Positions 1-35,644 of a stretch of 35,644 nt of DNA are shown piece after piece. The stretch's first letter is position 1; each line of letters begins with the position of its first letter. Where the stretch lies: NCBI GenBank assembly GCA_021791055.1, contig JAJYXI010000035.1, positions 1 to 35,644 on the forward strand. Direction: 5' to 3'. Source of the DNA: Nitrospirota bacterium. Its GTDB lineage: Bacteria > Nitrospirota > Thermodesulfovibrionia > Thermodesulfovibrionales > Dissulfurispiraceae. The position numbers and the translations under genes are program-made. Under the pieces are notes generated by a model. The model searched no databases and was not told where the DNA came from. It was given only the letters and a program-made list of their open reading frames with translations.

Positions 1-1
1 A

Positions 2-118
2 CCGATGAGTTGCTTCAATAACACTGAAAGCATTGAAAGGATAGTCTATGCTGTTATGAGCCACTTGAATGATACATGGGGAAGAAAACCCTTAAAAGAA
101 TTTACACATAAATCTTGA
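2..118 (+). pseudogene. C-terminal remnant of a probable transposase
   Basis: An open frame enters from the left edge and stops at 116-118. Its last residues (SHLNDTWGRKPLKEF, then THKS) resemble the ends of mutator/IS256-like transposases, which often finish with an NxxW...PL pattern. Only about 38 codons are visible, so whether the gene is whole outside the window cannot be judged. No start or terminal inverted repeat is visible here. The assignment rests on pattern memory alone, and it could also be the end of an unrelated protein. Confidence 0.3.
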
Positions 119-141
119 CACTACCATACCATTATAGGGGG

Positions 142-170
142 TTGACAATCGGCATGTTTTCTGTAATTAT
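142..170 (+). promoter_or_regulatory. Possible sigma-70 promoter for the pil operon
   Basis: A perfect TTGACA (142-147) is followed after 17 bp by AATTAT (165-170), a 4/6 match to the -10 box. Transcription would start near 177, two or three bases before the pilM ATG at 180, and there is no Shine-Dalgarno sequence in front of that ATG. If correct, the pilM message would be nearly leaderless. A weak sigma-54-like string at 150 overlaps this site but has GT instead of GC at -12. Confidence 0.4.
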
Positions 171-179
171 TAACTAAAT

Positions 180-1232
180 ATGTTTAAAAAGAAGAATCCG
201 ATAGGGCTTGATATAGGGTCGGCTTATATAAAGGCCGTCCAGATCAATGATACAAAGTCGGGCTATGAGCTTGCGCTTTTTGGTATGATTCCCATCCAGC
301 CGGGCATTATTGGCGATGGGATGATTGCCGATAAGGTTAAACTGACTGCATCTATTAAAGAACTGTTAAAGAAGGCGGGCATAAAAAGGAACGATGCTGT
401 AATTAGCGTTTCAGGCCACTCATCTGTAATTATAAAGAAGATAACGATACCCCTTATGACCGAGGATGAACTCGGAGCTTCCATCAAATACGAGGCAGAA
501 CAGTATGTGCCTTTCGACATAAACGATGTCGAAATCGATTTTCAAATACTCGGCCCAAGGCCCGAGGAAGAAGGCCAGATGGATGTTGTACTCGTTGCTG
601 TCAAAAAGGCTGTGATAAAGGATTATCGCGATGCTGTTGCACAGGCAGGCCTCGACCCTGTTATTGTGGATGTTGATTCTTTTGCACTCAGTAATATGTA
701 CGAGGTTAATTACGGCATTACCGAAGGAAAAAATATTGCCCTGATCAATGTCGGAGCAAGCACTTCAAACATAAACATACTCCAGAATGGACAGCCTGTA
801 TTCACGAGAGACAGCGCCATAGGCAGCAATCACCACACAGAGGCATTGGAGAGGGAGCTGGGCGTTTCAAGAGAAGATGCCGAGAGACTGAAGATGGGGC
901 GTTCGGTGGAAGGTGTCTCGCCGGGCGATGTCCAGCTTGCCATCAATTCTGCATCCGAAGAGATATACGCAGAGCTGTACAGGTCGTTCGAATACTTCAG
1001 GAGCAGCGTAGGAGAGGAAGATATAGACGGGGTTATCCTGAGCGGAGGAGCTGCTATTATAAAAGGTTTTCCCGAGGCGATGGCAGGCAGGCTCGGCATA
1101 GAGGTGGAGGTTGCAGACCCGTTCAAAAATATAAGAATCCCTGAAAAGCTTGATGCAGCTTATATAAAAGAGATCACTCCTATAGCTGCTGTGGCTGTTG
1201 GGCTCGCATTAAGGCGCGTTGGAGATCGGTAA
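180..1232 (+). CDS. pilM: PilM, type IV pilus inner-membrane assembly ATPase-like protein
   Basis: PilM is the cytoplasmic actin-like protein that binds the N-terminal tail of PilN and anchors the PilNOP alignment complex to the pilus motor. The 350-aa product has the usual length. The first phosphate-binding loop (GLDIGSAYIKAVQ) is near residues 9-21, the second (NVGASTSNINI) near 190-200, and the adenosine motif (ILSGGAAIIKG) near 283-293. The start gives the classic short MFKKKNPIGLDIGS beginning. It is the first gene of pilMNOPQ, and its stop overlaps the pilN start by one base, which indicates translational coupling. Confidence 0.96.
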   Translation: MFKKKNPIGLDIGSAYIKAVQINDTKSGYELALFGMIPIQPGIIGDGMIADKVKLTASIKELLKKAGIKRNDAVISVSGHSSVIIKKITIPLMTEDELGASIKYEAEQYVPFDINDVEIDFQILGPRPEEEGQMDVVLVAVKKAVIKDYRDAVAQAGLDPVIVDVDSFALSNMYEVNYGITEGKNIALINVGASTSNINILQNGQPVFTRDSAIGSNHHTEALERELGVSREDAERLKMGRSVEGVSPGDVQLAINSASEEIYAELYRSFEYFRSSVGEEDIDGVILSGGAAIIKGFPEAMAGRLGIEVEVADPFKNIRIPEKLDAAYIKEITPIAAVAVGLALRRVGDR

Positions 1233-1771
1233 TGATAAGGATAAACCTTTTAGCCGAAAAAAAGAAAAAGAAGATAAAAGGGCCTGCAAGTTTCCTTGTT
1301 ACAATTGGTATTGCCAGCGGTGCAGCGCTTCTTGTAATGGGGCTTATCACATTTGTACTTACATCCATGGCATCTAATCTGAGGAAGCAAAGCGAATCAA
1401 ATAAGGCAAAATTGACCGAGCTGACAAGAAAGATAAATGAGGTAAAGAAATACGAAAAACTGAATAAGGAAATAGAGCAGCGTAATGCCCTTATAGAGAC
1501 GCTCAGAAAAAATCAGGCGGTTCCTGTGAGAATACTGGATAATGTGAGTACAGCCATACCGGAGGGTATATGGCTTGCTTCCATGACATATAGAGACAAT
1601 GGGGTAGCGCTCGAAGGGTATGCATTTACAAACATCGATATTGTTTCTTATGTCGAAAACTTAAAGAAATCGGCAAACCTTACCGATGTATATCTTGAGG
1701 AGTCCAGGCAGGTGGAGGTTGAGAAGGTTCAGGTGTATAGATTCAAGCTCAATTTCAAGGTAAAGGTGTAA
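1232..1771 (+). CDS. pilN: PilN, type IV pilus assembly protein
   Basis: PilN is a bitopic inner-membrane protein. Its short cytoplasmic N-terminus, here beginning MIRINLLAEKKKKK, carries the conserved INLLP-like motif that docks into PilM. A single membrane helix follows at about residues 21-46. The periplasmic part starts with a charged coiled coil (about 48-95) and ends in a small alpha/beta domain that pairs with PilO. The length of 179 aa is typical, and the gene sits between pilM (1-nt overlap) and pilO (7-nt gap). Confidence 0.95.
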   Translation: MIRINLLAEKKKKKIKGPASFLVTIGIASGAALLVMGLITFVLTSMASNLRKQSESNKAKLTELTRKINEVKKYEKLNKEIEQRNALIETLRKNQAVPVRILDNVSTAIPEGIWLASMTYRDNGVALEGYAFTNIDIVSYVENLKKSANLTDVYLEESRQVEVEKVQVYRFKLNFKVKV

Positions 1772-1778
1772 GAGCGAT

Positions 1779-2408
1779 ATGGCGCTAAAACTCGGTTTTG
1801 ATGTCGAGAATCTTCCTCCTGCCAAGAAAAAGCTGCTGCTTGTGCTGCCTCCATTAATTATTGTTGTCCTATTTGTCGTTTTTTTAATAATGCCTGCCTT
1901 TGAAGAGAGAGGAAGATTATCTGCCGAGGTGGACAAGCAGAATAAAGATATAGAAACAGCGCAAAAAAGCGCAGCAAAACTCTCGACATTACTATCTGAA
2001 AATGAAAGACTGAAAGGAAAGCTCTTTGAGCTTCAGATGCAGTTGCCCGAGGAAAAAGAGGTGTCAGGGCTGCTGAAGCAGGTCTCAGAGCTTGGAATAA
2101 AATCGGGGCTGCAGATTGTTTCATGGAAACCCAAGGACAAGACCGTGCATTCAAGCAAGGAGGTATATGAAATCCCTGTCGAGGTTGAGATGCGCGGAAA
2201 TTATCACAGATTCGGACAGTTTTTCAGCAATATAACTAAGCTCAGCAGGATTGTTAATATATCCAATATAAATATAAAAACAGCAGAGCAGAAAAAGGGA
2301 GCAGCAGGATTGAATGTAAGTTTTACAGCCATGACATACTCCTTGCTATCAGATAAAGAAAAGAAAGAGCTGGAAAAGGCTGCAAAGGAAAAAGAGAAGA
2401 AAAAATGA
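1779..2408 (+). CDS. pilO: PilO, type IV pilus assembly protein
   Basis: PilO is the partner of PilN in the periplasmic alignment complex. The 209-aa protein has one membrane helix at about residues 18-42, a coiled coil (about 45-95), and a C-terminal ferredoxin-like domain including the MRGNYHRFGQFFSNI stretch typical of the family. The last 17 residues are almost entirely Lys/Glu/Ala, an unusually charged tail. The stop overlaps the pilP start by four bases (ATGA). Confidence 0.95.
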   Translation: MALKLGFDVENLPPAKKKLLLVLPPLIIVVLFVVFLIMPAFEERGRLSAEVDKQNKDIETAQKSAAKLSTLLSENERLKGKLFELQMQLPEEKEVSGLLKQVSELGIKSGLQIVSWKPKDKTVHSSKEVYEIPVEVEMRGNYHRFGQFFSNITKLSRIVNISNINIKTAEQKKGAAGLNVSFTAMTYSLLSDKEKKELEKAAKEKEKKK

Positions 2409-2848
2409 AGAAGAGACTTGTATTAATACTTTCGATTCTATGCATCGTTTCCATTATCGGCGCTATTGTTGCCTTTGCAGAAGAAACAACGAAGACCTCT
2501 ACTGCTTATGAATATACTGCCGGCGCAAAGAGAGATCCATTTATCCCGCTTATTATTAAGGCAGATACCAAGCCGCAAAAAGGACTTATACCTATTGAAA
2601 GCTATGAGGTTTCGGAGTTTAAGCTTATAGCAATACTGTGGGACAAGACAAAATATTATGCGGTCATTACACTGCCGGACGGCAAGTCTTATACTATTAG
2701 AGAAGGCATGAAGCTGGGTCTGTATGGGGGAAAGGCATACAAGATAACAAAGGATTCTGTTATTATCAGAGAACAAGTCAGAGACTATAAAGGTGCCCTG
2801 AGTCCAAAGGACACTATTTTAAAGCTCCGCAGGGAGGAAGAAGGATGA
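2405..2848 (+). CDS. pilP: PilP, type IV pilus assembly protein
   Basis: PilP links the inner-membrane PilNO complex to the N-terminal domains of the PilQ secretin. The 147-aa protein has an N-terminal hydrophobic export signal (about 4-25), a flexible linker, and the RDPFIPL motif seen in PilP/GspC-type proteins. A small beta domain follows (about 70-147). Many PilPs are lipoproteins, but no convincing lipobox is visible: Cys13 is inside the hydrophobic run without the usual small residue before it. It is translationally coupled on both sides (4-nt overlaps). Confidence 0.9.
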   Translation: MKKRLVLILSILCIVSIIGAIVAFAEETTKTSTAYEYTAGAKRDPFIPLIIKADTKPQKGLIPIESYEVSEFKLIAILWDKTKYYAVITLPDGKSYTIREGMKLGLYGGKAYKITKDSVIIREQVRDYKGALSPKDTILKLRREEEG

Positions 2849-4911
2849 GAAATTTTGTATTATTTACTGTTTGCTGTCTACTATTTACTTATGGGACGGC
2901 GGATGCCAAAGAGGTTAAGGATTCAGGCGCTAATCAAATCACAGATATAGAAGTGCTGGATAATACTGTGAAGATTAAAATCAGCGGGCCTATAAAATAT
3001 AAGGTATCCAGTCCTGCCGACCCGTTCAGAGCTACGGTTGCTATAGAAGGGGTGGGCCTTGGAAAATTCAGAGATAAGATATACTCGCATCAGGCAGGCA
3101 TAACGGAAATAATACTTAAACAGATAGAGACTCCTGTTATCACATCGTATCTGGATATTCTTTTGCAATCCCCTTCCAGCATTAAGCCTGAGATAAAGGG
3201 AGATACACTCATTCTTCATATAGAATCTCAGGCTGGAACTGTAAAGCAGGATATTACAGACAAGGGTCTGCCGGATAAGAAAATGCCGGATGCAGAAAGT
3301 GAAGCAGCAAAGGAAATCAATGCAGCGGTCTTTGATAAGACCGATGAAGGTATTGAACTGGTCATAAAGGGTGATGGGGTAATGCCTGAGCCTGCGGTGT
3401 TCGAGCTTGACGGAAAGATTATTATAGACATCCCTGATGTGGTGATGAAGGCATCCCTGCCGTCCAGTATACCGTCTCCTGTTAAAGACCTTAAGTATAA
3501 GGCTGAGAAGGGGAATATAAGGTTTATACTGGATATTGAGGGGAAGGCTGATACCGAAGTAGTTGCGATGGAGGATGAAATAATAGTTGATATTGCTTTT
3601 AAAGATAGAAAAATTGATTCGGCAAAAAGGGACGATATTCAGAAAGCCCCAAACTCCAAACTCCAAACTCAAAACTCTAAACTGGTTTCTCTTGATTTTC
3701 AGGATGCCGACATAGTACCGATCCTGAGGCTTCTGGGCGATGTAAGCGGATACAATATCGTTATCCATCCCGATGTGAAGGGAAAGATTACAATGAAGCT
3801 CATGAATGTGCCTTGGGAACAGGCTCTGGATATGATATTAAAAACCTTCACCCTTGAGAAAGTTGTGGAAGGAAATGTCATAAGGATTGCGACATTAAAG
3901 GCATTTCAGGAGGAGAAGAAGGCTGTTGCCGATACAAAAGAGGTTTTCGGCAAGGCAGAGGATATCGAGACAAAAATCTTCACATTGGGCTATGCAGATG
4001 CGGATAAAATCAGGGAATCAATTGATAAGGCAAAACTTTTGACACCCAGAGGGAGTATCAGCATTGATGCAAGGACTCGTTCTTTGATAATTAAGGATAT
4101 TCCATCGAGCCTTGATCAAATTCAACGGCTTGTAAAAACTCTTGATAAACAGACCCCACAGGTTCTTATCGAGGCGCGAATTGTAGAAATGAATAGTAAC
4201 TTCACAAAGGATATTGGTGTGCAATGGGGTGGTCAATACCGCCCCAGAATGGGGGATGATAATACTGCTTTTCGAGGAGGACTCGGTACCACTATAACGG
4301 GAGGGCAAGGTACAGGAGTTGGACTTGTTAATTTGCCAATATCGGGGGCATTGACACAGACGAGTGCTGTGACAATAGGTTATTTAAATGCTGCTCAAAC
4401 CTTCGGTTTGGATTTAAGGCTTTTGGCTGCTGAAACTGTTGGTAAGGCGAATATTATATCAAGTCCTAAAGTTATGACTGTTGAAAATGAAAAAGCAGAA
4501 ATAACGCATGGAACTCAAATCCCAGTTGTTACGCCTGGTACAGCCAATACCCCACCTACTGTTACTTACAAGGATGCGAACTTGAAACTTGTGGTTACTC
4601 CGAGTATAACTCCTGATGACTCAATTTTTTTAAATATAGAGGTAACTAATGATGTGCCTGATTTTACAAAGGCAATTCAGGGTAATGTCCCCATAGATAA
4701 AAGAGAAGCAAAAAACAAGGTTCTTGTAAAAAACGGTGAAACGGTTGTTATAGGTGGAATTTTGAGAACGAGAAAAGATGAGGGTGAAGATAGAGTTCCG
4801 GGACTCCATAAGATACCTATTTTAGGATGGCTCTTTAAAAGAGAATTAAAAAAGACAGAGTCGCAGGAATTGCTTATTTTTATAACTCCGAGGATTGTAA
4901 AACAGCAGTAA
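2845..4911 (+). CDS. pilQ: PilQ, type IV pilus outer-membrane secretin
   Basis: PilQ forms the outer-membrane ring through which the pilus passes. The 688-aa precursor has a signal peptide (about 1-22) and two AMIN peptidoglycan-binding domains (about 31-125 and 160-250). A low-complexity linker made by a heptamer repeat follows (about 269-280), then an STN/N0 domain (about 283-345), a secretin N domain (about 375-440) and the secretin barrel (about 530-688). The barrel carries the signature GLHKIPILGWLFK and ends in LLIFITPRIV. The repeat linker is unusual (see findings). It ends 10 bp from a convergent gene with no obvious terminator. Confidence 0.96.
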   Translation: MRNFVLFTVCCLLFTYGTADAKEVKDSGANQITDIEVLDNTVKIKISGPIKYKVSSPADPFRATVAIEGVGLGKFRDKIYSHQAGITEIILKQIETPVITSYLDILLQSPSSIKPEIKGDTLILHIESQAGTVKQDITDKGLPDKKMPDAESEAAKEINAAVFDKTDEGIELVIKGDGVMPEPAVFELDGKIIIDIPDVVMKASLPSSIPSPVKDLKYKAEKGNIRFILDIEGKADTEVVAMEDEIIVDIAFKDRKIDSAKRDDIQKAPNSKLQTQNSKLVSLDFQDADIVPILRLLGDVSGYNIVIHPDVKGKITMKLMNVPWEQALDMILKTFTLEKVVEGNVIRIATLKAFQEEKKAVADTKEVFGKAEDIETKIFTLGYADADKIRESIDKAKLLTPRGSISIDARTRSLIIKDIPSSLDQIQRLVKTLDKQTPQVLIEARIVEMNSNFTKDIGVQWGGQYRPRMGDDNTAFRGGLGTTITGGQGTGVGLVNLPISGALTQTSAVTIGYLNAAQTFGLDLRLLAAETVGKANIISSPKVMTVENEKAEITHGTQIPVVTPGTANTPPTVTYKDANLKLVVTPSITPDDSIFLNIEVTNDVPDFTKAIQGNVPIDKREAKNKVLVKNGETVVIGGILRTRKDEGEDRVPGLHKIPILGWLFKRELKKTESQELLIFITPRIVKQQ
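3649..3683 (+). repeat. Five tandem 7-nt units inside pilQ
   Basis: Units 1-3 are exactly CCAAACT (3649-3655, 3656-3662, 3663-3669), unit 4 is CAAAACT and unit 5 is CTAAACT. They encode the odd linker peptide PNSKLQTQNSKL between the AMIN and secretin parts. Seven is not a multiple of three, so gain or loss of one unit would shift the frame of pilQ. Confidence 0.9.
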
Positions 4912-4921
4912 GTAAATTATT

Positions 4922-5161
4922 TCAGGTTTCCCATATATTGTACTTGTCTATCAGCCTGATACCTGTGAAATAACAGCATAGCTCGTTGTTGATGTCGTTG
5001 ATAAATGAGCGTTCCTTGCCGTCCTGAAAGGCAATTCTTACAAAACAGAAGCCTCCGGGCAGGTCCGAATGCTTTTCTTCAACAACCTCTCCGACTCCCC
5101 ACGAAAAGTATCTCAGGTGCTTTACCTTATCTCCAACCTTTAAATATAATCTCTGCTTCAT
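4922..5161 (-). CDS. Small DUF3553-like protein
   Basis: A 79-aa protein starting MKQRLYLKVGDKVKHLRYFS and continuing GVGEVV. The pattern of a GDxVxHxxxGxGxV beta-turn followed by an FxDG strand matches the DUF3553 / CarD-like small SH3-type fold, often found as a stand-alone domain or at the end of UvrD-type helicases. No catalytic residues are expected, and nucleic-acid or protein binding is the likely role. It lies 18 bp downstream of the tonB-like gene on the same strand, so the two are probably co-transcribed, and it converges on pilQ. Confidence 0.7.
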   Translation of the reverse strand: MKQRLYLKVGDKVKHLRYFSWGVGEVVEEKHSDLPGGFCFVRIAFQDGKERSFINDINNELCCYFTGIRLIDKYNIWET

Positions 5162-5179
5162 ATAAATATTATAACAGAC

Positions 5180-6001
5180 TTACCTGATATAGACCCCGGA
5201 CAGAGAGTAAACAAAATGCCCTGTAATGGTGAGCCCGTCCTTTCCCCATTCCTCCGGGAGCGGCCAGTAAGGCTCGGCATTCTTTAATGCCTTGATTGCT
5301 GCGTCGTCGAGGCTTTTATGTCCTGAGGTCCTGACCAGCTCAACAGCCCCTAACTTCCCGTTCTTTTTGATGGTAAACTTTATATACAGGTCGCCGTGCA
5401 GCCCTTTCTCGGCAGCATCCGATGGATATTTCCACATGCCTTCTATTTTTTCCTTCAGCCTCTGCATGTAACCGTAGTATTTGAACTCTTGCGTGTCAAA
5501 GGTGATGCCGTTATCGGCTTTTGTTTCCTCCTTCCCTTTTTGTGCGAGTTTGCCTATAACATCCTTGTCAAAAAGTTTTTCCCGGAATGTCTTAGGTGCA
5601 GGCTTTTCGGATGTGCCCTGTCTGTTTCCGCTCGGGGAAGATAGTTCACCTTTTCCCTCTCTGCCTGTAACATCCTTTGGCGGCATGTCCTTGGCAGCAG
5701 AGTCCGTATCGGCACTTTCCGGCGGTCTTTGCCCGGTTGACCGTCTGGATGGAGCAGCAGAAAGGTCTTTAGGAGGAGGAATATCCTTAGGCAGTTTTGG
5801 CATTCTTGAAGTTCTCTCTCTTTTCGGCGCTTCCGACAATTTTGGCGGTCTCGATGTCTTCTCTTTCCGCAATTCGTCGGGTGTGATAATCCTTGCAACA
5901 AAAGGAGGCTTCTCCTTCTCCTTTTGTTCTTTAACAAGGAAAAAGGCTAATAGCAGCGCTAAAACATGGAGTATGAGCGAATAAATTAAAGCTTTTTTCA
6001 A
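5180..6001 (-). CDS. TonB-family energy transducer protein
   Basis: TonB proteins pass the proton-motive force from ExbBD to outer-membrane receptors. The 273-aa product has one N-terminal membrane helix (about residues 4-23) and a long Pro/Lys/Ser-rich periplasmic stretch (about 30-150). The C-terminal TonB domain (about 172-273) has the YPSDAAEKGLHGDLYIKF and DDAAIKALKNA features typical of the fold. No exbB/exbD is adjacent. It could instead be a TonB-like gliding or pilus accessory protein, but the domain itself is clear. It is divergent from the response regulator at 6060, with 58 bp between the starts. Confidence 0.85.
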   Translation of the reverse strand: MKKALIYSLILHVLALLLAFFLVKEQKEKEKPPFVARIITPDELRKEKTSRPPKLSEAPKRERTSRMPKLPKDIPPPKDLSAAPSRRSTGQRPPESADTDSAAKDMPPKDVTGREGKGELSSPSGNRQGTSEKPAPKTFREKLFDKDVIGKLAQKGKEETKADNGITFDTQEFKYYGYMQRLKEKIEGMWKYPSDAAEKGLHGDLYIKFTIKKNGKLGAVELVRTSGHKSLDDAAIKALKNAEPYWPLPEEWGKDGLTITGHFVYSLSGVYIR

Positions 6002-6023
6002 GATATTTTATTTTAACATAGCC

Positions 6024-6032
6024 TGCTATAAT
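6024..6032 (+). promoter_or_regulatory. Extended -10 promoter element for the REC-AraC regulator
   Basis: TGCTATAAT is a perfect extended -10 (TGn plus TATAAT at 6027-6032). Its poor -35 is compatible with extended -10 use. Transcription would start near 6039, 21 bp before the ATG at 6060, which is preceded by the ribosome site GGGAGAAG. Confidence 0.55.
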
Positions 6033-6059
6033 TGAAATAAAGAGGCAAATTGGGAGAAG

Positions 6060-6785
6060 ATGATGAGGAAGACTATTCTCTTGGTAGAAGATGATGTGGT
6101 GGTAATCGATATTATAAAAGTTTTTCTCGAAGGAAAATATAATGTAGTAATAGCATCAAACTACTGCAGTGCTCTTAAGCAGCTCAAAAGCCGCATAGAC
6201 CTTGCAATTATAGACTACAAACTGCCTGACATCAATGGACTTGATATATTGAAAGCAATCAGGAAGGTAAAACCGGCATTGCCTGCAATAATGATAACGG
6301 CCTACAGCAGCGAGGATCTAATAATAGAGGCGCTCAGAACAGGTGTAGCAGATTACATAAAGAAGCCGTTCAGCCCTACATATCTTATGATGAAAATATC
6401 GGAGATACTCGGGGAAAAGGAAGACATCGGACATTTTAGAAATGTAGGCAGCATGGATGAATTTATAGCGAATGGCATAGCGGCATATATAGAAGGAAAA
6501 TATATGGACGACCTGATACTTGACAAACTCGCAAAAATGGCAGGCATGAACAAATATAAATTCTCCAAAATATTCAGAGAAAGGATTGGGCAGAGCTTTC
6601 CATCGTATCTGAACAGTATCAGGGTCAGAAGTGCTGCTGAATTGCTCAGAAACTCCGATTTGAGCATTACAGAAATAGCCCATTTTGTCGGGTATAAAAG
6701 CATTGTCCATTTTGAGAGGGTGTTCAGATCACGATATGGCTTATCACCAAGGGAATATCGAAGTAAAGAAAGGCAGAAAAAGTAG
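6060..6785 (+). CDS. Response regulator with REC and AraC-type DNA-binding domains
   Basis: The 241-aa protein has an intact receiver domain (about 3-120) with acidic pair D11/D12, phospho-acceptor D52 in IIDYKLPDINGL, the conserved ITAYSS threonine segment and the DYIKKPF lysine. A linker leads to an AraC/XylS double helix-turn-helix (about 140-238), with the C-terminal signature HFxRVFRxxYGxSPxEYR visible as HFERVFRSRYGLSPREYR. No histidine kinase is next to it, so it is an orphan here. It precedes a LuxR-type regulator gene whose upstream region has two direct repeats spaced for an AraC-type protein, so it may control that gene. Confidence 0.92.
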   Translation: MMRKTILLVEDDVVVIDIIKVFLEGKYNVVIASNYCSALKQLKSRIDLAIIDYKLPDINGLDILKAIRKVKPALPAIMITAYSSEDLIIEALRTGVADYIKKPFSPTYLMMKISEILGEKEDIGHFRNVGSMDEFIANGIAAYIEGKYMDDLILDKLAKMAGMNKYKFSKIFRERIGQSFPSYLNSIRVRSAAELLRNSDLSITEIAHFVGYKSIVHFERVFRSRYGLSPREYRSKERQKK

Positions 6786-6814
6786 CCTGGCTTTCATCGC
6801 ATCCAAACAGTCAA

Positions 6815-6845
6815 CAAAAAATGTTTAATAAAAACCAAAAAATGT
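6815..6845 (+). promoter_or_regulatory. Two 10-bp direct repeats, possible AraC-type operator
   Basis: CAAAAAATGT occurs at 6815-6824 and again at 6836-6845. The repeat period is 21 bp (two helical turns), the spacing used by AraC-family half-sites. The second copy lies 51 bp upstream of the -35 box of the following gene. Binding by the REC-AraC protein encoded just upstream is inference. Confidence 0.35.
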
Positions 6846-6896
6846 GTAGAAACTTTTTCTAATTTGAGGGACAATAAAATGAAAGTGTAAAAAATC

Positions 6897-6925
6897 TTGA
6901 CAGATACAACCTTTGGTGGTATTAA
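6897..6925 (+). promoter_or_regulatory. Probable sigma-70 promoter for the LuxR-type gene
   Basis: TTGACA at 6897-6902, 17-bp spacer, TATTAA at 6920-6925 (4/6 match). Expected start is near 6932, giving a leader of about 20 nt that contains GGAGG and GGGAG upstream of the ATG at 6953. Confidence 0.55.
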
Positions 6926-6952
6926 TTTTTATGGGGAGGACGGGAGAGATGA

Positions 6953-7558
6953 ATGAACATACTTATTAAATTGAGCAGCCGTCTTATCTGTGAGTTATTG
7001 TATGATCTTCTGAAAAAAGAACAGAACGAATGCCTGATGTCCGTAGCTACCAATAAAGACATTACTGATAATTTCAGGCCGGACTTGATTCTTGTAGATT
7101 TTAAAAACATAAACCATGAACTATTTTCTCAATGGCCTGATGCAAAGGTTGTCCTTATAGACACGGGCTTAAGACAGGAGGATATAGTCAACGCCCTTCT
7201 CTCTCATAAGATAGCAGGGGTAATATCCACACATACAGACATAAGCCTGTTTATGAAGGCCCTGAAGGTTATCCATGAAGGCCAGATATGGATTGATAAC
7301 GGCAATATCAAGGCGCTTCTCAGCAGCGCAGGACTCCTATCGAGGATTGGAAAGAGTGAGAGTGTAAGCAGCAGGGAGAAAGAGATTATAGACCTCATAT
7401 GTCAGGGCTGCACGAACAAGGAGATAGCCTCCAGACTTTCTTTGAGCGAACAGACTGTCAAGGCGCATTTGAGCCGCATTTTCAGAAAATTCAATGTCTC
7501 CAGCCGCTCTCAACTCGTGGCGCTTGTTGCGAGAGGTTGCAACGAGTGCCACGAGTGA
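6953..7558 (+). CDS. LuxR/CsgD-like regulator with degenerate receiver domain
   Basis: The 201-aa protein ends in a clear LuxR/GerE helix-turn-helix (about 138-195), seen in SSREKEIIDLICQGCTNKEI and LSEQTVKAHLSRIFRKF. The N-terminal half folds like a receiver (strands ILVDF, VVLID, AGVIS) but lacks the acidic pair, and the segment around its single Asp is not a normal phosphorylation site. That layout, plus the GQIW motif near residue 107, resembles the CsgD/VpsT group that controls curli and exopolysaccharide and in part binds c-di-GMP. Neighbouring amyloid and BcsA-like genes make a biofilm role attractive. Function is inference; the HTH is certain. Confidence 0.85.
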   Translation: MNILIKLSSRLICELLYDLLKKEQNECLMSVATNKDITDNFRPDLILVDFKNINHELFSQWPDAKVVLIDTGLRQEDIVNALLSHKIAGVISTHTDISLFMKALKVIHEGQIWIDNGNIKALLSSAGLLSRIGKSESVSSREKEIIDLICQGCTNKEIASRLSLSEQTVKAHLSRIFRKFNVSSRSQLVALVARGCNECHE

Positions 7559-7645
7559 GGGCAGATAGGCATCTGAAGTATTTTAAGCTTTATATTAAAC
7601 TTTAGTTTTAACCTTTTATACTTCTTTCAAATATACCTCTGAGTG

Positions 7646-7675
7646 ATTGACTTTATCTGTATTCTCTGAGAAAAT
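7646..7675 (+). promoter_or_regulatory. Promoter-like element shared with 8097
   Basis: ATTGACTTTATCTG (7646-7659) is repeated exactly at 8097-8110 in front of the sigma-54 activator gene. It contains a -35-like TTGACT (7647-7652). The -10 at this copy is poor (GAAAAT at 7670-7675). It probably drives the STAS-like gene. Confidence 0.35.
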
Positions 7676-7735
7676 TTAAAAATATTGCACTTAAACCTAT
7701 GTATAAACTTTCCAAAAAAAGAAAGGATGGAGAAA

Positions 7736-7975
7736 ATGTTGAACTTCATGTTTGATAAATCAGATGGATTGGGTCTGCTGACCTTTGATGGTGAATTGAC
7801 CGCGGAGTATGCCGAGCATGTAGTGGTCAATTTAGATAAAGTGACAAGGATAGATCTCATCTGTATCCAACTGCTCCGCCTGGCTTACGAAAAGTCAAAG
7901 AGATTAAAGAAGTGGCTGACATTAATATGTACACACCCGGAAACCTATGAACAACTGAAGGTTGCGGTAGCATAG
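7736..7975 (+). CDS. Short, degenerate STAS-like (anti-anti-sigma) protein
   Basis: The 79-aa product begins MLNFMFDKSDGLGLLTFDGE and contains a strand-helix pattern (VVVNLDKVTRIDLICIQLL) matching the core of STAS domains such as SpoIIAA. Two things are off. The Asp-Ser pair that carries the phosphorylated serine is D-L, and the segment between the TAEYAEH helix start and the central strand is about 20 residues shorter than normal. The start at 7736 is preferred because AGGATGGAG lies just upstream; ATGs at 7685 and 7727 are in frame but lack spaced ribosome sites. It may bind partners without phospho-control or may be decaying. Confidence 0.6.
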   Translation: MLNFMFDKSDGLGLLTFDGELTAEYAEHVVVNLDKVTRIDLICIQLLRLAYEKSKRLKKWLTLICTHPETYEQLKVAVA

Positions 7976-8097
7976 GTAGTATATTTATTGATAGGCAAAT
8001 TTAAATTTAACCTAAATTTAATGTCCTGTTAATACCGAGGAAATCTTTATGCTTTAGTATTAACCTATATAATTTTTAGAAATATCCATTCGTCCAA

Positions 8098-8125
8098 TTG
8101 ACTTTATCTGGGGTTTGTCTAAAAT
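8098..8125 (+). promoter_or_regulatory. Probable sigma-70 promoter for the PilZ-sigma54 activator
   Basis: TTGACT at 8098-8103, 16-bp spacer, TAAAAT at 8120-8125 (5/6). The start would fall near 8132, followed by a strong ribosome site GGGGAGGA (8157-8164) before the ATG at 8169. Confidence 0.5.
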
Positions 8126-8168
8126 GAAGACATATGCTTGAAGTTAAGAGCTCTCCGGGGAGGATTAA

Positions 8169-9620
8169 ATGGCTCGTTTATGTCCACGCATTGCAAGTAG
8201 CATTCCTGTAGAGGTAGATGCAAGGCATATAAGAACAGAAGGGGTGGTTACCAACCTCGGCATGAATGGCGCTTTTCTCATCCCTGATAAGAAATTAACC
8301 GGGGACCATGATAATGTTCTGCTTAAATACAATCTTTCCGAATACGGGGATTTTGAGCACAGCGGCAAGATTATCAGGAAGGACAGGAGTGGTTACGCCT
8401 TAAAGTTTTACGATCTTGACATTGCTGCAAAGGTTAAACTCTGGAAATATGTCGCTGATAATCTGGCCGGCATAGAACAGTGTCCTTATTGCGGCGAGAG
8501 ATATAATATGCTTCCAGAGAGCTGTAATGCCTGCGGCTGGGAGCTTACCTTCAATTCCCCGGAATATTTTGCATATCATGAAAAGCAGAGCCTCATTAAA
8601 AAGTTATATTCAGAGGTAAGTGGTCTTAACGCAGATCATTTACAGAGACTGATTAATTTTATGGAAGTAGAAATCCTGAAAGTGGTTGGCAGCGAAAAGT
8701 TTCAGGAATTTGTCGGGACGAGCAGTGTTATGTTAGAGGTGTTTTCCAAAATCAGGAAGGTGGCCCCAACAGACCTGCCGGCGCTTATCCTCGGCGAAAG
8801 CGGCACCGGCAAGGAATTGACAGCGCTGGCCATTCATGAGAGGAGCCAGAGAAAGGACAAGCCTTTCGTCACCATAAATTGCGCTGCGATACCCGAAAGT
8901 CTCCTTGAAGCAGAGCTTTTCGGATATGAAAGGGGCGCCTTTACAGGAGCGTATACCAGCAAAAAAGGAAAATTTGAGTGTGCGGATGGAGGCACCATCT
9001 TTTTGGATGAGATTGGAGATATGCCGCTCAGCCTTCAGTCAAAGCTTTTGAGATTCCTTCAGGACAGGGTCATTGAGAGGATAGGATCAATTAAAGGAAA
9101 GAAAGTTGATGTGCGGCTTATAGCTGCAACCAACTGTGACCTTAATGCTGCTATTGGAGAAGGAAGGTTCAGAAACGACCTCTATTACAGATTGAACGCC
9201 TTTACCATAAATCTTCCACCGGTCAGGGAAAGGGGAGAAGACAGGGTAATCCTTGCAAAACACTTTTTAAACAAAATCTCCATGGAGATGGGTTTAACAA
9301 AGACATTTACAGGAGAGGCAATAGAGGCTGTAAGGGCCTATACCTGGCCCGGCAATGTCAGGGAGATGATAAATAAAATAAGAAGGGCTATTGTAATGGC
9401 TGAGGCCAACTCCATAAGTCCACGGGATTTGGATTTAGCTGCGCAACAGACAATGGATGTATCGGAGAATACAGGCTTGAGGGATGCAATAGGAAAAATT
9501 GAAATGCAGAAGATTAAAGAGACATTGAATACCTGCGGCAATAATATATCCATGGCAGCCAGGCTATTGGGCGTGAGCCGCCAGAGCCTTTACAACTACA
9601 AAAGGAAATACGGCATATGA
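8169..9620 (+). CDS. PilZ-zinc ribbon-sigma54 enhancer-binding activator
   Basis: The 483-aa regulator has an unusual domain order. A PilZ-like c-di-GMP domain occupies about residues 1-95, with R3xxxR7 and N29xGxxG34 (Gly replacing the usual Ser). A four-cysteine zinc ribbon follows (C105xxC108, C119xxC122). A sigma-54 AAA+ domain spans about 183-410, with Walker A GESGTGKE (209-216), the GAFTGA sigma-54 contact loop (256-261) and Walker B FLDE near 278-281. A Fis-type helix-turn-helix closes the protein (about 445-483). There is no receiver domain, so activity is probably set by c-di-GMP and perhaps metal or redox. Five sigma-54 promoters with a shared upstream motif lie in the next 16 kb, the first only about 100 bp downstream, making them the likely targets. 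Confidence 0.93.
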
Positions 9621-9659
9621 GAGACCCGTTTCGCTATGTTTTTACATCTGTCCACAGGT

Positions 9660-9734
9660 TTTACACTGTTCAATGACCCTGCCTTCACAAGTTCAATAAA
9701 ATCAAAGGAATTGCAGACAGGCATATTCTTTGCT
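9660..9734 (+). promoter_or_regulatory. Sigma-54 promoter P1 with upstream element
   Basis: AGGCAT-ATTCT-TTGCT at 9719-9734 has GG and GC in the exact -24/-12 register. An AAAATCA element lies at 9698-9704 (21 bp upstream of the -24 start) and TTTACAC at 9660-9666 (59 bp upstream). A second TTTACAT lies at 9641-9647. Predicted start is near 9745. It would read into the structured leader, the 24-aa ORF and probably the diguanylate cyclase gene. Confidence 0.75.
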
Positions 9735-9783
9735 CACTCAAGAATGGAATATTTTTTCAAAGAGGATGCAGGTGGGCAGGAAT

Positions 9784-9849
9784 ATGGCAGTGAATGCAAT
9801 AAAAAGGGCGAGGACATTTAACAAGAAGGGCATAAGGTGCCCCATTTAA
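9784..9849 (+). CDS. Possible 21-aa leader peptide
   Basis: A short basic ORF lies about 40 nt into the predicted P1 transcript, with GGTGGGCAGG just before its ATG. It encodes MAVNAIKRARTFNKKGIRCP plus a final Ile. Its end overlaps the hairpins of the structured element at 9828-9897, an arrangement seen in attenuation leaders. There is no independent evidence that it is translated. Confidence 0.2.
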   Translation: MAVNAIKRARTFNKKGIRCPI

Positions 9850-9897
9850 TAAAATGGGTCATACATACATGTAAGGCAGGAGATAAGCCTTATGCCC
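9828..9897 (+). ncRNA. Structured leader RNA with mutually exclusive hairpins
   Basis: GGGCATAAGG (9828-9837) can pair perfectly over 10 bp with CCTTATGCCC (9888-9897), enclosing a 7-bp hairpin CCCATTT/AAATGGG (9841-9847/9852-9858) and a purine-rich single strand. The 3' arm can instead pair locally, TAAGGC (9872-9877) with GCCTTA (9887-9892), leaving GGAG in its loop. The two folds exclude each other. It does not match a riboswitch family I recognise, including the c-di-GMP classes. It lies in the predicted P1 leader upstream of the cyclase gene. Confidence 0.4.
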
Positions 9898-9969
9898 CGA
9901 GCCTTTTTGAGCTCATGGAATACTGCACAACCGGAGACCATAGAAAATGCCCTTTTTATTTAGAAATAA

Positions 9970-10016
9970 GGCAATGTAGGGGGATTTCATAATGGGGACT
10001 TTGTCCCTCTTATGCC
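9970..10016 (+). promoter_or_regulatory. Hairpin immediately upstream of the 24-aa ORF
   Basis: GGGAC (9995-9999) pairs with GTCCC (10003-10007), extended by CATAA (9988-9992) with TTATG (10010-10014) around a 2-nt internal loop. GGCA/TGCC may close the base. No T-run follows, so it is not a typical terminator; it sits just before the ribosome site of the next ORF. Confidence 0.35.
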
Positions 10017-10030
10017 AGAAGGAGATAAAA

Positions 10031-10105
10031 ATGGATTTGATTTCTATTTTAATGATCTTACTGCCTTTAGCAGGCTGCATATACGCCTTTAACTTTAAGG
10101 CTTAA
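10031..10105 (+). CDS. 24-aa hydrophobic small protein
   Basis: The ORF is too short for usual gene finding but has a near-ideal ribosome site, AAGGAGATAAAA, before the ATG. The peptide (MDLISILMILLPLAGC then IYAFNFKA) is one membrane-spanning helix. LPLAGC also fits a lipobox. It is the best-supported tiny ORF between P1 and the diguanylate cyclase. Possible roles are a membrane regulator of the downstream enzyme or a leader peptide; no known family is recognised. Confidence 0.4.
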   Translation: MDLISILMILLPLAGCIYAFNFKA

Positions 10106-10181
10106 GGCCGATTAACAACATTTCGGTCTGCAGAAAAAGTGGCTCTAAAAAGCATACCGGCTTCATGGAAAGTGAATACTC

Positions 10182-12203
10182 ATGGATCTTGAATTTATCG
10201 ATACACGCTCATTGTCCACCATACAGGATTCCATTTCAGAAATAACCGACCTGTCTTTCTCTACCTATGACAGCAGCGGCGCCCTGTTGACTGCTCCAAA
10301 GAAAGAGGACAGGCTGCTTGCCCAGATAAAGTCCTATGCCTCCGGCAGAGAGGAATATGAAAGATTCATCCGTGATGGGATAGAAAAGGCAGTTTTAAGG
10401 AAGGAGACATCCGTTATTAAAGGGATTGCCAACCAGCACCAGTTTTTTATCCCTATCGATGTCAACGGCTTTAAACTTATCCTTGTCAGCAGTCCATTTT
10501 ACTTTATAAGAACGGAATTTGAGGATTTTTTGATTAAAAAAGGGGAATATTTCGGTTTTTTGCTATCACATCTTGAATCATGGCTGGAGACAATTAATTT
10601 TAAGGACTACCCGTCTGTTCAGAAAATATCGGTCCATGTAAAATCCCTGTTCGAAACATTCCTGCAGGGCAGTTATGAAAAGAATCTGAACCGCAGGAGA
10701 TACCAGATGGCTAAGACAATGATAGATCTCACATTCAATATCCAATTGCCGGTGCCTGTAAAAGATTTTTACACATCGGTTCTTGATGCAATACTCTTTC
10801 TCTTTAATGCTGACACAGTCTCCGTAATGGTCAAGGAGAAGAATTTTTTTAAGACTGCCATAGCTTCCGGCAGATTGCAGGATGATGTAAGAACTTTAAG
10901 AATGGAGGAAAATAATCCAAGAATTATTCATTCCATAGAAGGCTTCATTCCGGAATTCACAAATGATGTCGTGGAAATATCGAAACTCGGTTTTCCTGAG
11001 GGCATAACATCACTGCATATCTTCCCCCTTTTGTGCAGAAACAACACCTATGGCGTAGTGGTCATATATAACTCAATTTTATCGAGGGAGGAATCCTACA
11101 GCATTTTGGAGTTCTGTAAGCTTTCATCGCTGATCCTTAAAAATCTTTTTTTACAAAATGCCCGTGAAAATTGCATCGATAAAATAACGGCGCTAAATAC
11201 GGCAACAACCAAATTAACACCAAAGCTTTATAATCTCGATATTCTTTACGAGACCATTGTGGATACGGCCACAGAGCTTTTAGGGTCAGAAAAGGGCTCT
11301 CTCATGGCGCCTGAAGATGGCAGCTTGCTGATAAAAGCCGTAAAGGGTATAAACAAGTGGCTTATACAGGATATAAAGATAAAAATAGGTGAGGGAATTG
11401 CAGGAAAGGTATTTGAAGATGGCGAACCCCTTCTTGTAAAGGATATAGCAAAGGCCGGACTGCCGTCTGTCAAACTTAGAAGCCATTATAAAACAGGCTC
11501 CTTTGTCAGTGTGCCGCTGAAGTTTGCTTCCGAGACAATAGGCGTCCTCAGCATTTCGGATAAAACAACAGGAGAAGAGTTTACAGAGCAGGATCTGGAT
11601 GTGCTCAACTATTTCTCGTCTCATGCCTCAATAGCTTTAAAGACTTCAAGTTATTACAACTTGGCTGAAAAAATGAAAGAGCTTTCTATTACAGACCCTC
11701 TGACAGGGGTCTTTAATAAACGATACCTTCAGGAGCGTTTCGAAGAGGAGATTCACCGCTCGGAGCGTTATGATCTTGTTTTTTCCGTCGCAATATTCGA
11801 TATCGATTATTTCAAGATATTCAATGACACAGAAGGCCATCTTGCAGGAGATAATGTATTAAAAGAACTTGCGCGCATAACCAACGGATGTTTAAGGGCG
11901 AATGATATTATAGCGAGATTCGGCGGCGAAGAATTCGCAGTTTTAATGCCCCAGACGGATAATGATAAAAAGGAGGCATTTGTCGTTGCAGAAAGAATAA
12001 GAGAAAACATCAAAGCGTCCCTTACCCGCAAGTGGGAGAAATTTCCATATCCATCAATAACAGTGAGCATAGGTGTAGCGTCTTTCCCTGATGATGGCAG
12101 AAGTATCGATGAACTGATAGAAAGCGCTGACAGGGCGCTTTATAAAGCAAAGGCAATGGGCAGAGATAGAACCGTTATATTCAAAAAAGAAAATTATATG
12201 TAA
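10182..12203 (+). CDS. GAF-domain diguanylate cyclase
   Basis: The 673-aa cytoplasmic enzyme is predicted to make c-di-GMP from two GTP. The N-terminal region (about 1-150) has a PocR-like sensory pattern, but without the usual cysteines. Two GAF-like domains follow (about 190-310 and 350-490); the second is well formed, with KIGEGIAGKVFEDGEP. The GGDEF domain (about 505-670) has an intact active site GGEEF (581-585). Its product-inhibition site is also intact: R572-A-N-D575 lies exactly five residues before GGEEF. There are no membrane segments. It lies between P1 and the P2-driven small gene and is the obvious local c-di-GMP source for the PilZ proteins nearby. Confidence 0.93.
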   Translation: MDLEFIDTRSLSTIQDSISEITDLSFSTYDSSGALLTAPKKEDRLLAQIKSYASGREEYERFIRDGIEKAVLRKETSVIKGIANQHQFFIPIDVNGFKLILVSSPFYFIRTEFEDFLIKKGEYFGFLLSHLESWLETINFKDYPSVQKISVHVKSLFETFLQGSYEKNLNRRRYQMAKTMIDLTFNIQLPVPVKDFYTSVLDAILFLFNADTVSVMVKEKNFFKTAIASGRLQDDVRTLRMEENNPRIIHSIEGFIPEFTNDVVEISKLGFPEGITSLHIFPLLCRNNTYGVVVIYNSILSREESYSILEFCKLSSLILKNLFLQNARENCIDKITALNTATTKLTPKLYNLDILYETIVDTATELLGSEKGSLMAPEDGSLLIKAVKGINKWLIQDIKIKIGEGIAGKVFEDGEPLLVKDIAKAGLPSVKLRSHYKTGSFVSVPLKFASETIGVLSISDKTTGEEFTEQDLDVLNYFSSHASIALKTSSYYNLAEKMKELSITDPLTGVFNKRYLQERFEEEIHRSERYDLVFSVAIFDIDYFKIFNDTEGHLAGDNVLKELARITNGCLRANDIIARFGGEEFAVLMPQTDNDKKEAFVVAERIRENIKASLTRKWEKFPYPSITVSIGVASFPDDGRSIDELIESADRALYKAKAMGRDRTVIFKKENYM

Positions 12204-12209
12204 GGTTTC

Positions 12210-12294
12210 TTTACAAGTCACACAGAATTATCCGGATCTTTTTAGACGAATCCTTTAAAATCAGCATCTTTGCAAATCTGGCACATAATCTGCT
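12210..12294 (+). promoter_or_regulatory. Sigma-54 promoter P2 with upstream elements
   Basis: TGGCAC-ATAAT-CTGCT at 12279-12294 has an exact TGGCAC -24 box and correct spacing. AAAATCA lies at 12257-12263 (22 bp upstream) and a TTTACAA variant at 12210-12216 (69 bp upstream), ten base pairs further than in the other promoters. Predicted start is near 12305, 19 bp before the 63-aa gene. Confidence 0.8.
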
Positions 12295-12323
12295 TAACAA
12301 TTTAACAATAGGGGGTATCTGTT

Positions 12324-12515
12324 ATGGAGGATGTCTTAATGAACAGGCACAAGGCAGAAATTCTTATCTCTATACTCATGGAATCGCCTATGTATCTGAC
12401 CCTCCCCATCGAGGCGAGGCGCTCTCTTCTAATAAGCCTGCTGGATAGCTATCCTTCCCTTTTCGATGCGTGGGATTACGGCGAAGAAGTCGAGTTCCGG
12501 TATGAGTCTGAATAA
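12324..12515 (+). CDS. 63-aa soluble protein under a sigma-54 promoter
   Basis: The family is not recognised. The protein is helical and acidic at its C-terminus (WDYGEEVEFRYESE), has no signal peptide or membrane helix, and contains a repeated ILISILMESP / LLISLLDSYP pattern, suggesting two similar amphipathic helices. Two starts are possible: 12324 (GGGGG 8 nt upstream) or Met6 at 12339, which has a perfect GGAGG 8 nt upstream and gives 58 aa. Having its own strong promoter suggests a regulatory or adaptor role in the biofilm regulon. Confidence 0.65.
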   Translation: MEDVLMNRHKAEILISILMESPMYLTLPIEARRSLLISLLDSYPSLFDAWDYGEEVEFRYESE

Positions 12516-12537
12516 ATGGGAAATCTTCATTGAGGTC

Positions 12538-12559
12538 ACTGTAAAAACTTTTTAACAGT
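12538..12559 (+). promoter_or_regulatory. Dyad upstream of P3
   Basis: ACTGT-AAAAA (12538-12547) and TTTTT-A-ACAGT (12549-12559) form a nearly perfect palindrome. It contains GTAAAAAC, the reverse complement of the GTTTTTAC at the P3 upstream site (12591-12598). It is a candidate operator or second activator site; it is too AT-rich for a terminator. Confidence 0.3.
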
Positions 12560-12593
12560 TGATTAAAACCGTTTAATACAATCGTCCATTGTT

Positions 12594-12667
12594 TTTACAC
12601 ATCTGAAAATCCAAACTATAGAAAACCTTGCAATTCCGCTATTGTTCCAACAGGCATGTCTTTTGCT
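12594..12667 (+). promoter_or_regulatory. Sigma-54 promoter P3 for the BcsA-like operon
   Basis: AGGCAT-GTCTT-TTGCT at 12652-12667 has GG/GC in register. TTTACAC is at 12594-12600, 58 bp upstream of the -24 start, within GTTTTTACACATCTG, a longer string that recurs nearly unchanged at 18336. The IHF-like AAAATCA seen at the other promoters is absent at the -21 position. Predicted start is near 12678, 26 bp before the ATG. Confidence 0.75.
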
Positions 12668-12703
12668 CAAAAAATAGAATAATGACCGGGAAGGCAGGAG
12701 CAA

Positions 12704-14902
12704 ATGGCATCTGACAGGACTTTTCATATAGAGCGAGTAAAGGGAACAACTTTCATAGCCCTGCTGTCTATAGGTGTGACTGCCTACTATCTCATATGGC
12801 GTCTTAACACATTCAATCCTGGTGCAATGGGCTTCTCCATTGTCCTTTACTCTGCAGAGGTCTATGGTTTTATAACCACTCTGATGTTCTTCTTCATGAT
12901 ATGGAAGCCAAAGAAGAGACTACCTATTGCTCCGGAGCAAGGTCTTACGGTGGGTGTATTTATTCCAACTTTAAATGAGGATGTGGAACTTCTGAGGAAG
13001 ACGGTTTTAGGGTGCCTCAACATGACCTATCCCCATAAGACCTATATCCTTGATGACGGCAGGCGTCAGGAAGTCGAGACTCTTGCAGGGGAGCTCAACT
13101 GTGGATATATTGCAAGACCGGACAATAAGGATGCCAAGGCAGGCAATCTCAATTATGCCCTTAGCAGAACAGACGGCGAATTTGTTGTTATCTTTGACGC
13201 TGACCATGTGCCCCAGCCTGATTTTCTTGATAAGGTTCTGGGATATTTCAGGGACAGAAGGGTTGCCTTTGTCCAGACACCCCAGGATTTTTACAATATT
13301 GACTCCTTCCAGCACAGGTTGACAAGAAATAAAAAGCTCTGGACAGAGCAATCGCTTTTTTTCTCCCTTATACAGCCGGGAAAGGACAAATGGAATGCAG
13401 CCTTTTTCTGCGGGAGCTGTGCGGTTCTCAGAAGGAAGGCATTGGAGGACATAGGAGGCTTTGCAACAGGAACAGTGACCGAAGACCTGCATACATCCAT
13501 TAAACTCCATGCAGGGAGATGGAAATCCATTTATCACAATGAGAGTCTGGCATACGGCATTGCAGCCCCTGTCCTTTATCCCTTCAAGTGTCAGAGGCTC
13601 AGGTGGGGGCAGGGTGCAATGCAGGTCTTAATAAGGGATAATCCTGTTTTCATAAAGGGACTCACATTTCCCCAGAGGATATGCTATCTGGCATCCATAA
13701 TCACATATTTTGACGGGTTTCAGAAGGCTGTTTATTATGTCTCTCCGATAATCGTGCTTCTTACCGGTCTTTATCCGATTAAGGCCTTCAATATGGATTT
13801 TCTCATAAGGTTTATCCCGCACCTCGGCCTTTCCCTCTGGGCCTATGAAGAGATGACAAGGGGCTTTGGCAGAATTTTCCTTATGGAGCAGTATAACATG
13901 ATAAGGTTCAACACCTTTATCAAGTCCACTGCCGGTTTCTTTAAGAATAAAAAACTGCGATTTAAAGTAACGCCGAAAACAGGATTCGAGAGAACGCATA
14001 TAAGAATGCTTATACCCCAGGCATTGATATTGTCTGTCGGCATTCTGTCCATTTTCTGGACAATCTCCGGACTCGCCCCTTACAAGGTTGACAGGGGAGT
14101 TATTGCGGCAAATATCTTCTGGGCTTTGATAAACACAGGGCTTGCATACACTGCAGGCAGATATGCCTTAAGAAAAGTCCAGAGGAGGAAGGACTTCAGA
14201 TTCCCTGCCAACCTTCCCGCCCTGGCTGTTTTTCCAAATCCGGGGAGCCGTTTGATTGTAGTGGAGGATCTCCATGAAAAGGGGGCGTCAACCCACAGCC
14301 AGGAGAGGTTTAAGGCCGGCTCTACACTAACACTTCGTCTTCCCCTTGCTCACAGGACAGTTGAAATAAAGGGAAGGGTGCTTTATTCAAAAGAGGGCAG
14401 TGACCGTGGAATTCCGATTTTTCATCATGGCATCGAGTTTGAGGAGGTCTCCGGGGATGCGAGGGATGCAATAGTTATGTTCAACTTTTCCTATGCCGTC
14501 AATAAAATGATGAATAACCTTTCCATTGCCGAAGAGACTCCTCTTTTAAAGCTACATCGAATGTTAAGAGGCACGGTAATTCAAAAAAGGGGTGTAAGAT
14601 ACCCATTGCATTTGCCGGGAGACTGCTGGATTAATGCAAAAGAGCATCTGCCCTTTGTTACAGAAGATATAGGCGATTACGGTATGAGGATATTTACATA
14701 CCATGAAATCACGGAGCCTTTAATATCCTTTGACCTTGTCTCCCATAAGGGGTGGCCCTTGCTTAAAGGAAGAATCATATGGCGTAAAGGAATGGACTTT
14801 CATGGTAATAAGGCATGGCAGTATGGCGTGAAATTTTTGATAGAAACAAAGAAGGTTGTTCACAAGGAAGTATTGGGAGGACTTGTACACGCCAATGCCT
14901 GA
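12704..14902 (+). CDS. BcsA-like family 2 glycosyltransferase with two PilZ domains
   Basis: A membrane processive beta-glycosyltransferase of 732 aa resembling cellulose synthase BcsA. Two membrane helices (about 15-40 and 45-68) precede the GT2 domain. The full catalytic set is visible: DDG (Asp117), DAD (165-167), TED (Asp261) and QRLRW (297-301). Several membrane helices follow (about 325-480). A PilZ domain begins at RKDFR (about 494-498), followed by DLHEKG. A second PilZ-like domain (about 627-720) has KRGVR and DIGDYG. Both PilZ signatures lack the usual Ser. No bcsB is adjacent, so the polymer may not be cellulose. The start has the ribosome site GGCAGGAG. Confidence 0.9.
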   Translation: MASDRTFHIERVKGTTFIALLSIGVTAYYLIWRLNTFNPGAMGFSIVLYSAEVYGFITTLMFFFMIWKPKKRLPIAPEQGLTVGVFIPTLNEDVELLRKTVLGCLNMTYPHKTYILDDGRRQEVETLAGELNCGYIARPDNKDAKAGNLNYALSRTDGEFVVIFDADHVPQPDFLDKVLGYFRDRRVAFVQTPQDFYNIDSFQHRLTRNKKLWTEQSLFFSLIQPGKDKWNAAFFCGSCAVLRRKALEDIGGFATGTVTEDLHTSIKLHAGRWKSIYHNESLAYGIAAPVLYPFKCQRLRWGQGAMQVLIRDNPVFIKGLTFPQRICYLASIITYFDGFQKAVYYVSPIIVLLTGLYPIKAFNMDFLIRFIPHLGLSLWAYEEMTRGFGRIFLMEQYNMIRFNTFIKSTAGFFKNKKLRFKVTPKTGFERTHIRMLIPQALILSVGILSIFWTISGLAPYKVDRGVIAANIFWALINTGLAYTAGRYALRKVQRRKDFRFPANLPALAVFPNPGSRLIVVEDLHEKGASTHSQERFKAGSTLTLRLPLAHRTVEIKGRVLYSKEGSDRGIPIFHHGIEFEEVSGDARDAIVMFNFSYAVNKMMNNLSIAEETPLLKLHRMLRGTVIQKRGVRYPLHLPGDCWINAKEHLPFVTEDIGDYGMRIFTYHEITEPLISFDLVSHKGWPLLKGRIIWRKGMDFHGNKAWQYGVKFLIETKKVVHKEVLGGLVHANA

Positions 14903-14927
14903 AAAAAATCATTTAGAAAATTTAGAA

Positions 14928-15029
14928 ATGGAGTCAAAAGTGAGGATTGTTTGTCTTGAATGCCTTTACTGTCATTTCGAAAACAACCTATCAGACTGCA
15001 AGGAATTTCAGGCCATACAATGCCTTTAG
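14928..15029 (+). CDS. Possible 33-aa cysteine-rich protein
   Basis: The small ORF between the first glycosyltransferase and the BcsS-like gene encodes five cysteines, C9xxC12xxC15 with C24 and C32 (IVCLECLYCHFENNLSDC). This is reminiscent of a tiny zinc ribbon. The ribosome site is weak. It may be a real small metal-binding protein or chance. Confidence 0.3.
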   Translation: MESKVRIVCLECLYCHFENNLSDCKEFQAIQCL

Positions 15030-15048
15030 AAAAAACACAGGAGGATAT

Positions 15049-15771
15049 ATGAGAAATAGAAAAGTGCTTTTTATATTTATATTTGCGATCTTCGTGTTAT
15101 TTTCTTCCGACTCGAGGGCAGCTTCTCTCAGTCTGCTCCTCGGAGGAGAGGCAGACACAGAGGGACAGAGTTATGTTTACACAGGTGTAATCGGAGAAAG
15201 CCCGCTGCAGGAGAATCTTTCCCTTATGTATAAGCTGTGGCTTGACCATCTTACATACGAATTTGAAAAGGACAATGATACGATTAAGGCAAAGGCGCCT
15301 GCCTTTCAGCCGGCCATTGGTCTGAAACTCCGTGGACAGGGCAGCAGCACAACCCTCTGGGTAGGCTGGGAGCACAGGAATACAAGTATAAAGCCTGTCA
15401 GGGAGAATGTGGAAGTAAGGGGTGTTACAGACAGCCTTGTGCTGCAGTTCGAATTCGATAAGTGGACAGAGAAATCGACAAATTTTAACATCATTGCAAG
15501 CTACAGCACAGAGAACAGCTATGTCTGGACAAGGGGGAGAATAAAACAGGAGCTTTCATCTTATCCCCTCGGGCGTGACCTTCCCTTGAGGATAGGGCTT
15601 GAGGCTGTCGGACAGGGGAATAAGGACTATAGCGCTTTTCAGGTTGGGCCGATAATAGAAATATATAGCCCCCAAAAAAATGCCTCATTTTTAATCAGGG
15701 GAGGATATAAGCGCAGCTCAAGTGACCATAGCAGTGCCTACGGAGGCATTGAGCTCTTTTTCGGCTTTTAG
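15049..15771 (+). CDS. BcsS-like outer-membrane beta-barrel protein
   Basis: A secreted 240-aa protein. The start at 15049 is chosen because AGGAGG lies 4 nt upstream and it gives a clean signal peptide (about 1-24, ending DSRAASLS); an in-frame start 102 bp earlier would bury it. The mature part is made of alternating aromatic strands and ends ELFFGF with a terminal Phe, the usual signal for outer-membrane barrel assembly. The early motif LLLGGEADTEGQSYVYTGV resembles BcsS, a cellulose-operon protein of unknown exact role. Its place between two BcsA-like genes suggests a role in polymer export or anchoring. Confidence 0.65.
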   Translation: MRNRKVLFIFIFAIFVLFSSDSRAASLSLLLGGEADTEGQSYVYTGVIGESPLQENLSLMYKLWLDHLTYEFEKDNDTIKAKAPAFQPAIGLKLRGQGSSTTLWVGWEHRNTSIKPVRENVEVRGVTDSLVLQFEFDKWTEKSTNFNIIASYSTENSYVWTRGRIKQELSSYPLGRDLPLRIGLEAVGQGNKDYSAFQVGPIIEIYSPQKNASFLIRGGYKRSSSDHSSAYGGIELFFGF

Positions 15772-15782
15772 GTGTGCGACAT

Positions 15783-17687
15783 ATGCAATCCGGTATGTCC
15801 TTCCAGAGGGAGAGGGCAAAAGGGGTTGGCTTTATAGCCCTTCTTTCCATTTCAGTCACTGCCTACTATCTCATATGGCGTCTTAACACATTCAATCCGG
15901 ATGCAATGGCTTTTTCCATTATACTTTACAGCGCGGAAATATATGGCTTCATAACAACCCTGATGTTCTTTTTCATGATATGGAAACCGACAAAGAGGAT
16001 TCCTATGGCCCCTGAACAGGGTTTCACCGTTGATGTATTCATTCCAACACTGAACGAGGATGCGGAACTGCTCAGAAAGACGGTTTTAGGATGTCTTAAT
16101 ATGAATTACCCGCATAAGACCTATATTCTTGATGACGGCAGGAGGCCTGCAGTTGAGGCCCTTGCAAGGGAGCTCGGCTGCGGATATATAGCGAGGAATG
16201 TCAACAGGGATGCAAAGGCAGGGAACCTCAACCATGCCCTGGGCAGGACAGATGGCGATTTCATTGCTGTTTTCGATGCAGACCATGTGCCGCAGCCTGA
16301 TTTCCTTGAAAGGCTCCTCGGATATTTCAGGGATGAGAAGGTGGCCTTTGTTCAGACCCCACAGGATTTTTACAATATAGACTCTTTTCAGCACAGATTG
16401 ACAAAAGGCAAGAAACTATGGAGCGAACAGTCTCTATTCTATTCCCTTATACAGACAGGAAAGGACAGGTGGAATGCAACCTATTTCTGCGGGAGTTGTG
16501 CAATTTTAAGGAGAAAGGCATTGGAGGATATAGGAGGATTTGCCACAGGCACGGTGACAGAGGATTTGCACACATCCATAAAACTCCATGCAAATGGCTG
16601 GAGGTCCGTTTACCATAACGAGAGCCTTGCATATGGCATTGCTGCCCCTGTCCTTTATCCTTTTCAGAAACAGAGGCTTAGATGGGGGCAGGGAGCCATG
16701 CAGGTCTTAATAAAGGATAATCCCCTTTTTATAAAGGGGCTTGCCATTGCACAGAGGGTTTGCTATCTGGCATCAATGACAACATATTTTGACGGCTTTC
16801 AGAAGGCTATTTATTATTTCTCACCCATTATTATCCTCTCTACAGGTTTTTATCCGATTATGGCATTTAATATGGATTTCCTCATCAGGTTTATCCCGCA
16901 CCTCGGCCTTTCCATCTGGGCATACGAGGAGATGTCGAGGGGCTTTGGAAGAACCTTATTCATAGAGCAGTATAGCATGATAAGGTTTTATACCTTCATC
17001 AGGTCTACTATAGGATTTTTAAGAAATAAGAGGCTGCGATTTAAGGTGACGCCAAAGACAGAATATAAAAAGACAGACCTTAAAATGCTCTTACCCCAGG
17101 TCTTGATACTTTCAGGAAGCGTTACATCCATTTTATATGCCATATCAGGGCTTGCCGTTTATAAAATTGACAGGGGAATTGTTATAGCCAATATCTTCTG
17201 GGCAATGGTAAACACAGGGATTGCCTATACTGTTATAAAATACTCGATAGAGAAGATCCAGAGGAGAAGGGACTTCAGGTTCCCTGCTGATATCCTCGCA
17301 AGAAACCGTTTGATTGTAGTTGAGGACCTCCACGAAAGAGGGGCATTGATCCAGACCACCGAAAAGTTTAAGCTCGGGTCTATATTATCATTACGCCTTT
17401 CCCTCGGTGATAAGACAGTTGAGATAAAGGGGATAGTCCTTTACTTGAAAAAGAGTGTTAATCGCAGGGTTCCTGTCTTCTATTACGGCATTGAGTTTGA
17501 GGATGATTCAAGAGATGCAAAGGACGCTATTATTGTGTACAACTTTTCTCATGCTGTAAACAAGATGATGAAAGGGCTTTCCATTGACAATGAGACCCCT
17601 ACTGCTGCTCAATCGAGAACAACAAAACAGGAACTCGGTTTTAAAGCGCGATCAAAAGTTATCGTTACATCACATCCGCTGGCATGA
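15783..17687 (+). CDS. Second BcsA-like family 2 glycosyltransferase, single PilZ domain
   Basis: A close paralogue of the enzyme at 12704; most stretches are identical or conservative. All catalytic motifs remain: ILDDGRR, FDADHVP, TVTEDLH and QRLRWGQG. The membrane topology is the same, and a first PilZ domain is present (RRDFR ... DLHERG). The C-terminal second PilZ domain of the paralogue is missing; the protein ends shortly after the first. ATG 15783 is chosen because AGGTG lies 8 nt upstream; GTG at 15774 and ATG at 15795 are alternatives. The gene starts directly after the BcsS-like stop. This is a tandem duplication with loss of one regulatory domain, or gain in the other copy. Confidence 0.9.
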   Translation: MQSGMSFQRERAKGVGFIALLSISVTAYYLIWRLNTFNPDAMAFSIILYSAEIYGFITTLMFFFMIWKPTKRIPMAPEQGFTVDVFIPTLNEDAELLRKTVLGCLNMNYPHKTYILDDGRRPAVEALARELGCGYIARNVNRDAKAGNLNHALGRTDGDFIAVFDADHVPQPDFLERLLGYFRDEKVAFVQTPQDFYNIDSFQHRLTKGKKLWSEQSLFYSLIQTGKDRWNATYFCGSCAILRRKALEDIGGFATGTVTEDLHTSIKLHANGWRSVYHNESLAYGIAAPVLYPFQKQRLRWGQGAMQVLIKDNPLFIKGLAIAQRVCYLASMTTYFDGFQKAIYYFSPIIILSTGFYPIMAFNMDFLIRFIPHLGLSIWAYEEMSRGFGRTLFIEQYSMIRFYTFIRSTIGFLRNKRLRFKVTPKTEYKKTDLKMLLPQVLILSGSVTSILYAISGLAVYKIDRGIVIANIFWAMVNTGIAYTVIKYSIEKIQRRRDFRFPADILARNRLIVVEDLHERGALIQTTEKFKLGSILSLRLSLGDKTVEIKGIVLYLKKSVNRRVPVFYYGIEFEDDSRDAKDAIIVYNFSHAVNKMMKGLSIDNETPTAAQSRTTKQELGFKARSKVIVTSHPLA

Positions 17688-17853
17688 TTAATCCTGCCGA
17701 TGAGATAATCTGCAAGATCTCCTTTCCCACCCCATTTCTTCAATTGAGACGGCTTTCCTCCCCGGCTTGTACAATATTCCCTCCAGCTCTTTTACATCAA
17801 GAGTAGCCGGCTCCATGACAACCTTTCCGTTGGCAAGGTTCTTCCTCTTTATT
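17688..17853 (-). pseudogene. Remnant of an AbrB/VapB-type antitoxin
   Basis: On the minus strand the frame reads NLANGKVVMEPATLDVKELE then GILYKPGRKAVSIEEM. This matches the C-terminal half of AbrB-fold antitoxins (NGKVV.EPA..D...L.GI......VS.EEM). The upstream DNA-binding half is missing: the frame runs directly into the 25-bp repeat at 17856. The last residues after EEM do not fit the family, so a frameshift is likely. No intact toxin gene is nearby. Confidence 0.45.
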
Positions 17854-17855
17854 GT

Positions 17856-17880
17856 GTCATTCCTGCGGAGGCAGGAATCC
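17856..17880. repeat. 25-bp palindromic repeat, left copy
   Basis: ATTCCTGC and GCAGGAAT form a hairpin around a short loop. The reverse complement of the full 25 bp matches the right copy at 18186-18210 in 24 of 25 positions, so the nuclease gene lies between inverted copies. Confidence 0.85.
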
Positions 17881-18174
17881 AGTACCTTTACAAATAATAT
17901 CATATAAATCATTCCATTCAGGATTATTCTTCTCTATAAGTCTTAGTTTCCACTGCCGTTTCCATGCCTTTATTTGTTTTTCTCTACTAATGGCAGTCTC
18001 TGCTGTTTCATGTATCTCATACCAGACTAACCGGTGAACATTATACTTCTGAGTAAAACCTTCAACCAGATTATTTTTGTGTTCGTAAATACGCTTAATA
18101 AGATCAGATGTAATGCCTGTATATAAAGTGCCATTTCGTTTATTACAGAGGATATAAACATAAAATTTCTTCAT
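17857..18174 (-). CDS. GIY-YIG domain nuclease-like protein
   Basis: The 105-aa protein has the full single-domain GIY-YIG fold: YVYILCNKRNGTLYTGITSD contains the VYIL and YTGIT pair, then R at DLIKRIYEHK, H, and the SREKQIKAWKR segment with the metal-binding Glu. Such stand-alone small proteins (UPF0213-like) are common and often travel with short palindromic repeats. Here the final residues (GFLPPQE and stop) are encoded by the left palindrome itself. It lies opposite in strand to its neighbours, between the polysaccharide and amyloid operons, and is probably a mobile insertion. Confidence 0.85.
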   Translation of the reverse strand: MKKFYVYILCNKRNGTLYTGITSDLIKRIYEHKNNLVEGFTQKYNVHRLVWYEIHETAETAISREKQIKAWKRQWKLRLIEKNNPEWNDLYDIICKGTGFLPPQE

Positions 18175-18185
18175 TCAACATCTCT

Positions 18186-18210
18186 GGATTCCTGCCTTCG
18201 CAGGAATGAC
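18186..18210. repeat. 25-bp palindromic repeat, right copy
   Basis: GGATTCCTGC CTTC GCAGGAATGAC, an inverted copy of 17856-17880 with one mismatch, 11 bp before the nuclease start codon. From here to 18338 no gene is seen, only AT-rich DNA leading into the P4 regulatory region. Confidence 0.85.
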
Positions 18211-18338
18211 GAAACTAATGTATCACTTTTCCATCAAAGAAACAAGTGTCAGCTTAACATGTGCAATTATGATTTTTACAAATAGTACACAAATGATATT
18301 TCCGTAACAGATGGGGACTCGTAAATCCGTAATATGTT

Positions 18339-18503
18339 TTTACACATCTCATTTTTAAAATCTGCATGTTAAGTGATTGATTTCTTAAATAGTTCATAAG
18401 AGGTTACCAAACTAATATGTCTAAAGGCTTTACACCGGCCATGTCTAATCTCCTCTTAAATTCAGCAAAATCAAGGGCTTAAAACTCTGGCATATCCTTT
18501 GCG
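18339..18503 (+). promoter_or_regulatory. Sigma-54 promoter P4 of the amyloid operon
   Basis: TGGCAT-ATCCT-TTGCG at 18488-18503 is a strong -24/-12 site. AATCAA-GGGC-TTA (18468-18480) is a full match to the IHF consensus and overlaps the AAAATCA placed 21 bp upstream of -24. TTTACAC is at 18429-18435 (59 bp upstream), with a second copy at 18339-18345 inside GTTTTTACACATCTC. GTCTAAA and the TTTACAC next to it (18419-18435), TAATCTCCT (18445-18453) and the AAAATCA region are also shared with P5. Predicted start is near 18514. Confidence 0.85.
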
Positions 18504-18514
18504 TATTAATAAAC

Positions 18515-18595
18515 ATGGAAGCAATTGACAAATATTCGATAACAGTTCTAATCGCAACAATATTCTACTTCTTGATAATGCTTGCTGCAAGATGA
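18515..18595 (+). CDS. Possible 26-aa membrane peptide at the P4 start site
   Basis: ATG 18515 opens a 26-codon frame encoding one hydrophobic helix (SITVLIATIFYFLIMLAA). There is no ribosome site, and the ATG falls at or next to the predicted P4 transcription start, so translation would need to be leaderless. It resembles in size the hydrophobic peptide at 10031, also behind a sigma-54 promoter. Coding status is uncertain. Confidence 0.25.
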   Translation: MEAIDKYSITVLIATIFYFLIMLAAR

Positions 18596-18622
18596 AAGAG
18601 GAGAACTGTAAGGAAGGAAGGA

Positions 18623-18979
18623 ATGAAGAAACTTATTGCAATTATCTGGCTCGTCATATGCCTGATCCCTATATGGGCAGCGGCAGAGGAGCCGGTTAAA
18701 ACTCCGGCAGGGGAGGGCGCTATCCTTGCCTTATCCCCCCCTGAAGATAGGACTTGGATCAAATTTGAGCCCTCCCTGCAGGAGTGGGAAAAAGGCAAAA
18801 GGAATCTCGGTGATAAGGAACTTGGCCTTATAACCGGACAGGCTCTGGTAACGGATACTCCAAATATCAGTGTTTCCACCGATTCGAGGATAATCCTCTG
18901 GGATGAGGTGAGGACAAAGGCGGAAGGTGCAAAAAACCAGGGAGGCGGCCAGAGCATGACAACAATATCAGTAAGGTAG
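18623..18979 (+). CDS. Secreted protein of the amyloid operon, with a GG-leader-like motif
   Basis: A 118-aa protein with a signal peptide (about 1-21, ending IWAAA). The family is not recognised. The mature region holds NLGDKELGLITGQ, with L62, E66, L67, I70, G72. This is the same spacing as the double-glycine leader motif in the protein at 20706, except that the last Gly is Gln73. The tail is Gly/Gln/Ser-rich. As first gene after P4 it may fill the place of FapA or a chaperone/nucleator, but that is positional inference. A ribosome site (AAGGAAGGA) precedes the ATG. Confidence 0.75.
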   Translation: MKKLIAIIWLVICLIPIWAAAEEPVKTPAGEGAILALSPPEDRTWIKFEPSLQEWEKGKRNLGDKELGLITGQALVTDTPNISVSTDSRIILWDEVRTKAEGAKNQGGGQSMTTISVR

Positions 18980-19072
18980 GGAGGTGAGAGCATGTAAAGA
19001 TGGTAGGAGTAAAAAGCTGGACTTATGAGACTTTAATCAAAACCAAAAAATTAACTTAGGAGGAAAAAAAAG

Positions 19073-19477
19073 ATGAAAACACTATTAAGCATAATTGGAG
19101 CATTCGCCCTTCTGGTTGCATTCGGCATCCCGGCAATGGCGACGGATAATAATACTGCAACAAATAATGACGGTTCAGCAGTTGCACAGCATCATAGTGG
19201 TGCTCTTAACGTTAAGGATTCTCTCAACGACAACCGCACATATGATGACGACAACAATGCAGTGGCACTTGCCTTTTTGATCCAGGTGAATTTTATTCGC
19301 GATGTCGATGATGAGTTGATAGATGGTGACTCTGGCAACATCGATGTAGATGACTCTATCCGTGGCTTTTCAGGCATTGCAAATGTGAACCTCAACACAG
19401 GCGCTATGAACAACCAGGCAATACAGCAGACCATAGCTGTTAGCGTCAACAGTGGTGGGAGCCAAATAGGGAACTAA
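19073..19477 (+). CDS. Fap-like amyloid subunit, first copy
   Basis: A 134-aa secreted protein: signal peptide about 1-23 (ending PAMA), then an Asn/Asp/Gly/Ser/Ala-rich mature chain with almost no aromatic residues. The C-terminal segment GIANVNLNTGAMNNQAIQQT followed by IAVSVN resembles the GNxGVNxAAGxxNQQ motif of Fap amyloid repeats. Alternating short beta motifs (SAVAQ, ALNVKDS) recur. A very strong ribosome site (AGGAGGAAAAAAAG) suggests high expression. It is followed by a near-copy at 19521. A curli-like or Fap-like fibre subunit is the best reading, but not proved. Confidence 0.75.
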   Translation: MKTLLSIIGAFALLVAFGIPAMATDNNTATNNDGSAVAQHHSGALNVKDSLNDNRTYDDDNNAVALAFLIQVNFIRDVDDELIDGDSGNIDVDDSIRGFSGIANVNLNTGAMNNQAIQQTIAVSVNSGGSQIGN

Positions 19478-19500
19478 GGGGATATTCCCTTTTCCCTTTA
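19476..19500 (+). terminator. Weak hairpin between the two subunit genes
   Basis: AAGGG (19476-19480) can pair with CCCTT (19487-19491), followed by a pyrimidine run. It is short and is probably an mRNA-stabilising or partial termination element. Confidence 0.3.
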
Positions 19501-19520
19501 AAAATCTAGGAGGAAAAAAG

Positions 19521-19925
19521 ATGAAGACAATATTAAGCATAATCGCAGCATTTGCCCTTCTGGTTGCATTCAGCATGCCGGCAATGGCGGATGATAATAA
19601 TACTGCAACGAACAATGACGGTTCAGCAGTTGCACAGCATGATAGTATTGCTATTAACGTTAAGGATTCTCTCAACGACAACCGCAAGTATGACGATGAC
19701 AACAATGCAGTGGCTGAAGCTTATCTTGAGCAATGGAATTGGATAGAAAACGTCAATGAGGAGTTGATAGATGGTCACTCTGGCGACATTAATGTAAGCG
19801 GTTCTATCCGTGACTTTTCAGGCATTGCAAATGTGAACCTCAACACAGGCGCTATGAACAACCAGGCAATACAGCAGACCATAGCTGTTAGCGTCAACAG
19901 TGGTTCGAGCCAAATAGGGGACTGA
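19521..19925 (+). CDS. Fap-like amyloid subunit, second copy
   Basis: This is the paralogue of the gene at 19073, the same length, with a signal peptide ending MPAMA. The first 60 codons and the last 40 are nearly the same as in copy 1. The middle (about residues 62-98) differs strongly, e.g. AEAYLEQWNWIENVNEELID here. The last ~90 nt of coding sequence are identical even at silent positions, pointing to recent duplication or gene conversion. A major/minor subunit pair, like CsgA/CsgB or FapC/FapB, is a natural guess. The ribosome site AGGAGGAAAAAAG is as strong as in copy 1. Confidence 0.75.
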   Translation: MKTILSIIAAFALLVAFSMPAMADDNNTATNNDGSAVAQHDSIAINVKDSLNDNRKYDDDNNAVAEAYLEQWNWIENVNEELIDGHSGDINVSGSIRDFSGIANVNLNTGAMNNQAIQQTIAVSVNSGSSQIGD

Positions 19926-19940
19926 GGAACAAATCTGAAC

Positions 19941-19976
19941 AAAAGGGCAAGGGGGAATCCCCTTTGCCCTTTTACC
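19941..19976 (+). terminator. Strong intrinsic terminator after the subunit genes
   Basis: AAAAGGGCAAGGGG (19941-19954) pairs with CCCCTTTGCCCTTTT (19959-19973) with a single bulge and a 4-nt loop, ending in a T-rich stretch. It lies between the subunit genes and the peptidase gene, so it probably gives high subunit and low peptidase/export expression. Confidence 0.75.
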
Positions 19977-19993
19977 TTTAATGAGGTCTGGTG

Positions 19994-20692
19994 ATGGGCA
20001 AAATGACCATAAAAATCTTTATACGTGTGATACTGGTTTCGATGCTGTTTGTATATGTTGATGATACAACGGCAGCCTCCATGGAACTGCGTGTTGGAAG
20101 CATGGCCTTTTCCAAAAACGTAAGGACAATGAAGGACATGAGGTATAAGAACATTGTCAGACAGACAAAGGATTACAGTTGCGGCGCTGCTTCCCTTGCC
20201 ACCATCCTCACATACTATTTTGGAAGGGAGACATCAGAGGAAGAGATTATCCGCGCTATCTTCAGTAATGCTGACAGCGAGACGATAGGGGAGGTGAAGA
20301 GGAAGGGCCTTTCCCTATTAGACCTTAAGAATTATGGAGAGTCCCTCGGTTATAAGGGCGCTGGATACAGGGTGCCTGCCCATCAACTCAAGACCCTTGA
20401 CAGGCCTGCCATTGTCCTTGTCAACCACAAGGGATATTCACATTTCATTGTGATCAAGGGTGTTAAGGATGACCGTGTCTTTCTTGCTGATCCGGCAAGG
20501 GGCAACATGGTGATGGACCTGAATGAGTTTTTAGAGATTTGGAACGGGATACTACTCGTTTTTAAAAACCCGGATGGTGAAAGGATACAATCCCATGCCC
20601 TCAATGTGAAGCCCAATGGACTGCGTAAAAACGAGATAATGTCAAGGCAGTTCGATCTGGGCTTTGTAAGAGGACACTCCGAATTTAAATGA
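19994..20692 (+). CDS. Periplasmic C39-type peptidase, FapD-like
   Basis: A 232-aa protein with a signal peptide (about 1-28) and one papain-like C39 domain. The catalytic set is complete: oxyanion Gln57, Cys63 in YSCGAASLA, His150 in GYSHFIVIKG, Asp166 in LADPARG. There is no ABC transporter or membrane domain, unlike bacteriocin exporters; this single-domain exported form matches FapD of the Fap amyloid system. C39 enzymes cut after double-glycine leaders, and the next gene encodes such a motif. GTG 19991 is an alternative start; ATG 19994 has GAGG 7 nt upstream. Confidence 0.88.
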   Translation: MGKMTIKIFIRVILVSMLFVYVDDTTAASMELRVGSMAFSKNVRTMKDMRYKNIVRQTKDYSCGAASLATILTYYFGRETSEEEIIRAIFSNADSETIGEVKRKGLSLLDLKNYGESLGYKGAGYRVPAHQLKTLDRPAIVLVNHKGYSHFIVIKGVKDDRVFLADPARGNMVMDLNEFLEIWNGILLVFKNPDGERIQSHALNVKPNGLRKNEIMSRQFDLGFVRGHSEFK

Positions 20693-20705
20693 AGGAGGTG
20701 AGGAA

Positions 20706-21248
20706 ATGGAACGAAAGCCGAAAATAAAAGGGTTATTTATGATTATCGTGATGCTGCTGGCAGTTGCTTTTCCCCATTATGCAATGGGTGACGATATTGT
20801 CCTTAGTAGCACATCTCTCACAGACCCAGAGATGGCTGAAATCCGTGGAGGCTTCCAGATGCCCAATGGAAACTTCGTCTACTTTTCCATGGATTTCATG
20901 CGGGCGAGGTTTATTGCTCAACCTAACACACAAAACCCTGTGGGCTGGGTAAATGCACTGAGCCAGAAGGCAGTTATCACGAAGGAAGGAATGGCATTCG
21001 ATCTGCAAATACTGCAGGGAGGAGATAACAATTCGCCAAATTCTTTGCCTGTGTCTAACAACCCTGGAGGAGTCTCTATTGCTAATTCCTTTATGAACAA
21101 TTCCGGTTTTGTCAATGCCAACATCACCACAGGAAATTATAATGCATCCTCAATAGCCAATCTCATCAATGTACATGTTGGTTTCTTCAATATAGGAAAT
21201 CCCTCTCAGGTTCTTCCGGCATTGCGGAGCTGGATGCTCCCCTATTAG
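20706..21248 (+). CDS. Secreted protein with double-glycine leader motif and Fap-like C-terminus
   Basis: A 180-aa protein. A Sec signal peptide (about 1-28, ending AMG) is followed by LTDPEMAEIRGG at residues 38-49, a textbook double-glycine leader: Leu at -12, Glu -8, Met -7, Ile -4, Gly -2, Gly -1. The C-terminal part SGFVNANITTGNYNASSIAN followed by LINVHV has the same SGxxNxNxxTGxxNxxxIxxxIxVxV spacing as the two subunits. It is probably a third fibre component or adaptor, processed by the C39 enzyme encoded just upstream. The ribosome site GGAGGTGAGGAA is strong. Confidence 0.8.
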   Translation: MERKPKIKGLFMIIVMLLAVAFPHYAMGDDIVLSSTSLTDPEMAEIRGGFQMPNGNFVYFSMDFMRARFIAQPNTQNPVGWVNALSQKAVITKEGMAFDLQILQGGDNNSPNSLPVSNNPGGVSIANSFMNNSGFVNANITTGNYNASSIANLINVHVGFFNIGNPSQVLPALRSWMLPY

Positions 21249-21251
21249 TAT

Positions 21252-21320
21252 TTGGGTAACACCATAATATTATAAAAACAAACTATTTATCTCAATTTTT
21301 GGTGTTACCCAACATTTTTT
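21252..21320 (+). terminator. 12-bp inverted repeat with trailing T-run
   Basis: TTGGGTAACACC (21252-21263; read on + as T-TGGGTAACACC) and GGTGTTACCCAA (21301-21312) are perfect inverted copies separated by 37 AT-rich bases and followed by a run of T. It may terminate the amyloid operon, though the loop is long. The equal ends also look like a 61-bp miniature inverted-repeat element. Confidence 0.45.
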
Positions 21321-21357
21321 TAAGAGGGATTATAGATTCTGAAACAGGAGGAAAGGA

Positions 21358-21492
21358 ATCGGTTTAATTTTATTTAAGAAAGCGCCAGAACAGGAGCACT
21401 CAGAGCTAAAGGAAAAAACAGGGCATGCGAATAAAGTAAAGAAAGCTAAACATACTAAGGGAAACAGCAAAAGCAAAAGGAAAAGAGATTAA
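21358..21492 (+). CDS. Possible lysine-rich 44-codon ORF lacking a normal start
   Basis: An AGGAGGAAAGGA ribosome-site-like string is followed by ATC where an ATG is expected, then 44 open codons. The product (FKKAPEQEHSELKEK, later NSKSKRKRD) is strongly basic at its end. It may be a small gene whose start was mutated, one using a rare ATC start, or chance. It ends 24 bp before the direct repeat that flanks the insertion sequence. Confidence 0.2.
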   Translation: MGLILFKKAPEQEHSELKEKTGHANKVKKAKHTKGNSKSKRKRD

Positions 21493-21515
21493 TAATCCCT
21501 CATGACTATCCATGG

Positions 21516-21533
21516 ACACACTGCAAAAATTGT
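21516..21533 (+). repeat. 18-bp direct repeat flanking the IS, left
   Basis: ACACACTGCAAAAATTGT is found here and identically at 22956-22973, immediately outside the two IS ends. It is best explained as a long target-site duplication. Confidence 0.8.
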
Positions 21534-22955
21534 GTAACGCCAACATGATAATGTCCTAATATACCAAAATGAAAATGTCCTATTCATGAATTGCTAAACT
21601 GTCTCTTTTTTAGGAGGAGACAGCATGAGCGGAAAGGACATTATCATGATAAGGCAGAAGGAATTAAGGCGGTTACATGTAATTCACAGAGTATTGGATG
21701 GAGAGATAACGCAAGTTAAGGCATCAGAGATGCTCTCATTAAGTGAGCGACAGATAAGGCGAATAGTGAAACGTATAGGACAGGAAGGAGACATTGGCAT
21801 AGCTCACAAATCACGGGGGAAGGAATCCAGCAGGAAGCTGCCTGAGAAGCTCACGGAGCGTGTGGTATATCTGTATCAGCAGAAGTATCAGGGATTTGGT
21901 CCGACACTGTTTAGCGAGAAACTTGCAGAGTTAGAAGACATACACATCAGTGATGAGACAGCCAGGAAGTGGCTGATAGAGGCAGGGCTATGGGAGGTGA
22001 ATCGCAGACAAAGGACACATCGTCAGTGGAGACAGAGAAAAGAGCATTATGGAGAGATGGTACAGATGGACGGCAGCCATCATGACTGGTTTGAAGGCAG
22101 GGGGCCTGAATGTGTGCTCATGGCGTATATAGACGACGCAACAAACAGGGTTTATTGCAGATTCTATGAATACGAGGGAACCATTCCCGCAATGGACAGC
22201 TTCAAAAGATATATCAAGAAGTATGGTATACCAATGAGCATATATTTTGATAAGCACACCACCTACAAATCAACAGCAGAGCCAACTATAGAAGAGGAGA
22301 TAAACGGAGAGGAGCCGTTAAGCGAATTTGGCAGGGCATTGGAAGAACTCGGAGTGCAAAGGATATATGCTCACTCACCGCAAGCAAAGGGCAGAATAGA
22401 GAGGCTATTTAAGACCCTTCAGGACAGACTTATCAAAGAGATGCGGTTAAAGGGAATAAAGAGCGTAGAGGAAGCAAACAAGTTTCTAAAGACATATCTG
22501 CCGAAATACAACAAGAAGTTTTCTCTGAAGGCACATAGGTCAGAAGACCTTCATATGCCTGTGCCTGAAGGGATAGACCTTGATGCAATACTCTGCATAA
22601 AGACAGGAAGGACAGTCAGAAATGACAACACAATAAGTTATCAGAAGGAGTTGTATCAGATTGAGGAGGTGATGGCAGGGAAGATAGTAACGGTAACAGA
22701 ACGGATAGACGGCACAATGCGTATGCTTTATCAGGGCAGGAACCTAAAGTTCAGACAGATAAACGTTCGTCCTGAAAGGCCACAGAAGCAGAAAGTGAAG
22801 ATAAAGAGAAGGACAGCCTATATACCACCAGCGGATCACCCATGGAGGAAGTTCAAAATAGGCAGGAACGCCTCCAAAAATATAACGGAGGTGGCAGCGT
22901 AGAAACCGGACATTTTCATTTTGGTGAAAACAGGACATTTTTATTTTGGCTTGAC
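21534..22955 (+). mobile_element. ISNCY/ISDol1-like insertion sequence, 1422 bp
   Basis: The outer terminal repeats are 21534-21556 and 22933-22955 (18 of 23 positions match after inversion). A second, perfect 18-bp inverted pair lies inside, at 21563-21580 and 22908-22925. Outer and inner repeats share CCAAAAT.AAAATGTCC, so each end carries two likely transposase sites. One transposase gene fills the element, which lies between the double-glycine protein gene and the FapF-like gene. Confidence 0.85.
21625..22902 (+). CDS. DDE transposase (ISNCY/IS481-like integrase core)
   Basis: The 425-aa protein has an N-terminal helix-turn-helix (about 12-55: SEMLSLSERQIRRIVKRIGQ) and a retroviral-type integrase core. 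Asp in QMDGSHHDWFEGRG, Asp in YFDKHTTY and Glu in KGRIERLFKT form the DDE triad. It appears full length with no frameshift. A perfect AGGAGG ribosome site lies 7 nt before the ATG. The element may still be active, given the intact gene and clean ends. Confidence 0.9.
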   Translation: MSGKDIIMIRQKELRRLHVIHRVLDGEITQVKASEMLSLSERQIRRIVKRIGQEGDIGIAHKSRGKESSRKLPEKLTERVVYLYQQKYQGFGPTLFSEKLAELEDIHISDETARKWLIEAGLWEVNRRQRTHRQWRQRKEHYGEMVQMDGSHHDWFEGRGPECVLMAYIDDATNRVYCRFYEYEGTIPAMDSFKRYIKKYGIPMSIYFDKHTTYKSTAEPTIEEEINGEEPLSEFGRALEELGVQRIYAHSPQAKGRIERLFKTLQDRLIKEMRLKGIKSVEEANKFLKTYLPKYNKKFSLKAHRSEDLHMPVPEGIDLDAILCIKTGRTVRNDNTISYQKELYQIEEVMAGKIVTVTERIDGTMRMLYQGRNLKFRQINVRPERPQKQKVKIKRRTAYIPPADHPWRKFKIGRNASKNITEVAA

Positions 22956-22973
22956 ACACACTGCAAAAATTGT
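22956..22973 (+). repeat. 18-bp direct repeat flanking the IS, right
   Basis: Identical to 21516-21533. Removing the IS and one copy joins the DNA between the upstream amyloid genes and the FapF-like gene without loss. Confidence 0.8.
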
Positions 22974-23011
22974 TGACTTAAGGACTACATTAACCTATAA
23001 TTGCCAGAAAA

Positions 23012-23029
23012 TGGCCTTAGAAAAGGCCA
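23012..23029 (+). promoter_or_regulatory. Small hairpin before the FapF-like gene
   Basis: TGGCCTT (23012-23018) pairs with AAGGCCA (23023-23029) around a 4-nt loop and is followed by six A. It is 12 bp upstream of the GGAGG ribosome site. In the uninterrupted locus it could act as an mRNA processing or attenuation element. Confidence 0.3.
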
Positions 23030-23051
23030 AAAAACTATAAATGGAGGCAGT

Positions 23052-24065
23052 ATGAAAAGATTTTTTAGACTTATAGCAGTTTTCATAATCTTAGGCCTTA
23101 CACTTTCTAATGTCTTTGCAGAGGAAAAGGTAGAGCCGGGAGTCACAGTAGAAAAGGGAAAGGAGAGAGAGAAGGTAGAGCCTGGAATCGTGGTAGAAAA
23201 GGGCGGTATCCTCATCGGTAAAGGAAGGTTGATTTTTGAGCCGGGTTTTCAGTACACGCATATCAGCACGCAGAGGCTTGATATTACAGGCTTCACAGTA
23301 CTGCCAGCCCTGGTTGTCGGCATAATCCAGGTTGAGAAGATAAAGAGGGATATACTGACGCCGTTCGTAACGCTAAAATATGGTATTACTAAGGGGGCTG
23401 AGCTTGATATAAAGGTCCCTTACTCAATAAGGTATGACGAGTATACCTACGGAACAGCCCCTAATAGGGTTATTAAAAGGACCGATGAATCTGGTTTTGG
23501 AGATGTGGAAGGCGCTCTCCTTTTTCATATAATAAGAGAAAAGGGTGCAAGGCCGGATGTTATTTTAAGTATTAAGGGTAAGTCCCGCACCGGTAAGGAC
23601 CCCTATGGAATCCAGACCGAGACAACAACCGGTTATACAATACCCAGGGGGCTTCCCCTCGGAAGCGGCCATTGGGCAGTTGAACCTGGCCTAACCTTCG
23701 TGAAGACGGCAGAACCTGCTGTAGTCTTCGCAAACATAAGCTACTTTTATCATATGAAAAGAGATGTTGGCCATGGTATTGGCACTGTTGATCCAAGCGA
23801 TAGCATAAACTACAGCCTCGGCGTTGCATATGCCGTGAGTGACAAGGTTGCCCTGAGTACGGCCTTTGAGCAGAAATTCTACAACAGGACAAAGGTCAAT
23901 GGAATAAAACAGCCCGAAACAAATGTAAATGTGGCATCGCTCCTTTTAGGCGCGTCTTATGCCTTTGGCGAGAAAACATCACTAAGCCTCACAATCGGCA
24001 TAGGGCTTACCCCTGAATCTCCAGACGTCCAGGTCAGCTTGAGAATGCCGATAAATTTGTTTTAA
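23052..24065 (+). CDS. FapF-like outer-membrane beta-barrel exporter
   Basis: A 337-aa protein. The start at 23052 has GGAGG 5 nt upstream and gives a proper signal peptide (about 1-22, ending NVFA). A short tandem duplication follows (EKVEPGVTVEKG and EKVEPGIVVEKG). The rest alternates beta strands of the transporter/MetA-type barrel family and ends RMPINLF with terminal Phe. FapF, the fibre secretion pore of Fap systems, is a trimeric barrel with an N-terminal plug/helix region. Location near a FapD-like peptidase and Fap-like subunits supports this assignment. A general solute channel cannot be excluded. Confidence 0.7.
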   Translation: MKRFFRLIAVFIILGLTLSNVFAEEKVEPGVTVEKGKEREKVEPGIVVEKGGILIGKGRLIFEPGFQYTHISTQRLDITGFTVLPALVVGIIQVEKIKRDILTPFVTLKYGITKGAELDIKVPYSIRYDEYTYGTAPNRVIKRTDESGFGDVEGALLFHIIREKGARPDVILSIKGKSRTGKDPYGIQTETTTGYTIPRGLPLGSGHWAVEPGLTFVKTAEPAVVFANISYFYHMKRDVGHGIGTVDPSDSINYSLGVAYAVSDKVALSTAFEQKFYNRTKVNGIKQPETNVNVASLLLGASYAFGEKTSLSLTIGIGLTPESPDVQVSLRMPINLF

Positions 24066-24101
24066 TCAGTTTCTGACAGCCTCTTGGTTAAGGAGGAAAA
24101 C

Positions 24102-24351
24102 ATGAAAGGGTTTATAAAGGTTCCTGTTTTTGGGCATCCTTGTATTTTCTTTCTACATTGGATGGGGATGGGGCAGAATAGATGCGTGGTCTGAAGGCTA
24201 CAACCATGCAATTGACGAGGTAAAGATGGAATTGAAATCTGCCATTAAAGACGAAGTGCCATTCTGGTTCGGTGACATAAGATTCATTCCGCGCAAGAAC
24301 GGCACTGCCAATGCAGTTATAGCAAAGGCAGAGGATGAAGGATCAACGTGA
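24102..24351 (+). pseudogene. Frameshifted copy of the 81-aa membrane-anchored protein gene
   Basis: The ATG at 24102 (AGGAGG upstream) opens the same reading frame as the intact gene at 25431. Two bases (GT) are missing after codon 7 (around 24122), so translation leaves the frame. The remaining 219 bp match the other copy with a single difference (G24291 versus A25622). An in-frame TTG at 24130 could give a shorter 73-aa protein without its ribosome site. It is most likely an inactivated duplicate, or an assembly error to be excluded. Confidence 0.7.
24123..24341 (+). repeat. 219-bp near-identical duplication, copy 1
   Basis: Pairs with 25454-25672 at constant offset 1331 with one mismatch. 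The two copies flank the csgG-like gene in direct orientation. Confidence 0.9.
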
Positions 24352-24375
24352 AAATAAGTCCAGGTGTCTAAATGT

Positions 24376-24449
24376 TTTACACTGAATAATCTCCTGTCCT
24401 GACAAACCCAATAAAATCAGGGTCTTATAATTCTGGTATATTCTTTGCG
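24376..24449 (+). promoter_or_regulatory. Sigma-54 promoter P5 for the csgG-like operon
   Basis: TGGTAT-ATTCT-TTGCG at 24434-24449 has the exact GG/GC register. AAAATCA is at 24413-24419 (21 bp upstream), part of the IHF-like AATCAG-GGTC-TTA. TTTACAC is at 24376-24382 (58 bp upstream), within a GTCTAAATG string shared with P4. Predicted start is near 24460. The leader to the CsgG start is about 120 nt with no gene seen in it. Confidence 0.8.
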
Positions 24450-24580
24450 AAGTAAGTATACAACGGCAGGCTTTTGCTATTCACTTTTTCTATTCATCGC
24501 CGGGAAGCTATTCAATAATAAAGGGGTTTTAGTCGTACATGTCTTTGATAAAAGTTTAACACACTAAAATGGAGCTAATC

Positions 24581-25372
24581 ATGAAATCACTGTTAAACAT
24601 ATTTTCACCAATCCTCATAATTGCTTTTTTAAGCGGGTGTGCAACTATGGAACAGATGACAGCGCCTAAAGCAAAAGTTGACACCGGTCTTGAGCAGCAG
24701 CTTCCTCCATATACTGGTCCGAAGGCTGCCGTTGCGGTCGCAAGTTTTGACTGGAAGGTGGGTGCGGCCGCGGGCAAGACGGTAATAAGAGGTATGGGAG
24801 AAGAGCCAATAACCATAACACAGGAGCAGTCCGGCTACATGACAGGGCTCAGGGATATGCTAACGACCGCACTAATTCAGAGCAAGAGATACAGAGTCCT
24901 CGAAAGGCAGGAATTGGGCGCCATTCAGGAGGAAATAGAGCTTGCACGGAAGGGCTACGTAGAAAAGAAAACGGCGGTAAAGAAGGGGAAGATTAAGGGG
25001 GCCGACATCCTTGTTATAGCAGCCGTCACCGGCTGGGATCCCGGTGCCGCTGGGGCTGGCGGTGGTGCTGGCGTATTGGGAGGTGGCTTTCTCGGCGCCA
25101 TAACCGGGGCGGTTAAGAAATCCTACATGGCTATCGACATACGAATAATAGACACCGCCACGTCCGAGGTCCTTGCAGCCACAAGGGTTGAGGGCGAGGC
25201 GAAGGACATAAGCCTTGGCGCATTGGCTGGTGGCATTATGGGCAATGTGGGGATCGGCGGCGCACTTGGGGCTTTTTCCAAAACTCCAATGGAAAAGGCG
25301 ATAAGGACGTGCATATTTGAAGCCGTAAAATATATTGTGGATAATACGCCAAAAGAGTATTTTAAGCACTGA
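24581..25372 (+). CDS. CsgG-family outer-membrane secretion lipoprotein
   Basis: The 263-aa protein has a lipoprotein signal (FLSGC, Cys20), so it is probably outer-membrane anchored. The body fits the CsgG family: AAVAVASFDW at the first strand, GLRDMLTTALIQSKRYRVLE then RQEL, GADILVIAAVTGW, and YMAIDIRIIDTATSEVLAAT. CsgG forms the nonameric pore that exports curli subunits. A Gly/Ala-rich stretch (GAAGAGGGAGVLGGGF) replaces part of the usual loop region. Start 24581 is chosen because GGAG lies 6 nt upstream and it gives the proper signal; 24569 is also in frame. No csgE or csgF is seen. Confidence 0.88.
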   Translation: MKSLLNIFSPILIIAFLSGCATMEQMTAPKAKVDTGLEQQLPPYTGPKAAVAVASFDWKVGAAAGKTVIRGMGEEPITITQEQSGYMTGLRDMLTTALIQSKRYRVLERQELGAIQEEIELARKGYVEKKTAVKKGKIKGADILVIAAVTGWDPGAAGAGGGAGVLGGGFLGAITGAVKKSYMAIDIRIIDTATSEVLAATRVEGEAKDISLGALAGGIMGNVGIGGALGAFSKTPMEKAIRTCIFEAVKYIVDNTPKEYFKH

Positions 25373-25430
25373 TTTCTAAATAGTCTTGAAGCTTTTTTAA
25401 GACACCAACCTCTTAATTCAGGAGGGATAC

Positions 25431-25676
25431 ATGAAAACCTTTATAAAGGTTGTCCTGTTTTTGGGCATCCTTGTATTTTCTTTCTACATTGGATGGGGAT
25501 GGGGCAGAATAGATGCGTGGTCTGAAGGCTACAACCATGCAATTGACGAGGTAAAGATGGAATTGAAATCTGCCATTAAAGACGAAGTGCCATTCTGGTT
25601 CGGTGACATAAGATTCATTCCACGCAAGAACGGCACTGCCAATGCAGTTATAGCAAAGGCAGAGGATGAAGGGTGA
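25431..25676 (+). CDS. 81-aa membrane-anchored small protein, intact copy
   Basis: One N-terminal membrane helix or uncleaved signal (about 4-26, FIKVVLFLGILVFSFYIGWG) is followed by an amphipathic stretch and a short basic tail. The family is not recognised. GWGWGRIDAWSEGY is a notable Trp/Gly-rich segment next to the membrane. The ribosome site is GGAGGG. It lies between the csgG-like gene and the protease gene and is a near-exact duplicate of the frameshifted 24102 copy. An accessory role in export or anchoring is only a guess. Confidence 0.7.
   Translation: MKTFIKVVLFLGILVFSFYIGWGWGRIDAWSEGYNHAIDEVKMELKSAIKDEVPFWFGDIRFIPRKNGTANAVIAKAEDEG
25454..25672 (+). repeat. 219-bp near-identical duplication, copy 2
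   Basis: Intact copy, direct orientation relative to 24123-24341. Confidence 0.9.
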
Positions 25677-25715
25677 CAGGGTCTTAATTCAACTTACTAA
25701 AACAAGGAGGCGAAC

Positions 25716-26915
25716 ATGCAAAGGAAAAATACTTTTAAGAAAATCGCTTTTGTGCTTTCAATTCTGGTATCGCTTGTCATTGTTCAATCCATATGGTCTC
25801 AAGACAATGATTGGCAGAAGCAATCTGTCCGGTTTGCCCCTGACCGGATTCTGGTTAAGTTCAAACCGGTCATCCCGGAAGAGTTAAAAGCCGCCGTGCA
25901 TCAGAGGCAAGGGGGTATTGTAGTGGATATCATCCCGGAAATAGATGTCCATGTGGTACAGGTCCCTAAGAACATGGTTAAAGAGAAGATAAGGGCTTAC
26001 TGGAAAGAGGCACCGGTCGAATTTGTGGAGCCTGACTATATCGCCTTTGCCATCCTCACCCCGAATGACCCCTACTTTGGAAATCAGTGGGGTATGACTA
26101 AAATTAAAGCACCAGAAGCATGGGACATCACCAAGGGGTCACCTAATGTAAAGATAGCAATACTGGACACCGGTATAGACCAGGACCATGAGGATCTTAA
26201 GGCAAAGATTGTGGCTAATAAGAATTTCACCTGGAGCTGGACAGTGGATGACAGGTATGGACATGGCACTCATGTTGCCGGCATTGCTGCTGCCATCACC
26301 AATAATGGTAAAGGAGTGGCCGGGGTTGGCTTCAACTCAAGCCTTATGAATGTAAAAGTCCTGGGAGACAACGGCAGCGGGTACTATAGCTGGGTTGCCA
26401 ATGGTATTATCTGGGCGGCTAATAATGGAGCAAAGGTAATCAATCTCAGCCTTGGAGGCGCCTCTCCCTCAAAAACGCTGGAGGATGCCGCAAACTATGC
26501 ATGGAGCAAAGGTTCTGTGTTAGCAGCGGCTGCCGGAAATGACAATACCACTACCCCCCTTTATCCAGCGTACTATGCAAATTGTATTGCAGTAGCGGCA
26601 ACAGACAAAAATGATGCAAAGGCAAGTTTCTCTAACTACGGTGACTGGGTAGATATTGCTGCCCCGGGGGTAGACATATTCTCCACAATGCCAAATCACA
26701 AGAATAGACTTGGCAAACGGAACTACGGGTATCTCAGCGGGACATCCATGTCTGCACCCCATGTAAGCGGAGTAGCTGCCCTAATCTGGACAACCGGGTA
26801 TGGGACCAGTAATGCATCTGTTCGTAGTAGGATTGAGGGCACTGCAGATGAGGCAGGCACTATGTGGTCAAATTACAAGATAAAGCGGGTCAATGCTTAT
26901 AATGCCGTGAAGTAA
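25716..26915 (+). CDS. Secreted S8 subtilisin-like serine protease
   Basis: The 399-aa preproenzyme has a signal peptide (about 1-28) and an I9/fervidolysin-like propeptide (about 38-112, starting DRILVKFKP). The peptidase S8 domain (about 118-395) has the full triad: Asp151 in AILDTGID, His183 in GHGTHVAG and Ser344 in SGTSMSAPH. There is no C-terminal extension or anchor. The next gene encodes a PrcB-like protein and then type II secretion genes begin, so this may be a substrate of that system or a processing enzyme for matrix proteins. The ribosome site is AAGGAGGCGAAC. Confidence 0.93.
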   Translation: MQRKNTFKKIAFVLSILVSLVIVQSIWSQDNDWQKQSVRFAPDRILVKFKPVIPEELKAAVHQRQGGIVVDIIPEIDVHVVQVPKNMVKEKIRAYWKEAPVEFVEPDYIAFAILTPNDPYFGNQWGMTKIKAPEAWDITKGSPNVKIAILDTGIDQDHEDLKAKIVANKNFTWSWTVDDRYGHGTHVAGIAAAITNNGKGVAGVGFNSSLMNVKVLGDNGSGYYSWVANGIIWAANNGAKVINLSLGGASPSKTLEDAANYAWSKGSVLAAAAGNDNTTTPLYPAYYANCIAVAATDKNDAKASFSNYGDWVDIAAPGVDIFSTMPNHKNRLGKRNYGYLSGTSMSAPHVSGVAALIWTTGYGTSNASVRSRIEGTADEAGTMWSNYKIKRVNAYNAVK

Positions 26916-26931
26916 GGCTCTGGGAAGATAT

Positions 26932-27417
26932 ATGAATAGAACCTGGTTGCTGGTGATACCCTTACTGATAGCATCGGGGAGTTATATGCCATTACATGGT
27001 GAAGCAGCAAAACCCGTTGTTTTTCGCGCCATGCCAGACCCGGAGCAATGGGTTTTCAGCGATGAGCCTGCTTATCTTGTGGTCACAGAGAAGAATTGGT
27101 CTCGGTACTACACGAGTCAACCAAAGGGTTCTGATTTTGCAAACTGCATTTATATTGTTGCCTCCCGCGGGGTAAAGCCTAATCCGGGTTATAGAATCAG
27201 GATTCTGCAAATCCAGCAACAGAAAGATACAATAACAATAAAATTTGAACTCAGGGAGCCTGATCTGAAAAAGATTTACCCACAGGTTATAGTTCGCCCA
27301 TGTGCTGTGGCTGAAGTTGTTAAGGCAGATTTGCAAAGATATGATCTATTGAGATTTGTTTTCACGGATCAAAAAGGGCGCCAGATCGCTACAGCAAAGG
27401 CAGAAATTTATCGTTGA
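26932..27417 (+). CDS. PrcB-like secreted protein
   Basis: The 161-aa protein has a signal peptide (about 1-25). The C-terminal domain (about 78-160) reads PGYRIRILQIQQQKDTITIK followed later by EVVKADL. It matches the PrcB C-terminal domain, in which a strand GY.I.I is followed by a proline-rich loop and an EVV strand. PrcB is an accessory of the Treponema subtilisin-type complex (dentilisin), so sitting 16 bp after a subtilisin gene is meaningful. Cys residues near 72 and 126 may form a disulfide. It lies 22 bp before gspE. Confidence 0.7.
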   Translation: MNRTWLLVIPLLIASGSYMPLHGEAAKPVVFRAMPDPEQWVFSDEPAYLVVTEKNWSRYYTSQPKGSDFANCIYIVASRGVKPNPGYRIRILQIQQQKDTITIKFELREPDLKKIYPQVIVRPCAVAEVVKADLQRYDLLRFVFTDQKGRQIATAKAEIYR

Positions 27418-27439
27418 CAGACAAGAAAGGCAAGATAAA

Positions 27440-29071
27440 ATGAAAAAGGAGATTCCTTTAGGCAAAATGCTCCTCCATAGTGGTCTAATAGGAGAAGATA
27501 AGCTTGAAGTAGCCTTAAAAGAGCAGCAGGTTAGCCGTCGACGCATCGGAGAGACCATGGTCGGTCTCGGTTTTGTCTCAATGGAGGACATGCTCAGGGC
27601 ATTGGGTTCTCAGCTTGGAATAAAATATCTTTCGTTTTCAGAGTTTCCGGGGGTAATCCATGACGGTTCATACCCGTCTATAAAGTTCATGAAACAGTAC
27701 AGAGTTGTTCCTTTGGACAAAGATAATGGTGCTATAAGGATCGTAATGGCAGACCCATTGGATACCTATGCATTAAATGCACTCCGTCTCTTCTTCAACA
27801 ATGACCTGGAGGTATACCTGGGCAGTGAGAGGGACATAGCTGAGGCTATTGAGCAATACTTTGGAAATAGTACCCAGATGACATCCTTAATGGAGAGTAT
27901 GAGAGAGGAACAAGATGACGTGGATGCCGGGATGCAGGAGGATGTCCATCACCTGAGGGACATTGCCCAGGAGGCTCCTGTAATAAATCTCGTAAACATG
28001 TTCATTACAAAGGCGGTTGAAAGCAGGGCAAGTGACATCCATATAGAGCCATTTGAAAATAGGTTCAAGGTTAGATACAGGGTCGATGGGGTACTAATTG
28101 AAGCGCAGTCTCTTCCAAAGAGGCTTCAGTCAGCGGTTATATCGAGGGTCAAGATAATGTCAAGGCTGAATATCGCTGAGAGAAGGCTACCCCAGGATGG
28201 CCGTATAAAGCTGAGGGTCTCGGGCAGGGAGATCGACCTCAGGGTCTCAACACTGCCTACCCTCTACGGAGAAAGTGTTGTGATGCGTATTTTAGACAGG
28301 GGCAGCACCTTGATTAACCTCGAGGAACTCGGCTTTACAGAGGGGACCTTTAACGAGTATGAAAGGCTTATAGCCATGCCTTATGGAATGATCCTTGTTA
28401 CAGGCCCAACAGGCAGCGGGAAGACAACGACCCTTTATGCATCCCTCAGCCGTATAAACTCCTCTGACAGGAAGATAATCACAATAGAAGACCCGATAGA
28501 ATACGAGATAGAGGGGATTAATCAGATACAGGTGAAGCCAAAGATCGGGCTTACATTTGCCAATGGCCTCAGGCATATCGTCCGCCAGGACCCAGACATT
28601 ATAATGGTGGGAGAGATCAGAGACAGGGAAACAGCAGAGATAGCCATCCATGCAGCCCTCACAGGTCATCTTGTCTTCAGTACACTGCATACAAATGATG
28701 CGCCAGGCGCTGTAACAAGGCTTTTAGACATGGGCATTGAGGGATTTTTAGTGGCATCATCCCTTGTGGGGGTCCTGGCCCAGCGTCTTGTGAGGGTAAT
28801 CTGTCCCGGGTGCAAGGAAGAGGGTAAAGAGGGTGAGGGCTGTGAGAAATGCAGGCGCACCGGTTATATGGGAAGGACAGGGGTCTTTGAATTAATGGTA
28901 ATGAACGAAGAGATAAGGCAATTGATCCTCGATAAGGCGAGTGCTGATATTATCAGGCAGAAGGCAATATCTCAGGGGATGCTTACCCTGAGGGAATGCG
29001 GCTGGCAGAAGGTAAGAGAAGGGATAACAACAGTTAAGGAGGTCTTAAGGGTAACAAAGGGGGATATTTAG
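27440..29071 (+). CDS. gspE: GspE, type II secretion ATPase
   Basis: A 543-aa cytoplasmic hexameric ATPase driving pseudopilus assembly. An N-terminal T2SSE_N domain (about 7-140) precedes the ATPase core, with Walker A GPTGSGKTTT, the Asp box ITIEDPIEYEIEG, Walker B DIIMVGEIRD and His box STLHTND. A four-Cys zinc motif follows (CPGCKEEGKEGEGCEKC). Start 27440 is preferred: it has AAAGG upstream, while an in-frame ATG 84 bp earlier lies inside the preceding gene. It begins a tight run of gsp genes. PilB is the alternative family, but the downstream genes are pseudopilins, favouring GspE. Confidence 0.93.
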   Translation: MKKEIPLGKMLLHSGLIGEDKLEVALKEQQVSRRRIGETMVGLGFVSMEDMLRALGSQLGIKYLSFSEFPGVIHDGSYPSIKFMKQYRVVPLDKDNGAIRIVMADPLDTYALNALRLFFNNDLEVYLGSERDIAEAIEQYFGNSTQMTSLMESMREEQDDVDAGMQEDVHHLRDIAQEAPVINLVNMFITKAVESRASDIHIEPFENRFKVRYRVDGVLIEAQSLPKRLQSAVISRVKIMSRLNIAERRLPQDGRIKLRVSGREIDLRVSTLPTLYGESVVMRILDRGSTLINLEELGFTEGTFNEYERLIAMPYGMILVTGPTGSGKTTTLYASLSRINSSDRKIITIEDPIEYEIEGINQIQVKPKIGLTFANGLRHIVRQDPDIIMVGEIRDRETAEIAIHAALTGHLVFSTLHTNDAPGAVTRLLDMGIEGFLVASSLVGVLAQRLVRVICPGCKEEGKEGEGCEKCRRTGYMGRTGVFELMVMNEEIRQLILDKASADIIRQKAISQGMLTLRECGWQKVREGITTVKEVLRVTKGDI

Positions 29072-30183
29072 TGGAGATATTTTCCTATGAAGCAGCAACA
29101 AAGGAAGGGGACTACGGCTCATCTCACCTTCACTGGATTATTGGAGATAAGGTCAGAGAAAAGGATATTATGACCTTTACATGCCAACTCGGTGTGCTGC
29201 TCGAGGCAGGTTTTACAATAGATAAAGGCCTTTTGATTCTATTGGAATTAACCGAAAAAAGGGCTATGAGGGAGGTAATCAAAGAACTCCTTTCCAGTAT
29301 ACGTGGCGGCAAGTCCCTTTCTGCTGCCCTTTCTAAGTTTCCTTTAATATTTCCTGATCTTTACATAAACATGATAAAGGCAGGGGAGACAGGAGGGTTT
29401 CTTGAGGATGCCATTTTGAGACTGGCCAACCATCTTGAAGACTCTCAGAGACTAAAGGAGGATATGCGTTCAGCCCTCATCTATCCTATCCTGCTCGGCA
29501 TTGTAGGGGTGGCGGCTATTGCGGTGCTTCTGATTTTCGTTGTACCGAGGTTTACCATGATATTTTCTGATATGGGTCAGGCCCTTCCTCTTCCAACGTT
29601 AATCCTGCTTTCTGTAAGTTCCGGAATCAAGTACTACTGGTGGCTGATTTTATCCATTCTACTCGGATGTTTTCTGTTATTACGCTATTATTTAAGGAGC
29701 GCTGCCGGAAGACGTTATTGGGACACTTTGAGATTCAGGCTTCCGCTGTTTGGCAGGCTTTACAGACAGGCCGCTGTCTCTCGCTTTGCAAGGACACTGG
29801 GTACACTTTTGCAGAGCGGAGTGCCGATCCTCCATGCCCTTCAAGCAGTTGAAGGGACACTGGGGAGCGACAGGATGGCGCAGATGATCTCTTCGGTCAG
29901 GGAGTCCGTAAGAAAAGGGAAGAGGATCTCAGGTCCTCTAAAAGACAGCGATATATTTCCTCCTATTGCCATCCACATGGTAACTGTAGGAGAGGAGGCT
30001 GGCAAATTAGATGAGATGCTCCTTAAGATAGCCGAGCAGTTTGATTCAGAGGTAAGGGTTACTGTAAAGAGGCTCCTTTCACTTCTTGAGCCTGGTATGA
30101 TCCTTTTTATGGGACTCATAGTTGGTTTTATTGTTATAGCTATACTTATGGCCATATTCAGCCTTAATGAACTGCCGTTTTAA
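29071..30183 (+). CDS. gspF: GspF, type II secretion inner-membrane platform protein
   Basis: A 370-aa polytopic protein with two GspF/PilC repeats: the first near residues 33-150 (TCQLGVLLEAGFTIDKGLL), the second near 230-350 (FARTLGTLLQSGVPILHAL). Three membrane helices lie at about 137-165, 186-208 and 340-365. The start is GTG overlapping the gspE stop by one base. The N-terminal domain is shorter than usual by about 30 residues. Confidence 0.93.
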   Translation: MEIFSYEAATKEGDYGSSHLHWIIGDKVREKDIMTFTCQLGVLLEAGFTIDKGLLILLELTEKRAMREVIKELLSSIRGGKSLSAALSKFPLIFPDLYINMIKAGETGGFLEDAILRLANHLEDSQRLKEDMRSALIYPILLGIVGVAAIAVLLIFVVPRFTMIFSDMGQALPLPTLILLSVSSGIKYYWWLILSILLGCFLLLRYYLRSAAGRRYWDTLRFRLPLFGRLYRQAAVSRFARTLGTLLQSGVPILHALQAVEGTLGSDRMAQMISSVRESVRKGKRISGPLKDSDIFPPIAIHMVTVGEEAGKLDEMLLKIAEQFDSEVRVTVKRLLSLLEPGMILFMGLIVGFIVIAILMAIFSLNELPF

Positions 30184-30195
30184 TGGAGAATAAAA

Positions 30196-30615
30196 ATGAA
30201 AATTTTCAAAAATGACATGGGTTTCACATTGATTGAACTGATGGTGGTGATTGTTATACTGGGACTTTTGGCTGCCCTTGTAGCTCCAAAGATGTTTGGA
30301 AAGGTAGGCCAGGCAAAGCAAAAAGCAGCAAAGGCACAGATAGAACTCTTTGGAACAGCCCTTGATGCCTTCAGGCTTGATGTGGGCAGATACCCGACAA
30401 CTTCTGAGGGGCTTCAGGCTTTAAGGACAAGACCAACTGGCGTTGAAAAATGGAATGGTCCTTATCTCCCTAAAGAAATCCCCCCTGACCCATGGGGGTA
30501 TCAATATCATTATTTTTCTCCTGGCAGTTACGGTGAGTATGACCTCTATTCCCTCGGAGCTGACAATGCCGAAGGCGGTGAAGTGGAAAAAATGGATATC
30601 GTGAGCTGGAAGTGA
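30196..30615 (+). CDS. gspG: GspG, major pseudopilin
   Basis: A 139-aa prepilin with cleavage motif G-FTLIELMVVIVILG (Glu5 of the mature chain present), a long hydrophobic helix, and a C-terminal calcium-loop region rich in G/D/P (DPWGYQYHYFSPGSYGEYD). It forms the main body of the pseudopilus. The ribosome site is GGAG, 10 nt before the ATG. Confidence 0.95.
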   Translation: MKIFKNDMGFTLIELMVVIVILGLLAALVAPKMFGKVGQAKQKAAKAQIELFGTALDAFRLDVGRYPTTSEGLQALRTRPTGVEKWNGPYLPKEIPPDPWGYQYHYFSPGSYGEYDLYSLGADNAEGGEVEKMDIVSWK

Positions 30616-30622
30616 GATAGAG

Positions 30623-30985
30623 TTGATAAAAGAGAAAGGTTTTACTCTCCTTGAAGTCATCGTTGCCATTACCGTAATGGGGATAGGCATTGTTCTGATA
30701 ATGCAGCTTTTTTCTGGCGGGCTCAGGTCAGGGAAGGTTTCCCGTGACTATACTGTGGCTGTTGTTCACGCAAGGGAAAAAATGGAAGAGATGTTAATCA
30801 ACCCTGTAGCAGGTACCGGGGATTTTGGTGATGGCTATAAATGGCAGACAGAGGTTATGCCCTACAGCCTGACAGAAGAAGATTCCGGGTTGTTAAAAAT
30901 AACAGTAAAGGTATCATGGGCTACACTCAGGAAGGATAGGGCAATCGAAATAATTACCCTGAAGACAAAGCCGGAGGAAAGATAA
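30623..30985 (+). CDS. GspI-like minor pseudopilin
   Basis: A 120-aa prepilin with a short leader and G-FTLLEVIVAITVMGIG. The chain size and its place between gspG and the gspJ-like gene favour GspI; GspH is the alternative. The start codon appears to be TTG at 30623, 7 nt after gspG, which would keep its level low. Confidence 0.75.
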   Translation: MIKEKGFTLLEVIVAITVMGIGIVLIMQLFSGGLRSGKVSRDYTVAVVHAREKMEEMLINPVAGTGDFGDGYKWQTEVMPYSLTEEDSGLLKITVKVSWATLRKDRAIEIITLKTKPEER

Positions 30986-31558
30986 GTGAGGGAAAGGGGC
31001 TTTACCCTTTTAGAACTTCTGATCGCAATGACAATCCTCGGTCTCATTGCTGTGATAGCGGGTGTCAGTGTAAGACTCGGCATCAGGGCATGGGAAAGGG
31101 GGAAAACAGACGCTGATAATTCCAGGAAGATTAGATATTTTGTTGAAAGGATCAGTCAGCAGATAAAATCTGCTTATCCATATCAAATTGAGGTAGATGG
31201 TGAAAGGGTAGTGGCATTTCAGGGCAGGTCTGATTCCATTTTTTTTGTTACCTCTTCTGTGAAGGCTTCTGAAGGCGGGTTAAAATGGATTTCCTATTTT
31301 ATAAGGGATGGCAAGCTCATGATACGGGAAGGCATACTCCCTGATAAAAGGGCTATGGAAAGGATTTCAAAGGAAGGGCATGTCTTTGACATGGAGACAT
31401 CCGGACTTAAATTCCAATATTTCTCCTCAAAAGAAAAAGAATGGAAGGAATCATGGGACTCAAAGACAGAACTTCCTGTGGCGATAAAGATTAATGCGGA
31501 TAAAATCCCATCGGTTATTATCTCTATTCCATCAGGGTTTAAAGATGAGAAAGAATAA
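30986..31558 (+). CDS. GspJ-like minor pseudopilin
   Basis: A 190-aa prepilin with leader MRERG and FTLLELLIAMTILGLIAVI, followed by a larger globular domain typical of GspJ. It starts with GTG directly after the stop of the previous gene. Confidence 0.8.
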   Translation: MRERGFTLLELLIAMTILGLIAVIAGVSVRLGIRAWERGKTDADNSRKIRYFVERISQQIKSAYPYQIEVDGERVVAFQGRSDSIFFVTSSVKASEGGLKWISYFIRDGKLMIREGILPDKRAMERISKEGHVFDMETSGLKFQYFSSKEKEWKESWDSKTELPVAIKINADKIPSVIISIPSGFKDEKE

Positions 31559-32441
31559 TCAAACAGGCGCTGCACTCATGCTCGTATTGTGGGTCATAGT
31601 CCTGCTTATGGCAATTGTAACGGGGCTTTCCCTTTTTATGAGAGCAGAGGTAAATATTACGAAGAATTTCAAGGAACGGACAGAGGCATATTATGCAGCC
31701 CTCGCAGGGATTGAAAGGGCAAAGGCAGATATCCTTTCTGTAAGAGAACAGATGTATCTTGAAGAAAGTAAGGAATTGATGCCCTGGGAGAAACCAAACA
31801 GGAAGGGTTTCCTCGGCAATGCTTCATATTCATATGCAATTATAGATGAAGACAGAAAGATAGACCTCAATTCAGCAACCTCAGAACAACTAAGATACCT
31901 GCTCATGGCTTCAGGCGTAGAAGGAATCGAACTTGACACAATAATTGATTCCATCCTCGACTGGAGGGATGCAGATAACCTTCGCAGGCTAAATGGCGCA
32001 GAGGAGGATTATTATCAGTCCCTGCCAAAACCGTATAGCTGCAAAGATGGGCCCTTTGATACAGTCGAAGAGCTTCTCCTCGTGAGGGGCATTACACCAG
32101 AAATCTTCTACGGTTCAAAAAGGGAGAAAGAACCGAAGCATAGGGGCATTGTCAGGTATCTAACAGCTAAAGGCCCTAACATGATTAATATAAACACTGC
32201 TGACAGGGATGTGCTTGAGACGGGGTTCGGGACTGCTGTGGAAGAGAACATATCCATGAAGAGGAGCGCTGGGCTGATATCGAGTCGCATGGTGTACGGG
32301 GTTGAATCCAGTTGCTTTACCATAATCTCCACGGGTAGCAGCTCTAACACCAAACGGACTATCAGGACAATAGTGCGGAAGAGGAATGAAAATACGATAG
32401 AGATACTTTACTGGAATGATAACTGGCAGAACGCGGGGTAG
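31545..32441 (+). CDS. gspK: GspK-like tip pseudopilin
   Basis: The 298-aa protein is the largest pseudopilin. The N-terminus is KNNQTGAALMLVLWVIVLLM, where the missing Glu5 is characteristic of GspK. A helix-hairpin-helix-containing domain follows (DLNSATSEQLRYLLMASGVE and MININTADRDVLE), as in GspK. The start at 31545 overlaps gspJ by 14 bp; an earlier in-frame start would lengthen the leader unnaturally. Confidence 0.85.
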   Translation: MRKNNQTGAALMLVLWVIVLLMAIVTGLSLFMRAEVNITKNFKERTEAYYAALAGIERAKADILSVREQMYLEESKELMPWEKPNRKGFLGNASYSYAIIDEDRKIDLNSATSEQLRYLLMASGVEGIELDTIIDSILDWRDADNLRRLNGAEEDYYQSLPKPYSCKDGPFDTVEELLLVRGITPEIFYGSKREKEPKHRGIVRYLTAKGPNMININTADRDVLETGFGTAVEENISMKRSAGLISSRMVYGVESSCFTIISTGSSSNTKRTIRTIVRKRNENTIEILYWNDNWQNAG

Positions 32442-32446
32442 GTACA

Positions 32447-33529
32447 ATGTTTGAAGATAAACTCTTTAAAACGATTTTGGGCATTGATTTCAGGGATGAC
32501 TCCTTAACACTCACATGCCTGAAGAAAACTATATCAGGAATAAAACTATCCTCAGCAATAACCCTTCCATTTAATAATGGCAGGCATGAAGATGCGGTTT
32601 CAGGGGTAAAAAAATTTATCAGCCAGCACGGGATTAATAAAAAAACGCTGTTTGCGAGTATTCCTGAAAGATGGGCAATCATCAAATTCATGGACATCTC
32701 TTCCCCAGGAAGGGATAGCCTTAAGGGACTGATACAGTGCGAGATTGAGCGTCATATACCATTTAAGATAGAGGATGTATTTTATGACTTCCATGTCCTT
32801 GGGAAGAATGGCAGCAGTCATAGGATTATGCTTGTAACTGTTCAAAAGGAAAAGGTAGAACATATAATGGAGTTCTTAAGAAAGATACCCCTTCAGCCTC
32901 AGGCCATTAATGTCTCATTTTCTGCCGATGCGGAAATCGCTGAAATGCAGGAGCTATCCTCTAAAATAAATATCCTCCCCCACAGGAATACAGATGATAG
33001 GCAGATCGGCCCTTTAATTACAAAAATATTTCTGCCTGTTATTTTACTCCTCGGCCTTACCATATTAGCATCGGAGGTGATCAATGAAAGGAGGTCCCTA
33101 AAGGCCGTTGAGGAAAGGATCAAGAAGAATGAGCCAGAGATGGCAGTGGTCGGGGAACTCTCTGCAGAGCTTAATGAGCTTTATAAAAAAAGGAGATTTC
33201 TCCTTATCGTGAAAACTGATAATGTCAGCAAGCTCGATATGCTTGCTGAATTGACAAGCATAATACCCGTCGATACCTGGATTTCAGAACTTGATTATAA
33301 TGAACCAGAAAAAAAGAACGAGAAGCACGCTGGAGAGCTTACAATAAGTGGATTTGCTGCATCCTCCTCAAGGCTTATCTCATTACTTGAGGGTTCTATG
33401 TTTTTTGAAAATGTGGAGTTTGTAGGGCCGATTACAAAAAGCGGTGGAAAGGAGATTTTTAAAATCAAGGCAATGGTTGTCAAACCTGCTAAAAGAAAAC
33501 CTGATAAAGAGGATCTATACAATCAATGA
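32447..33529 (+). CDS. gspL: GspL-like protein, fused PilM-like and PilN-like parts
   Basis: A 360-aa inner-membrane platform protein. The cytoplasmic half (about 1-165) is a partial actin-like domain similar to PilM (ILGIDFRDDSL, CEIERHIPFKIEDVFYDF). The adenosine-binding half is absent. One membrane helix lies at about 190-207, then a coiled coil and a PilN-like periplasmic domain (LTSIIPVDTWISELDY). It anchors GspE to the membrane and pairs with GspM encoded next. Confidence 0.85.
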   Translation: MFEDKLFKTILGIDFRDDSLTLTCLKKTISGIKLSSAITLPFNNGRHEDAVSGVKKFISQHGINKKTLFASIPERWAIIKFMDISSPGRDSLKGLIQCEIERHIPFKIEDVFYDFHVLGKNGSSHRIMLVTVQKEKVEHIMEFLRKIPLQPQAINVSFSADAEIAEMQELSSKINILPHRNTDDRQIGPLITKIFLPVILLLGLTILASEVINERRSLKAVEERIKKNEPEMAVVGELSAELNELYKKRRFLLIVKTDNVSKLDMLAELTSIIPVDTWISELDYNEPEKKNEKHAGELTISGFAASSSRLISLLEGSMFFENVEFVGPITKSGGKEIFKIKAMVVKPAKRKPDKEDLYNQ

Positions 33530-34116
33530 AGAGACTTTTAAAATTTAGATTGCAACGCAGGGAAAAGAAAGTTCTTTTAATAGGGGGCTTATTTGTCACA
33601 ATTTTAATAACATACCATCTTTTTACATGGTATGGCGGCATGAAGATGTCTATTGGTGATTACGCAGAAGCCAAAAGGGTTTATCTGCTGAAACAGCTAA
33701 ATAAGATTTCAGAAAAAGAAGCCATATCCAGAAGACTTGAAGCCACAAAGGGTGAACTAAGGGGGTTAGAGAATGGCCTTATCAAAGGGAATAAACCTCC
33801 TCTGGTAGCAGCAGAGCTTCAGAGGCTGCTCAAGGAAATGGCAAAGGCCTCAGGGGTCGATATAAAGTCGGAACGGGCCATGAGCCCGGTTGATTTGGAG
33901 ATGTATTCTGCCATCCCTGTGGAAATAGGGTTTACAGCAACAACAAAAAAATTGAAGGACATGCTCTTGATGATAGAGACGTCACCACTCCTGCTCACAA
34001 TCCCTGAGATGGAAATTCGAGTTGCCAGTTTAAATAACCCTTTAGAGGTGTATGTGACACTAACGGTAAGGGGGCTTATAAGGAAAGGGATTAAGGAGCA
34101 GGCAGAAAGGGCATAA
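33526..34116 (+). CDS. gspM: GspM/PilO-like protein
   Basis: A 196-aa bitopic protein with one membrane helix (about 16-33), a coiled coil, and a ferredoxin-like domain (VDLEMYSAIPVEIGFTATTK). It overlaps gspL by 4 nt and is its expected partner. Confidence 0.8.
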   Translation: MKRLLKFRLQRREKKVLLIGGLFVTILITYHLFTWYGGMKMSIGDYAEAKRVYLLKQLNKISEKEAISRRLEATKGELRGLENGLIKGNKPPLVAAELQRLLKEMAKASGVDIKSERAMSPVDLEMYSAIPVEIGFTATTKKLKDMLLMIETSPLLLTIPEMEIRVASLNNPLEVYVTLTVRGLIRKGIKEQAERA

Positions 34117-34632
34117 ATGAAGCGCGGTCATTTTTTATTAAATGTAATCTTCATTGCCATCGCAGGGTTTCTGGGTTTCAAGCTCTATGATTCACTATCG
34201 AGACCCCCGGATATACCCTCTTGGGCTGTCCATGGGCAGGCCTCATCAGATAAAGAAGAGGTGCAGGCGAACGTGGGAGTGGATGAGAAGTCTGATTTTC
34301 AGACAATTGTCCAGAAAGATATCTTCAGACCTGATAGGAAAGAGCCAGAGGATATCTTAAGACCATCCCCACCATCCCTATCCCCTCCGCCGAGGCTTGT
34401 TGGCATAGCAATCGCTGGCAATGAAAGCAGGGCCTTTCTTGAGGATCCTATAACCAAGGCTGTAAAGGTATGCCGCATAAAGGATTCTATAGCCGGTTTT
34501 ACAGTGCATAAGATACAGAAAGACAGAGTAATTCTCCTTAGGGGAGATGAGAAGGTGGAGGTGAAAATCGGGGAGACAAAGACCATTGAGGTGCCTGGCA
34601 AAATATCTCCTTATATTCCAACACCTCCATAG
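34117..34632 (+). CDS. GspC/PilP-like protein
   Basis: A 171-aa protein with an N-terminal membrane helix (about 6-25), a proline-rich linker (RPSPPSLSPPPRL) and a homology-region-type beta domain (about 85-155: LVGIAIAGNESRAFLEDP). QKDIFRP echoes the PilP/GspC linker motif. It should connect the platform to a secretin, but no gspD is present in this window. It starts immediately after gspM. Confidence 0.75.
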   Translation: MKRGHFLLNVIFIAIAGFLGFKLYDSLSRPPDIPSWAVHGQASSDKEEVQANVGVDEKSDFQTIVQKDIFRPDRKEPEDILRPSPPSLSPPPRLVGIAIAGNESRAFLEDPITKAVKVCRIKDSIAGFTVHKIQKDRVILLRGDEKVEVKIGETKTIEVPGKISPYIPTPP

Positions 34633-34645
34633 AATTTCGCCATCC

Positions 34646-34817
34646 TTATATTTTTAAAAGGTGTTTAAAAATTTTCATATAGGAAATGAGGGCGCTGCTT
34701 CCGGTCTCTTTTTTGAGCCATAATCTCATTGCGATTTCCTGCACTTCAGGCCTTTTATGGAGAGCGACGAATTTTTCTATGTTAGAGTCGCTTTTAAAAA
34801 GATAATTCTTTTGAACT
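34646..34817 (-). pseudogene. Possible gene remnant without start codon
   Basis: The minus strand carries an open frame ending LKI-stop at 34646 with protein-like composition (EKFVALHKRPEVQEIAMRLW then KKETGSSALISY). It has no suitable start before the in-frame stop near 34822. It follows directly after the membrane protein gene on the same strand, in another frame. The family is not recognised. Confidence 0.25.
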
Positions 34818-35523
34818 AATTTTTATCTCCAAAAAGAAATTTAATTAAGGTTTGAAGAACCATGAGGAGTATAGGAATAATAATGGTCATTATTACTGAA
34901 AGAAAAGCTTTTAAATCAAAAGGCCACTCTGGGAGTTTGGAAATGAGATCAGCAAGCTCATGTTTTTCCTTAAGTTTTTGAAGTTTGTTTGATTCTGTTT
35001 CGTCAATCGTTTGCTCGTATAGTTTTTGCATTTCTTTAGAAATCATTTTCAGTGCTTCTAATTTTTTCTCTCTGAGCTTTTTATGAAAACCCCACTGCGG
35101 TAAAATAAAAAAGCCAATCACGAATGCTATACCTAAGAAATACCAGAAAATAGTAGCTAACTGAACTCCCCAATAAAGCACGGTCATCGCCGCAGCAAAA
35201 AAATAACCCAATGCTGTTATTAATGCAAAATTTAGCTGTAAACGGCCTATAAACCGAAACGGAGAGTAAGGGTATTGGAATATAGAAACAGATAAATTTT
35301 CATGTTTCGCGTATTTTCTCATGAAACGGCCTATTAGAAAAATAGTGCCTCCCCCAAAACCGCCAACTAACGAAAAAAAAGTGAAAGTGATATAAAACGA
35401 AGTTGATGAATATGGCGTTAAGGGATTTTTTATGATGAAAAAAGCAGTAACGATCAGACCTGAAGCTATTAAGGCAGCGATTAAAAAAACTACTTTTGAG
35501 TTGTAAATGATATTAATCTCGTT
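34816..35523 (-). pseudogene. Membrane protein gene truncated at its 5' end by an IS
   Basis: A 168-aa product is possible from ATG 35322, but the frame stays open upstream to 35551. That upstream part encodes two further hydrophobic segments (VVFLIAALIASGLIVTAFFI and FYITFTFFSLVGG), so the coding region originally began further up. No start codon exists in that stretch, and it runs into the IS1182-like end at about 35524. The rest has two more helices, a charged coiled coil (about 100-135 from ATG 35322) and a final helix. The function is unknown. Confidence 0.6.
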
Positions 35524-35644
35524 GAGGCTGTAGAAAAAGTCCCGAAAGGCTTATAATAGAACCATTCATCTTGTTTGAAGATGGAATCACACCGCTGAGT
35601 AGGGGGATAGATGGCGCGATACAAACACTGCGACTATTCACAGG
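35524..35644 (+). mobile_element. Left end of an IS1182-like element, cut by the window edge
   Basis: GAGGCTGTAGAAAAAGTCC resembles terminal repeats of this IS group and coincides with the point where the minus-strand membrane gene loses sense. A transposase start follows at 35611. The right end is outside the window. Confidence 0.5.
35611..35644 (+). CDS. Transposase N-terminus, partial
   Basis: ATG after AGGGGGATAG begins MARYKHCDYSQ, the characteristic opening of IS1182-family transposases (MARYK.YDYSQ). Only 11 codons are visible. Confidence 0.55.
   Translation, partial: MARYKHCDYSQ

Follow-up and report, generated by a model that had tools for sequence, protein, structure and literature searches.

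The secretion of functional amyloid by Pseudomonas depends on FapD, a C39 peptidase whose substrate and recognition sequence have been an open question since 2017. According to published work on Pseudomonas, which does not concern the organism studied here, the enzyme must be periplasmic and retain its Cys, and a C38A mutant abolishes secretion (PMC5557850). The substrate stayed open partly because the Fap proteins were said in the 2017 study, in which GG and GA motifs were examined, to lack canonical C39 sequences (PMC5557850). FapE has been suspected earlier as the target of FapD (PMC5557850; PMC12822426), and a 2025 review states that FapD is "thought to process" FapE and FapF (PMC12822426). 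In tryptic mass spectrometry, FapE alone yielded no N-terminal peptides, and the gap extends to about residue 70, past the leader motif (PMC5557850). For C39 peptidases in general, the leader consensus L(-12)xxxE(-8)L(-7)xxxxG(-2)G(-1) has been published (PMC6959990). The leader is helical from -10 to -4 in the PCAT1 complex (PMC6959990) and from -11 to -4 in the LahT complex (PMC6363468); its hydrophobic residues at -12, -7, and -4 lie in a groove, and the GG enters the active site (PMC6959990; PMC6363468).

The window, i.e., the whole stretch of 35,644 nucleotides of Nitrospirota DNA that was analyzed, contains what is, as judged from its sequence, a divergent Fap-like operon (Table 1). Like the Fap system of Pseudomonas, it combines a Sec-type C39 peptidase, an adjacent FapE-like protein with a leader, a barrel of the FapF family, and upstream repeat-bearing proteins, and the gene order (candidate subunits, C39, FapE-like protein, barrel) is the same. 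However, all its matches lie far under the NCBIfam equivalog cut-offs: 148 bits for FapD (cut-off 330), 20 bits for FapE (E=3e-4, residues 11-60 only; cut-off 250), and 169.6 bits for FapF (E=9e-50, profile positions 117-417; cut-off 700). The genuine Fap genes used for comparison came from Pseudomonas relatives (L142/L143), where FapE scores 341-347 bits, above the cut-off. In BLASTP, the window C39 shares 38% identity (130 bits) and the barrel 30% identity (154 bits) with the genuine proteins. The window system also differs from Fap in that its leader ends in GG and not in GK or GR, its candidate subunits carry one repeat-like stretch, FapA was not recognized, and there are an extra LWDE protein and an insertion sequence that splits off the barrel gene. 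The barrel lacks the N-terminal region in which FapF has its coiled coil: the match begins at profile position 117, and the roughly 70 residues ahead of it are unaligned.

Table 1. Features of the Fap-like operon, in coordinates of the window
Feature	Position	Strand	Remarks
118-aa Sec-type protein, LWDE family	18623..18979	+	leader-like LGDKELGLITGQ, residues 62-73, nt 18806-18841
134-aa Sec-type protein, candidate fibre subunit	19073..19477	+	one GxxxxNxxxGxxNxQ-like repeat, without GG leader
134-aa paralogue, candidate fibre subunit	19521..19925	+	tandem copy of the 19073 gene
Sec-type C39 cysteine peptidase, FapD-like	19994..20692	+	232 aa from ATG
Catalytic residues of the C39 peptidase	Cys63 20180-20182; His150 20441-20443; Asp166 20489-20491	+	assigned from sequence
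180-aa FapE-like protein	20706..21248	+	Sec-type signal, GG leader
Double-glycine leader motif LTDPEMAEIRGG	20817..20852	+	residues 38-49 of the 180-aa protein
Insertion sequence	21516..22973	+	transposase 21625-22902; integrase-core and HTH domains
FapF-like outer-membrane barrel	23001..24065	+	likely start Met codon 23052

The peptidase was described in the initial annotation as having a full triad together with Q57 but no ABC transporter, and both statements proved correct. Each of these residues was confirmed, and Q57, C63, H150, and D166 show no variation among 10 homologues or among 46 FapD-like homologues. The Peptidase_C39 family (PF03412) matches with E=2.5e-27 (95.8 bits, Pfam cut-off 22). 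The AF2 model has a pLDDT of 85.5 overall and of about 96 in the domain, and its fold matches the peptidase domains of ComA, PCAT1, and LahT with Z values of 17.9-18.8 and an rmsd of 1.6-2.8. Among solved structures, the closest in sequence is that of LahT with bound leader (6MPZ, E=5e-23). Other papain-like enzymes gave lower structural matches with Foldseek, which are uninformative on function. The window enzyme has the peptidase fold and catalytic residues of the PCAT/AMS systems (PCAT1, LahT, and ComA), but it stands alone, is predicted to be exported by Sec, and has no ABC transporter in its operon.

Residues 38-49 of the 180-aa protein had been taken for a double-glycine leader, and this is borne out by the comparison of LTDPEMAEIRGG with the published consensus (PMC6959990), because L38, E42, M43, I46, G48, and G49 all fit. 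The leader (as a peptide, SLTDPEMAEIRGGFQMPNG) has the hydrophobic residues M and I at positions -7 and -4, respectively, so that it shares with PCAT/AMS leaders L at -12, E at -8, L or M at -7, a hydrophobic residue at -4, and G at -2 and -1. It differs from them in following a Sec signal and in belonging to a 180-aa FapE-like protein. FQMPNG comes directly after it, and the mature protein is predicted to start at F50. Hydrophobic Sec-type signals are present at the N-termini of both the 180-aa protein and the peptidase, as called by eye and by a crude hydrophobicity scan without a dedicated signal predictor. The AF2 model of the 180-aa protein is of low confidence (mean pLDDT 57) but places a helix at residues 40-46, which correspond exactly to the range from -10 to -4 that is helical in PCAT1-CtA. 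The earlier description of a Sec protein with a GG leader holds, with the correction that the protein is a FapE-like member of a Fap-like operon and not a bacteriocin.

In BLASTP, only the leader and a few following residues of this protein align with genuine FapE (LTDPEMAEIRGGFQMP in the window and LKDQELAQLRGKYVMP in FapE; in the longer alignment, LTDPEMAEIRGGFQMPNGNFVYFSM and LKDQELAQLRGKYVMP-GRVISFGI). The leader of genuine FapE is LKDQELAQLRGKY (with the following residues, IELKDQELAQLRGK/YVMPG; L142/L143), and that of the FapE-like proteins encoded by a second genome within the same order, which score 110 bits and thus below the cut-off, is LSDSELAQQRGRF (LSDSELAQQRGR/FVDKG). Genuine FapE ends its leader in RGK or RGR. 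With K or R at -1, a search for "GG" is blind to the leader, and a cut at this position would be indistinguishable from a tryptic one. A strict regular expression requiring G or A at -1 likewise misses several members and cannot detect genuine FapE. Since K or R at -1 is unusual for C39 enzymes, the cut in FapE could also lie elsewhere, e.g., between G and K/R. The co-variation of C39 residues with G versus K/R at -1 revealed no clear acidic S1 residue, and kinship confounds this comparison.

Conservation of the motif in homologues had been proposed as a check on the annotation, and the leader does recur beside FapD-like C39 peptidases across several phyla. In the phylum of the window, 18 of the 24 stretches around C39 homologues, many of which are close relatives from one family, encode a Sec protein with an RGG-type leader 3' of the C39 gene, and 12 of these 18 also have an upstream leader protein. 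Orthologues of the 180-aa protein occur in L044 and L054. For other groups, a single-sequence query of genome contigs gave no matches; an alignment-based search through 85,000 species genomes succeeded, and the best 80 of 574 confirmed relatives were taken, from Alpha-, Beta-, Gamma-, and Deltaproteobacteria, Thermodesulfobacteria, and Omnitrophota. The leader occurs beside the C39 gene in the window's phylum, in Thermodesulfobacteria, and in these four classes of Proteobacteria. A 13-column position matrix, trained on the window's phylum alone, was then applied to these 80 loci, all of which come from other groups. A score of at least 12 was reached by 30 of 161 signal-bearing ORFs adjacent to the C39 gene, by 8 of 865 non-adjacent ones, and by none of the 161 shuffled sequences. 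The odds ratio of adjacent versus non-adjacent ORFs is 24.5 (Fisher p=1e-18), a p value that overstates the case because related loci are not independent, although the proportions hold. Most of the 8 non-adjacent matches appear to be additional leader proteins from these operons, being either LWDE proteins or ORFs with a mis-called start. In an alignment of 30 FapE-like proteins, which includes the Pseudomonas proteins and spans 12-37% identity to the window protein, no column other than Met1 and G48 (-2) is invariant, and R47 (-3) is at least 90% conserved.

The best 80 of the 574 loci also provide a natural control, as they split into 52 Fap-like loci and 28 in which the C39 gene is followed by a barrel of roughly 336 aa with an LEEVFQ-type N-terminus. 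The C39 from one of these 28, that of P. aeruginosa PA7, was tested and is FilB-like (NCBIfam, 293 bits, below the cut-off). The putative Fil pilus system resembles the window system in having a C39 (FilB), a barrel of the same superfamily (FilC), and a Sec protein (FilA) with an LxxxLxxVTGQ motif. In contrast, the FilB-like loci have no downstream RG[GKR] protein, and their leader ends in TGQ. An RG[GKR] leader protein lies directly 3' of the C39 gene in 37 of the 52 Fap-like loci and in none of the 28 FilB-like ones, where the sole match of the regular expression is inside a barrel; several of the 28 have upstream FilA-like Sec proteins with MDDGALSDVTGQAG or similar, the TGQ variant. The leader type therefore tracks the locus type. 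In L105 (6301-7630), L092, L096, L098, L136, and L141, all with a FilB-like C39 and a barrel, the signal of FilA-like proteins is immediately followed by MDDxxLSxVTGQ[AD]G, and this motif looks like a second leader class. The initial annotation had suggested that the leader protein is a substrate of FapD-type peptidases. Sequence comparisons favor this suggestion, as the leader occurs beside this C39 in several phyla, is missing beside FilB-like C39 peptidases, and is present in genuine FapE as RGK or RGR.

The leader is not confined to FapE-like proteins. A small upstream family (18 members of 104-148 aa) has the same leader and a C-terminal GAFAxASGIxTVIQNSGNNVLIQN, without a meaningful match in NCBIfam. 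The 118-aa LWDE protein of the window, which has no family match in Pfam or NCBIfam, is a possible second substrate by its leader-like stretch; homologues beside C39 peptidases carry VSSAGLERVRGGA (L065) and LDKNVLDNIRGGA (L069). The LWDE family is unannotated, has [VI]xLWDE near its C-terminus, and occurs beside FapD-like C39 peptidases in several phyla, with some RGG leaders. In L036 (87-1340, a single contig), a C39 and a FapE-like segment share one open frame (INEKEMNSLRGTY / INEKEMNSLRGT), which may reflect either a natural fusion of enzyme and substrate or a fault in the assembly. It is also worth mentioning that in L058 (7240-8307, locus reversed), the C-terminal tail of the C39 itself carries SDEELELITAGG, and this C39 adjoins Sec proteins with DAELDQVTAAG-type motifs.

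We suggest that the C39 of the window is a periplasmic FapD-type endopeptidase which cuts the FapE-like protein at its leader and primes its release through the barrel, a reading that we consider probable. The homology to FapD, FapE, and FapF supports the order of events put forward in the initial annotation, Sec export and then periplasmic cleavage at the GG, in which the cut and its scissile bond are predictions. Both proteins would cross the inner membrane by Sec, as their signals indicate, and residues 38-46, past the Sec site, would form a short periplasmic helix. L38, M43, and I46 would sit in the hydrophobic groove of the C39, as in the PCAT1 and LahT leader complexes, with R47-G48-G49 in the active site, and Cys63 would cut after G49 to give a protein starting with FQMPNG. 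Once its leader is bound or removed, the FapE-like protein may be licensed for exit via the FapF-like barrel, and by analogy with Fap, the released protein may help to start or anchor a fibre of the two candidate subunits.

Alternatively, the motif could serve for docking or targeting and be bound by the C39 or the barrel but left uncut, much as HlyB-type C39-like domains hold on to their substrate, the mature protein then starting at the Sec site. Position -1 may be G, K, or R, whereas G(-2) and the hydrophobic positions are conserved, a pattern consistent with recognition outweighing the scissile residue in importance, and bind-only degenerate C39 domains do exist, one apparently in the window's own genome. 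However, a bind-only role is hard to reconcile with the invariance of Q, C, H, and D in the FapD-like homologues and with the loss of secretion in the FapD C38A mutant (PMC5557850), and we regard it as unlikely. The RGG[FY] stretch could instead be structural and mark where the folded or amyloid part begins in FapE-like proteins, with a convergent likeness to C39 leaders. Such a role would fit the aromatic F or Y and the beta strand that follow the motif in most members, but the leader also precedes the unrelated sequences of the small VIQNSGNN family and the LWDE proteins, and its spacing is fixed whereas its distance from the Sec signal varies, which makes this explanation quite improbable.

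The fit to bacteriocin leaders at all consensus positions could further point to a precursor of the bacteriocin type, processed by an ABC transporter with a peptidase domain that is encoded elsewhere. This would be at odds with the Sec-type signal before the motif and with the homology of the operon to Fap. Outside the operon, the genome (99.75% complete) encodes a single C39-ABC protein, which has DTG in place of the DCG of active domains and adjoins a large repeat protein. With the C39 of the operon standing alone and the only C39-ABC protein apparently degenerate, we rejected this scarcely credible explanation and retain leader cleavage by the periplasmic C39 as the probable reading.

The two candidate subunit genes form a tandem pair with 90-91% DNA identity, and both paralogues contain the repeat-like stretch SGIANVNLNTGAMNNQ. 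Neither has a significant match in NCBIfam (E=0.64 with the FapC model for the 19521 paralogue), and it is the repeat pattern alone that links them to FapB/C as candidates. The 19073 protein shares 37% identity with its counterpart in L044, in which the barrel gene lies directly 3' of the GG gene and encodes a protein 64% identical to the window barrel. In the window, these two genes are separated by the insertion sequence, which is single-copy in the genome, has imperfect inverted ends (21531-21557/22932-22958), and shows direct repeats of 18 nt (starting at 21516 and 22956); it may affect barrel expression in this genome. Further downstream, near-identical ORFs of 73 and 81 aa (24130-24351 and 25431-25676) flank a CsgG-family lipoprotein gene (24569-25372). 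Upstream of the operon, positions 8169-17687 encode a PilZ-sigma54 activator, a diguanylate cyclase (GGDEF), BcsS, and two BcsA-like (cellulose-synthase-like) proteins with PilZ domains. A sigma-54 promoter pattern had one match in the window, which is at chance level and not directly 5' of the operon. Because the operon adjoins cellulose-synthase-like and c-di-GMP genes, its product is likely a biofilm-matrix fibre.

The relation suspected between FapD and FapE thereby gains a defined, conserved recognition sequence, which the comparison of loci supports well; neither this leader nor the two further leader-bearing families were found in the literature searched. The GG form in the window and the RGK or RGR of genuine FapE would give a precise, one-site handle on the target of FapD. 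Somewhat more tentatively, but still on the favorable side, we propose that a Sec signal plus a double-glycine-type leader serves diderms in general as a signal for maturation in two steps, in which each stand-alone C39 peptidase of the periplasm (FapD-like, FilB-like, or a relative) acts on at least one operon-encoded surface protein of the FapE-like, small VIQNSGNN, LWDE, or FilA-like families via LxxxLxxxRG[G/K/R] or LxxxLxxVTGQ. Double-glycine leaders would also extend from the substrates of ABC transporters to Sec-exported ones, and the motif can be used to locate unannotated matrix proteins, most of its members being without a family model.
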